NCBI GenBank assembly: GCA_964036195.1
Contig: OZ038454.1
Location: 28,196,315 to 28,260,314 of the forward strand
DNA length: 64,000 nt
Origin: Sphaerolaimus hirsutus
Taxonomy: Eukaryota; Nematoda; Chromadorea; Monhysterida; Sphaerolaimidae
Direction of reading: 5' to 3'
A program made the translations under genes and the position numbers. The notes under the pieces are model-generated. The model was not told where the DNA came from and made no database searches. It was given only the letters and a program-made list of their open reading frames with translations. This document shows, piece after piece, positions 1 through 64,000 of this stretch; position 1 is the first letter of the stretch, and every line of letters starts with the position of its first letter.

Positions 1-95
1 AAATTAAATTTCCACCATCTAATGGATAAAAACTTAAATTTCAACTTTATCAAACTCAAATTTCGTAAGTTTTTATCCATTAGATTATGGTGGGA
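1..95. repeat. Short inverted repeat
   Basis: CCACCATCTAATGGATAAAA at 12-31 is matched by its near-complement at 66-93, forming a foldback around a 30 bp loop. Confidence 0.6.
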
Positions 96-537
96 TTCTC
101 CACATACTTGAAATTGCAGAATCTTAACCGACGTAAATTTGATGGGTCCTGTGGCGTCCTAGACTTCCAGATATTCTAGCTTAAAGATGCTGGGTACCAT
201 TTGTGGTGGGCATAAAATCGCTTAATCCGACATCTTGTTCGGTCACTTGACCTCTATTTATTGGTTGCCAAGAAAGGCGGGGCTTATTGAATTACTTCCC
301 AGTGCAGTTGACATTCAGTTCCTAATTCACACGAACACTTACGTTACCCCCATGAACGTTTTCAAATAAATGCCAAAAAAACGACAAAAGGCAGATTCAT
401 GTGCACCCAAATTCGGAGACGGCATACTCAGTATCCAAAAAACAACAAGGAATATGCATCAAAAAAACTCTAGAAACGAGGGAATAGCACTGTGGAAACG
501 AGTGAGGGGTGAACCTATTTGTGTACGATAAGGCCTG

Positions 538-876
538 GTTGGTCCCATACACTAGTTGACAAGGACACCGATTGTCAACTGGTTCCCATCCCAATTCAAA
601 GCTTGCCCTCGTGCAACAGTACGCATTATTGTATTTAAATATACACATGTAAATTTATGTATTTACAACCTTGTAAATATTTACATTACACATGGCCTTA
701 TAAATAGGTACATTTCACATACTGTAATATTCATTTAAACACTTTAGCTTCACTTGCAACACATTTCAAACACTTTGCATTTGAACGTGGTTCGTCTGGT
801 CGCGAGCAAGCTTTGAATTGGGATGGGAACCAGTAGACATTTGGTGTCGTTGTCGACTCGTGTGTGCAAGACCATA
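538..876. repeat. Palindromic element, ACTAGTTGACA family
   Basis: Left arm (541-613) and right arm (801-875) are complementary and include GTTCCCATCCCAATTCAAAG. Relatives occur at 31860-31963 and 53524-53695. Confidence 0.65.
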
Positions 877-1025
877 GTCTAGTCGAAATGATGGTTGGAA
901 AATCGAGATGGCGGGTGGCGATGCTACGGCACTTCATAATCTAATTTCAAATTCATGGCGTGAATTTACGGCGTGGAAGAAGCTTTGAAATATTTGAAAG
1001 CTGGGCCTCCGGGATTTCCGCCAAT

Positions 1026-2298
1026 TACCGTATTACCTCGAACTAACCCCCCCTTGAATTAACCCCCCCCCCCCCTCAAAATTGGCTGGGGAAATAATAA
1101 CCCCCCACCTTCGGAATGATGTAAATACGTCATGTACATAATAAATACGTCATGTATGCAATGATGTACATGTACATGGTCCGGCTGAAAAGTCCCCGGG
1201 CAGTGCTCGCCATTCGCGCTAGAGGTAAGCTACGGTCATAAAATTTTGACAGGTTAAGGTATCATGTGTTTTGAATTTTTTCTTAAAATTTCACCCCTCT
1301 AGCTCCACCCACTGCGGTACTGTGGGGTTACAATTTCGGTCATTTTGTACTGATGTACAAATGGTGCTCTAGCTCAATGCTGCTTTAAGTTGTGATCATG
1401 AAACTTTGGCTAGTGTAAGCCACCAGTGTTGATAATGTGCTGATAATATTCAACACTTTCATCAACATTGCTATTAAGGTAAAATTAATATGCAGATCAG
1501 GGTGATGTGCAAGAAATGTGGGAACTGTGATGGATGTTTTTGGTGATCATCTGAGATCATGTTGTAATGCAATGATTTGAATGTTGTTTTGAAATGTGCA
1601 GTAAGTGAGTCATGTGTTTAAAATTACCCTATGTTTCATTACTAATCTGTAGTGGACACATTACCTGTGTTCAACAGCAGTGTGCATGCAAAATGCATCT
1701 GGTATTAACCACTTTTTGAGAAGGAGAGGCAGAATGATGAATTTGGTAATGAGAGTAGCGACAGTAATGACAATATGAACTAGGCTTACGATACCATAGA
1801 TAATGTTGGTTAGTGCTGGCACATTGCCAACACTGGTGGCTTACACTAGCCAAAGTTTCATTGTCACAACTTAAAGCAGCATTGAGCTAGAGCACCATTT
1901 GTACATCAGTACAAAATGACCGAAGTTGTAACCCCCACAGTTCCGCAGTGGGTGGAGCTAGAGGGGTGAAATTTTGGGTGACAACTCAAAACACCTAATA
2001 TCTTAACCTGTCGAAATATTATGACCGTAGGTTACCCCCAGCGCGAATGGCGAGCACTGCCCGGGGACTTTTCAGCCGGACCATGTACATATTACTGTCA
2101 ATTTGCATTGCAGCTACACATAGACTAGTTTGTGTAGCTATCTACGTTTTTATGTCCAAATATATCCTGTTTGGACACATTTATTACCTGTTTTGGGTAT
2201 GCAAATGCCTACTATTTACTACAATCCTTACGAAAATTTCTGACGAAATAATAAAAAAACCCTCGAAACCCATGGGGGTATTTCGAGGTAATACGGTA
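1026..2298. mobile_element. TIR element, ACCGTATT family, with nested palindrome
   Basis: Ends are TACCGTATTACCTCGAA and its complement TTCGAGGTAATACGGTA. Inside lies a foldback element at 1171-2091 with arms of about 265 bp, for example AGTCCCCGGGCAGTGCTCGC and its complement. The 80-codon plus-strand frame near 2047 is within the arm and not a gene. Confidence 0.7.
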
Positions 2299-2323
2299 GC
2301 TGATATGCTTTCCATTTATCAAT

Positions 2324-2566
2324 TGAGGCATCCAATTCTAAAAGTCGACAAGTCCAAAATATGATAATTTCGAGTTAGGCCCGGAAACGTCATCTGGGGC
2401 AACTTCCGCACATTTTTCATTTTTTTCCATAAATTTTTTGACCTAACATACGACAGTGCAAATTTGACATTTTCAGGGAAAAATGCAAAAAGAATTTGGA
2501 CAAGAAGTCGACAAGTAAACTGAGTTTTGGGCTAAAAGTCGACAAGTTTTAGAATTACACGCCTCA
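2324..2566. mobile_element. TTGAGGCGT / AAGTCGACAAG family element
   Basis: Starts TGAGGCATCCAATTC, carries AAAAGTCGACAAGTCC repeats and ends in the complement (CACGCCTCA). It lies in the 3' flank of the host gene. Confidence 0.6.
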
Positions 2567-2893
2567 AATGTACGTTTGCCACTTAAATTTGTATTTTAAA
2601 AAGCATTTTTACAACGTGTCCACACGTATAATGGTAGAAAATTGTCGAAAATACATTTTTTAAGGCAGAGATGGACTACAACACGTCTACTATTGTCATT
2701 CGATTTCCACGAAATAGAACAAACGAAAAAGGGATGATTCCGATGAAAAAATCTGTCATCTTTATGTCCTAGATATTTGCATAGGTAGTTTTTATCTTAA
2801 AATGGCCACTTGAAAAAAAAACTTTTTTTAAACGCCGCAAGCCAACTTCCGTCCATTTGAAAAAAAAACAAGTGATAAATACATAGCAAAAAA

Positions 2894-3115
2894 TCACTGC
2901 CTATCGGAACCGAAACCGCGCAAATCCCTCAAGACACCCAGGTTCAATTTGACTTTCTGCCGATCCGCTCTCAATCTGGTTTCCATTATAAATTGCTTGA
3001 AAAGTTCCACTTCCCTTTCGTCTTCGTCCATTTCTTCAAAAGCGCGATTACTGGGCGCCAATAAAATGTCCGCTTTGTGCATATTGTTGCATTGGCGGAG
3101 AAGCACCGATGTCGC
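2894..3115 (-). CDS. Terminal exon of FAM193-like gene
   Basis: An open frame of 73 codons preceded by a good acceptor (cccag at 3120-3116) and ending in TGA at 2896-2894. The acidic EEMDEDEREVELFKQF segment and the following helix (TRLRADRQKVKLNLGVL) resemble the extreme C-terminus of FAM193 proteins, which end with an EREVxYFKRF-type helix and a short basic tail. It joins in phase 0 to the exon ending at 28679, across an intron that contains the whole 23 kb retroelement. Correct splicing across that insertion is inferred, not shown. Confidence 0.65.
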   Translation of the reverse strand, partial: ATSVLLRQCNNMHKADILLAPSNRAFEEMDEDEREVELFKQFIMETRLRADRQKVKLNLGVLRDLRGFGSDRQ

Positions 3116-6100
3116 CTGGGTTTAGGGGGACTTTTGTATGGGGTATGTCGGAAGTGGCAATCCAGCACCCTGCAAAGCCCAGTGACAAATGTTAAATAGC
3201 GATCAAACAAGAAAAGATTTTATCTAACTTTTGACATTTTTTGCATGAATGCATGCATTTCTTTCATGCACACTTTTGTGCTTGAAATTTGACAATATTG
3301 TAAAACATTTTGCATGACATATGACACTTTACAGGGTGCGGGACTGCCCGCAGATGTTGTTTGATTGTCATCCGGGTACCACTCCCAAATCCTGTAAAAT
3401 GTAAACAACTAAACTAAAATTTGACATTTTACAGCGTCTGGGTGTGACACGCGGATGACAATGAAACCCCGAATTTTTATCTTGACAGCTTTTCACTTTT
3501 TAAAAACATTTGGTTATGAGAATTCAACACTGCCCCATTCGCTTGAATGATAAACTGATGCTAATCTCATAAGTGGTGGAAGTGTGGAAAGCCACGCGAG
3601 TACTCATCTGCCGAGTACGCGAGCCTTTGCCGGTACTCATCTAAACCCACTACTCATCTAGACCCGCCAGTCATCTGGTGCTATTCACTACTCAGCTACT
3701 AACCTTCAAGTGGCAGCAGTTAGGCATGGGGGATTAGTGGCAGCAGGTTTAGATAGTCAGAGAAGCAGAGTTAACTCAGCAGTTTAAATGCTTTTTGCTT
3801 TTTGCCACACAAAGGCTTTTTGCCACACATGCAGTGTAAATGGATAACCACTGGATAGGGTTGGTTACCCGACCTGACCCGAACCCGATAACCGCACACT
3901 TTTTGGAACCGAAACCCGATACCCGACATTTTGACCTTAAAACCCGACCCCATACCCGACCTCAATACCCGAACCCATACCCGACCTCAATACCTGAACC
4001 CGATACCCGCAAAGTTTTTGGAACCAATACCCGATACCCGACACGGAATTTTTAGGGCCCGATATCCGAACCCAAAAATTAATAAATTCCCAACCCTACC
4101 ACAGGATAATGTGAATACCCCAGCCGGCAGCTATCATGTGATGTGCACTGTCAGCCAGTTAATATCAGCATGTCTTTTAGGTGCATGTGTGCTGCCTGGG
4201 GGTTTCACATTACTCAGTGATAATGAGGGTTGGGTTATGTGGGCATTCACACAGCATGGGTGGCAAAAACAAAAATAGTGTCAGTCTTTGCCGTTGTGCT
4301 TGCTGCCCACACTGAATAATATCTGCTAATCTCTTTATTTCAACCTGCTGCCACTAATTCTATTTGATACACAGCAACAAACGCACCTACATACACGCAG
4401 CTCATCTATAACCCCTCCAATTTAGGGGGTATTTGATGGGTGCAGATGTATAGTCGAGGGATGTATCCAGGAATTTTGAGCAAAGGGAGGGGGCTGTTTG
4501 TTTACTAAAACCTCCAAACAGTCCAGATGAGTAGCGGGTTTAGATGACTAGAGAGCACTACCCAATCATACCGCTTGTCAAATTGCAAGCTTATGTGAGT
4601 AAAATTACACATGACAAGTTTACCTCTCACTTGTGCTTGACAATTTTTTCACTTCATATACCACTTTCAACTTTTCCTGTCATTTACTCACTCTTGGTCA
4701 TGGTTGGTTTTAGTAAAATTCTTTTTACTAAAATTGTATTTTATTTTTATTAAAATTGTATTTTATTTTTATTTTATTCATGTTTCAGTTTATTTTATTT
4801 TATTTTATTCTGAAATGTCATTAATAAAATAAAATGAAACCATTTTACAAAAATTTTACAAATATTTTACAAAATTTTTACAAAAAATCGGAAATCATGG
4901 ATGCAAGGACATAAAACAATGTGCATGCTGGAAGCATGCAGATGAATACAAAAAAAATTTATGTAAACTTTTGGCACAAGTGGTGAGGTAGGCATTTTGT
5001 ATTTTGACTCTCTGGAGGTCCTGGATATATGCATCTAATTGCTCCTCACAAGGGAAGATACCTAAAATTTGGTTGTTGTTTTTTGGGTGGGGGGAGGGCT
5101 TGCGTGGTTCAATAATTCGGCTTTTTCAAGGTATGGAATGAAGAAAATGGGAAAAAAACATATAAATTAGTGATCTTTAAGGTGAAAATACTTTTAAAAA
5201 TGTGAAAATTTGCAATTTTGAGCAACGATATGTTTCAATCACAACAATGAAAGATACAACAAGGCACTAGTTCTGCAAATTGGCAGCTCGGAACTTGAGC
5301 AAACTTGATAGAAAACTTTCTATAGAATTTAACAGACACTCGAGTTTTTGTAAAATTTTACTAAAATTGTACGAAAATTCGAATTATTGTACAATTTTAC
5401 TAAAATTTTACAAAAATTCGAATTTTAGTAAAATTGTATTTTTATTTTATTAATTTTCCATTTTATTTTATTTTATTCTCTAATTTTCCATTTTATTTTT
5501 ATTTTTTTCTGAGATTTTGCCAACCCTGCTCTTGGTTGACAACTTACGAGCATTACCCCAGTGCGGAAATGTCCCAACCTACACCACAAATAATCGGGCT
5601 GCCCGAAAAACGTGTCGGGCTGATCAATTTTTTTAACCAGACATTTAAGGGTCATCTGTGGATTTACCTTGGAGAAGTGCCAACTTCCCAACCCTAGCAG
5701 AGAGGTATTTACAGTTACTCGTTTACGGAGAATCATTAAATGTCATGTTTATGACTGCGGTTTTTATTATTAATTATTTGTGGTTTGTTGTAGTTGATTA
5801 GTTGTTTTGGTTAAGGGGAAAAGTTAGATTTTAATTGGAAGGGAGTGTATTTATTATAATAAGCAAGCGTGAAAATCCACAAGAGAAAAGCAGTCATTAT
5901 TTTGGGGTGAGAAGTAACAGTCTTAGTTAATTTGGCCTTTCAGTCAAGTAACTAAATGAGCCATTCGGAATTTTGGGGGCCCTTGGTAGGATCTTTTATG
6001 TGCACAATTTTCTCCTTTGCTGGAATTCTGTTTTCCAAACCAAAATCCAAAACTGACTGCTGTTTTCAGGTGGTCGGCGGTATTATAAAACCTATTTCAC

Positions 6101-9100
6101 ATGCGACATTGCCGAATATCCCGCATGTGATTACATTGTCTGTCAACGCAATTCACCGCACAAATCCATCAAGCAAATCCATGATTCCCTATATTATTAA
6201 GCTAACATTGCGATAATAATTGCTGCTCAATTCACCAAGCGCACAGTAGCAAAATCATGGCTGTGTAAAGTTAAGTAAAAATGACATCGCTCATGATTTT
6301 GCTCCTGTGCTTTATACAGTATTTCCAGTTTGAATCATCGTTATAAAATCATTAGGGCTGGAAAATCACCATGTATTAGCGTACCGAAAATAATTTCAAT
6401 ACTTGGCACCATGCCAAGGCCTATACCCTTACACTCGCCCCTCTTTGCTGTTGTAATGCCCTCATACAACTTACTTAACAGTGAAATAGATAAAATGTAA
6501 CATTCAGAAATGTAAAATGTGAATGTATAAAGCCATCACCTTAGTTGACTCAGTAAATACTTCAAACCAGAGTGTAAAAATACCATCAAAACTTATGTTG
6601 GTTGTAATTTTAATTGGCACTTATCTTAAGCGTTTGAAAAGCCTGTAAGCATGCGATAGTATCCTGTGTTGAAAATTCCTTACGGGTGTTTGTCAGAAAC
6701 CAAATATTTATCACGTGCTGCCCAGTAACGTATGTGTGTTCCAGGATCTTGAATTTGGTATCATCCTTGTGATTGATCAGCCGAATTGCCATGCCCTGTG
6801 GTACTGTCAACTGGATGTCTGTCTCTATATATTGTTTTTCCGTTGGCACAACCATGATCATGCGCCGTGGCATAATTTGCAGTGTATTGTTACTGGTTTC
6901 AGGGAACAATGCAAATATGGCCGAGCTGCTCACAAACAATCTTGGTACTGTTTGAATACCCATTTCTGGTTCTGGTTCTGGTTTTGCTGATTTTACCAGT
7001 TCTCTCTGTAGTTCTGGTGAATTGTTGAAGATTTCATTCTCATATTCCATTGCTCCACCACTTGGCAGTGGGGTAGCCTTCCAGCGTGACATAGAATCAC
7101 CCAGCAGATCACAATATAGTGCACCAATTTCATCATTTTCTGGACATTGATTTATTTTTATCATCCCAATGACTTTTTTCTTTGGGTTCAACCTTAGGTT
7201 GTATCTGGTAGCTGTTCGAGGCCTGCTGTGCGGATATTTATGCACAATAGGCATTTCATCTTCATCTGAGTCCTCCAGGCCAATTGGGATGTCATCAGCA
7301 GCACCGCTCAACTCTGGCTGCAGTTGATTTGTGCTTGCTGTTACATCGCCTTGTGGTGATGTTTCTTGGTCTTTAGCCATGTCTACAGGCTGTTCTTCTT
7401 GTTGGTGCTCTGCATTTTGCTGAATTGCGGATTCTCCCTGTCCAAAGGTGGGATATATATCCTCCCTTGGATGCCACATTTTAACCAACATAGCTGGAAA
7501 CTTAATGCTGGGTGCATCAGGTTCATTCCATTTTTGGAGGTATACTGTCTTTGGTGGATTTCCAGTCATTTTTGTGACCATGTATGGTCCCACCCAGACA
7601 TCTTTGGTTTTTCCTGTCTGATCCTTTGGAATGGTGAATGATTTCTTTAGTACCAGGCAACCTAAATGCAGCTTCTGTGCATTTGTGCATTTTCTGTCAT
7701 GAATTTCTTTGTTTGTGTCATTTTGCACTTGGTTGCTTTTGTTGGCAAAGGCCCAAATCTGTCTCATATTGAGCAACAGGGTGTGCATGTATGTGGGGTA
7801 TTCCATCATAGCTTCAAACTGCTTTGGCCGCAGGTCAGCTGCCACTGTAGTTCTTGGCATTTGTCCAAACACACACATGTATGGTGAGACGCCTGTGGCT
7901 GAATGTACTGCCATTCTGTTGGCCATCAGTGCATATGGCAGCCAAGTGGGCCAATCATGATGGTCCAAATCTCTCATACATGCTGCCAGTAGTCCCAATA
8001 GACTACGGTTTGCCCTTTCCACCATGCCATTGCTTTGTGGGTGAAATGGTGCTGTGCTGATCTTTCTGATCTGAAAGAGCTTCGTAATTTCTGTGAAAAT
8101 TTCTCCTGTGAATGACGCATGACAATCTGATGTCAGGTACGCTGGTGCCCCATACTTGCAAATCCAATTTTCTACCAGCATCTGTGCTGCAGTTTTTGCA
8201 TCGGTTCGCTCCACAGCCCATCCATCTGCCCAGCGTGAACATTTGTCCACCACCAAAAATACATAACTGTGACCAGAATAACTGGTAGGCAGTTCCAGAT
8301 GGTCAATGTGGACCCATTCAAATGGCTGTAACACTGGCTGCATATCAGGCAGTGGCAGTCTTGTTTTTGGCACTGGTGAGTTGCGGGTTTGGCAGTGCAT
8401 GCATGTTTTGACATAGTTGTACATGTCAGAGCGCATTTCAGGCCAGTACAAATGTTGTGCCATCAATGACAAACTTTTCCTTGCATTCAAATGGCCTGCA
8501 ACAGACGTGTCATGATGTTCTGCCATCATTTGTGCTCGCAGTGATTTTGGTACAAACACCCTCATACGTTTTGCCTTTTCAGGTGGTGATGTTGGATTGC
8601 GTACATATGCCAGCAAGTTGGGATATGCGTAGTGTGGTCCCAAGCATGGTCTGTCACCATTTTCCATCTGTTTGATTAACTGCTGTGTCTCTTTGTCGTG
8701 TTCCTGGGCTGCTGCTAGCCTTTCTCTCCAATTTCTCAATTGATTTGGGGTTGGTTCACCAGCATCTTGTGGTGATTTCAACGTAGCCATTATTTTCACT
8801 GGTTCAGGTTGACTTTCAGTTGTTTTTTCTTTGTTAGTATTTCTTGGTCCCTTGTAAGGATCTTTGATTTCTTCTGTAGGTTCGTATGGTGGCAGCTGTC
8901 TCCACCAAGGCCTTGGTTTTGGAATTTTGGCATCATCCAACTCAATTTCCATTGGTGGATTGTCAATCCTTGCCAGTAATTCGTGGTCCTGACCTGTTGG
9001 TGCTCGTGACAAAGCATCCGCTACCACATTGGCTTTTCCAGGTCGATGTTTCACATTGAGATCATACCCTGCCAATGTCAAACAGATTCGTGTCAGATAC

Positions 9101-12100
9101 TGTGAATGCCCTTTTGCATTCATCAAATATGCCAGTGCCCTACTGTCTGTGTACACTGTCACTTTTCTGCCCATGCACAAGTGTTTGAACTTTTCCAATA
9201 TCCATGCCAATGCTTCAGCTTCTCTGATCATTGCATGAAAATCATTGCGATTGTCAGCCACCATTGTTGATGCAAATGCAATTGGTCTGACCTCTCCAGT
9301 TTCTGGTTGACATTGTTCCAGCACAGCCCCATACCCATGTACTGGTGGACAGGCTGCATCCACAGAAATGATCAACTCGAGTTCTGGTCTATAAAATGCC
9401 AGCACTGGTGCTGACACCATTGCTTTTTTGAGTGATTCAAAGGCTGCCAATCTTTCTTCTGTCCATTCAAATTCAACACTCTCTTTTGTCAGTTCCACCA
9501 TTGGTTTGGCAATTATTGAATAATTCCTGATGAATCGCCTGTAAAATCCACACATGCCCAGGAATGATTTTACACCTGTCCGATTTTGTGGTAGTGGAAA
9601 ATTTTCAATGGTTTGTGTCTTGCTGACATCCTGCTCAATGCCTCTGCCTGACAATTTGAAGCCCAGAAAAATGCATTCACTCGTTCCAAATAAGCATTTC
9701 TTTGCCTTGAACTTTAAGCGGTACATTCTGGCTCTTTCTAACACTGCTGTTAAATCCTGCAGATGCTTTTCAACTGATGGTGATGCAGTTAGTAGATCAT
9801 CCATATAGGCCAGTACATTCTTGTTTATAATGGGCTCAAATATGGTAGTTATGGCTCTAGCATATGATGCTGGTGCCGTGCTGAGTCCAAATGGCATTCT
9901 GGTGAAGTGGTATAGCTGGCCATTTGCTACTGCAAAGGCCGTTTTCTCAGCATCGTCAGGGTGCATTGGCAGTTGCCAATATGCTCCCAAACAATCCAAG
10001 CTACTAAAGATCTTTGGATTGAGCTCTGCAATTCTATCAAAAATCTCTGCCTGATCTGGTGCTGGAAAGGCATCACTCTCTGTGATCAGGTTCAGTTCCC
10101 TGAAGTCTTGGCACAAACGGTGTGTGTCATCCTTTTTCTTAACCATGACAATTGCTGCACGCCATGGGCTGTTGGACTTCACAATGACACCTGATCGGAG
10201 CATTGAATTCAGTTGCTCTTCCACTACATCGCGGAGATGTGGTGGTGTCCTCCGTGGTGGCAGCTGAATGGGAGGTTTGTCACCTGTTCTGATACGGTGA
10301 TATATGCCTCCTGTTATTGTTGTCAATTCACCATAATCTAATGCAAAACAATCATGAAATTGTTTTAGCAAATCTTTCAATTGTTCTTTCTGTTCTGCTG
10401 TCAATCCATCTCCAAATTCCCACACTTTCTCCAGTTTTTCCAAGCGTTCTTGAAGTGACTTCCCTGTCAGTTCATGTAAAATTATTTCATCTGGTTTTAC
10501 TCCAGTATTTGGTTTCTGCATGTGGCTTCGGAATTCCTGATTAACTGCATTCACTGTTGTTTCTGGTGGTTTAGTGGTTTGTTGTGCCAAAGGAATTGCT
10601 GTACCAGCTAACTCCACATATCCAACAACTTCTCCTTTTGGAAGACATCTGTGTTGTGCTGACATGTTGTAAATATCAATGCATAACATGTCATGTCCAC
10701 CTGGGACTCTGAGATATGGCAGCATCAACCCTCTGATGTTTGCAGCTGGCATTGGTATAAACACCAAATTTCTTTGAGGGTCACCTGATGGTAGTCCAGC
10801 TATCATAACTGGTATCCTTTTTCTGGTGTTACTCCTAATAAATTCTTGACTAATCAATTTCACTGGCCAGCTGGCTGCTGGTGGTCCTTGTGTAGATGTT
10901 GAGTCACATGCGGGTCCAAGTCCAATTTGTCGTGATCCAATCCACACACGGTTGGTTGTATAGCAAATAGTCAGACGTTTAAATCTTCGGAGTAAATCTC
11001 CACCCAGCAGTAACTCATCAGTTAGGTTCTTCACTACATGGAATGTGTGTTGCAAAGTCAGTCCAGCAATAATCACAGGAACAGTCACTTGCCCTGGAAT
11101 GATTAGTGGATGACCAGTGATGGACACTAAATTGCTTTTTTCTGTCAATGTTTGTATTGGTCCGATTCCCAATGCATGCACAATTTTCTCATCTATCAGA
11201 CTGCATTGTGCCCCTGAGTCCAAAAGTGCTGCCAATGTTGTATTTGCAATACTGGCAGCAACATACAACAAGTTTCGTTTGTTGACAAATTGTATTGCTT
11301 TTACTTCATTGATTTTCTTTTGCATTTCTGGTTGTTCATTTTTCTGATTTGGTGATTCTGCCCATGCTTTGTCTTGGCCATAGTGTATGGTTAGAACACC
11401 AACTGATTGTAGGACATCATTTCCCAGGATGACTTGGTCCCCCAGTTCATCAGATACATGCAATGAATGTATGTGTTGCTGGCCCATCAGACCAATTTCT
11501 GCTGTGACTAATCCTGCACTTGGTATCACATGTCCTGTTGCTGATGTGAGCTGTGATCCATCATTGGCTATGGGCTCATACACCAAGTTGAGTGTATCAG
11601 CCAAGTTCTTTCCAATCAGACTACATTGTGCCCCAGTGTCCAGCATGGCTGTAATCTGTTCTTCATTGATGAGCATCATGGCATTTGGCACTATGTAATG
11701 GTCTTCTGTTTCTGCTGCTGTGATCATATTTATGATCTCCACAGGCCTTAAGACGATTGTTTCTCCATGAAGTGTAACACTCCGACCGTGTGTCAATGCT
11801 GGTGGGTTAGTACTTGGTCTAACCATACTTTCTATTTCAGATGGTGGTGCTGGGGCAGCTCTAGTAGGCCTTCTAATAGTTGTTGCCATGGGCATACTAT
11901 GCCTATGTGGATATCGATTCCTGAATCTTTGTACTGCTTGATAACATCTGCTGAGAGTGGCAATCTGCTGCCACATCCATTGGCTGAGTCTGATAATGTA
12001 ATCAAGTGCATTATGTGTCAGCTTTGCTCTGATGGCCAGTGGAATACAGCATTTCACCATGATAAAACACCATGCTGCCACTATTGGGATGACTGTCAGG

Positions 12101-15100
12101 ATGATAACAATCTTCACCCATATATTGGATTTTGTTTTCATTATTCCTGTCACCACTGAATTCTGCGCCACTTGTTCAATGTTCTTTTTCACTGTCAGTT
12201 CCTGCTGCAGACCCAAGCCTGTCAGCAACTCATGGTGTGCCTGTAGCAAGTCAGTTTCATAAGCTTTGTCACTCCATTGTGAAAGTGCTTTGTATGGATG
12301 TAAGCCCATTGGCATGCTGGCTGCTGGTTCAATTTCAACCTGGTGCTGGTGTACGTATGTCAGTGGTAAGGGTGGTAGCTCTTTGATCTGCTGCAGAATT
12401 CCACTAACTGCTTCATATCTGACCGTTTTGTTATGTATTTGGAGTAGTTGTCTGTCGGCCATGGCACAGGGGACATCATATGTCCACTTGGTTATCATTA
12501 ATGTCTCTGGGTCCAGAAAGAATGGTCCTTTTTCAATTGCAGCAAACTGAATGGGTATATCTTTGGTACATTGGCCTGTTGTCACATTCATTGGTAGAAT
12601 GTGATAAGTACCATTTGCTAATGGTCTGCAATACCACACATGTATGACATTACCCACTGTTTTGGCAGTAAGATATTGGTGCTCCAATATCATTCTGATG
12701 GTTTCAGTTGGATCAGATTTCAGCTGGCTAATTGTTATTGCATACAGTGCTTTCAGCATTTTACAGTGATTGACCATTAAAAATTCAAAATAGAATCTTT
12801 GTGATTGGTCTGCATGTAACTGCCTCAAAGTGGCTTTTGCTGCAGCCACCTCTGACATAGTTCGGTCTTCAGGAATGATGGTGATTCCTGTCAGTGATTT
12901 GATTGCTGTGTCTCCACTGATGATTGTTTCTACAGCAAAACCTTGGTCGCTCAAATACAATTGTTTTCCACAATCAACAATTTCTTGTGGTTTAGTAAAT
13001 GTCAAAGCTAATAATCCATCCTCAGCAATCCATTGTCTCTGTAGACCAACACCTGGAAGCTTTTTCCATGGCTCATACTGGCATTCTGCAGAGGTATTAG
13101 CTTGCCATATCAACAACTGATGTTCTGGTAGCACACATTGATTTTCCACATAGTGACATTTTGATACGTCAGTTCCCAATGTTGACCACATTTGATTTTG
13201 TCTACTTTTCTGATATACTGTTGTTTGTTGCAATGCACACTGAGTGACTGTGGTTGACAATGTTTTACAACACCGTAAGCCACCATTTGTGGGTAGTTTT
13301 GATGCTGTGTTCCAACTCCTAAATTGGTTTGTCCCTGATGCCTTCATGTCTCCTGCTTTTTGACAATGATGGTAATCCATCATTCTTTTGCATTCAACTG
13401 CTGATACTGATTGGGGTACATGTGTCACATTTGTATAACTGGTATACAGAAACGTAGTGTACTTTGTATGAATCTCTGTCCATTTGGTGCACACATGTGC
13501 TTCTGTGACATGTTGGTATGTGTTTTGTCTATACAATTGCAATGTCAATTTGCTTGGTGCTGCAAACTCTGCTGTTGTTGAATACTGACATTTGATATCT
13601 GGTGGAATGGCATAACTGGCTGTTGGTGGTTGATCCATAGGGCATAACATTGGATCCATAGCTTGGATGCAATGAGTGCCCAATGTGAACAGAATCAAAT
13701 ACAATTCCATGCTGAGAGTCTGTGACGATTTTACACTGAACATTGAAATAATTGCACAACTATGAATACAATAGAATGAGGTAAACTCATATGAGTGTGG
13801 TAATATATTACCATTTGCAGTCTCTGTAAAATAATATACGATATATAGTATTTGCCATTCATTCTGGTTTTGTGAATTTGATACTCAACACGTTAATCCA
13901 ACATACTAATGTAAATATCAACATTCCATGATCACAGTGATTGTACTTGGAGATTGTAATATTTATTGGATTTGTGTGTGTTTGTTTTGTTTTGAAGTAA
14001 ATTTACAATATCCAAGTTTCTGGGTAAATAACAAGTAAACAAGTAACAAATAACACAACAATAGTGAAAGGAACATGCACATTTATTAATTAAAAATAAA
14101 GAGATAATATTTACTCATGCATGTTACTCCCACTGACCTTTCCGTTTCTGCCCTTTATATTTATTTTGAGGTTATTTGGGGTTTTTTATTTTGATTTGTT
14201 TCCCGTCCATTTAGTCCGAAAAAGTGTTTTGAGTTTTGTGCCGCGATGCAGTGTGGTAAATCACTTCTCTTCATCAGCGCTCTGGCCTCTGTCACTCTGT
14301 CTGGTCTCATTATGAAAGCGCCATTCTCGGCAATGTGAGAAAACAAAGTTTTCCATGCAGCTGTAGTCTTTGACAATGTGAACAGCGGTTTGAAATCTGC
14401 CATGATCACAATGCATCTCCTTTGTCTGGTTAATGCTACACACAAACGCAGCATGTTTGTGAGGTGTGTCAGCTGGTTGTATCTGGTATTCACTGACCAC
14501 CCCGGGATCAAAATGATATCTGATGCCTGTGACCCTTGTGCAATGTCACATGTGGTCACTTTGACATTCATCTTTCGCTTTGATTTTCCATGCTTGACTG
14601 ACTTGCATCCCTCCAGGAGGTCAGCTTGCAGTTCTTTGTAATATGCCAGCACTTGGAGCTGTGACAAGGCCTCTGGGCCAGCTGTTGCTGACCATTCACT
14701 GATGAAATTGATGAACTGGCTCCTGGTCTGTTCACATTTTCTGCTGACCTTATTCCCATCTGTTGTCTGTGGGATGGCTTCTGTCTCCACATCTAACCAG
14801 TAGATGGCAGGTAGATATTGCTTTGTGCCATCTGATAGCAGTTTGTATGGTATGGGAAATCCTGGTGGTGCATTGGCTCTAAATTCCTCCTTAGTATGGA
14901 AGACGATTGGTGCAGTCAGATGGCCACCATATATCAGTTGCTTCACCAATCCTGCATGTTCAACTGGAGCTCTGTACACTTCACTCAATCTGAAGCACTG
15001 CTGGCGCGGAATTGCTGAACTCATTCTGGTCAGTGCCCCCTCATTGAAAACTGTTTCCACAACTCTTCTGACAGCTGTGTGACCTAAAGTAGGCCTGCCC

Positions 15101-18100
15101 AACTGGTATTCATCTCCAAGCAATAGGACAATAAATCTCCTGCTGATTTGATCACTTGCACTGAGTAGGCATAGCAACTCACACAGCTCCATCTTGGTCA
15201 CTTTAGTGGACTCATCCACCACCAACATGGAGAATCTGCACTCTCTAATTTTGCTTAATGCTGTGCTAATTGTTGCAGTCACAATTTGGCAGTCTCTATT
15301 GATCATATTATCCATTCCTGCTGTTTCCAGCTCCTTTTCATTCTGACACTGCTTCATTTGTTCAATCCATGATTCTGGCACTTGCTCATCCTTGTTCAAT
15401 TTGCAGTCGTCTGGTATGTTGCCCTGGCGACTTCTCTCATATTGTTCCATTTTTCGGGCTGTTGCCTTGAGTTTATGGTGCCTCCAACCATGCTGCATGG
15501 CTTCTCTGGTTTTGAGCCATTCATCAATGGCAGCTGCCATGTTGTCTACTGCTCCATTGTCTGTTGCAGTGACCAAAACTTTGGTTGCTTGTGGCTCTGT
15601 TTTGTGCCTCTCAGCACCTGCATGAAGGTGACGTGCTATACCCTTCACAGCAGTTGTATTCTTGCCAGATCCTGCCGGGGCTTTGATGGTGGCACAATTG
15701 ACATTTGTCTTCAAAGTGCTGAGTATGGCATCCTGTTTGTCATTGAGGCCATCTGGTCTGTCATCTGGGTAGGCATACACCGTATAATCTCTGTGCGCAG
15801 CGGGTATCATGTCTATTTGCCAGCGATGTTTTGGCAATAACACTTTCATGATTGCCAGTTCTGCCTCTGATTTCCATGGATTCATCAATGCATATGCTAT
15901 GGACACATATGTATGTTTGTCTTTTTCATCACTGACTTGTTGCTCAGTTTTGATGCATGCTTCACTCCTTCCCATTTTTCTGTGTTTTGTGAGGTAGTTC
16001 ATTGCACCTTTTGACAGCACTGCCACACTAAGCTGTTGCCTAGTGCCATTCTGACATGGTGTGATAGCTGTCAAAATGCCTGGCACTTCTAGTTCTGGTT
16101 TCTTGAATGCCAGCTTTATTGGTGTGCAACTAGTCCATGTTTGAGTTTCCATTGGGACTTTCACATAAAACACTATGTGAGTAAAATCCTCTGATCTGAT
16201 GATTTCAAAGTCACATGTCCATGGTGTACTTTGTCCTTTTGGCTGATTCATTTCTCTGGTCATTCTGGCCAGATGGTATTCATCTGCCAAGGTCTGCATT
16301 GCCTGGTAAATTAACATCTGTTCATCTGGTTCTTTCATCATTGCCACAATGTGAGCCCAATGCCAGGCCTGCCAGAACATCCATTCGATCTTGGCATCTT
16401 GCTGTTGTTGGGTTGTGAGACAGCCCCCATTAGCTGTCTGTTCATATGGCATGAATGCCAGCCTTCTCAACTCTTCCAGTCCTTGCAAGGTTTCCAGTCG
16501 GTTTACATACAAGCCTTCTTGCAGACATAAGGCTGTGGTTGGAAAGTATATCATCACATGCCTGATTGACAGTATAGGTCCCACTTGGTTATTTATTTCC
16601 ACGCTTGGCGCCAAATCTGATATTTTCTGTAGTTTCTGAATACCTTTCATCAATGGTTGAATGATGCCATTCTCTTCAATGCCAGGGACCCAAAATAGTG
16701 GCTGACCCTTTTGGATGCTTTCCACAACCACCTTTGGCATGGTGTGATCACAGATCCAAAATTCTTTGGTGTGCTTCCTGACAACTACTGACAATCCTGC
16801 TTGGTATGCCATTCCCAGATCCTTGATCTGACTGAGTATGCCAACCATTGGGGCCACAATTCCTCTTTGATTTTTCTGGCCAATCATTTTTTTCATCACC
16901 ATCACTTCACATCCCTGCCAGCTTGTTCCAGTAGCATACCTGGCAATTGCCAGATAATATGCAGGGACCTTTGCTGACCACAGATCAGGGGTCTCCTAGG
17001 GGGGGGGCTGGGGGGGGGCTGCCCCCCCCCAAATCGGCCAGCTATCTATCTATCCCGGAGGCCGCTCAGCTATCTATCTATCCCGAGGCAAAATTTTTGG
17101 CTACTACCCCCAAAGACCCCCCCCCCAAATCGCTCAGCTATCTATCTATCTGGAGTGGTTTTTGAGAAATTTTGCCCCAATTTTCGCTCAAAATCACCAA
17201 TTTTCGCACCTTTTTATAGTTTTTCACCATCAAAATCGTGCTTTCCGGTTTTATACACGGTTATATACCTATTTTTAGCCATTTTATACCTACTTTTGGC
17301 TACTTTTAACTGATTATTAGCGATTTTTTCCCGTTTCTGCCTTCTTAACCTTGAAAAAGCCTATATATTGTGCCCCCGCCAGCCCCCCCCCAAGCCCCCC
17401 CCCCCAGCCCCCCCCCAGAAAATTTTTCCAGCTATCTATCCCTCCGGAGGAGCGATTTGCTATCTATCCAGCCCCCGCGAGGGCCAAAATCCTGGAGACC
17501 CCTGCCACAGATAGAGCTGTTGGAGGGGTGTTTTGATGTGTACCTGAGCCCACTGGCCTCTCTCCACTACTACTGTGGCTTCTGTGCCTATGAGCATTTC
17601 CCAATAGATATTCTCCAGAAGATGTCGCAGATCTGACGGGGATATACGTTCAGCATGTGAAATTCTCAAATCTGGATGTATTTTGCCATCTTGCATTCTG
17701 TCTTTGGCATATGTGACTCCATGCCTGGTAGGGTCACTATGTGGAATCAATGCCATTTGTCTTTTGTTCTCTCCTGGTGGCACTGAGTGTAATGCTCGTC
17801 TCAACTGGTCTGTCTCAAATCCTGCCATGACCAGTCTGCCATCCAAAATTTCCTCTGTGACATATAGATTTTCTGGTTCCATTGGCTCATCCAATTCCTG
17901 CACTGTTTGTTCTGCCATTCCTGCACAACTGTCATCCATTGATTCTGGTTCAACAGGTCCTTCCACCCAGTCATCAATGTCCCAGTCATAATACACTCTG
18001 GTTTCTGTTACTGTAAAAAGAAAGTTGTTTTATTTGGTTTTTAATGTTTCTATAAGTATGTGATAAAATTCCTGGTATATGTTGTATAGAATTTTTTTTT

Positions 18101-21100
18101 GTTGTGTTGAGAAGTAACATTGCCTCTTCATGACAATAGTCATTAGAAGGCTAGAAAACCATCACCAAAATAAATCCACAAAGTTGTAAGTGGGTGCCAA
18201 TTCAAGTGTCAGTTGGCTCAGACTCCTCCACACTCATTTCAATATTGTTGTCCTTGACCATTGCCAGAAGTGCTGGCAGGTCATTCTTTGCCACACTGAA
18301 ATGGCTCATCATTTCTGGCTCTGAGTCTGAGTCAGCTTCACCATATTCTGCTGTGGTGCATTCATGGGCAACACGTTGAATTCTATGTGCCATTTTCTGA
18401 GGCCCTGCCTGTTCTGCAGGCTTTCTAGGTCTTTCCTGGGCCTTTTCAAACCTTTCCTTTGGATATTTGTCAACCCCAGCTCCATCAGTCAGTTTCTGAT
18501 TTCCATCTTTCTGCCCTGACTCATTCTGTGCAACTCGTGGTTGGTGAAAGCGGCGTTCGCGTGACCTATTGTGGTATTGGTTTCTGGGTGCTCCAGCCCT
18601 CTCCACTTTGGGTGGTGCTACAGCTCTGGCTGTGTAGTTCACTTGCTGGACATTCATAGCTTTAGGAAAACGCCATCGGTGCAATGGAATTTCATCCAGT
18701 TTTTCGTTGGTGTTGCCCATTGCGCCCAACAAATTCACTTGGGGATTGTTAGATGCCCAGCCCATGCCTGCATTTTTCATTCTGGCTGCACTTTCCTCTA
18801 ACTTTTCCAGCATAGACATCAGCAGTTGGAAGTCAGTGGGTGGTTCGAGTGATTGAATGGATACTAAAGCCATCAATTCATCTGACATGCTGCAGAAAAC
18901 TTTTTCACCAGTTCTTTGAGCCACTTGCTCGATGGATGCTGTGGGATTCAGTGCGCGCACCAAGCGGTGCACATGGTCAGCATACTTGGTGATTGGTAAG
19001 TGCCCTTGTTTTGCAGCATCCAGTTCCCTCAGCATAGCATTGCGCCTAGCTGGTGTATGGAATCTCCTTTCCATGGCTTGGCAGAGTTGGCGCCAATCCA
19101 TGCGCTGGGTAAACGACAACTCTTCATAACATTGCAGTGCTGGTCCAGACAAAAATGGAGGCAGCAAATCGCACATCTCGCTCTCATTCAAGTCCAGCGA
19201 TTTTGCCATTGTGATGAAGTTTTCCACAAACATCGCCCATGCTTGATCACTTTCCCCTGTGAAAATGTTCATTCTGCGCTGCATGTTTGCCATTCTGAGC
19301 TTCCATGTGACTGTATTCACAGCATTTTTGCGAGGGTTCCTGTTTGATTGGTCACCATTGCTATCTGGAGTCCGCCCAGTCTGTCCCATCTGCCGTTCAC
19401 GTGCAAACTCTTGCCTCATTTGGTCTCGAATTTCAGTGGCTAGAATCTTCACAATGTCATTCTGGTTTGTGCCCACCATATTTGCTCCTGGGTTTGCTGG
19501 CTGTGCATGTGGTACCACTGCAAATGACAGATCCTGTGGCGCCTGCTGAACAAGCCTGCCACCTTGATCCTGATCCTGAGCCCTTGTTTGCTGTGCTGCA
19601 GCATTCATCTCCTTCACAATCTCTGCAGCTGCCATCTGGACAGCCTGCCCTTTCAACTCCAATATCTTGAGCAGCGTGTCCACTTTCATTTCAGCCATAA
19701 CTTCTTTGAACTGTTCCCTCAATTCCTCCTGGACTCCTGGGGAGTTATTCAGCATTTCCACCATTGTATTGTATGCCTGTTGCAGGGGGCGCAGATGCTG
19801 TGTCTTGTCAGCACTGGTCAATGTCATCAACCTGACAGCCTCAGTTATCATTCTGTCATCTCCAGAGGGTTCGATTTGCCCCAGGGCATCTGTGCAAACA
19901 TTGGCAAGCATAACTTAAAATAACTGAAATTGAATAAAATAAATAAAATTGGTGATTGGATACAAAGCAATAAAGTGACTTAATTGTCCTTAGAAATGAG
20001 GAAATTTGTTAATAAGGTTATGTATTTTCCACAAGATATAAATTACTGGGATTGCAATTGCTATTATACACAGAAAACATGCAATATCTCTACACATCAT
20101 ATACCAGGTTTTACATTTTTGTGACATACTTGTTTCAGAAGTTGACGACATCATTTACAGCCTTGGTTGAATGAGTGAGTAGATTAGGATTTTTATTGGG
20201 AATATGTTATTGAAATTGTATCGTAGATGATTTTTAGGTGTCTAAAAGTAAATGTGGAGTTCTTAGTATGGTGTCATGAATAAAAATGTGGTTTCTAATA
20301 AAATTGACATTGTGACATTGAAAGTTGACAGCAAAGGTAGGGGTTAATGCAGCATTTAAGAGTAAATTGGAATTATGGGTCTAACTCTTAGTTGCTTGCA
20401 GTTGCTTAATCAATGCGCGGAGTTGTTCAAAACTTTTTAAATTAAGTAGATTTTAAGCGAAGTAGGTATTATGATAATGCGCAGAAAATGTGGAAAAATC
20501 ATTAGGAAATATAAAAATAATGCGCACAGAAATACATACATGTCACACATCCACACATCCATCCCCACCATCCCACCATCCCCCTCCCCAAGGGAAAAGC
20601 CTGCCCCAGGCGTAAGAGGGGAGGAAAGGTAAAGGGAAAAACAAAACACAAAGGAAAAAAGAGTAAAAAAAAAAATTTTTTGAAACTGACCGGTGCCTTG
20701 GTATAAAATCCTGTGTTAATACTGAAAACAATAGGGATCAAAGTAGAGTGTTGAAATCCATTGCGAAATGGTTATTATATTGTTTGGGATAGATTGTCCC
20801 ATTTGGATACACACTGAATCATTTTTACTAAAAAGAAAAAATTCAAACTCTGCATTCGCGATGGAAGTAAAATTACCTAATTTCAGTTTTCCCTGCAGTA
20901 TCTTTTGGTCTAATTCCAGTTTATTGGTGACACAAGGGTTATTAGAGTGTCTGGAAAGGTGTGTTACTTTAAATATTTACCTTTTACTTGGTATTGCCTA
21001 CTTTGGTTTATTTGGCCAAGTGCCAAATTTAAAGTGAGATTGATTTGGGTTTGTTTGTTGTTGTTTTTTTTTGGGGGGTTTTTATTGAGAATGTGTGTTC

Positions 21101-24100
21101 CTTTCTTTTAGTTCACAGTTGTAAAGTGGTTTTTTGTTTTAGAATTTTAAGATGTTGTTGCTAAAAGTTAGAAAATTTGTATGAGTAAGTTCCGCGGTTA
21201 AATTCTTTAGATTTTTAATCTTGAGCTAAACTTGTTTCTTATGGTTGAGAGGAGGATTTCTAAGCTCATTTTAAGCTCATTTTCTTCCATTCAAGCCCTT
21301 AAATCCCCCCAAACCAACTTGCAGACACTTTTCCCTTGGACTGTGGTGTGACCTGAGATTATTCCCTGAACCTCAAGGTGGCTTTCCTCTGGACTGGGCT
21401 CTGGACATTTTGCTGTGATTTTCTTGTTTCTGATTGGCTTTGTCTTGAAATAAAATGAGTAATTGCTTTGCCTACTGTTTATATGCGTTTAAAGTTAATA
21501 CCAGTTCTGTGTTTGATGTTTTGTGGAGGGTTCCCAGGAAAAAGAATGTTTAAGAATATTTTAACTAAAATTTTTGTTGAATGATTAGTTTTTATTTTAT
21601 TTTAAATTTACTGGTATTTTCTGAGGGTTTTTGTTTGAACTACAGTTTTTAAACAATGCTTATTCCAAATTGAGCCAAAGTTCAATGTCAATGTTCTTGC
21701 CTTTTATCCTCATAACTAAATCATTTTTGAGGTGTTTCCCTCTAAAAGATCTTCTCTCAGTAGGTCAAACTGTGTCATAGAAACTACATGTTAACTCACT
21801 GGGCGGTCCTTTCTGATGACCTCTTCTGGTTTAGCGGGGCTTGTCTCAGTGACTGTGTAGTAGACACAGTGGGGCACATTGAGAATGTTTTATTCAAACC
21901 CAACCCTCAAATTTGAATTGTTATGAACTCACACCTTCAAGACTAAAACTTAAAATTCGGCATTGTCTTAAAAGCTTTAGTTTGGGTTTTTCTTGCTGTC
22001 TGGTGATGTCTACACCTCTATCAAAGGTTGGTTTCCCTTTGTAGTGTTGAGTTTCCCCCAAAAGGTAGTGTGGTACCTGTCCCCTCATTCTTTAGTCTTT
22101 TACCCTGATTGTCAAGGTGACTTTAAAAATGGGTTTTTGAGTGTTTTTACTGGGTTATTGAGACTAGCAGCTTTCAGTGAGCAAAATGGATGGTCACATG
22201 TGTTTACCTGACCTCTGGTTCTTGAATAATCCCCTTTTTAGTTTTTTTTTATTTTAAATTTTAAGTAAAATCCCCGAAGTTGGACAACTTTTGAGATGTT
22301 TTGTTCCTAGTGTAATTATATTGAATTTACCAGTCTCAACTACTTTTCTGGTTACAATTTACAGGAACCTGGCTTTCAACCTTGGAAATTGAGTGAGTTG
22401 TGATTTTTTTAATTAGTTTTTACAGTTTGGAAGGGTGCCAAATGAGTATTTAGTGTATTTAAGGTATGTACAAGGTTAAGTGCAAGTGGGTCAAATACTC
22501 CATACCATTTTCTCTCACCTCAGGTGTATTGAGTTCCTTATGCACTTATTCAGAAACCTAATTAAATATTTAAACCTGAAAAAAAAAATCATTTATGTGG
22601 TTTTCTTCAGAAATTTAAGCGAAATTTCACATTTTCTTTTAAAACTATTGAGAGTTTTGAACTCAGCATGAAATTGTGATTAAAATGAGTGGTTTTGTAT
22701 CCTTTTTTGATTAAACTTGAGTGAATTACAGATGAATGAAAATTTAACGTTTATTATTATTTTGTTAGGTGTTTCTCAGTAAAACGTCATTTTTAGTCAA
22801 GTATTGTGAATTTTCACATGTTCATTTAAGTTTTTTGTTTTAGCTTGACCCCTAGTGTCCACATATTTATTTACATCCCAAGCTTAGTTTAGCTATTGGA
22901 GATAAGATAAATTAGGAAAGTACTTGCTGGGTCGAAATTTCGCTAAGGGAGTTTCTTATCGGAAATGAATTAGTCTACATATTGAGCCACGTCTTAGGGA
23001 AATACAACATATTATTTGGTATTTTTACATTGAGCTTAGTACTTTGGGCACATTGGAATTTCTGTCTCTGGAATGATTCATTTCATCGGAAATCTTTTGT
23101 GTTGAATTTGTGCCTAAATATTTGTTGTAGACAGTTCTAAATAGTTGACTAAACAGTTTGAAATTCACTTCGCTCAAAAGCTGAAAATTTTGGTGAAATG
23201 TCTCTGAAAATCGAGATGTTTTTTGTGAGTTTTGAATTTGTATTTTTTTTGTATTTTATTCACTCCTTTTGATACCTATTTTCTTTTCACTTCCTATTAC
23301 ATGTGCAAATTCATTTGAGAAATGAAAACTTACTTGAAATTTCCATCCAGTTTTGAAATTTCCATGGGTTTTATGTATTCCTCTGTGAGCGCCCCTCCTT
23401 ACTGAAACTGCTCTCTCCCATCATCTCAGGTGCTCGCTTTGGCTGTCGGCTCTGTGGGCTTCGATCCTGGCGATACTGGCATAGTGGGCGGATTGTGCCA
23501 GCTGGACCAGGCTGATGCAGTGCTCCTTTGCAATGGGACGCGCCAGCAGCTCCAACAGGCGACAGCCCTGCCCTGGGCTACTCGAATTCCAGGGGGTCCC
23601 TTTGTGGTGCTGTGGCGGGGAGACAGGTGTCCACCCCTGAAGGAGCTGGGTCGCTTTGCACATGTTACTGTGTGCTATGAGGTCAGTTTGGGTGAATGTT
23701 TGACATGTTGTTGTTATTTTGACATTTTTCTATTTTCTTTTGGTTGGGTTGATATTTAGCAAGTGGTGATTTCGTAAATTTTTGTTGAAATGTGTTGGTG
23801 AATTTTGAGGGTGAAAACTTGGGTATTTTTGTTTTTAGGATTTGGAACCGAAGTTGGCAACCACGTTGGCGCCCACAACCTACCTGCCCGCAACCGCAAC
23901 CGACCCCATGATATCCCAGTGAGTTGGGGTTGGTTGTAAATTTTATTTATTTATGTTTTTGTTTTGAATATTTTGTGGTGTATTTTGGGTAAAATGGGAA
24001 TGTATTTACTGGTGATTTCTTACATTATCTTAATCCCATGATCATTCCTTTATGCAGGCCCGCTATGGCCAGCACCTTGACGAGCTCCACTTTCCGCTCC

Positions 24101-27100
24101 ACCTTGGTTCCCGCCATGATCATTACCACTAGGAAACCAGCCAGGAAATTTAAGTGAGTTAGCTAATAGTTTTGGGAATTTTATTTTTTTATTTTTACCT
24201 CGTCAAGTTTTATATGGGATTTTTATTTTTATTTATTTTTGAAGAGTAGTTTGAGAACGTACCTGATTATTCCTGTTTCCATTCAGGGTGGTGGTCTTCT
24301 GCCATGGCCCCTGCCTAGGCCAAACTGCTGTGATGACCGTTGGGCCTGGTACCAGTACGGACACTATTTACGACACTGCTGCCCGGAAATTTGGTTTCGG
24401 CACCGAGCGGCTCAGCATTGTGGATGGCTACAACCATTACCTGCCCAGGCGCAAGAACTTGGCCCAGTGTGGCATCACTGGCTCAGAGCATTTTGTAGCT
24501 AGCGGTGAGTGGGTTGCTTGTGTGGTGTTTTTATGCTTTTCATTTTCTTTTTGGTGTTGTTTAGTGCAGTTAGGGTTAGGTGTTCACAAAAAACAAACAG
24601 TAGTGAGTTGTGTATTATCTCCTTTTCAGTGCGGAAGGCAGTCACCCCCACCACGGCTGTGCCCACAGCCATAGTTTCAAGCAGCACCAGCAGTACCACC
24701 ACCACCAGGACCACAACTAACCTGCTGTCCACTGCCACATCCACCATCATTCTGACCAGCCCAGCCACCAGTTCCTTGTCAGATACCACGTTTAGTGATG
24801 TCTGGTCAAGCCAACAAACCACCCAACCTGAGACTGCTGAGCCTGATGATCTGGTGATTGCTGTTGCTGCTGAGCCCACAGATGGAGGAACAGGGTTTTG
24901 GGGAGATACCACTGTGAGTTTTGGGTGTTATTCAGTGGGTTTTGGTGCATTTTTGGCATTTTAAACTTAAGAGTGCATGTGTGAAAGCATGTTTGCATTT
25001 TATGCATTTTGTTGTCCATTACAGGTCGCCGACGCGGTTCTGGCCTTCGTGTTTGCTGTCCCCTGCGCCATCATCGTGTTTTTCATCTGGGAATCGCTGG
25101 TTTTCTTGTGGAGAACTCGAGGCTCTGACCCAGTGAGCACGTCTTCCGTTGAGGATGGTGTGGACGAATTTGTGCTCAATGTGGCTGGCGAAAATGCTCT
25201 AGGTTAGAAACATTTCACATGTCTAATTTGAGGTGTTTTTCAATACTTTTGTCAAAGTAGTGTTATTTTTTTACCGTCACTCATGCTTTACACATTTTTG
25301 CAGAGTGCCACTCCATGCTGAGTTTCCGGTCCGCGGTGGACGAAATGGGTGCTGCATCGAGGGCTGAAAACGAAAGTGTAGCTGCCGGTTTGGCCATTCC
25401 CATGCAGCCTAGGTGAGCTATAGGCTAGGTGAAATAAGTGCTGATGCATTGTGAAATGAAAACTTCATTTTGTCATTTTCCATTCAGGTTCTCCGAGGCC
25501 TATGTGTGCAGCAGGGTGACTGAGACGGAGTGCTAGATGTAGGATTTGTAGTGTTTGGTAGATTTTGGTGTAGATTGGACAGTTAGAGTTTTTGTGGAGA
25601 TTTTCTTACCTTTGTTCTGTCAGATAAGTAATTGTTCCATTTGTCTGTCTAAGCCTTACTTCATGATAGATTCTGCTGCCAGTAGGACATCTTGCTAGTA
25701 AAATGTATGTCCGCGCTTTGTAATGCTTAATGTGGTGTATTTTTATCTACTTCATGGTGCATTTATTTTACCTGTTTGTAACAAATGCAAATGCAAAGAA
25801 ACTGCCATTGCGCAGGAAATTTTCTAAACTAAATTTACTAAAAATGTCTCAGCGGCTGGCTAAAATTCCTGGCATTCCCCCAACTAAGCGGAATTACAAT
25901 AAGCAGCCTAATTCTAGCATGGTGCAAGTGGTGTCCAAACTAAAATTTACCTGGTGCTTTTCGGTGCACACTGTCATGGCTTTTTTGGTGGCATTCATTT
26001 TACTGGGTGTCATTCTGTTGATTGGGCTCTATGGCTACTTGCCTGGCTATTTTGTGACTAGTAAGTGTATTTTTTGAAACCTAGACATGCGGAATCAACT
26101 TACCATGAAAAATCGGGATTCACATTTTTCTTGTAGCCTCCACTTGTTATGACTGCAATGTTTTGCCTCCCTGGCGCCAAAACCCTGACAGTTTTCCCTG
26201 TGGTCAGTGCACTGGGCACTATTGCATCAAGAGTGACACCATGTTGGGCAGTCAGTTTCAATTTTTATTATTTTTACTCTCCGGGCATTTGCATTTGTTG
26301 CACATTTGCATTCATGCTTCAGCTGCTCTGTCTAGCCAGAAGAGTTGTGGTTTTGGCCAGATTCCTGCGGCTGACGCCTGTGAAACTAAGGAATGGGAAT
26401 CTGGGGTGCTCCAACATCATTGCTACTGCACTGGGCACTTGTGTAATGTGGGTGCCGTGAAAGTGTACTTTTGGTTTTCAATTGCTTTTGGATTGGTGGG
26501 CATTTTGTTGTTGCAGGTGTAACTGCTCTTGCATTAGGGTTTTCTTCTGATCAATTCTCTTGCCTCGATTCTTCCTTTTTACCTTGCCATGGTTATTTTT
26601 TTTATGAGTTCCATTTTGAGTCATCATGCATTAGCATGAATTCTCGGTGAGATTGGTGAATGCATGTGTAAAACTAAAGCAAGAAGCGCGAAGCAAACAG
26701 TGTAACAATCACTTTCTTGTTTTCTTACCAAAAACAACAAATTCATGGTGGCTTGTCCCAACCACACCATTTCAACTGGACAGCATTTTGGAGATGGCCG
26801 ATAATCCCCATTCTGCCCTGTCATTGGCCTGCTGCCATAAGTGACCAAATTTACCCAACTTTTCTTTGGGGGGGCACTACATACTTATGTCAGTGTTTGC
26901 ATGGCACAACGTGTAAGCAGGTGATCACAGCGGATGCACTTATGTTGGGCTGTGATTCACGCACCGTCCATGTCGGCTGATGGAGGGGAGAGCTGGGGGG
27001 ATATCCCTTGTCAGTGCATCTACCACCCAAACCTTAGTAAGTATGTGAGCAATTCTGCATCCTTGGGACACTCAGAATTTTGCAGGTGTGATTTTCCCAC

Positions 27101-30100
27101 TAGGCCTCTCCACACACACACCCTGCTCTGGGGTGGGAGGCCATGCTTGCGTAGTTTTACCTAAGTGACATTTCATGCAATAGGTGACTTCTCATCTATG
27201 CAGTTTTACACATGTAGTACATCAAATACTACTAGTTTTTTATAATTTTTAAAATAGTTTTTTGAAGCGAGGTTGTTGTTGTTTTATAAAATATTTTATT
27301 TTGAATTTATTCAGTAGAAATTGAAATTATATACTACACGCTATTTTGATTGCATGCACACTCTAATTCAGTACCTACTGTGTGCATGTAATTGATTTCA
27401 TGTTGCATAATTACATCTCATGGGACACTTGTATATTTACACACTAAACATTGCTAACTTGGTAAATGCGTATTTTTGATCTGGAAATGTCAGGTCCAGT
27501 GTTGATCAGGCACTGCGCCATTGTTCCCAGTCTTTAAATGTGTGTCGGTAAATCTGTGTAGTTATAAATTGTCTGCATTTCTTGTGTATTTCATCTTGTA
27601 TTTTACTTTACTCTTGGCTTGGTATTTTATGTTTTTACCTGTAGTCTTGTAAAGTGTTTAAATTTGGAGAAATTATGTGTAAATGTGTAAATAAAGAGAG
27701 TTATAAACATAAAGAGAACTTCCTGTTTATCACATTACCGATTACCTCAGTCGGTGTCATTGGCCTCTGTTGCCATTTAGTTGCCATTCTGCTGTCACAG
27801 AGATGGTTTTTTGGACTCTTTCCAACTCGTGAAAGAAAGAATAAAACTCGGGAGCCATTAATTTAAGGGTCATCTGTGGATTTACCTTGGAGAAGTGCCA
27901 ACTTCCCAACCCTAGCAGAGAGGTATTTACAGTTACTCGTTTACGGAGAATCATTAAATGTCATGTTTATGACTGCGGTTTTTATTATTAATTATTTGTG
28001 GTTTGTTGTAGTTGATTAGTTGTTTTGGTTAAGGGGAAAAGTTAGATTTTAATTGGAAGGGAGTGTATTTATTATAATAAGCAAGCGTGAAAATCCACAA
28101 GAGAAAAGCAGTCATTATTTTGGGGTGAGAAGTAACAGTCTTAGTTAATTTGGCCTTTCAGTCAAGTAACTAAATGAGCCATTCGGAATTTTGGGGGCCC
28201 TTGGTAGGATCTTTTATGTGCACAATTTTCTCCTTTGCTGGAATTCTGTTTTCCAAACCAAAATCCAAAACTGACTGCTGTTTTCAGGTGGTCGGCGGTA
28301 TTATAAAACCTATTTCACATGCGACATTGCCGAATATCCCGCATGTGATTACATTGTCTGTCAACGCAATTCACCGCACAAATCCATCAAGCAAATCCAT
28401 GATTCCCTATATTATTAAGCTAACATTGCGATAATAATTGCTGCTCAATTCACCAAGCGCACAGTAGCAAAATCATGGCTGTGTAAAGTTAAGTAAAAAT
28501 GACATCGCTCATGATTTTGCTCCTGTGCTTTATACAGTATTTCCAGTTTGAATCATCGTTATAAAATCATTAGGGCTGGAAAATCACCATGTATTAGCGT
28601 ACCGAAAATAATTTCAATACTTGGCACCATGCCAAGGCCTATACCCTTACAAGACAACCAGAAAAAGCACCCATTTACCTGACTACTTTTGTTCGAGTCG
28701 TCAGCAACGACGTTTTTCCCTCTCGATTTAGCACCGTTAGAATTTTGGTCGGCCATCGCTGCCTGCGTTTTACTAATTTAAAGGTAAAGCGTTTTACTAA
28801 TTTATGCAAATTTCAGCATCTAGATACTTACATGTTTGCATGAAGAACGCGCCGTGTGACTAAAAAATTATAACAAGAAATAATGATGAAAGAAAATGCA
28901 AATAACCTCTCGCCAATGTTGTTCACAAAATTTCTGGGCGGTAATGCATTCAAATGAATTAATCAAAAAGTTTTAACAAAAATTTCACTTCAATTAACAG
29001 ATACCGAAACTATCCATACTTGCATTTTATCATGAAAGCAGCGAAGAAAAGGGAATTTAAAATTGAGAAAACTAAAGTAAGCCGTTACAGCTAATTGGCT
29101 ATAGTTGCTAGGATACGCGCATACATGGAAATAAGTAAATACCTGCGCAGTGTAGTCTGATAATTTATTAAGACGCTTCCCCCAACATTTATTTTCTACC
29201 GAAGATTTTACTGTAAATAATTTAAACACTTACAATTTTTTCCGAGAAAGTTTTTCCGGTACTGTGGAGAATTTCATCGAGTTGAATATTGACCATATCT
29301 GGCTTGTCTGACATTAATCAATCGAAAAAGTTGGAAGCAATATCGAAACAAATCGAGATATTGGAACCTAAAGTAACACTGGCCTCAACACCCGGTTTTG
29401 TCTACAATTGAGACGTCTAATTCTAAAAGTGAGTAAATCGCATTTTAAGTTTCAAACCCCCGTGGTGAGTCTCCAATTTGGCTCTCTCATGTTTTCCATT
29501 AAGTTCCATGTGTTGACAATAAAGTGTAAAATTTTCAGCCCCTGCTCTCAACCTATATGTGAAAAATGGGGTGTCCATAAAATTCCATTTGGTCTAGGGT
29601 GTCAACAAAAACTTTTTGGCGGAAAACGGAAACGGAAACGGAAAAAAAATTACACTTGCCGGAAAACGGAAACGGAAAAAAATTTGCACCTGCCGGAAAA
29701 CGGACAAATGAAAGGCCGGAAAACGGAAACGGAAAAATTTGCTGAAATTATGCCGGAAACGGAAAAAATATGCTGAAATTTTGCCGGAAACGGAAAATAA
29801 ATTGCAGAAATTTATCCAGAAATCAAAAAATTTTCAGAAATCTTGCTAGAAAAAGAAACAATTCACATAATTGAGAACCTGCATGCATGTTTACCAGTTT
29901 GGCTGAAACAGAAAACAGAGAATTGGGTCAGAAAATGGAAAAAAGTTGGAAAAACAGACAATTGAGCCGGAAAACGGAAAAAAGGTGGAAAAACTGAAAT
30001 TTTAGCCGGAAAACAGAAAATGAGCCGGAAAAACGGAAACGGAAAAAAAATTTAGCAGCCGGAAAACGGAAACGGAAAAAAATTTGCCTGCGGAAAGCGG

Positions 30101-33100
30101 AAACGGAAAACGGAAAGTTGACACCCTAATTTGGTCAGAGCAAAACTGTTTCGGGGAGGGAAATGGACTTGTCGACTTCTTGCACGCGAGAACATTTTTG
30201 TTCCCGGGGAAGCCGAGGCTGCCTTATGGGAAAATTATGGACTTGTCGTCTTTTAGAAATCGGTGTCCACAGTGGACTTATAACATTTCTTGCGTTTTTT
30301 TCTCATAAAAAGGATGGACTTGTCGACTTTTAGCCCAAAACTAAGTGGACTTGTCGACTTTTTGCCCAATTTTTTTTGTATTTATCCCCAAAAATGTCAA
30401 ATTTGGCACTATGCCATATGGGCATGTGAGGTCAAAAAAGTAATAAAAAATTATTTATATAAAAAGATGAAATTTCTGGGCCTAACTCGAAATTTTCATA
30501 TTTTGGACTCGTCGACTTTTATAATTGGACGCCTCAATTTAAAACTAAGCATAAAAGCAAGAAAAACTCGCCTTTTCATGGGAAGCTTTCTTAGTTTTTG
30601 CCCTGTGCCGCTTTGATGTCTTGGCTGCACTCGAACCTGCATCATAATATGTACATAAATTTTATAAAATACATTATACTCAGCGGACCGCAAAGTATGC
30701 GCCCAAAATTACGTAAATGTCCCTAATAAAAGAGTGGGTAAAAAAAAGTTGGCAAAAAATAGAAGAGCGCCCTTCTATTAGAAGAAATACGGTAACCTTG
30801 TTTCCTGCCTTCTATGAATGCTAGAAGCTCGTCCAATGAGCGATCGCCCAGCGACGCGGCAGCGCCTTTTGCATTGTCTGCTTTTCCTGAATTTGCCTCA
30901 GCTATTTCACCCTGCAAGATTGAATAACGAATTGAACTTACTGACGATTAGGGATGACCGGAGTTTTTTTAAACCGTTTTTATAAACGTTGTTTTTTGAA
31001 CGCAAGCATCGAAACCGTTTTTTTATTAAAAAAATTGCAGGCGAAATTTTTAATCAGTATAAAAAAGAATTTTTGGCAGAAATAACCACTTAAATGTAAT
31101 GTTATCCCATGGCTCCACAGATATTATATGGCTATACATAACATCACAAAGTGCTGCCACTTGTCTAATATACCCGTATTTTCGAAACACCGCATCAAAT
31201 ATCAAACACTTTTGCACAACGAAACTTGACATGAATTTTTAGTTGATCTTTGAATAGACATTCAAACCCCCCAAAAAGCGCTCAATACCCAATACAGGGT
31301 ATGGACCCAACCCAAAAATATACCATACCGAACCGACTCAAACCCGACCCAACTTACCCGTCTTTTCAACTTCATTCTCAATCTATCCCTGGCCCTCTCA
31401 ACACTCGCGTGCCGGCCGCAGTTGTGCACATCGCAAAAACAACAGGGCGCCTCTTTTGCCGGCCGCTCGGCGGTCTCGTTCGAGTCCGCTTCCCGGTTTA
31501 CCGGTTCTTCGCGTTCCGGTTCCCCCGCGGGTTGTGTCGGATTTTTTGGTGATGCTGGCACTGTGCTGTTGATCGGAGTGCCTGGGGTTGGGAGAAGAAT
31601 TTTGGAGGTATTTTGGATTTTTTTGATATTTTTTTTGGAAATGGGATTTGATGTCGAGTATCAGACACAGGAACATACGTTGTCGACAAAAATATTCCTT
31701 TTGAAGTTTCATATTTCACGGAAAACGTTCCGATTCCTGAGAAAGGGTAGTGATGTACCGTATTTCCTCGAAATACCCCCCGGGGGGTGATTGTCTCATA
31801 GTGCTCCCGAGAGGGGGGGGGGGGGTTAAACGAGGGGGGTATTATTTCGCTTGCGTTATAGCTTGCGTTTGAACGTCGTTCGTCGGCTCGTCAGCAAGCT
31901 TTGAATCGGGATCGGCACCAGTTGACATTTGGTGTCGACGTCAACTAGCATGTATGGGCCCAATGAATCCAAAAAAAATACTTCTCGTCACAAATTTCTC
32001 CAGTAAAAAGGACCTCACAAAACTCACGATCAGCGCCAGCCACCTTTTTATTCACCAATCCCAATTTGGAAGCGTCGTTATTAGTCGTCACAGCCGCTGC
32101 AGTTCTGGCCAACTCAACAAGCATTTTCTTCAGCGACTCTTGCCCGCCCTTTCCCTCCGTGGCGCCGGCGCCAGGATCTTGGCGCTTGGCGCCACAATCG
32201 TTTACCTTGGCGCCGTCAGAGTGCCATGCAAAAGTGCTCTCAACCGTCACCGAGCCGTCGGCTTTTCGTGACGGGTCGATTTGTGACGAAGCGTTCGCGC
32301 TGTAGTGACGGCCAGTGGAGCTCTGCGAGTGTTTTGGGGGGAATTTTTTTAATGGACGATTTTTAAAGGGCGGCAGTGAACAAAAATTCACGAGTGAGAC
32401 AAAAAATTCAGTGAAATGCAACTTTTAGTATGAATTTGCAAGATGTTTAGTAAAATTTTTGTTAGCAAGCAAGCACTTTTTGATCTTGGAAGTGATGCCA
32501 TTGTTGTATTTTTGGTTGTAGCCATGTGAATCCGAAAAACGAAAATGTATATCATCGCTTTCACCAGCAAATCGGACAAGAAATAACATTTTTTAGATAA
32601 AATAAAAATCACACCAAAAAAACGACCTTAGCCTCGGCTCTAATCTCCACCATAACGCCCTGGTCTTTCAATAAACCCGGCTTCAAACTTTCGATCGCTT
32701 TCATAGTGTTTTCTTTCAACATCTGTAACACGCCGGCTGGCAATTCATCGGAAATATTTGGCGCATCATTGTCTTCACGCGGCTCGTCACGATTTTGTGA
32801 CGCGGCGATAGTTGGTTGCGTTTGGACATTGTCGCTCTTGGATTTTTCTTTGGCATCAGATTGGCTTAGTTGCTTTTTGGAGCGTTTTATATCCTCAGCT
32901 GTGCGCGAGATTTGAGCGGTTAAATAAAATGTTTAATTGGTGAAAAAAAAGTATAAATGACCCCATTGAACACACCCAATTTTAAAAATAGACACGTGTC
33001 TGGAGTAGGTAGGCCACTGCTGATTTTCTCCTTGTTCCATTGCCTGCAAAATTAAGTGAAAATTGCGATTTTTCGGCCGAACATTGTCACGATATCTAAC

Positions 33101-36100
33101 TTTGGGAAGACATAAACACACAAATATGGATATACAAAATGTAACATTCAACCTCACTCGACGTACACTTTGTTGATAATAAATAATCACAAGGCTTCCA
33201 GCATATTTTGAAGCATCCCATTTGAGAGTCCCCAATGAGGACCACTGGGGCAGTCCCGCACCCTGCAAAGTGTAAATTCAAGTGCCAAATGTCACGTAAA
33301 CTGTCAATTGAAATGAGGAAAAGATTTGATTACTAAACTTTACACACTTTGCACAACATTTGACAAATTTGTCTGACATTTTACATGACATTTGACTTTA
33401 CATTTAACATACTGCGGAACTGCCACCTGGACAAACACAGCCTCCTCAACTTCAAGGCAAATAACCGACAAAAATAAATAGTAAAAACAAAAAAGCACCT
33501 CTCATCCCGCTGAGACTCCTGTGGAGAGATACGTCTGGCTGGCGGCAGCAACAGTTCAGTGACCGCGCGCAGCGTTTCGTCAATCGGGCGCCATTCCCAC
33601 TCCCCAGACGCCAGTTTAGCATAGCTCGCGGCACAGTCGGTGTCCGCCTGGAAGGTGCGTCAATGTTGTTTTGTTGACGATATTTTGACGGTGGTGCACT
33701 GATACGCACATCTGCCCGTTACGCACATTTGCCCGTTTGTTTCACTTGACACTTTTCCAAGTGATTTTCAGATATGACTGAGTGACGTGAAAAAAGTTCA
33801 CTAATGTCATTGCGCAACTTTTTTTCACTTTACTCATATCTGAAAATCACTTGAAAAAGTGTCGAGTGAAAAAAACGGGCAAATGTGCGTAACGGGCAGA
33901 TGTGCGTATCAGGCCTGCCCAATTTTGACATCTTGACAAATTTTGAGATTTTAGATGGCAGTCCAGCACTCTACAAATTGTAAAATCATGTGAAATTGGC
34001 ATTCAAATTTGTCAACTGTCATAAAATATGTCAAAAGTTCAGTAATAAAAATCTTTTATTTTTACTGACATTCGAATTTGAACTTCACAAGGTGTGGGAC
34101 TTACCCTGGGGCAATTGCCAGTCAGGAGGTTTGAAAATATTTAATGGGCACGTTCAACAGAACAATTGAGGCGTTTGGTTCCGTAACTCGATAAACGCCA
34201 AAGTGAAAAAAAATTGAGTTAAGTGCATATCTGATATATATATATATATACTTTTTTTCTTCAAAATAAAATAAAAATTACGTCAATATCTCATACCGTT
34301 CCCGAGATACAGAGACACCGATTTTCGAAAAAAATTTAAACTTTCATCCGAAACTCGATATCTCCACCATCACAATGGTGAATTTTCATTCGAAACTCGA
34401 TAACTCCATAAATATCTATAATATTTTTCACTCGAAACTCGATATCTCCACTGAAAAAACTAACCATCCGAAACTCGTCATAAATTTGTAGGGAAATGGC
34501 TAAATCCCCATACAAAAATGAAGTTTGCATCCGAAACTCGTTATAAAATTTTGTTACTTAAATTCGTTGCCATAATGACGGTCAAATGGACCTAACTCTA
34601 GCCATATTTGCCGGCCAGAGGATTGTAAATATGGAAAATATTGAGAAATTCGTTGGCTTCTCAAAAAGTATTGGGCAAGAGTTGTCACTCAAAGCGTGCC
34701 CGCTCAGGCCACTCTCAAAGTTTCAAATGCAATTTTCACAAAACTGAAAAACATGGAGTTATCGAGTTTCGGAACCAAACTCCTCAATCAAGACTTTCTT
34801 TGAAATGTGTCACTTGACCTAACGTCCAATTCCATTGAACTTCAAATGTGAACTCACGCAAGTGCCAGCGTCATTGCCGCGCACATGTTCCTCCAAAATG
34901 CCGGTAAAATAGGGCGGCGGCGATGGTGATTGGCTGCAGGTACTGTGATTTGTCTCTTCTGAAGTGGAGTAGGCGGAGCGCTGTCGGCCGGCGCGCTGAG
35001 AACAAAGTTCACTGTTGCTTGAATGGGCCCCCACACACTGGATGTCAACTGAATTCGTGTCAACTAAATGTCAACTGAATTTAAGTGATACAGTGATTTC
35101 AACTTATCTATCTGATAGAGCATAGTTAATTTTACATCATGACACTTCATTTTCATTGTTCCTGTTAATTGTGATGCTTTTTACAAACTTCTTGTTTTAT
35201 TCAATTGACACCGAGTTGACGCGAATTTGCGATGTCAACTAGTGTGTGAGCCCAATGAAAAGAAAATGACTTTGGAAAATATTTTATATGGGATGGTTGG
35301 AACGATATTTTCTATCTATTGAATGAATTTTTAATATTGATTGTCGAATTTTTAGGACCAATATAAGTTTTCTATATCAAATACCGAAACAAAAAAAATC
35401 GAAAAACATTACAAGTGAAGAAAATGATTACAAAATTTTAAAAAACCCGCCCACCAGGGGCCAGATTGTTTTCTCCCTACAGATTTGTAGGGTAGGGCGT
35501 AAACCCGATAGATTTTTTTAAAGTTCAGCCGCTTCGACGCACATGCACCGAGAGCAAGGCGGTTCGTAAAATACACGAAACTATCCCTTAAGGTCGCCGA
35601 TATTGCAATATGACGTATATCGCTTCGATTTTGGTCCGGAAATCACGATTTCGTCATTTCTTGGCCGTCTGCCAATTCGTTTTTATTTTATTTCGTCGCG
35701 CTTTTGTACGCTCGTGCATAGGGTTCAAACGGGATTGACTTTTCGGGATCGGGATCGGGATCGGGATTCACTTTTTGAGATTTCGGGATCGGGATCGGGA
35801 TCGGGATTGGGGTTTCGGGATCGGGATCGGGATCGGGATTGGTTTTTTGAGATTTCGGGATCGGGATCGGGATCGGGATTGGCCGGGATTGGGGTCACGG
35901 GATCGGGATCGGGATTGGGATAGGCATTTTTCCGGGATCGGGATTGGGTTCTAGGGATAGAGATTTTAGCCAATTTTCTGGCATTCACAGTTGTTCATAA
36001 AGGTCTCAAAACACTGTTGGATGCCAGAAAAGTGGCATCAAATTGACGCTGGGGGTTTGCATCCACTTTTTTGCATGCAAAAACGTCATTATTTCACTTC

Positions 36101-39100
36101 TTATAATTTCCACTAATTTTTCCGGGATCGGGATCCCGGACTTGAGAGTTTCTCGGGATCGGGATCAGGATTTGAAAATTTTCGGGATCGGGATCGGGAT
36201 CGGGATTGGTATTTTTGAGATTTCGGGATCGGGATCGGGATCGGGATTGGGGTTTCGGGATCGGGATCGGGATCGGGACTGGTAAATCCCGGAATTTCAC
36301 GGGATCCGGGATCGGGATCGGGATCCCGTTTGAACCCTACTCGTGCATGCATTTCTTTCTTGTCGCTGTCCTCATGGTTTTGGTTGTAGGCAGTGAACAC
36401 TAAAGAAGTGACCACCTGACTACACAAAAGCGCGACTAATGCGAGTAACCCGCCCGACAAAATAAAATAAAAACGAATTGGCAGACGGCCAAGAAATGAC
36501 GAATTCGTGATTTCCGGACCAAAATCGAAGCGATATACGTCATATTGCAATATCGGCGACCTTAAGGGATAGTTTCGTGTATTTTACGAACCGCCTTGCT
36601 CTCGGTGCATGTGCGTCGAAGAGGCTGAACTTTAAAAAAATCTATCGGGTGTACGCCCTACCCTACAAATCTGTAGGGAGAATTAAATCTGGCCCCGGGT
36701 GCCAATTCCGCAAGTGAGCAAGAGACCAGTGGTAGTATTCCAGGGGTGAGAAAAAGTAGATATGTTACTGAAAGAACTTGCAATTCATAATTTTACTTGT
36801 CACTTGGCTCACGCTTACCTTATCACTTGTCCGCACGGCGGAATTGGGGCCGGAAAATTTCCCCTTTTATTCTACACCAACCCCCTAAAAACGCACCATG
36901 CACCAATCATCATCAGTGGCGCCAGCGCCATCGAAATCCGAACTAGACTTCTCGCCCACCCGAAAATCTTCAGGCAAATTGATAAACACCCTTCCAAGGG
37001 AGTCTTTCTGCATGCCCGCGGTGACTCTGTGCCACAAGGCGTCGCCTACTAAAGGGCCAGTGTTTTTCGAGTCGATTTGGGGTGCCATTTGCCAGACATC
37101 TGGATGGAGGGGGGGGGTGATGTGAATATTTATGATGCATATATCATTTAGTCTATTTATGTATTGATGGATGTGACATGACATGTCAGAAAGGACAAAT
37201 GTTTCTTGCCAAAATACTTGATAAAAAATTGAAATTATACTATTGAAATTGACCAACAGTGGGCAAATAACAATTTAAATTAAATTAGAAGGCTTGATTT
37301 TACATAAATAATACTAATTTATCAGTATCACGCCTTATCATTTTAATTCTAACACGCAGAAAGTTTGACGCCATATAAATTATTACCTTCATCATCATCG
37401 CAGGTGTCGTCTGAGCCGGAAGTATCTCCAGCGCGCACATCACACGCTAATTGTCTGCAAAAAGTTTTTTTTATAGAAAGTCCAATTCTAAAAGTCGACA
37501 AGTCCACAGATTTCTGTAATCGAGTTAGGCCAAGAATAATTTTATAGGAGTGGTTCCACCCATTTTTGTCCATTTTCCAGACAATTTTTCATCTCACTTG
37601 CCCCTTTTACAGTGTCGGATTTTAACACTTCTGGAATAATTGCAAAACGTTTGGGAAGAAGTCGATAACTCTACTCTGACTCGGGCTTAAAGTTGATAAG
37701 TCCATATTGCGGCGATGAAACTGTGAGAAATGTGTTCGTCCACGTAGAACGTCGACTTCTAAAAATCGATGATAGGTCCAGAGGTTTTGTCCAAAGTCCG
37801 ACAAGAAGTCCACCTTAGTTTACTTTAAAATTTCAGGCAATTTGAAGTTTCAATTTCAAATCCAACCAACTCTAGAGCGACATCATTATTATCATCGCTC
37901 GCAGATGCAGAGTGATCGGCCACGAAACTCCTATCCCACGCTCTGCGATGTGATTTTAGTGTGAAATAAATTTCGTTACATTGTGCCAACACACATTACT
38001 TGTTAACTGAAATTTCGAAAACTCATAAATGAGCTTTGAATTCAATATTTCCGTTGAAAACTAGTGTGTGTAAAGCCAATGTATCTTAATATTATAGATT
38101 TCATTTCAATGTTCGATTCTTTTTCGGTTAAGCTAAAACTTCATTTTATTCTTCTAAAAACTTCTAACGACACTTCTGAAAAATCCGTTTCCGAAACTAA
38201 TTCATGAAGCCACGTCACGCGTTGATGAAATTCAAAATAAATAGCCGAAAATGTAGCCAATGTTTTTTCAATGATGGTTAAAAAAGTAATTTTGAATGAG
38301 AAGTGAAATTCGAACTTTTAGACAAATATAGAGAATTTTAGACTTTTAGAACTTTTAGACAAATTTAGAGAATCAGAACTCGTCAAAACAGGCAAACAAA
38401 AACAAACTGCAGATCAGCTGCATCCAAATCCGCACCGGTCATGGAAACTGGCGGCTCTCCCGCAGCGCCGCTCATAAAATCCTCAAACTGAAAAAGTGAA
38501 ATCAACATAACTAGCTTTGAACTGATTAGCTCTGAATAAAACCTACTGTGTAAAATGTAAAACAACCGGTAAAAAAAGAAAATTGGACATTTTACACAAT
38601 CTGGCATTGGACATCTTTCAACCGGAAAGCCCCCCCCCCCCTGAAAAAAGAAAGCCCCGCCCACCTGATCCGCACTAGACACTCTCTGGCCAGTGGCCAA
38701 ACCGCCCGCAGTCTGGCTCACATTGACAACGCCCCCATTGTGACACGTAGCTCCCCCTGGGGGCACTCACAGACCCTGTAAATTGCCCTGCAAAATGTAA
38801 ACTATCTTGCAAGATGTCTTAAGTCATGGAAAATGCCCTGGAAAATGGCAAACATACGTGTGCCATTTTCCAGGGCATTTTACATGACTTTAGACACTTT
38901 ACATGTCATTTAACATTTTACAGGACATTTTACAGGGTCTGGGAGTGGCACCAGTTTTCTCATCAACCATTCCAAGCGAAGCCCAGTCCTTCTCGTGCAG
39001 TAAACCACAGGTTATTATGTGACTGATCTCACATTGGTCACATGGGCAGTATTTTAGTGAGCACACTGCACAGGGGCGCATTGGGTGCGTGGGGGGTGCC

Positions 39101-42100
39101 CCGCTTTTGTCATCTGGGATTGGGTAGATTTGGGAGTTTTTCAGGGTAACCAATGTGCAATGGAAGGTTGGGGGTTATCCCTAGGGGTTTAACATCGTAA
39201 TTTTCCTTTTTACGATGTTTACACATTAGTTACGCCACAAACAACCCAGCTATTTATCCAACTATCAGGAGGTGAATTATTGTTGGCTACTACCCCCCCC
39301 CCCAATTGCCCAGCTACCAAATATGTATGTAGACCAAGTTTTGAGCGTAATTGCATAAATTCTGAACGTTTTCGCCCAGTTACACCTAGGGTTCAAACGG
39401 GATTGACTTTTCGGGATCGGGATCGGGATTAACTTTTTGAGATTTCGGGATCGGGATCGGGATCGGGATTGGGGTTTCGGGATCGGGATTGGTATTTTGA
39501 GATTTCGGGATCGGGATCGGGATCGGGATTGGCCGGGATTGGGGTCACGGGATCGGGATCGGGATTGGCATTTTTTCGGGATCGGGATTGGGGTCTAGGA
39601 ATAGCGATTTTCGTCACTGTTCTGGCAATCACAGTTGTTCATAAAGGTCTCAAAACACTGTTGGATGCCAGAAAAGTGACATAAAATGGACGCTGGGGGT
39701 TTGCGTTCACATTTTTTCACTTTTTATAATTTCCACTATTTTTTCCGGGATCGGGATCCCGGACTTGGAAGATTCTCGGGATCGGGATCGGGATTTGAAA
39801 GTTTTCGGGATCGGGATCGGGATTGGTATTTTTGGATTTCGGGATCGGGATCGGGATTGGGGTTTCGGGATCGGGATTGGGATCGGGACTGCTAAATCCC
39901 GGAATTTCACGGGATCCGGGATCGTGATCGGGATCCCGTTTGAACCCTAGTTACACCTTCCAAATCGTAATTCTTATAACTTCTTGCCTACTTTAACGCA
40001 ATCTAAATATTTTAAGTATTTATCGCCACCTAATTTTGGCGATTTTTTTCTTCTTTACAAATAGAAATAGCCTACGCTGAACCGATTAAAAGCTACCCCC
40101 CTATTTGTACAAATATAAATTTAGCCAAAAAAAATCACAATCGCATTTATTCCAAAGGGAAACAGACCTGCGGTGGCATTTTCGCCACAATGGAGACTAG
40201 AATCTGACTGTCTGTCACCAGTTTTGGTCAGGTAAGCTCGCAGTGTTCGCTTGAATGCGGCCATGTCTTCTGCACTGCGGCTGCGTGTGAATGTAAAAAT
40301 GTGTGCTCACATTGACATTTTAAAAATTCCGATTTTGCTTTATATCTTGGTTCGGAAACACAAACACAACGTTTCAAAATTTAGATTTCACGGATTAAGA
40401 CCATTCGAAAAAACCATTCGAAAAGTGTGAAGTAAAAAGAGAAGTTAGAAGTGAAGTGAAATGAGAAGTAAAATGTTTACATCGCTTTTCACTTTTTCAA
40501 TACTTCAATACTGATTTCAATTTCACTGCTAAAATATGTTTACTTCTCCACTTGCGGAATTGACCGCTCAAGCTCAGAGAAAGAAACCTATACTCAAGCG
40601 ACATTACACCTTACAATGAAATCTACCATATTCCATATGAATAAAAGAACAAACTTAATTTTATATTATTTGATTAAATTTATCAAATTGTTTCTTCTTT
40701 GAGTGAATTGGGTGCAGTTTTTCATGTAACCTTGTTTATCAAAATATGGTACCATTCATTGTAAGGTGATCAGGTGCCGGTTCCGCAAGTGGAAAAGTTA
40801 AGAGTTAAAACTTAAGAGTTGAGTAAAATCATAAATGATAAGTTAAGAGTAAAGTTAATAGTTAAGAGTTGAGTAAAATCATTTGTCGTTTTACTCAACT
40901 CTTAACTCTTAACTTTACTCATAACTTGTCATTTGTCATTTTACTCAACTCTTCAATTTTAACTCTTAACTTTTCCACTTGCGGAACTGGCCCCCTGTCT
41001 GTCTAGTTTATTTACCTTATGAATGGCCTAGTTGTGTTAGAAACTCCGCGAGACTTCGCCATATAATCCTCTAAGAATAATCTCTGCTGTACAAAAAATT
41101 GCACATCTTCTTTGAGCATTCGATTCTGCGCATGCATCGTTGCCTGAAAAATAAATGAGGCGTCGAATTCTAAAAGTCGACAAGTCCAAATTTGGAAAAT
41201 TTGAGTTAACCCCGTGAAAATGATCTGGGGATGGTCCCTCTCATTTTTCAAAATTTTCCATAAATTTTCCTACCTCACATTCCCCTATACGACCATGCCA
41301 AATTTGACCATTTTGGGGGAAAATGGAAAAAATTTGGGCAAGAAGTCGACAAGTACGACTAGTTTTTGGGCAAAAAGTCGACAAGTCCACCTTGTGCAGC
41401 CTTTTTTGTTGGGACAAAAAAAGCAAGAAATGTGTTAAGTCCGCTATGGGCAGTGATTTCTAAAAGTCGACAAGTACAAAAATAGCCCATAAGGCAAATT
41501 TTTTCAAGCTGGGAACAAAAATGTTTGCAAGTGCAAGAAGTCGACAAGTCCACTCCCCTGCCCATAAAATTTTTTTGGGCAAGAAGTCGACAAGTCCATG
41601 CCTGATTAGAGCTAAAAGTCGACAAGTCCATTTCATTAACGCTAGAAGTCGACAAGTCCACTTTTGTTTACTGAACATTGTTTGTAAAAGTAGTGCCATT
41701 TCCATGGCGTTGGCGCCATTTTTATGGAGTGGCACTATTGACTCCAAAGTAGCGCCATTTCCATGGCGTTGGTGCCATTTTTATGGAGTGGCACTATTGA
41801 CTCCAAAGTAGCGCCATTTCCATGGCGTTGGCGCCATTTTTATGGAGTGGCACTATTGACTCCAAAATAGCGCCATTTCCATGGCGTTGGTGCCATTTTT
41901 ATGGAGTGGCACTATTGACTCCAAAATAGCGTTATTTCCATGGCGTTGGCGCCATTTTTATGGAGTGGCACTATTGACTCCAAAGTAGCGCCATTTCCAT
42001 GGCGTTGGCGCCATTTTTATGGAGTGGCACTATTGACTCCAAAGTAGCGCCATTTCCATGGCGTTGGCACCATTTTTATGGAGTGTTGCTGTTGACTCCA

Positions 42101-45100
42101 AAGTAGCGCCATTCCCATGGCGTTGGCGCCATTTTTATGGAGTGGCACTATTGACTCCAAAGTAGCGCCATTTCCATGGCGTTGGCGCCATTTTTTTGGA
42201 GTGGCACTATTGACTCCAAAGTAGCGCCATTTCCATGGAGTTGGCGCCATTTTTATGGAGTGTTGCTGTTGACTCCAAAGTAGCGCCATTTCCATGGCGT
42301 TGGCGCCATTTTTATGGAGTGGCGCTATCAACTCCAAAATGGCGCCATTTCCATGGCGTTGGCACCATTTTTCAGGTGTGGCACTACACTTTTTTCAAAA
42401 AAAATTTTAATATTTTTTTTAAATATTTTTTTCAATATTTTTTTCAAATTTTTTTTCAATATTTTTTAATTTTTTTTCAAATTTTTTTTTTAATTTTTTA
42501 AAAAAATTTATAATTTTTTTTAAAATTTTTTTATTTTATTTTATTTTTTTATTATTTTTTTGTTTCAATTTTGTTCTTCAATTTTTTTATTTTTTTTATT
42601 TTTTTCTTTTTTCAAATTTTTTTTTATTATTTTTTTTAAAAATTTTTATTTTTTATTATATTTTTTCACATTTTTTTTTTATTTTTTAAAATTTTTTTTT
42701 TTATAAATTTTTTTTCCAAATTTTTTTTTCAAATTTTCTTAAAAATTTTTTTGTTAATTTTTTTTTTCTCAAATTTTGTGTTCAAATTTTTCCATTTCCT
42801 TGGCTCCGTTCCAATGCAAGAGTCTTGTATGATAGGGCCAACACTAGATATATAACCATGTATATGAATGAAAATAGAGATTGATAAGAGATTGATAGAG
42901 AAATACTGATAAGTGGGATGAGGGCCACGTTCTGATACATGACCCAATCCGTTCCAATCCTTTGAATATGGTGACGCAAAAATGACGTCATGCACTCTCC
43001 ACTGGAGAGATTGACGCAAATGTTTGTAGGGTGATACGTCTGCCAACTTATACATAATTTTATTTATTGAGTTTTATCAATTTTGCTTATCAATTATTTC
43101 AACAAAACAATATTTTTTCAGAATCACACAAAATTAAACAATGAACAACAGTGTCATCTCAGTAACATCTAGGGATGGAAAGTACATCCTAGTACAACTA
43201 GTCTAGTTTTTGATACAGCCCTGAACAATGATGTCCGTAACAAATCATGGCAGCATGCTAACTCAAATTAAATCTGAAAAAGATTCACATAATAGGGCCA
43301 ACTTCTTCCACTGAAGAATAAAAGCAACTTAAAAACTTAAAACTTTATTTAAAAAATTTAAAAACAATAAAAAAGAAAAAAAAATTATTTAAAAAATTTT
43401 GAAAAAAAGAAGAAAAAAATTGATACAAAAATTTTTAAAATTTTTTTGAAAATTTTGAAAAAAAAAGTTATGAAATTTTTTTTTGAAAAAAGTTATAAAA
43501 AAAGAAAAAAAATTTTGAAAAAAAAGAAATGATAATAATAAAAAAAAATTTATTTTAAAATTAAAAAAAAATGTAAAAAAAAAACTTTTGAAAAATGTGC
43601 AAAAAAATTTTTTCAAAGATAAAAATTGGAGAAAAAAATTTGAAAAAAGTTATAAAAATAAAGAAAAATTTCAAAAAAAAATTTTTTTTAAAGAAAAATA
43701 TAAAAAAAAATTTGAAAAAAAAACTTTTGAAAAAAAATTTGAAAAAAATTTCAAAAAAATTTATAAAAAAAATTTGAAAATTTTTTTTTGACAATTTTTG
43801 GAGTCAACAGCACCACTCCATAAAATGGCGCCAATGCCATGGAAATGGCGCTATTTTGGAGTTGATAGCACCACTCCATAAAAATGGCGCCAATGCCATG
43901 GAAATGGCGCTATTTTGGAGTTGATAGCGCCACTCCATAAAAATGGTGCCAACGCCATGGAAATGGCGCTACTTTGGAGTCAATAGTGCCACTCCATAAA
44001 AATGGCGCCAATGCCATGGAAATGGCGCTATTTTGGAGTCAATAGTGCCACTCCATAAAAATGGTGCCAACGCCATGGAAATGGCGCTACTTTGGAGTCG
44101 ATAGTGCCACTCCATAAAAATGGCGCAACTTCCAGGTGCTTTTAAATCAAATGTTTGCAAGTGCAAAAAGTCGACAAGTCCACATGGTTTAAAGCAAGAA
44201 GTCGACAAGTCCGAAGGTGTTTGCAGCAAGAAGTCGACAAGTCCACCTTTGTTTACTGGATTTTGCTGCTGATTTCTTGCAAATATCCAAATGGCATTTT
44301 ATGGACACCCCATTTTTCACATAAACGTTGAGAGCAGGGGTTGAAAATTTGACACTTTATTGTCAACATATGGAACTTTATGAAAAGCATGAGAGAGCCA
44401 AATTGGACATGCACCACGGCCTGGAATCGGCTCGGAAACTTAAAATGCGATTTACTCGAAATCACATTTTGTGGACTTGTCGACTTTTAGAATTAGACGC
44501 CTCAAATAAAATACATTCATTGGAAACCTTGTAGATTNNNNNNNNNNNNNNNNNNNNNNNNNNNNNNNNNNNNNNNNNNNNNNNNNNNNNNNNNNNNNNN
44601 NNNNNNNNNNNNNNNNNNNNNNNNNNNNNNNNNNNNNNNNNNNNNNNNNNNNNNNNNNNNNNNNNNNNNNNNNNNNNNNNNNNNNNNNNNNNNNNNNNNN
44701 NNNNNNNNNNNNNNNNNNNNNNNNNNNNNNNNNNNNNCTTTGAAGGGGGGCAATTTGCGGGGGGGGGGGGGTAGTGAAACGGCTCATCGATAAAGGTCGG
44801 GGGCAGGACCGCACCCTGTAAAGTGTGAAGTAATGTGTCAAATGCCATGGAAAATGTCAATTAAAGTAGAAAAATAAAATATTTAAATTACGGAAGTTGA
44901 CATGACCTTTGATAAATCTGGATGACATTAGACACTTTACCCAGCATTTTACATAATGCGGGACTGCCGCCAAGTGACAAATGTAAATCGTTGAATTTTC
45001 ACATAAATCTACGAGGAAAGACACTTACGCTTGATTGTTACTTGACTTGCGATTTTCCTATTACTCGTACACGTAAATTTTCTGCAGAACCCCACCATCG

Positions 45101-48100
45101 AAGCAACAAAAACGTGCAAAAACATACGTGCAAATCCATGATCGTGGTGTTCAATCCAAATGGAAATATGGAGGAGTGCCGCTTGGCGAGCGCCGTCCAA
45201 AAGTCCATCTCTTCGTCCATTTCAGGCGTCTCGGCGGTTTTGTTCGACTGCTTGAGGCGACGCAAAACGGCCGGGGTGGAGCCCTCGTCGCTAGTGTTCG
45301 CTATTAGGCGACGTTGGCGCGCTGCCAAGTGGGAGGTGCAAGTTATGTGATCCAGGGTTGGGAAGTGTGGAGTGGCGGACATATATGCTAACGTCGGGTA
45401 CAAACTGGACGGATTGATCGCAAATATTGTTTTGTTGTAATTAATATCTAATTTAATTAATTTTTACTAATATAATTATTTAATTAATTTGTTGGACACT
45501 AATTTTTACATCGTGAAACTATCTTTCGAATCTCTAGATCGAATAGCAGAATTAGTCAGGCAAATGAAACAGTAGGAATATGACCGTACACACTGGTTGA
45601 TAAGAAATTGGGATAAGTAAAGTGTAAAGTAAAGTGTCAAATGTAAAGTCAAATGCAAAGTAAACTGTCAATCAAAAAAAAAGAAAAGATTTTATTACTG
45701 AACTTTGCATGACAATTGACAGTTTACTTAGCATTTGACTTTACATTTGACACTTTACTTTACACTTTACAGGGCTTGGGACTGCCACCAGTTGACATTT
45801 GGCGTCATTGTCAACTAGTGCGTGCAGAACCAACTTGTCACCAAGACCTCAATCACAACAACAAAACCCTTCAAACACCCACCGATGAGTCTCATTCTCC
45901 TGAACTTAGCCATGAACCTCCTAGCGCCCTGCACAGCCTCCTTAATGGGATCAGTAGGGGGTTTCCATTCTTTGTGGGCGCCTAACTCCTCTTCCGTGGG
46001 TGCGATCACGTACCGTGGGATGGGACCGAAGGGCGAGTATTTGCTGAGAGGGTTTTTTATTTTAGGTTTGGTGATGATGGCCCAACACACACTAGTTTTC
46101 ACCGTGACCGATGTGAAAACTGAAATGGCCACATGGCCACATCCAGCCTACTCGTTTTGAGTGCTATATGTGTTTTAGTTTTAAAAATTTTAAATTTTAA
46201 CTTTCATTAATTTTAATTCCGATCAAAATTTAATAAAATCATTCAACCGTGTTCATTAATCTGCATTTGAAAAAATTTCAGTTTTCACACTGAGTCACGG
46301 TGAAAACTAGTGTGTGTAGGCACAATGGAAACATTTAGGTATACTCAACTAGTAGTGACTGCGGCTGACTTTTCGATATCGATATTTTTCTTCTGAGACT
46401 CGATATTTGCTATCGATATGGACCCGCAATATCGATATTCAATAGGAAAAAATGATCGATATCCGATACGACAAATGGTCGACATGATGCAGTCTGCCTC
46501 AACCAATCAAACAAACAACACAATTACTCACACCGAAAAAACACCCCCCCCCTCAACTCACTTCAACATATTCCAATCATACGGATGCAATCTCTTAGGT
46601 GGATCCGCGAACCGCTGCCTCCACGCAACCGGATCCACGCCGGGGGGCGGCGGCGGCAGCGGCAACAGCTGCGGCGGCAGGGCGGCCGGCTTGACGGCGG
46701 GCAGCACCGGCCGCGAGATGTACGGCCGCATGGACGGCGGCAAGATGATGGGCAGCGCGTCCGGGATCTGCGGCGGCGGCATGATCACGCCCACCGGGGC
46801 GATCTGCGAGGGGGGGGGGGTTTAAAGTGAGCAACTGAGGATTTTTTATTTTGGAACAAATACCCCGAACACCCAGACGACAAGAAAAAATGTGATCTAG
46901 TTTGCATTGGTGTTCAAACCAGGGATGGACTCCAAAATGGCGCCATTTTTATGGAGTGGCGCCATGGACTCCAAAATGGTGCCATTTTTATGGAGTGGCG
47001 CCATGGACTAGGAAATGGCACCATTTTTATTGAGTGGCGCCATGGATATGGAAACGGCGCCATTTTTATGGAGTGGCGCCATGGATATGGAAACGGCGAG
47101 ATTTTTATGGAGTGGCGCCATGGACTTGGAAACGGCGAGATTTTTATGGAGTGGCGCCATGGACTTGGAAATGGCGCCATTTTTATGGAGTGGCGCCATG
47201 GACTCGGAAATGGAAATGGAAATTTTTGGCTACTACCCCCAAAGACCCCCCCCCCCAAATCGCTCAGCTATCTATCTATCTGGAGTGGTTTTTTAGAAAT
47301 TTTGCCCCAATTTTTGCTCAAAATCACCAATTTTCGCACCTTTTTATAGTTTTTCACCTTCAAAATCGTGCTTTCCGGTTATATACATGGTTATATACCT
47401 ATTTTTAGCCATTTTATACCTACTTTTGGCTACTTTTAAGTGATTATTAGCGATTTTTCTCTCTTTCTGCCTTCTTAACCTTGAAAAAGCCTATATATTG
47501 TGCCCCCGCCAGCCCCCCCCCAGAAAAATTTTCCAGCTATCTATCCCTCCGGAGGAGCGATTTGCTATCTATCCAGCCCCCGCGAGGGCCAAAATCCTGG
47601 AGACCCCTGGTTCAAACGGGACAACTGTCCCGGTTCGACAAATTTCCGGGACTGGGGCGGTGCCGGTGCCGACGCCCACCTTCTCCGTCCCGATAAAAAA
47701 TGCCTCCCGGTTCCGATGGCCCAGTCCCGATCCCTGTGCTTTGGCTCCCAAGGCCTCCCAGGTAGTTCGGCTGATCAAATCATGATCGATGGATGTAAAA
47801 TGTCACACATATCAAATATGCAATTTTGAACATTACAGATGGTTGACATCGTTGTCACACTAGGGATTTGTAAAAAACCGTGTTTTAAAGGGAACGCCCC
47901 AGCGCATCTAAAAAAATCGGTTAGGGTTTTTTCCATCCCTAGTCACATTATAACACCTAAAAAGCCTCACCTCTCCATGTTCCAGCCAATACGGTTTTCC
48001 TGGCGGCGGCTTGTAAATCATTTGTTCCTGCTCTTCGAAGGGAGCGGTGAAATCATCGTCGGCCAAGTCGCACCTTTTATTTTTGCTATTTTTGTCGACG

Positions 48101-51100
48101 CTTTCGATTTGCATTCGTTCCGTTTCGGTGAGCGGCGTCTGTGAATTGGTGATTAGTTTAGGGTTAAAACAAGGGTTTTTTATGTAACACGGAAAATTTT
48201 GTTTCCGCGTTTGATTACTCGCGGTGGATTTGATTATTTTAAAAATTAAGATTTCTAAAAAGTAAAAACCCATTAGGGAAAGTTTTGAGGCATTTGCGAA
48301 ACCTCCAGTAGCGCTATAGAATTCCTACATTTGCGTTTGAAGATTCTATGCATTTTCCCAACAATCAAAATACAGAATACAAAATACTGATACTGGCATT
48401 GGCATGAAAAATTGCCTGACATTGAAAAAATGTCTGCCATTCAGAATTATTCAACAAACGCTAGCCCTAAACAAAATCACAGAAGCTGCAACTAACAGAA
48501 TATGGATTGATCATTGGCGCCAGATTTGTCAATTTCTGCAACCTTTCTATAGTTGTCAAATTTTCATCATATTCTTCCACCTCCACATCGCTGTAATTTT
48601 CTTCCAAAATTACTTGTTCAACATTTTCTGGCGGTTCTTTTTCAACCACTGGGGGTTCTTTTTCAACCATTGGGGGGTCTTTTTTCGGCTCCTCCGGTTT
48701 TTCGGCACCCCAACGAGAAATTTTGGCGCCAGAATATGGCGCGGAATCGAACGCCTTCGGTTTGGTTATGATAATTCTCTTTTGCGCCTTCAAAATGGTG
48801 ATTTCCGGGTCGACTTTTGCCATCGAATTTTCCTTAGAATTATCGACATTATCGATTTCAGGCTCCAAAACGGCATCGGGAACCTGAGCGGCGACTAGAT
48901 CGACTAGCATATCCAATACTTGGCATGCTGCCAATTGAACGGCAGCGTTGCCACTCGCGTGGCCCGTGGCTCCGGCTGCGATAGATAAATCTTTGTAGAT
49001 TTTACGAAACATATACAGCGGGACAATAAAAGACTCTGGATTGAAAAATCTCAAATAAGTTGATGTAAGAGTTTTCCAAATTTTCAAGAAAATCCAGTAG
49101 AAAACTAGTGTCTTTAGGTAGGCACATTAGCGTTTCAAGCGACCTGTAGTTTCGATCCAAACTCGGAACGTATCGTTTCTGACCTCAAAATTTGGCTGTT
49201 TGGCCTAGGGTTGAAACGGGATCGGTATCGATTTTGAAACATTCCGGATCGATATTGGGGCTTCAGGATCAGTATTTCGAATTTCCGGGATCGCAATACA
49301 ATTTTCGGGAAATTTTTCGCGATCGGGATCGGCTTTTCAAATTTTCGGTATCGGACATTGGGCTTCGAGATCCTGTTCGAACTACGGTGTCAACAAAAAC
49401 TTTTTAGCGGAAAACGGAACAAAAATTACACTTGCCGGAAAACGGAAACGGAAAAAATTTGCACCTGCCGGAAAACGGAAAAATGAAAGGCCGGAAAACG
49501 GAAACGGAAAAATTTGCTGAAATTATGCCGGAAACGGGAAAAAAATTGTTGAAATTTTGCCGGAAACGGAAAAAAAAATTGCAGAAATTTATCCAGAAAT
49601 CAAAAAATTTGCAAAAATCTTGCTAGAAATAGAAACAATTCACATTATTGAGAACCTGCATGCATGTTTAGCAGTTTGGCTGAAACAGAAAACAGATAAT
49701 TGAGCCAGAAAATGAAAAAAAGTTGGAAAAACAGACAATTGAGCCGGAAAACGGAAAAAAGGAGGAAAAAGTGATCTTTTAGCCGGAAAACGGAAAATGA
49801 GTCGGAAAAACGGAAACGGAAAAAAAATTAGCAGCCGGAAAACGGAAACGGAAAAAAATTTGCCTGCGGAAAGCGGAAACGGAAAGTTGACACCCTAGTT
49901 CGAACCCTAGTTTGCGCGGCCGAAAAAAATCCACCAACCAGTAGCTTCAAAACCGCCCGCAAGCTCCGCCTCCCGCTCCTCATTCGCACCAATCACCACC
50001 GTTTTGACCCTTTTCCCTTTATTGTCATCGTCTTTATTCTTGCTTCTCATATTTGCCTGGACTTTTTTGAGCAGTTTTCTTTCATCTTCCGTCAACGGTT
50101 TCGTGTCCACTGGTTTAGCTACGCGTTTGACTTTTGGTTTTTCGTCTTTTGGGGGCGATTTGGTGTCTGAATGTGTTGGAAAAACGATTGGTTGAGAAAT
50201 TTAATCCTACCATGATTTAATGAATAAAATCTTGATAATTCCATGGTAAGAACGGAATGAGATGATCTAAAGTTTATAATTATTGGTTCATTATTCAGAT
50301 GGGTTGTGGTAGGTTTCCATACTAAGTGTGATGTCTGAACTACTATGTCTGTGTGATACTTGTCAACTAAATTCAAGAAAAAACCCGGGAATTGCACTTT
50401 ACTTTTACTTTATCTGCAATTTTACCTTTAAATTCCCAAGTATTTTTATTTTACAGTTAATTTTACACCAAAAGTTTTCGAAACGGTTGAAAACTAGTGT
50501 GGGCACCAGGGTCTCGACTGGGGGGTTGGGGGGGAGGGTTACCCCCCCCCCTCACCAAACCGCCCAGCTATCTATCTATCCCGGAGGCCGCTCAGCTATC
50601 TATCTATCCCGGAGGCCGCTCAGCTATCTATCTATCCCGGAGGCAAAATTTTGGGCTACCACCCCCTAACCCCCCCTAGGGTTCAAACGGGATTGACTTT
50701 TCGGGATCGGGATCGGGATTCACTTTTTGAGATTTCGGGATCGGGATCGGGATCGGGATTGGGGTTTCGGGATCGGGATCGGGATCGGGATTGGTTTTTT
50801 GAGATTTCGGGATCGGGATCGGGATCGGGATTGGCCGGGATTGGGGTCACGGGATCGGGATTGGGATAGGCATTTTTCCGGGATCGGGATTGGGTTCTAG
50901 GGATAGAGATTTTGGCCATTTTTCTGGCATTCACAGTTGTTCATAAAGGTCTCAAAACACTGTTGGATGCCAGAAAAGTGGCATAAAATTGACGCTGGGG
51001 GTTTGCACCCACTTTTTTGCATGCAAAAACGTCATTATTTCACTTTTTATAATTTCCACTAATTTTTCCGGGATCGGGATCCCGGACTTGGGAGTTTCTC

Positions 51101-54100
51101 GGGATCGGGATCGGGATTTGAAAACTTTCGGGATCGGGATCGGGATTGGTATTTTTGAGATTTCGGGATCGGGATCGGGATTGGGGTTTCGGGATCGGGA
51201 TCGGGATCGGGACTGGTAAATCCCGGAATTTCACGGGATCCGGGATCGGGATCGGGATCCCGTTTGAACCCTACCCCCCCCCCCACCCCAAATCGCCCAG
51301 CTATCTATCCGAAGCGATTTTTGGGAAATTGTACCCAAATTGTTGCTCAAAATCGCTATTATACCAGCCAACCACTCGGAGGGTCGAAATTCAAGATACC
51401 CCTGGTGGGCACAACCCACAACTGAATTGAAAAATATAAAATTGAAAAGTACGAACCGGAATCCTTCTCCTTGGCCCCATCGCTTTTCCGTTTCACTTTT
51501 TCTTTACTATCATCTTTGTCGCTGTCGCTGTCGCTATCATCGTCTTTGCGCCGTTTGTCCCGTTTATTTTTTCTAGATCTAGACTTAGATCGAGACCTAG
51601 ATTTCGATTTCGACCGGCGTCTAGATTTGCGTTTGGGCGATTTCGACCGCGATCTGGATCTGTGGCGATGTTTGCGACGTTTGCGCGATTCACCTTCGTC
51701 CTCCTGTGGAGAGAAAGGGGGCGGAGTTGGAATGATGTGACCTAGGGTGGCAGACGGTACGGCCTTGCGGTAAACCGTACGGTACGGTAAATTTTCCATT
51801 TTGCGGTAAACGGTACGGTACGGTAAATTTTGGAAAATGTGGTACGCGGTACGGTACGGTAAATTGCTAAAAGTGCGGTAAACGGTACGGTATTGTAAAT
51901 CTTCCAAAAATGCGGTACGGTAAATTCTGCCACCCTAATGTGGCCAATGAGCGAAGGGTTGCCCGACAGTGGAAAAAAGTATTTTCATTTACAATTTCTT
52001 TGTCACGTACCGGGATGACAAAAAAACGTTTTTCCGTCATTCTTACCACAGATACATAGTAATAATTTACAGTTGACATTGAAAATTTATACATAAATAT
52101 TGCAGTTGTGTTTCCCGCCAATCTCCGACAATAGCAGCAAAATTCAAGTATGCTGCAGCCCAGACTCACCAAACAGCAGAAAGTCAAAATCGAAAAATCA
52201 AAAACACCAAAACCACAAATACCGTATTTGCTTGAATAATCCCCCTGGGGGATTATTATTTCGTCAGACATTTTTGAGGGGGGAACTATCCGAGGGGGGG
52301 GGAATATTCAAGGAGGAATTATTATTCCATCAAAATTTTCAAGCATGTTTCTATCAACTCGTTTCACAAAATATGCTTGAACACAATAACGTGTCATTTT
52401 TGTTAAAATTAGGTACAACAAATTAATCAAATCTTTAATGGGGGGATTATTCAAGGGGGGTAATTATTATTTCCTCACTCGTCTTACAGGGGGGATCATT
52501 CGAGGGGAAAATTATCCAAGGGGGGACTATTCAAGCAAATACGGTATTTCCGTTACACACCTGCTTCCACAAAGCATAGATCGAAGGAGTGTTCGAAAAC
52601 TCAGAGCGCAGCTCCATCAAAGCGATGCCCAACAAGTTTTGACCCAGCTCGCGCGGCCGTTTGATCTGAAAAAATGAACAAAATAGATTGCCGAAAGTTC
52701 GCTTCTACATAAATTTTTGTAATACAAAGTATTCACGAAAATAAGCTTCTAAGTTTCATAAATATAAGATCCCTTAAGGCGGAAATGAATATAAGCTGCC
52801 TGCGTTTAATCAGATCAGACGAGAGAAAAACGAGAAATAAAAAAATGTGAATGGAAACCTTCATCGTGCATTTTTATGCCACTTCTCTAGCACCAAAGTG
52901 CCTTTTTAAATATTTTGTAATAGATTAGGAGAAACCCCAAATCCCAAACTTTTTCGGCCAAGATTCCGATCACGGAATTTCTAAATGCCAATACCTTATT
53001 GGGCCCACACACACACTAGTTGACATCGTAAATTCGCGTCAACTCAGTGTCAATTGAATAAAACAAGAAGTTTGTAAAAAGCATCACACTTAACAGGAAC
53101 AATGAAAATGAAGTGTCATGATGTAAAATTAACTATGCTCTATCAGATAGATAAGTTGAAATCACAGTATCACTTAAATTCAGTTGACATTTAGTTGACA
53201 CGAATTCAGTTGACATCCAGTGTGTGGGGCCCTTTAACCCTAAAAACACCCCCTCAACAATTACAACAAAAAAATCAAACCAAAATCAAACGCACCCTGC
53301 CAGTGAACATGTCCAACAAATTTTCCAGCGTCAACTCATTCTGCCTGGCCCAGTACAAAAACTCGGCCTCGCTCATGCCCACGCCCAACAATTTGTCCCT
53401 TTTATCGGCGTAAATCAACAGCCGCTCGCCCGTGTGCAAAAGCAAAGCGCGCAGTTGACCATTTTGTTCGCATTTGGAACGACTGCCCCGGCGCATTATC
53501 CTGTATGTGAGAAATTCGGTCATTGGGCCCGCACACGCTAGTTGACATCGACACCAAATGTCAACTGGTGCCCATCCCGATTCAAAGCTTGCCGACGAGC
53601 CGACGAACGACGTTCAAACGCAAGCTTTGAATTGGGAACCGAACCAGTTGACATTTGGTGTCGATGTCAACTAGCGTGTGTGGGGCCATTGGGTGGGTAA
53701 TGGAGTTAGGAAAACGTATTTTAGAATGAAGGTACTTTTTCAAAATCAGTTTAAAAAAGATATGTTTAATCAAAATCAATTTTAAATAAAAATAATTTTT
53801 ATCAGAATCAGTTTAACTCAAAAAAAAGAAAACGAGGCGGCAAGAGTAGATTTAAAAAATGTAGTCATATAAAAACAACAAGATAATTGACAATTTCTGC
53901 TCCTTGAAAGAGCTCCCAGTCGAGACCAGGAAAATATCTGGGGGTTTGGGGGGGGGTTGTGGTGGTTCGATATATAGGCTTTTTCGGGGCATAGAAGGAG
54001 GAAAAGGGAGAAAAATCGCTAAAAGTAGGTGTAAATAAGCTCAAAATGGGTATACAAGAGCATATAGTACTTAAAATAGCTGAAAATAAGCAGTTAGACG

Positions 54101-54628
54101 CATGAACCACTGATTTTGGAGGTGAAAATCTAAATATAGGTATGAAAAATAGCGATTTTGAGCGAAAATTGGGGTATAGTTTCTGAAAAATCGCTCCAGA
54201 TAGGTAGATAGCTGGGCGATTTGGGGGGGGGGGTTTAGGGTGTAGTAGCCCAAAATTTTGCCTCCGGGATAGATAGATAGCTGAGCGGCCTTCCGGATAG
54301 ATAGATAGCTGGGCGGTTTGGGGGGGGGGGTAACCCCCCCCCATTCGAGACACCTGGTTCAAAGCTAATTTCTTTATTTCTCGAGATATCGGTTGAAAAC
54401 AAAATAGTGTGTCCGAGCGCATCATCCCCCCCACCTACAAAACTACAAATTTTCGCAACACGCAAGTCACATTAACATACCTGAGCGCATTGTTAGCTTT
54501 CCATTTGGTGAGGGTCATTTCATCAAAAAGCTCCTCCTTTATCAGTCTACGCAAACCCTCGCGCACTTTTCTGCGAAAATCCTGCATATCTGGAATGGCG
54601 ATCGCCTCAGACGCCAGTCTGAACATGC
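2894..54628 (-). CDS. Large host gene: NADAR + RS domain + FAM193-like C-terminus, 5' end missing
   Basis: A chain of 27 putative exons, each with AG acceptor and GT donor and with matching codon phase at every junction: 54628-54481, 53500-53296, 52665-52561, 51703-51457, 50166-49939, 48990-48497, 48138-47971, 46803-46562, 46043-45883, 45321-45128, 41143-41016, 40280-40168, 38756-38665, 38487-38408, 37942-37871, 37454-37387, 37099-36897, 34995-34858, 33647-33499, 33043-33018, 32898-32627, 32322-32028, 31560-31358, 30911-30797, 29210-29143, 28762-28679, 3115-2894. This gives about 1505 residues and no start codon. Domains in order: C-terminal half of NADAR, RS domain, acidic and proline-rich regions, FAM193-type C-terminus. 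Phase helped choose some sites, so exact borders are inferred. The 45.1-41.1 kb interval contains an N gap, so two adjacent genes rather than one fusion cannot be excluded. The last intron (about 25.6 kb) holds the retroelement. Confidence 0.7.
3153..3349. repeat. GGGACTGCC-family palindrome
   Basis: GGCAATCCAGCACCCTG at the left and CAGGGTGCGGGACTGCC at the right enclose an AT-rich centre with TGACAAATGT-type motifs. Other copies: 33247-33427, 38762-38950, 44800-44971, 45615-45790, 56670-56850. Confidence 0.6.
3640..4556. mobile_element. Foldback element with ACTCATCTA arms
   Basis: TACTCATCTAAACCC near 3641 and GGGTTTAGATGACTAGAG near 4538, plus GGCAGCAGGTTTAGAT versus its partial complement near 4350, define inverted arms around a hAT-like insertion at 3856-4098. 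Confidence 0.5.
3856..4098. mobile_element. hAT-like nonautonomous element with ACCCGA arrays
   Basis: Termini are TAGGGTTGG and CCAACCCTA. The target duplication is CCACTGGA/CCACAGGA (one mismatch). The interior is built from repeats of CCCGAACCCGATACCCGA type. Confidence 0.75.
4699..5528. mobile_element. hAT-like nonautonomous element with TTTTATT arrays
   Basis: Termini are CATGGTTGG and CCAACCCTG. There is a perfect 8 bp duplication CTCTTGGT (4691-4698 and 5529-5536). The interior is AT-rich with TTTTATTTTATT and ACTAAAATT repeats. Confidence 0.8.
5644..6433 (-). repeat. 3' LTR of the retroelement
   Basis: Downstream LTR, 790 bp, same sequence as 27862-28651 as far as read by eye. On the minus strand it begins TGTAAGGG right after the polypurine tract and ends CCCTTAAA, an imperfect terminal inverted repeat. 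The host flank AGACA follows. Confidence 0.9.
6434..6448 (-). promoter_or_regulatory. Polypurine tract
   Basis: On the minus strand AAAGAGGGGCGAG directly precedes the TGTAAGGG start of the 3' LTR, the expected place and composition of the plus-strand primer for reverse transcription. Confidence 0.65.
6610..13743 (-). CDS. pol: Env-like ectodomain fused to protease-RT-RNase H-integrase polyprotein
   Basis: One uninterrupted frame of 2377 codons. Residues 1-28 look like a signal peptide. Residues 30-540 form a Cys-rich, N-glycosylatable ectodomain, followed by a membrane helix at about 541-566 and a short basic-cysteine segment. Two aspartic-protease motifs follow, DTGAQCSLIG near 700 and DSGAQCSLID near 841. 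Reverse transcriptase lies around 1150-1340, with LDCLGAYWQL and YMDDLL (near 1313). RNase H is around 1455-1550 (SVDAA, YTDSRAL). The integrase zinc module (H-H-C-C) starts near 1743, its DDE core begins near HIDH (about 1812), and a GPY module (VGPYMVTKM) follows. The last 300 or so residues are an acidic/basic tail of unknown role. In ordinary Ty3/gypsy elements env is a separate ORF after pol; here it is in front and in frame. The Env lineage was not identified. By topology the enzymes would face the cytosol. Confidence 0.9.
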   Translation of the reverse strand: MFSVKSSQTLSMELYLILFTLGTHCIQAMDPMLCPMDQPPTASYAIPPDIKCQYSTTAEFAAPSKLTLQLYRQNTYQHVTEAHVCTKWTEIHTKYTTFLYTSYTNVTHVPQSVSAVECKRMMDYHHCQKAGDMKASGTNQFRSWNTASKLPTNGGLRCCKTLSTTVTQCALQQTTVYQKSRQNQMWSTLGTDVSKCHYVENQCVLPEHQLLIWQANTSAECQYEPWKKLPGVGLQRQWIAEDGLLALTFTKPQEIVDCGKQLYLSDQGFAVETIISGDTAIKSLTGITIIPEDRTMSEVAAAKATLRQLHADQSQRFYFEFLMVNHCKMLKALYAITISQLKSDPTETIRMILEHQYLTAKTVGNVIHVWYCRPLANGTYHILPMNVTTGQCTKDIPIQFAAIEKGPFFLDPETLMITKWTYDVPCAMADRQLLQIHNKTVRYEAVSGILQQIKELPPLPLTYVHQHQVEIEPAASMPMGLHPYKALSQWSDKAYETDLLQAHHELLTGLGLQQELTVKKNIEQVAQNSVVTGIMKTKSNIWVKIVIILTVIPIVAAWCFIMVKCCIPLAIRAKLTHNALDYIIRLSQWMWQQIATLSRCYQAVQRFRNRYPHRHSMPMATTIRRPTRAAPAPPSEIESMVRPSTNPPALTHGRSVTLHGETIVLRPVEIINMITAAETEDHYIVPNAMMLINEEQITAMLDTGAQCSLIGKNLADTLNLVYEPIANDGSQLTSATGHVIPSAGLVTAEIGLMGQQHIHSLHVSDELGDQVILGNDVLQSVGVLTIHYGQDKAWAESPNQKNEQPEMQKKINEVKAIQFVNKRNLLYVAASIANTTLAALLDSGAQCSLIDEKIVHALGIGPIQTLTEKSNLVSITGHPLIIPGQVTVPVIIAGLTLQHTFHVVKNLTDELLLGGDLLRRFKRLTICYTTNRVWIGSRQIGLGPACDSTSTQGPPAASWPVKLISQEFIRSNTRKRIPVMIAGLPSGDPQRNLVFIPMPAANIRGLMLPYLRVPGGHDMLCIDIYNMSAQHRCLPKGEVVGYVELAGTAIPLAQQTTKPPETTVNAVNQEFRSHMQKPNTGVKPDEIILHELTGKSLQERLEKLEKVWEFGDGLTAEQKEQLKDLLKQFHDCFALDYGELTTITGGIYHRIRTGDKPPIQLPPRRTPPHLRDVVEEQLNSMLRSGVIVKSNSPWRAAIVMVKKKDDTHRLCQDFRELNLITESDAFPAPDQAEIFDRIAELNPKIFSSLDCLGAYWQLPMHPDDAEKTAFAVANGQLYHFTRMPFGLSTAPASYARAITTIFEPIINKNVLAYMDDLLTASPSVEKHLQDLTAVLERARMYRLKFKAKKCLFGTSECIFLGFKLSGRGIEQDVSKTQTIENFPLPQNRTGVKSFLGMCGFYRRFIRNYSIIAKPMVELTKESVEFEWTEERLAAFESLKKAMVSAPVLAFYRPELELIISVDAACPPVHGYGAVLEQCQPETGEVRPIAFASTMVADNRNDFHAMIREAEALAWILEKFKHLCMGRKVTVYTDSRALAYLMNAKGHSQYLTRICLTLAGYDLNVKHRPGKANVVADALSRAPTGQDHELLARIDNPPMEIELDDAKIPKPRPWWRQLPPYEPTEEIKDPYKGPRNTNKEKTTESQPEPVKIMATLKSPQDAGEPTPNQLRNWRERLAAAQEHDKETQQLIKQMENGDRPCLGPHYAYPNLLAYVRNPTSPPEKAKRMRVFVPKSLRAQMMAEHHDTSVAGHLNARKSLSLMAQHLYWPEMRSDMYNYVKTCMHCQTRNSPVPKTRLPLPDMQPVLQPFEWVHIDHLELPTSYSGHSYVFLVVDKCSRWADGWAVERTDAKTAAQMLVENWICKYGAPAYLTSDCHASFTGEIFTEITKLFQIRKISTAPFHPQSNGMVERANRSLLGLLAACMRDLDHHDWPTWLPYALMANRMAVHSATGVSPYMCVFGQMPRTTVAADLRPKQFEAMMEYPTYMHTLLLNMRQIWAFANKSNQVQNDTNKEIHDRKCTNAQKLHLGCLVLKKSFTIPKDQTGKTKDVWVGPYMVTKMTGNPPKTVYLQKWNEPDAPSIKFPAMLVKMWHPREDIYPTFGQGESAIQQNAEHQQEEQPVDMAKDQETSPQGDVTASTNQLQPELSGAADDIPIGLEDSDEDEMPIVHKYPHSRPRTATRYNLRLNPKKKVIGMIKINQCPENDEIGALYCDLLGDSMSRWKATPLPSGGAMEYENEIFNNSPELQRELVKSAKPEPEPEMGIQTVPRLFVSSSAIFALFPETSNNTLQIMPRRMIMVVPTEKQYIETDIQLTVPQGMAIRLINHKDDTKFKILEHTYVTGQHVINIWFLTNTRKEFSTQDTIACLQAFQTLKISAN
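13744..14160. other. Spacer between helicase ORF and Env-pol ORF
   Basis: AT-rich DNA of about 420 bp with no long frame. On the minus strand a weak acceptor-like ttgtattcatag lies about 17 nt before the pol start, so splicing to express the polyprotein is possible but unproven. Confidence 0.4.
14161..16905 (-). CDS. UPF1-like superfamily 1 helicase
   Basis: A frame of 914 codons. The N-terminal 380 or so residues are unassigned. The helicase core has Walker A APAGSGKNTTA, motif II VVDEST, motif III GDEYQLGRP, motif V TCDIAQGSQASDII and motif VI RLCVALTRQRR. This set matches SF1B UPF1/viral-type RNA helicases. In motif I the Ser/Thr normally following the Lys is Asn, with Thr next, which may weaken Mg/ATP binding. 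The frame is open upstream of this Met for 24 codons to the hAT-like insertion at 16986. Beyond that insertion it matches the frame of the ORF starting at 17996. A helicase is not a standard Ty3/gypsy component. A role in unwinding or protecting a very long genomic RNA is an inference. Confidence 0.85.
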   Translation of the reverse strand: MMVMKKMIGQKNQRGIVAPMVGILSQIKDLGMAYQAGLSVVVRKHTKEFWICDHTMPKVVVESIQKGQPLFWVPGIEENGIIQPLMKGIQKLQKISDLAPSVEINNQVGPILSIRHVMIYFPTTALCLQEGLYVNRLETLQGLEELRRLAFMPYEQTANGGCLTTQQQQDAKIEWMFWQAWHWAHIVAMMKEPDEQMLIYQAMQTLADEYHLARMTREMNQPKGQSTPWTCDFEIIRSEDFTHIVFYVKVPMETQTWTSCTPIKLAFKKPELEVPGILTAITPCQNGTRQQLSVAVLSKGAMNYLTKHRKMGRSEACIKTEQQVSDEKDKHTYVSIAYALMNPWKSEAELAIMKVLLPKHRWQIDMIPAAHRDYTVYAYPDDRPDGLNDKQDAILSTLKTNVNCATIKAPAGSGKNTTAVKGIARHLHAGAERHKTEPQATKVLVTATDNGAVDNMAAAIDEWLKTREAMQHGWRHHKLKATARKMEQYERSRQGNIPDDCKLNKDEQVPESWIEQMKQCQNEKELETAGMDNMINRDCQIVTATISTALSKIRECRFSMLVVDESTKVTKMELCELLCLLSASDQISRRFIVLLLGDEYQLGRPTLGHTAVRRVVETVFNEGALTRMSSAIPRQQCFRLSEVYRAPVEHAGLVKQLIYGGHLTAPIVFHTKEEFRANAPPGFPIPYKLLSDGTKQYLPAIYWLDVETEAIPQTTDGNKVSRKCEQTRSQFINFISEWSATAGPEALSQLQVLAYYKELQADLLEGCKSVKHGKSKRKMNVKVTTCDIAQGSQASDIILIPGWSVNTRYNQLTHLTNMLRLCVALTRQRRCIVIMADFKPLFTLSKTTAAWKTLFSHIAENGAFIMRPDRVTEARALMKRSDLPHCIAAQNSKHFFGLNGRETNQNKKPQITSK
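16986..17504. mobile_element. Nonautonomous hAT-like element (family 1) inside ORF2/helicase
   Basis: A 519 bp element with termini CAGGGGTCTCC and GGAGACCCCTG and a perfect 8 bp target duplication CCACAGAT (16978-16985 and 17505-17512). The inside has TATCTATCTATCCCGG motifs and C/G runs. It has no transposase ORF. Relatives lie at 47216-47608, 50507-51404, 53930-54358 and 54688-55062. Confidence 0.9.
17505..17996 (-). CDS. ORF2: N-terminal part of the helicase polyprotein, interrupted
   Basis: An ATG at 17996 opens a 164-codon acidic region (DIDDWVEGPVEPE at the start) before the frame enters a hAT-like insertion and ends at 17460 in transposon sequence. The unit 16978-17504 (one target-site copy plus transposon) is 527 bp. 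Without it the frame would be continuous with the helicase frame, giving about 1102 codons. A strong acceptor (tttctttttacag, 18023-18011) lies 14 nt before the ATG, suggesting a spliced subgenomic mRNA. No domain is recognised. The insertion disables the full-length product of this copy. Confidence 0.7.
17997..18201. other. gag-ORF2 intergenic segment with splice acceptor
   Basis: A short AT-rich spacer after the gag stop. On the minus strand it contains a pyrimidine tract and CAG (18023-18011) directly before ORF2, best read as a splice acceptor. Confidence 0.45.
18202..19911 (-). CDS. gag: Gag structural polyprotein
   Basis: A 569-codon frame. Residues about 205-330 show the Ty3/gypsy capsid (retrotrans_gag) pattern: a MNIFTGESDQAWAMFVENF start, DLLPPFLSGPALQCYEEL, then WRQLCQAMERRFHTPARRN. 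This domain forms the particle shell. The N-terminal 200 residues are Gln/Glu-rich and probably helical. The C-terminal 170 residues are basic and would bind RNA. I see no CCHC zinc knuckle, unlike many Gag proteins. The start ATG is preceded on the minus strand by an acceptor-like atttcag about 14 nt upstream, consistent with splicing from the distant LTR. It is separated from the helicase ORF by a stop codon and a spacer. Confidence 0.85.
   Translation of the reverse strand: MLANVCTDALGQIEPSGDDRMITEAVRLMTLTSADKTQHLRPLQQAYNTMVEMLNNSPGVQEELREQFKEVMAEMKVDTLLKILELKGQAVQMAAAEIVKEMNAAAQQTRAQDQDQGGRLVQQAPQDLSFAVVPHAQPANPGANMVGTNQNDIVKILATEIRDQMRQEFARERQMGQTGRTPDSNGDQSNRNPRKNAVNTVTWKLRMANMQRRMNIFTGESDQAWAMFVENFITMAKSLDLNESEMCDLLPPFLSGPALQCYEELSFTQRMDWRQLCQAMERRFHTPARRNAMLRELDAAKQGHLPITKYADHVHRLVRALNPTASIEQVAQRTGEKVFCSMSDELMALVSIQSLEPPTDFQLLMSMLEKLEESAARMKNAGMGWASNNPQVNLLGAMGNTNEKLDEIPLHRWRFPKAMNVQQVNYTARAVAPPKVERAGAPRNQYHNRSRERRFHQPRVAQNESGQKDGNQKLTDGAGVDKYPKERFEKAQERPRKPAEQAGPQKMAHRIQRVAHECTTAEYGEADSDSEPEMMSHFSVAKNDLPALLAMVKDNNIEMSVEESEPTDT
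19990..20154 (-). CDS. Small one-helix membrane protein ORF
   Basis: A 54-codon frame just upstream of gag on the element's sense strand. It starts with two consecutive Met codons. A Cys-containing hydrophilic head of about 22 residues is followed by one hydrophobic helix (DIACFLCIIAIAIPVIYILW) and a short basic tail. It resembles small viral membrane proteins in layout only; no homology is claimed. It could be a chance ORF. Confidence 0.4.
   Translation of the reverse strand: MMSSTSETSMSQKCKTWYMMCRDIACFLCIIAIAIPVIYILWKIHNLINKFPHF
20155..23197. other. Retroelement leader, mostly noncoding
   Basis: T-rich on the plus strand with no convincing long frame. A short segment at about 22364-22391, flanked by ttacaatttacag and gtgagt, could be a noncoding 5' exon of the antisense gene that starts at 23198. 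In the sense direction this belongs to a leader of about 7.7 kb between the 5' LTR and the first ORF. Confidence 0.45.
23198..25536 (+). CDS. Antisense nine-exon gene for a type I membrane protein with mucin-like stalk
   Basis: Exons 23198-23224, 23430-23681, 23839-23918, 24058-24153, 24287-24504, 24630-24913, 25025-25202, 25304-25412 and 25488-25536 have GT-AG borders (mostly GTGAG donors), consistent phases and a TAG stop: 430 residues. Exon 1 supplies Met and joins exon 2 to form a signal peptide (MFF plus VLALAVGSVG). The ectodomain has an N-glycosylation NGT site, a compact region (exon 5, TERLSIVDGYNHYLPRRKNL) that might be a small beta-grasp-like domain, and a Thr/Ser-rich stalk (exon 6). 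Exon 7 holds a membrane helix (AVLAFVFAVPCAIIVFFIW); the cytosolic tail is acidic then Cys-containing. The family is unknown. The gene lies wholly inside the retroelement on the opposite strand, which explains how introns survived. Confidence 0.85.
25844..26522 (+). CDS. Antisense three-exon gene for a Ly6/uPAR-type (LU) membrane protein
   Basis: Exons 25844-26060, 26137-26250 and 26323-26522 (donors GTAAGT and GTCAGT) give 176 residues. A basic N-terminal tail of about 45 residues leads to a membrane helix (AFLVAFILLGVILLIGLYGY). A Cys-rich domain follows, starting CYDCN, then CGQCTGHYCIK and SCGF, and closing HHCYCTGHLCN. This is the three-finger LU pattern ending in C.C....LCN. A final hydrophobic segment (WFSIAFGLVGILLLQ) is either a second helix or a GPI-type signal. 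LU proteins are cell-surface or secreted binders. The gene starts 308 bp after the stop of the preceding antisense gene and is also inside the retroelement. An in-frame Met at 25730 is an alternative start; I prefer 25844. Confidence 0.8.
26523..27861. other. Leader next to the 5' LTR / 3' region of antisense genes
   Basis: No convincing ORF. AATAAA on the plus strand near 27690 could serve as the polyadenylation signal for the antisense genes. Confidence 0.4.
27838..27857 (-). promoter_or_regulatory. Candidate primer-binding site
   Basis: Four bases inside the 5' LTR on the minus strand the sequence reads TGGCTCCCGAGTTTTA. It begins with TGG, the complement of a tRNA 3' CCA end. The position and the TGG start fit a tRNA-primed element. 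The tRNA was not identified. Confidence 0.5.
27862..28651 (-). repeat. 5' LTR of the retroelement
   Basis: This is the upstream LTR in the element's sense direction. By eye it matches 5644-6433 throughout with no insertions or deletions. It contains an inverted repeat, AGCAAAATCATG and its complement (arms at 6248-6259 and 6292-6303 in the other copy), which could form a hairpin in the RNA. I could not place the promoter or the R region with confidence. Confidence 0.9.
28679..41143 (-). CDS. FAM193-like exons
   Basis: Sixteen exons from 41143 down to 28679. Early exons encode a coiled-coil-like segment (NRMLKEDVQFFVQQRLFLED). Near the end, the exon 31560-31358 encodes CCFCDVHNCGRHASVERARD and a basic RLRMKLKRR helix. 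The next exon (30911-30797) encodes SLDELLAFIEG. This Cys/His-rich motif, basic helix and short (D)DL..FI.G motif match the order in the FAM193 C-terminal region as I remember it from human FAM193A, a conserved metazoan family of poorly known function. A 26 nt micro-exon lies at 33043-33018. In this stretch the introns are filled with palindromic transposons whose edges often lie 5-30 bp from splice sites. FAM193 membership is fairly likely; the exact start of the FAM193-homologous part is unknown. Confidence 0.65.
28763..29142. other. Intronic unique-looking DNA
   Basis: AT-rich DNA between exons with no repeat family recognised. One of the few stretches of intron here not obviously transposon. 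Confidence 0.4.
29234..29314 (-). CDS. Alternative or first exon starting with ATG
   Basis: A 27-codon stretch beginning MSDKPDMVNIQLDEIL and ending at a perfect GTAAGT donor. An in-frame stop lies just upstream of the ATG. It ends in phase 0, so it could splice directly to 28762-28679. The neighbouring downstream exon (29210-29143) begins only 23 nt after this donor, too close for a normal intron, so the two could be alternatives. It could be an alternative promoter's first exon, or (with the AG inside ATGTCAG as acceptor) a mutually exclusive internal exon. Confidence 0.4.
29408..30538. mobile_element. TTGAGGCGT / AAGTCGACAAG family element with nested insertion
   Basis: Left end TTGAGACGTCTAATTCTAAA, right end complement ending GGACGCCTCAA. 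A hAT-like element sits inside at 29594-30128. Confidence 0.6.
29594..30128. mobile_element. hAT-like element with GGAAAACGGAAAC arrays
   Basis: Termini TAGGGTGTCAAC and GTTGACACCCTA. Perfect 8 bp duplication ATTTGGTC (29586-29593 and 30129-30136). The interior is a degenerate GGAAAACGGAAAC tandem array. Confidence 0.85.
33699..33912. repeat. Palindromic element, GATACGCACATCTGCCCG arms
   Basis: CTGATACGCACATCTGCCCG at the left and its complement at the right flank a short centre with GTGATTTTCAGATATGA. Arms are nearly 90 bp. Confidence 0.65.
34166..34787. mobile_element. TIR element with CGAAACTCGATA repeats
   Basis: Ends TTGAGGCGTTTGGTTCCG and its near-complement. The interior repeats CCGAAACTCGATATCTCC. 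It shares the TTGAGGCGT terminus with the AAGTCGACAAG family. Confidence 0.6.
35021..35256. repeat. Palindromic ACACACTGGATGTCAAC element
   Basis: GGGCCCCCACACACTGGATG at the left and the complement type (TGTCAACTAGTGTGTG) at the right. It starts about 25 bp from the exon acceptor at 34996. Copies: 53003-53235, 60375-60608, 62441-62672. Confidence 0.65.
35457..36696. mobile_element. Foldback element with 250 bp arms and nested hAT-like element
   Basis: Arms begin GGGGCCAGATTGTTTTCTCC and end with the complement. GACGTATATCGCTTCGATTT lies in the left arm and its complement in the right. Element 35719-36339 is nested at the centre. Confidence 0.75.
35719..36339. mobile_element. hAT-like element with GGGATC arrays
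   Basis: Termini TAGGGTTCAAACGGGA and TCCCGTTTGAACCCTA. Perfect 8 bp duplication CTCGTGCA (35711-35718 and 36340-36347). The interior is mostly GGGATC hexamers, which create false Arg-Asp repeat frames. Confidence 0.9.
39387..39949. mobile_element. hAT-like element with GGGATC arrays, second copy
   Basis: Same termini as 35719-36339, with perfect 8 bp duplication GTTACACC (39379-39386 and 39950-39957). Confidence 0.9.
40772..40996. repeat. Palindromic TTCCGCAAGTGG element
   Basis: GGTTCCGCAAGTGGAAAAGT at the left and CCACTTGCGGAACTGGCC at the right enclose AAGAGTTGAGTAAAATC repeats. Other copies: about 36700-36855, 60793-61282; a truncated start at 63957. Confidence 0.65.
41697..42380. repeat. 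59 bp minisatellite array
   Basis: About eleven tandem units containing GGCGCCATTTTTATGGAGTG and GACTCCAAAGTAGCGCCATT, with scattered substitutions. The inverted partner is at 43800-44130. Confidence 0.85.
43800..44130. repeat. Inverted partner of the 59 bp minisatellite
   Basis: Five to six units of the complementary sequence (CACTCCATAAAAATGGCGCC), so the two arrays can pair with each other. Confidence 0.85.
44538..44737. other. Assembly gap, 200 N
   Basis: Fixed-length run of N. Real size unknown; it may hide exons of the minus-strand gene. Confidence 1.
45128..51703 (-). CDS. Middle exons: RS domain, acidic and proline-rich regions
   Basis: Seven in-phase exons of the large minus-strand gene. 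The first (51703-51457) is rich in alternating Arg/Ser followed by a Lys/Asp/Ser tract, typical of RS domains in nuclear-speckle and splicing proteins. The second (50166-49939) is basic and predicted helical. The third (48990-48497) starts with a hydrophobic helix-like stretch (AAVQLAACQVLDMLVDLV) and continues with acidic PPVVEKEPP-type repeats. The exon at 46803-46562 is strongly proline-rich (about GC 70%). The next two encode conserved-looking SPFGPIPRYV and FWTALAKRHSS segments. I do not recognise a catalytic domain here. A nuclear, RNA-related role is an inference from the RS domain only. Confidence 0.6.
46078..46325. repeat. Palindromic ACACACTAGTTTTCACCGTGAC element
   Basis: CACACTAGTTTTCACCGTGA at one end and its complement at the other. 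Other copies: 56036-56262, 61731-61974, 61974-62212. Confidence 0.7.
46922..47215. repeat. 39 bp tandem array
   Basis: Seven or so units of a 39 bp period containing GGCGCCATTTTTATGGAGTG and GCGCCATGGACTC. It shares its core with the 59 bp array at 41697. Confidence 0.8.
47216..47608. mobile_element. hAT-like family 1 element, left end lost
   Basis: Closely matches 17090-17504, including the GGAGACCCCTG terminus. The left terminus is replaced by the 39 bp array. Confidence 0.75.
49206..49909. mobile_element. Degraded GGGATC-type hAT-like element with nested GGAAAACGG element
   Basis: Outer termini TAGGGTTGAAACGGGATC and GTTCGAACCCTA with an imperfect duplication (GTTTGGCC/GTTTGCGC). The inner element 49383-49897 has a perfect 8 bp duplication GTTCGAAC and the same array as 29594-30128. 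Confidence 0.8.
50507..51404. mobile_element. hAT-like family 1 element with nested GGGATC element
   Basis: Outer termini CAGGGTCTCG and GATACCCCTG, perfect 8 bp duplication GTGGGCAC (50499-50506 and 51405-51412). Nested element 50677-51273 has TAGGGTTCAAACGGGA termini and inserted in a C-run. Confidence 0.85.
51743..51937. mobile_element. hAT-like element with GGTACGGTAAA arrays
   Basis: 195 bp, termini TAGGGTGGCAGA and TCTGCCACCCTA, duplication ATGTGACC/ATGTGGCC (one mismatch). Interior of CGGTACGGTAAA repeats. It lies about 40 bp from the RS-exon acceptor. Confidence 0.8.
52220..52545. mobile_element. ACCGTATTTGCTTGAATAA element
   Basis: TIR of about 27 bp (ACCGTATTTGCTTGAATAAT and complement) with G-run-rich interior. 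It ends about 15 bp from the donor of exon 52665-52561. Confidence 0.65.
52561..54628 (-). CDS. NADAR (YbiA-like) domain exons, C-terminal half
   Basis: Three exons (54628-54481, 53500-53296, 52665-52561) encode features of the C-terminal half of a NADAR domain. A TKWKANN segment fills the W...R/K..M position. It is followed by LRALLLHTGERLLI (the LL.TG motif), a DKLLGVGM stretch and then GQNLLGIALMELR (the G.N.LG..LM..R signature). NADAR/YbiA proteins are N-glycosidases acting on riboflavin-pathway intermediates, and some family members have been reported to reverse guanine ADP-ribosylation. The usual Trp of the D..WG.G motif is Leu here, and about 35 extra residues separate it from the GQNLLG motif. 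The N-terminal half of the domain must lie upstream, in or beyond the N gap at 55063-55262, because 54.65-55.06 kb is transposon. The family call rests on motifs; activity is uncertain. Confidence 0.65.
53930..54358. mobile_element. hAT-like family 1 element
   Basis: Contains the ATAGATAGATAGCTGGGCGG motifs and C/G runs of family 1, on the opposite strand. Target duplication not resolved. Confidence 0.6.
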
Positions 54629-54687
54629 CTGAATTGGGGTAAGGTTGGATTTTTGGGGATATTTCTCAAAATATAAAAAGGTGATTC

Positions 54688-55062
54688 CAGGGGTCTCCAA
54701 TATTTTGGCCCTCGCAGGGGCTGGATAGATAGCAAATCGCACCTCCGGAGGGATAGATAGCTGAAAAAAATTTCTGGGGGGGGGGGGCTGGGGGGCTTGG
54801 GGGGCTCGCGGGGGCAAAATATATAGGCTTTTTCAGTGCATACAAGCCCGAAAGGGGAAAAAATCGCTAATAATCAGTTAAAAGTGGCCAGAAGTAGGTT
54901 TAAAATGGCTGGAAACAGGCATATATATAACCATGCATATAGCCGGAGTGCACGATTTTGAAGCTGAAAAACTATAAAAAGGTGCGAAAATTAGTGATTT
55001 TGAGCGAAAATTGAGGCAAAATTTCTCAAAAACCACTCCAGATGGATATATAGCTGAGCGAT
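54688..55062. mobile_element. hAT-like family 1 element running into gap
   Basis: Begins CAGGGGTCTCC and continues with family 1 sequence to the N gap. The right end is not seen. Confidence 0.7.
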
Positions 55063-55262
55063 NNNNNNNNNNNNNNNNNNNNNNNNNNNNNNNNNNNNNN
55101 NNNNNNNNNNNNNNNNNNNNNNNNNNNNNNNNNNNNNNNNNNNNNNNNNNNNNNNNNNNNNNNNNNNNNNNNNNNNNNNNNNNNNNNNNNNNNNNNNNNN
55201 NNNNNNNNNNNNNNNNNNNNNNNNNNNNNNNNNNNNNNNNNNNNNNNNNNNNNNNNNNNNNN
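55063..55262. other. Assembly gap, 200 N
   Basis: Fixed-length run of N between two divergent genes. It hides the 5' exon(s) of the plus-strand gene and perhaps the N-terminal half of the NADAR domain. Confidence 1.
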
Positions 55263-58200
55263 GGTCAACTCGACGACATAGACATGAACAAGTCGGACAG
55301 CGACGACGAGGAGTTGGTTGAGTGGCGCAAGACCAGACCCCGAGTCGAGTCCAAGGTGGTCTACCTGGACACGGCCCAGTACGAGAAGTACGCTAAGTGG
55401 TACCAGAAGGAACATGGCTTGGCGCCGCTGCCTGATGATGGGTATAGGCATAATGAGAGTTTGAGGCAGTCTTATAGGTGCGTGTTTTTCAACTGTTTGA
55501 AAAATGTCGATTTGTTAAAAAGGTAGTTTTTTTTAAAAAGGGCTGGCAAAGTTTTTTCCAGGATTTTGAAGTATTTCGGTTAGGTTTGGTTGGTAGTGGG
55601 TATCCCCGTAAAATCTCAGACGAACTATCCATCGCCAGCAAAACAGCTGAAAATAGGTGAAAATAAGTCTAAAAACGGATGAAAATTAGCGGTTTTGAGC
55701 ACAAATGGAGGTTCAATTTCTCAAGAATCTCTCCAGATAGATACCTATCAGATTTGTGGGGGAGGGGTCAAAGGATAGTGGGTCCATAACAACGCACCAA
55801 AAACCTATCCACTCGCAGGGAGTACCAGCGGTCCATTCCAATAGCCGAGGCTATGAACGAACGGCGGATGGAAGAACAGCTGCAGTCGGCTGTAAAACAG
55901 GAGGTTGCCGATGCCGACCAGAAGGTAGCTGCACAGGGGGACGATGTTCTACCGGAGCAGGCTCACGGTGGGGATTATTGGGCACTCAATAGGTTTGTTC
56001 TTTTTGGTTGTCTTTGTTGGTTGGCTGTATTGGGTCCACACACACTAGTTTTCACCGTGACTTGTGTGAAAAACTGACATGGCAACATTCAGCCTACTCT
56101 GTTTGTATGTTATACATGTTGTAGTTTTCAAATTTTCTAACTTTTAACTTTTATTAATTAAAATTCAAATTTAAATTAAATTTAATCATTCAACCGTGTT
56201 CATTAATTTGCACTTTTAAAATTTCAGTTTCACACGAAGTCACGGTGAAAAACTACAGTGCGCGCAGAAATTTCTGTTTTTCTATTTTTTTTTGGCCATC
56301 TAAACAACCAGACGAAGAGACCCCGTACGGGAACTCGGCAGCCAGCCAAAAACAGCCGGCCAAAACTTGTTTCGAAATCGATTAAATAAAAATGGCTAAA
56401 AATAGGTATATAACCATCTATATAGACGAAAATAGCGAAAATACCTCTCTGCACCTCAAATATGATGAGTTTACTGCGAAATTTAAGATATATAGCAAGT
56501 TAACTTCATTGTTGAGCTACACACAAAAGTGACACGCCTGACCGAAAATGCCTGCTTAGCGCTCGCGGGCATTCACATCAAAGTGGGCGGAGCTTATGCG
56601 GACCGGCGCATGCAAAGCAAAATATCTGCGCGCACTGTAGTGTGTGTAGGCACAATGGGTCCACACAGACACAAGGGGGCAGTCCCAAGCCCTGTAAAGT
56701 GTAAAGTAAAGTGTCAAATGCAAAGTTATGTGTCAATCAAAAAAGAAGATTTTATTACTGAACTTTGCATGACAATTGACAGTTTACTCTGCATTTGACT
56801 TTACATTTGACACTTTACTTTACACTTTACAGGGCTTGGGACTGCCACCAGTTGACATCACGAATTAATGTCAGCTGAATGTCAACTAAATAATACAAAA
56901 AAAATAAATCATTACAGTCAACAGAAACAAGGAAAGTTACGTGTCACGATATAAATTCAACATCGCTGTATAGCATCATGAAATCACATAATTTACCTAA
57001 ATTTAGTTGAATTTACTTGACACTAATTCTGATGTTCCAATTTTGAATTTTTACTAATCGTGTTCTTATTGCCAAATTTACCGACTGTGCCAACAGCAAA
57101 ATGCTATTAGGGAAAACTCAAAATTGTCGTTTTTTCAGATGGGAAACTGTAAATCAGCTACATTATATTGCAAAGTGTGCGGTAAATGGGCATTTTTGTA
57201 ACAAAAACTTCAAAACTTCAGTCAAAGCTAATTATAAACGTGGTTTTTGTGTCCAGATGGCGCTGGACCGAGTGGGAGCGGCAGCAGGAACGAGGCGCCG
57301 CCGCTGCCAACATGTATGTCAAGCAGGAGGTCGAAGTCTCTGCTGGTTCGTCGCGCCGTTTTTACGTTTTTGGGCACTTGTGCACATGCGTAATACCCCC
57401 CCCCCCTCGAAATCCCCCCCCCCTCGTTTGACCCCCCCCTCGCGAGACCACTATGAAACAATCACCCCCCTCGAAATACCCCCCCCCCCCGATTGACTGT
57501 AAAGGGAACGTACATGACAAATACTGCAGTTTGTGTTCTGCGTAGTGCAGAACACACGTTAAAACAATGTCGGAATCACGTTAGAACTGTCTATCCCATC
57601 TACTTACTAATATTAGTCTACAGGAGTCTATACATGTCAGTTATTGATGCATTTTTCTACCCCAGCGCACATCACAAACAACGATTTTGTACTAGGATTT
57701 CAAAAAAGTACTGGCGAAATAATAACCCCCCTCGAAATACCCCCCTCGTTTAACCCCCCCCCCCCCCTCTCGGGAGCACAATGAAACAATCACCCCCCGG
57801 GGGTATTTCGAGGAAATACGGTATATTGTTGGACAAGTTTTTGAGAATCTTGTGATATGGTATTTACTCTGAAGTAGTGTCTCGGGCAGAGTTGTTAGAA
57901 TTACTGAATTTTTTTCAAAAGTATATGTAAATGTAAGTATTAATTTTTTACTCACCAAAAAGTATAGAAAATGTAAAATACTTTTTTTTACTCGTATTCG
58001 TGCGTAAATGTGAGTAAAACAGTTTTTTTCCCCAAGAAAATGTAAAAGCGAGTACTTTTCCCTGGAAAACGTAAAAGTTACTACTTTTAACTGTGAGTTT
58101 TACACTAGAGAGTGAGTGTTAGACAAGAAGACATAATAGGTAGATATCGTATTTTAGTGATTATCAAGGACGTACGCAGGGGGGGCGGGGGGGCGGCCGC

Positions 58201-60178
58201 CCCCCCCCCCGTTCCAGGGTCGGACAGAAAAATTTGCCAGAAATGGCACTTTTCTGAGGCGAACTTGTGGGCACTTTAAAAATTTTTGCGCGCAAGCGCG
58301 CAAATCCCCACCCCATTCTTAAATATATATTTTCAGGTGTCAAATTGCATTAGAAAAGTGTCCAACAGTGCCAAAAGCGGACCGAGTACCATATATAGGC
58401 ATAAATAGATACCTATATGGTAGACGTTGGCGCCACTGCCAACGCCAATACTGCCATGGCGCTGGCGCCTACAAATGGCGCCATGGCTCCATTCCTTTAC
58501 TATAGGGCCAAATTTTAGGGGGGGGGGCGCCGCCCCCCCCCCCGTTCGCCGGGCTCCGTATACAATCCGCCCCCCCCCCCCCGCTCAAAAATCCTGCGTA
58601 CGTCCCTGGTGATTATCTAGTAGTTTTTGAAAACTTAAATGATTTCTTCAACATTTTCTTATTTTTAGCACCAGAAAATTTGGATTTTAGCAACAAAAAT
58701 ACATTTTATCTGTACGCGTGTACTTTTAAAATGTACGCCTAAAATTGAGTACATTACTGTTTTGAAAAGTATATGTAAATGTATTTACCGCGTACTCGCG
58801 TACGCGTATTTTTCGAGTAAATGTACGTACATTTTAACAACTGTGGTCTCGGGGTCGTTATTTTGGACAAAGATCTGGTATTGAGCGTTTTTATCTTATT
58901 TTTTTACAAAAAAAAGTCTAAAACACCCTGGAAGTTCGAATTAACAATTCTAAGTGCAAAAACGTCATTTTGCAAGATTGGGGGAAAAAATTCCGCGATC
59001 AGCATTGCGGAATTTTCATCGGAATCAGAATAGAGATTTGAAAAAAATTTGTATTTGGATTGGCATTTCAAATTTTCGGGATTCATTGTCTAAATGACTT
59101 ATCACACCCTCGCAGACGGGATCCACATGTCAGCGAAGCCAGTCAAGTACGAGTGCGACGACGAGCACGAGTTCAATGTTTCCGAAGAGGCGCAGCGGGC
59201 TGCCCTCGCTCAGGTGCGTTTCCCATTCGCGCGGCACACCGGAAAACCGTACGTGTAACCGTTGACGGTACGGTAAAACGTGAAAATAGCTGTAAACGGT
59301 ACGGTAATCGATCACAATAACTATAAGGGTGTCCAGTAGGGGGGGGGGGGTGATTGTTTGAGGCGCATCTGGACAGTGGACATCTGTGCTCAGTTGACAT
59401 CGGATACACGGCAGCGGCGCTAGTGGTGCAAGCCTGACAGCGGCGGCAGTGCGTGTACACCATTGGATGTCCACTGAGCATAGATGTCCATTGAGTACAG
59501 ATGTCCACAGCTACTCAGTCTACGAATCATTCCCATCTATATACCGTATTTCCTCGAAATACCCCCCTCGAAATAACCCTCCTCGAAATACCCCGCCCCC
59601 CTCGAAAAACCCCCCTCAAAATGGGCACTTTGAATTTGTGGTCCGGGAAATGCATAACAGACGTTCAAAACACTTACTGTGTTACGTTAGAACATCGTTT
59701 ATACCATCTACATCCTTATATAAGGCTGTAAAAACTTATAAATGGTGGTTATTGTTGCATTTTTCAAGTTTCTCTCTCAAAATTTTCAGACTGAAAAAAT
59801 AAACCCCGGGGGGTAATTCGAGGAAATACGGCATATGTACCAATCACGGTTGATTTGCAGACATCGCCGCCGGAAACCGACAATGGAATCGCCACGGAAT
59901 CGATCGAACCCACAGCCGCCAATGAAAATCCAACGGAATTTATTGGACCTACGAAACCAGGCGCCTCTGACATTCCAGAGGAAACTGAAAATTCTGAGGA
60001 ACCGGACAAAAATGATAGAGTTGATTGTTTGCAACCGACTCAACAGCCCCAATTTGAAGAGCGCATTTATATCGGGCCGACTTTACCGGAAACGTCCATC
60101 GGAAACATTTTCGATGATTCCCCGGCCACGATAGATTTCAGGACACGCAGGCAGATTATGTGGGAAAGGCGATTTTGA
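55263..60178 (+). CDS. Unrecognised plus-strand gene, five visible exons, 5' end in gap
   Basis: Exons 55263-55477, 55819-55992, 57257-57345, 59116-59213 and 59861-60178 join in compatible phases with GT-AG borders and end in TGA. The protein is hydrophilic and acidic. An early exon encodes DDEELVEWRKTRPRVESKVV and a YEKYAKWYQ segment. The second is rich in Glu/Gln and likely helical. The third contains a Trp-rich RWRWTEWERQQERG segment. The last ends with an IYIGPTLPETSIGNIFDDSP stretch and a basic tail (RTRRQIMWERRF). I recognise no family. Introns contain foldback transposons, two nested hAT-like elements and an ACCGTATT element close to the last acceptor. The 5' part is missing in the N gap. 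It is transcribed away from the minus-strand gene, so a bidirectional promoter may lie in the gap. Confidence 0.7.
57887..58845. mobile_element. hAT-like element with nested element
   Basis: Termini CAGAGTTGTTA and TAACAACTGTG, perfect 8 bp duplication GTCTCGGG (57879-57886 and 58846-58853). The interior has GTAAATGTAAG-type repeats. Confidence 0.85.
58165..58608. mobile_element. Nested hAT-like element, GGACGTACGCAGG termini
   Basis: Termini CAAGGACGTACGCAGG and CCTGCGTACGTCCCTG, perfect 8 bp duplication GTGATTAT (58157-58164 and 58609-58616), with long C/G runs just inside each end. Confidence 0.88.
59542..59832. mobile_element. ACCGTATTTCCTCGAAATA element
   Basis: TACCGTATTTCCTCGAAATA and its near-complement at the right end, with tandem CCCCCTCGAAATAA units inside. 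It ends about 28 bp before an exon acceptor. A related mosaic lies at about 57397-57824. Confidence 0.65.
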
Positions 60179-60792
60179 GTTTTGTCTATGTTTGAGCTTT
60201 TTGTCGGGGATTTTGTTGTATATTGGTGATACCGTGTTTCTTCTAATAGCAGAGCACCGTTCTATTTTTTCGTGACTTTTTTACTTGTCGATCTATCGGA
60301 GGGTGTCGCTATATTATTTTCGTGATCGCAAAAACGTGCGAAAACCTGCCGCTCTATTGGAGGTATGTCGTTTTGGGCCCCCACACACTGGATGTCAACT
60401 GAATTCGTGTCAACTAAATGTCAACTGAATTTAAGTGATACTGTGATTTCAACTTATCTATCTAATAGAGCATAGTTCATTTTACATCATGACACTCCAT
60501 TTTCATTGTTCCTGTTAAGTGTGATGCCTTTTTACAAAGTTCTTGTTTTATTCAATTGACACTGAGTTGACGCGAATTTGCGATGTCAACTAGTGTGTGT
60601 GGGCCCACTATCAGAAGAAATGCGGTCGCGCGCCCGCTGGCAAAATTTTCAATCGTTCAAACGCTGATAATTGAACATTTTCTATGAGACACCCAATCAA
60701 ATCAGTGCCGAAAGCGGTCTGTAACTTAAAAAAATTTCTCAAGTAGTCATATTACAGCTAAAAAGTGCCACAAGTATAGAAGAAAGAATGTA

Positions 60793-61282
60793 CAGGGGCC
60801 AGTTCCGCAAGTGGAATAGTTAAGGGTTAAAAGTTAAGAGTTGAGTAAAATGACAAATGGCGAGTTAAGAGTAAAGTTAAATGCTAAATGATGAGTTAAG
60901 AGACAAGAGTAAATTTAAGAGTAAAGTTAAATGGCAAATGATTAGTTATGAGATAAAAGTAAAGTTAAGAGTCAAGCAATTGTATCCAAATTTTGTTTTT
61001 TTCGTATCCAGATCTTAGGTTTTTGTATCCAAATCTTATTTTTCGACAAAAGATTTGGATACAAAAAAAATAAGATTTGGATACGAAAAAAATAAGATTT
61101 GAATACACTTGCTTGACTCTTAACTTTACTCTTATCTCTTAACTAATCATTTGTCATTTAACTTTACTCTTGTCTCTTAACTCATCATTTATCATTTAAC
61201 TTTAGTCTTAACTTGCCATTTGTCATTTTACTCAACTCTTATGTTTTAACTCTTAACTTGTCCACTTGCGGAACCGGCACCA
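60793..61282. repeat. Palindromic TTCCGCAAGTGG element, long form
   Basis: GGGGCCAGTTCCGCAAGTGG at the left and the complement at the right. Arms of about 230 bp of AAGAGTAAAGTTAAATG-type motifs meet at a GTATCCAAAT centre. Confidence 0.7.
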
Positions 61283-61730
61283 GACGTACCCCAAGTATTT
61301 TTCCATTGTGCGCGCGCGGCCTCCAAACTGCTTTGGGTCAAAAATACTAATATTTTGTAGTGAGCATTTTGCGATGTGATATACTGGGTGGTTTGAATGT
61401 AATTTACTTCGCGAATTGATCGCATGGTAGTCAAATGAAGATAAAGAAGTCCTGTTTTAATGTGAATAGAACGTCATCAAACCAAATGCAAGCGCTTCAA
61501 AAACTATTTGCACTTTTGAAATTTTGCGTTCCGTAGGTTTTGCCGGTTGCCGTAGGTCCAGGACACCAACGAAATTGGAGAACTCAAATCAGATAGGATG
61601 CATTCGAGTTCACCAGAATGAGGAATTTGTCAACTTTTCGGCGATCAAAAGTCATTCATTGTGGTAAACTCAAGATTGTGCTCAAAACAGACTTAAATGT
61701 GAATTTCCCAAATTTCTATGGTGCACTATT

Positions 61731-62212
61731 GGCCCTACACACTAGTTTTCACCGTGACTTGTATGAAAACTGAAATAGCGACATGGCGACATTCAGCCTA
61801 CTCTTATCGTATGCTATATGTGTTTTAGTTTTCAAATTTTGAAACTTAAACCTTCATTAATTTTAATTCAAATTTAATTAAAACTAAATCATTCAACCGT
61901 GTTCATTAATTTGCATTTGAAAAAATTTCAGTTTTCACACGAAGTCACGGTGAAAACTAGTGTGTGTAGGCACATTGTGCCTACACACACTAGTTTTCAC
62001 CGTGACTTTGTGTGAAAACTGAAAATTTTAAAAGTGCAAATTAATGAACACGGTTGAATGATTAAATTTTATTTAAATTAATGAAAGTTAAAGTTTGAAA
62101 ATTTGAAAACTAAAACATGTATAACATACAAACAGAGTAGGCTGAATGTCGCCATGTGGCCATTTCAGTTTTCACATCAGTCACGGTGAAAACTTGTGTG
62201 TGTGGCCAATGC
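61731..62212. repeat. Two abutting ACACACTAGTTTTCACC palindromes
   Basis: Two full-length palindromes of about 240 bp meet at a shared CATTG near 61974. Each has AGTTTTCACCGTGACTT arms. Confidence 0.7.
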
Positions 62213-62214
62213 GT

Positions 62215-62392
62215 GTGTTCACATTTTCTTTCAGCTTACACACAATCATTTCTATAATCCACGCTCCAAAAGCTGCCATCCATCCAGCCATCACCAGTGT
62301 CAGGATTGGCAGAAAATCGTACAGTATCATTGCATCCCGCTGCTGCGCACACGAAGCTTTGGGGCATGAACTGGAACTCGCGCCTTGATAAT
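62215..62392 (-). CDS. Possible exon with transmembrane helix
   Basis: On the minus strand an open stretch after a possible acceptor (attatcaag) encodes a short Cys/Ser-rich segment. A strongly hydrophobic helix (FLPILTLVMAGWMAAFGAWI) follows, then Glu-Met-Ile-Val-Cys and a GTAAGC donor-like site near 62238. It could be a membrane-spanning exon of a tetraspanin-like or other receptor gene. A further open stretch with a GTACGT donor lies around 61305-61460 on the same strand, but I could not make its phase agree. Confidence 0.3.
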
Positions 62393-62699
62393 ACCTGATG
62401 ATGGCAACAAAATTTGAAAAATTTTTGCATTTTGGACGTTTTGGCCCCCACACACTGGATGTCAACTGAATTCGTGTCAACTAAATGTCAACTGAATTTG
62501 AGTGATACTGTGATTTCAACTTCTGATTTGAGTGATACTGTGATATCTGATAGAGCTCAGTTAATTTTACATCATGACACTTCATTTCCATTGTTCCTGT
62601 TTAAGTGTGATGCTTTTTACAAACTTCTTGTCTTATTCAATTGACACTGAGTTGACGCGAATTTGCGATTTCTAATTTTTAGATGTTTTTGGTTCAAAG

Positions 62700-63369
62700 T
62701 AGGGTGTCAAAAATTTTTTACGGAAAACAAACGGAAACAGAAAAAAATTTTCAGCGGCCGGAAAACGGAACGGAAAACGGAAAAAAATTTGCACTTGGCG
62801 GAAAACGGAAACGGAAAAAAAATTTCAGCGGCCAGAAAATGGAAAAAGAGGCCGGAAAAACGGAAACGGACAAATCAAATTTGCACAGAAATGGAAAAAC
62901 TTGCTGAAATTTTGCCGGAAAATGGATAAAATTTCCTGAAATTTTGCAGGAAGTGGAAAAATTTGCAGTAATTTTGCTGGAAACAGAATTTTTTTTACAT
63001 CATTGACAATCTGCATGAATTTTTACCAGTTTGGCTGATCATAAAACTGAAAGTTGAGCCAGAAAAAAGTAAAATGAGGTGGAAAAATAGAAAATTGAGG
63101 CGGAAAATAGAAAAAAAGGCGGAAAAACTGGAAATTGAGGCGGAAAAACTGGAAATTGAGGCGGAAAACGGAGAAAAAAAAGGCGGAAAAACTGAAAATT
63201 TAGCCGGAAAACGGAAAATGAGCCGGAAAACCAGAAACGGAAAAAAAGTTGCCGGAAAACGGAACGGAAAACGGAAGAAAAAAAATTTCAGCAGCCCGAA
63301 AACGGAATGGAAAACGGAAAAAATTTGCCTGCGGAAAACGGAAACGGAAAACGGAAATTTGACACCCTA
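62700..63369. mobile_element. hAT-like element with GGAAAACGGAAAC arrays
   Basis: Termini TAGGGTGTCAAA and TTTGACACCCTA, perfect 8 bp duplication GTTCAAAG (62692-62699 and 63370-63377). Confidence 0.88.
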
Positions 63370-63377
63370 GTTCAAAG

Positions 63378-64000
63378 TACGCCAATCAGTAGAAAGTGCA
63401 TGAACACTATTCAAAACTTGTATTCCAGGGTCTTTTTGTGCGACAATGAGAATGTGAAAATGCATCTGCAGCAACCACTTAAGGCGGAAAACAAAAAATG
63501 TATTTAAAAATAACCAGGACAATGCAGAATTCTAGTCGAAAAGTATTCCAAAAGTACGGAAACTATTTTTGGAAAAAAATTCCGAAAGTCATATGTTAGT
63601 TAGAAAAAAACACTGAAAGATTTTAACATTGTCCTCCATAGCATTTGCCATCGTTAATAATGACGCCATACTGACTAGCCTTCATGGTTCCAAAAATGAA
63701 AACCGGTTCCCATCCCAATTCAAAGCTTGCTGATGAGTAACACTTCGCATAATCTATACTTGGATGACATAACGCCGTACATTTTTCCGGAAACACTACA
63801 TCATGACGTCATACCCGGAACAGTCAGCGTACGCGCAAATCTTTTTTTGTGTGGGGAGTCCGTTCATAAGTTTTCGGTTGGCCGACTGCCAGCCGAAGAC
63901 ATAAATCATATCTATTTGTAGAGTATCATGTCTGCCGAGTATACACATATTTCATACCAGGGGCCTGTTCCGCAATGTGAGAAGTGAAATGGCAAAGGCC
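63378..64000. other. Window end, no gene recognised
   Basis: Holds a piece of the CCCATCCCAATTCAAAGC palindrome near 63709, a TGACGTCA (CRE-like) octamer near 63803, a 64-codon frame of unclear meaning and the start of a TTCCGCAA palindrome at 63957. Confidence 0.4.

What the first reader, a model, noticed from the sequence alone, without database searches (positions are those of the whole stretch)
23198..25536. Nine-exon antisense membrane-protein gene carried inside a retroelement
All nine exons have compatible phase and GT-AG borders, and build a signal peptide, ectodomain, Thr/Ser stalk, membrane helix and tail. Because the gene is antisense to the genomic RNA, its introns are invisible to splicing of that RNA and would survive transposition. 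It could be a captured host surface receptor or a novel accessory gene.
Basis: partly seen in the sequence, partly recalled or inferred. Interest (0 to 1): 0.9.

Follow-up and report, generated by a model that had tools for sequence, protein, structure and literature searches.

The report
Antisense spliced gene pair in retroelement
An animal retrovirus-like element carries, on its reverse strand, two intron-containing genes for membrane proteins; because they face backwards their introns can survive copying through RNA, and related element families in the same genome have kept the pair, so the genes are probably useful to the element.

Summary
The nine exons join in frame (430 aa, eight GT-AG introns). 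They lie on the opposite strand of a complete 23.0-kb Ty3/gypsy element (window 5643-28651; identical 791-bp LTRs; 4-bp TSD). A second antisense three-exon gene follows (25844-26522; Ly6/uPAR-like, ten conserved cysteines).

Other copies decide the matter. Six LTR-flanked copies on six contigs carry the module with its introns at the same place; gene 1 reads through undamaged in 3 of 6. Two further element families carry both genes with the same shared intron positions and phases. Between families A and B protein identity is 38% (gene 1) and 56% (gene 2), introns largely fail to align, and nonsynonymous change stays below synonymous change. Of 34 reverse-transcriptase places at least 86% identical to the window's, 23 have both genes upstream on the opposite strand; none has them on the same strand.

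So this is very likely a selected, element-borne antisense accessory module, not a one-off insertion. I infer that antisense transcripts make surface proteins. Transcription was not testable. Antisense accessory ORFs and spliced antisense retroviral genes are known; a 9-11-exon membrane-protein gene in the 5' leader appears to be a new variant.

The parts
5643..28651 (-). Complete Ty3/gypsy LTR element, 23,009 bp, sense strand = minus
   Evidence: Identical 791-bp LTRs, TSD, gag/PR/RT/RH/INT
27861..28651 (-). 5' LTR (sense orientation)
5643..6433 (-). 3' LTR (sense orientation)
27840..27857 (-). Probable primer-binding site starting TGGCTCCCGAG, beside the 5' LTR; its first ten bases recur at the matching place in family B (read as such by eye; no tRNA matched by a search)
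23198..25536 (+). Antisense gene 1, nine exons, 430 aa; by reading: signal peptide (exons 1-2), Cys-bearing domain (exon 2), Thr/Ser-rich segment (3-4), possible ubiquitin-like domain (5), Thr/Ser stalk (6), membrane helix (7), tail (7-9)
   Evidence: conservation
23430..23681 (+). Gene 1 exon 2, the best conserved part of gene 1 (61-66% aa in most family B places)
   Evidence: dN 0.273, dS 1.41
24287..24504 (+). Gene 1 exon 5 (218 nt in families A, B and C), possible ubiquitin-like fold (low-confidence model)
24630..24913 (+). Gene 1 exon 6, Thr/Ser-rich stalk
25025..25202 (+). Gene 1 exon 7, membrane helix and start of tail
   Evidence: by reading
25844..26522 (+). Antisense gene 2, three exons (25844-26060, 26137-26250, 26323-26522), 176 aa: N-terminal membrane anchor, ten-cysteine Ly6/uPAR-like domain, C-terminal hydrophobic segment (topology by reading)
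   Evidence: homologues in families B and C
19924..26728 (-). Predicted sense leader intron (donor TTTTTG|GTAAGAA, acceptor TTCAATTTCAG|, 12 nt before the gag ATG) that would contain both antisense genes; inferred
26722..27090 (-). Leader segment conserved between families A and B (261 of 380 columns), ending at the predicted sense donor
18202..19914 (-). gag ORF (Retrotrans_gag)
17460..18029 (-). ORF of unknown function; a weak match (34% over 70 columns) follows gag in family B
14161..16995 (-). Superfamily-1-type helicase ORF (AAA_11, AAA_12)
6610..13884 (-). Env-like fusion glycoprotein (PF24664) followed in the same 2424-aa frame by protease, RT, RNase H, integrase

Best explanation
This is an ambisense, envelope-bearing Ty3/gypsy element that carries a conserved two-gene accessory module on its antisense strand, in the long leader between the 5' LTR and gag. 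SHOWN: both genes are open here, contain introns, are antisense to gag and pol, lie between paired LTRs, recur at the same place in six copies and in three families with the same intron positions, and evolve under protein-level constraint between families A and B. INFERRED: antisense transcripts from an internal promoter are spliced to give (1) a type I membrane protein with a mucin-like stalk and (2) a Ly6/uPAR-like membrane protein. The genomic RNA carries only the complement of the introns, so the spliceosome ignores them and reverse transcription hands them on intact. Gag mRNA is probably made by splicing out a 6.8-kb leader intron in which both antisense genes sit. The two proteins most likely act at the surface of the infected cell or particle alongside the element's own fusion protein (attachment, superinfection control or evasion of host recognition).
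For: Exact nine-exon model. Complete element with identical LTRs and TSD. Exon 5 at 97-100% in 5 places. Five other copies align over the module, introns included, at 93-99% in their long blocks and run into an LTR. Of 28 LTR matches 16 are strong, twelve of them forming six pairs round the six module copies. Gene 1 frame and splice sites undamaged in 3 of 6 copies. Family B: 11-exon homologue with all eight introns of the window gene at the same positions and phases, gag on the opposite strand, homologous gene 2. Family C (one copy): seven of seven introns from exon 2 on at the same phases, both genes open. 23 of 34 RT places at >=86% identity have both genes 5' of the RT on the opposite strand within 45 kb, 0 of 34 on the same strand. 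A versus B: exon 2 dN 0.273, dS 1.41; exon 5 0.629, 2.14; gene 2 ectodomain 0.171, 1.86. Gene 2: PF17064 at E 0.0024 (A) and 1.8e-4 (B); ten cysteines invariant A-B. Env: PF24664, E 3.3e-9, above its cut-off when the first 711 residues are scanned alone.
Against: No transcript evidence. The dS values are near saturation. Among copies of family A exons are only slightly less diverged than introns (lower in 4 of 5 comparisons, higher in C7), as expected of copies that drift after insertion, and 3 of 6 copies have a damaged gene 1. 11 of 34 RT places show neither gene, and in one of these (L042) the region searched held neither the module nor gag, so the module is not present in every related element. 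No relatives of either protein were found in the protein collection. Scanned on the whole 2424-aa ORF the env match is below its cut-off (14.9 bits). Function rests on domain layout alone.
Confidence: 0.78

Rival explanations
1. The main role of the module is its introns, not its proteins: spliceable introns inside the integrated element mark it as host-like and counter silencing of intronless DNA (as HUSH does in mammals); the proteins are secondary.
For: In human cells HUSH represses long intronless transgenes and an intron counteracts repression; [quoted passage not shown] Introns here are kept at fixed positions across families.
Against: Protein sequence is constrained, not only splice sites, and two whole genes are kept. 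HUSH was not looked for in this host. The introns are short (75-205 nt) and antisense to the gag-pol transcript.
Confidence: 0.12
2. Hitchhiking: an ancestor captured a stretch of host DNA with two intact genes in antisense, and the genes are passive cargo decaying at different rates.
For: Antisense capture would explain retained introns; gene 2 resembles an animal gene family; three of six A copies are damaged.
Against: Open frames and splice sites persist in three families; A and B are 38% (gene 1) and 56% (gene 2) identical with introns largely unalignable; nonsynonymous change is well below synonymous; divergence is like that of gag (52% aa over 543 aligned codons).
Confidence: 0.06
3. The antisense RNA itself is the working product, regulating the sense transcript or feeding small RNAs, and the reading frames matter little.
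For: Antisense transcription, and a possible regulatory role of it, is described for LTR elements (passages of PMC7264820).
Against: Frame, intron phase and domain order are conserved while synonymous sites are not.
Confidence: 0.04

Closest known systems
Antisense additional ORFs of plant LTR elements (maize Grande gene23, rice RIRE2, Silene Retand)
   Same: Genes antisense to gag-pol, kept in most copies of a family and across species; Grande's is transcribed from its own promoter (passages of PMC7264820 and PMC11963269)
   Different: [quoted passage not shown] the word 'intron' occurs 0 times in both main texts. Where a place or activity is given, it is nuclear or DNA-binding. Here: 9-11 and 3 exons, membrane proteins, between 5' LTR and gag
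Deltaretrovirus antisense genes (HTLV-1 HBZ, APH-2 to APH-4)
   Same: Protein-coding, spliced antisense transcripts of a retrovirus (passages of PMC10186651)
   Different: Start in the 3' LTR, encode mainly nuclear regulators, and have far fewer exons (recalled); here many internal introns and membrane proteins
Burro giant gypsy elements of planarians
   Same: Giant gypsy element with a mononegavirus-type env in frame between gag and pol, and accessory ORFs (section 7 of PMC6431247)
   Different: 'antisense' occurs 0 times in that paper's main text; the BIR, ankyrin, MATH and BCL2 domains named there did not appear in the Pfam scans of the sense ORFs here
Engineered lentiviral reporter with an intron-containing cassette in reverse orientation
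   Same: Same trick to bring an intron through an RNA stage (legend in PMC8770142)
   Different: Man-made; here natural and inherited
Ly6/uPAR and Quiver (QVR) proteins of animals
   Same: Gene 2: ten cysteines ending in C-N, membrane attached (by reading)
   Different: N-terminal membrane anchor in place of a signal peptide; below the Pfam cut-off

Membership tests
Ty3/gypsy LTR retroelement | Paired LTRs with short target-site duplication | tested here: met
   791/791 identical, AGAC on both sides
Ty3/gypsy LTR retroelement | gag and PR-RT-RNase H-integrase in that order | tested here: met
Burro-type giant gypsy | env in frame with and upstream of PR-RT | tested here: met
   PF24664 E 3.3e-9 on the first 711 residues of the 2424-aa ORF; E 0.0068, below cut-off, on the whole ORF
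Burro-type giant gypsy | Apoptosis and ubiquitin-related accessory domains (BIR, BCL2, MATH, ankyrin) | tested here: not met
   Absent from the Pfam scans of the four large sense ORFs at E 0.01
Burro-type giant gypsy | RT phylogeny | not tested
   No Burro sequence fetched; not filed as a Burro element
Antisense aORF elements (Grande/Retand type) | Conserved protein gene antisense to gag-pol in most copies | tested here: met
   23 of 34 RT places examined
[quoted passage not shown]
   Module lies between 5' LTR and gag
Deltaretrovirus HBZ/APH type | Spliced antisense protein gene | tested here: inconclusive
   Exon structure conserved; no RNA data
Deltaretrovirus HBZ/APH type | Promoter in the 3' LTR | not testable with these tools
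   No transcript starts available
Ly6/uPAR (QVR) domain, gene 2 | Profile match | tested here: inconclusive
   PF17064 19.3 and 22.9 bits against a cut-off of 27.3
Ly6/uPAR (QVR) domain, gene 2 | Ten cysteines with terminal C-N (definition recalled) | tested here: met
   C76, 79, 94, 97, 102, 119, 130, 144, 146, 151 and N152 invariant A-B
Ubiquitin-like fold, gene 1 exon 5 | Beta-grasp fold | tested here: inconclusive
   [not shown]

The most novel reading that the evidence does not exclude
A natural class of ambisense endogenous retrovirus-like elements uses antisense orientation to carry intron-rich, host-style genes through an RNA life cycle. The introns let the element look like host DNA to surveillance that silences intronless insertions, and the two encoded glycoproteins (a mucin-stalked protein with an extracellular ubiquitin-like domain, and a Ly6-like protein) work with the in-frame fusion protein at the cell or particle surface.
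Probability: 0.15. Interest if true: 0.93.

Novelty: new variant of a known kind. Interest (0 to 1): 0.82.

Why it matters
Retroelements normally lose introns because they copy themselves through RNA. Here is a natural lineage that has kept many introns by placing the genes antisense, over enough time for the proteins to diverge to 38% and 56% identity between two families. It shows that complex intron-bearing genes can be stable cargo of a retroelement, suggests a route for moving whole host-style genes, and makes testable whether introns protect an element from silencing of intronless DNA. Annotation that looks only for sense or unspliced ORFs would miss such genes, so more may exist.

Tried and rejected
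Homologues of gene 1 (the 7994 candidates sharing most words were scored, none at E <= 1) and of gene 2 as a two-row profile (988 candidates, none) in the protein collection: none, so no outgroup. Pfam for gene 1: none. PDB by sequence: nothing credible for gene 1 (two XPF rows at E 1.1-1.2), gene 2 or the env part. Viral contigs for pol: none. tRNA and Rfam on the window: none. A model of exon 2 gave no credible fold (pLDDT 51; mixed Foldseek list). The shuffled gene-model test crashed and was not repeated; comparison between families replaced it. The first gene 2 boundaries were off by one base, so the gene 2 translations and counts are void; one search has the right ones.

Considered and rejected: chance ORF mosaic (conserved borders in B and C); a host gene into which the element jumped (LTR pairs lie outside the module in six copies); a one-off insertion (same place in the six copies and in two families); assembly artefact (different contigs, different lesions). 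Of the 17 exon-2 places with no RT nearby I opened four: C3 (L021, a family A copy with LTRs), L043 (a deleted family B module), L041 (family C-like) and L039 (family C-like, broken in exon 2). Of the 8 gene-2 places without RT, three were opened (L021, L039, L040). I saw no host progenitor in these, but 13 exon-2 and 5 gene-2 places were not opened. No search for host Ly6 genes beyond tblastn with gene 2 was made.

Papers: I saw search listings, section 7 and passages of PMC6431247, and passages of PMC12477816, PMC10186651, PMC8220671, PMC11963269, PMC7264820 and PMC8770142. No paper was read whole. That I found no earlier description rests on these nine searches of open-access papers only.
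Full report
What is there. Window 5643-28651 is a complete LTR element on the minus strand: 791-bp LTRs without a single difference, AGAC duplicated outside them, and in sense order a probable primer-binding site, gag, a 189-aa ORF, a superfamily-1-type helicase ORF, and a 2424-aa ORF with protease, RT, RNase H and integrase. The first 711 residues of that last ORF, scanned alone, match the Monjiviricetes fusion glycoprotein over residues 336-644 (PF24664, E 3.3e-9, 35.7 bits against a cut-off of 27); scanned within the whole ORF the match is only 14.9 bits. So env and pol seem to share a frame, as described for the Burro elements of planarians (PMC6431247 section 7). Almost 8 kb separate the 5' LTR from gag. 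That leader holds the finding.

Gene 2. A second antisense gene follows: exons 25844-26060, 26137-26250, 26323-26522, two phase-1 introns, 176 aa. By reading it has a hydrophobic N-terminal anchor, a domain with ten cysteines ending in C-N, and a hydrophobic C-terminus. Pfam's Quiver (Ly6/uPAR) model matches below its cut-off (E 0.0024 here, 1.8e-4 for the family B homologue). The ten cysteines are invariant between the two.

Other copies of the same family. The genome holding the window (348 Mb, 762 contigs) contains exon 5 five times at 97-100% and gene 2 in a sixth, C2, place. Five fetched regions align with the window's leader, introns included, at 93-99% in their long blocks and run into an LTR. 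An LTR search gave 28 matches, 16 of them strong; 12 form six pairs round the six copies and 4 are single. Gene 1 keeps frame and splice sites in the window, C7 and C15 copies (C15 with a 6-base in-frame deletion); C1 has a one-base deletion, C3 several lesions and C2 a large deletion. The C3 copy measures only 8.3 kb from LTR to LTR inclusive, with no RT match between them. Exons are less diverged than introns in 4 of 5 comparisons with the window and slightly more in one (C7); the differences are small.

Other families. A protein search with gene 1 gave 87 match rows. Besides family A, many places match exon 2 at about 48-66% and, at 13 places, exon 5 at 26-35%; in family B gene 2 exons B and C match at 57-73%. 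One place read in detail (L035, family B) yields an 11-exon gene of 453 aa: all eight introns of the window gene at the same position and phase, including the exon 1 junction, plus two extra exons in the Thr/Ser-rich segment. A second B copy (L036) keeps every splice site but has a one-base deletion in the eighth of its eleven exons. Between these two B copies gene 1 has dN 0.023, dS 0.062, introns 57 of 1246 sites different; gene 2 has dN 0.010, dS 0.033 on 8 differences. Gag of family B lies upstream of gene 1 on the opposite strand (L037 475-2181, 49.8% identity over 550 columns), and the same primer-binding-site start sits beyond gene 2. A third family, C (L038; part in L041), has exon 2 at 54-58% to A and B, exon 5 at 28-33% and, in L038, gene 2 at 39-49%. 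In L038 both genes read open, gene 1 from exon 2 on; all seven introns of gene 1 tested and both of gene 2 have the phases of the window genes, and exon 5 (218 nt) and gene 2 exon 2 (114 nt) have the same length in A, B and C. Exon 1 of family C was not sought.

Constraint. Between A and B, blastn over both genes finds four short stretches: three at or about exons 2 and 5 of gene 1 and exon 1 of gene 2, and one spanning exons 2 and 3 of gene 2 with the short intron between them. Exon 2: dN 0.273, dS 1.41. Exon 5: 0.629, 2.14. The C-terminal part is saturated at synonymous sites. Gene 2 ectodomain: 0.171, 1.86; gene 2 whole: 0.370, 1.52; gag: dN 0.383, dS saturated. The dS values are near saturation and serve only to show the direction. 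The antisense genes are about as constrained as gag, while the RT is far more conserved (92%).

How general. A 441-aa RT query gave 96 match rows (95 of 2007 candidates scored), 36 of them at 86% identity or more; two are second pieces of places already listed, leaving 34 places. For exon 2 of gene 1 I took 40 places (one second piece dropped; the other rows of the 87 are other exons), and for gene 2 31 places from 67 rows. 23 of the 34 RT places have both genes 5' of the RT on the opposite strand within 45 kb. Gene 1 exon 2 lies 10.7-14.4 kb away in 22 of them and 34 kb in one (C393); gene 2 lies 14.1-17.6 kb away in 21 and 30 and 37 kb in two. 0 of 34 have either gene on the same strand within 45 kb. 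11 of 34 have neither; five of these are partial RTs and six nearly whole, and in one of the six the region about 10-17 kb upstream held neither module nor gag (L042). So the module is common but not universal, and the counts are not genome totals. 17 exon-2 places and 8 gene-2 places have no RT nearby; four and three of these were opened and look like damaged or internally deleted element copies (L021, L039, L040, L041, L043).

How it probably works. The genomic RNA is the minus strand of the window. Antisense introns appear there as their complements, which splice sites do not fit, so reverse transcription returns them intact. The same orientation was used on purpose in a lentiviral reporter (legend in PMC8770142). 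In sense, a segment conserved between A and B (261 of 380 columns) ends at TTTTTG|GTAAGAA at 26729/26728, and TTCAATTTCAG| ends at 19924, 12 nt before the gag ATG. Family B has a weaker GTATGA at the matching donor place and TTCAATTTAG before gag. I infer a 6805-nt sense leader intron holding both antisense genes: gag mRNA would lose them, genomic RNA keep them. Promoters were not identified.

What it works like and what it is. Functionally the nearest things are the antisense accessory ORFs of plant LTR elements and the spliced antisense genes of deltaretroviruses. It differs from the first in position, introns and protein type, and from the second in intron number (recalled) and protein type. 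It is a Ty3/gypsy element with a Burro-like env-pol arrangement, but it is not filed as a Burro element because the domains reported for Burro were not found and no tree was made. Nine literature searches found no description of a many-exon antisense gene inherited by an LTR element; these cover open-access papers only.

Verdict. Expression and function remain to be shown.

Noticed in passing
window 6610-13884 (-): A Monjiviricetes-type fusion glycoprotein appears fused in one frame to PR-RT-RH-INT; a protein named from the bee Anthophora retusa (P0072) also carries PF24664 together with RT and integrase.
   Followed up: partly
window 14161-16995 (-): Superfamily-1-type helicase ORF between gag and env-pol of a gypsy element; not a usual component as far as I recall.
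   Followed up: no
window 16986-17504: Nested hAT-like non-autonomous insertion with CAGGGGTCTCC terminal inverted repeats and 8-bp duplication CCACAGAT (16978-16985, 17505-17512), between the 189-aa ORF and the helicase ORF; related repeats elsewhere in the window, e.g. 47220-47609.
   Followed up: partly
window 26722-27090 (-) and L035 4604-4963: Conserved sense leader segment just before a predicted 5' splice site; candidate packaging or translation signal.
   Followed up: partly
L035 about 5741-5880: Beside the family B LTR some 48 nt look like the complement of the 3' half of a tRNA (lysine CUU by recall), far longer than a usual primer-binding site.
   Followed up: no
G000: Another gypsy family (RT 37% identical) has many listed copies with single open frames of about 3,730-3,790 aa and identical RT scores, suggesting recent bursts.
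   Followed up: no
G000 C3:22468664-22476987: Family A copy 8.3 kb long that keeps most of the antisense module but has no RT match between its LTRs.
   Followed up: partly
window 41569-42517 and 43763-44185: 59-bp satellite array present in both orientations, about 1.2 kb apart.
   Followed up: no
G000 C1:27997161, C9:7145925, C2:8334978, C9:18744255, C2:8997058, C6:28863002: Related elements with 86-90% RT identity but no detected antisense module; what they carry instead is unknown.
   Followed up: partly
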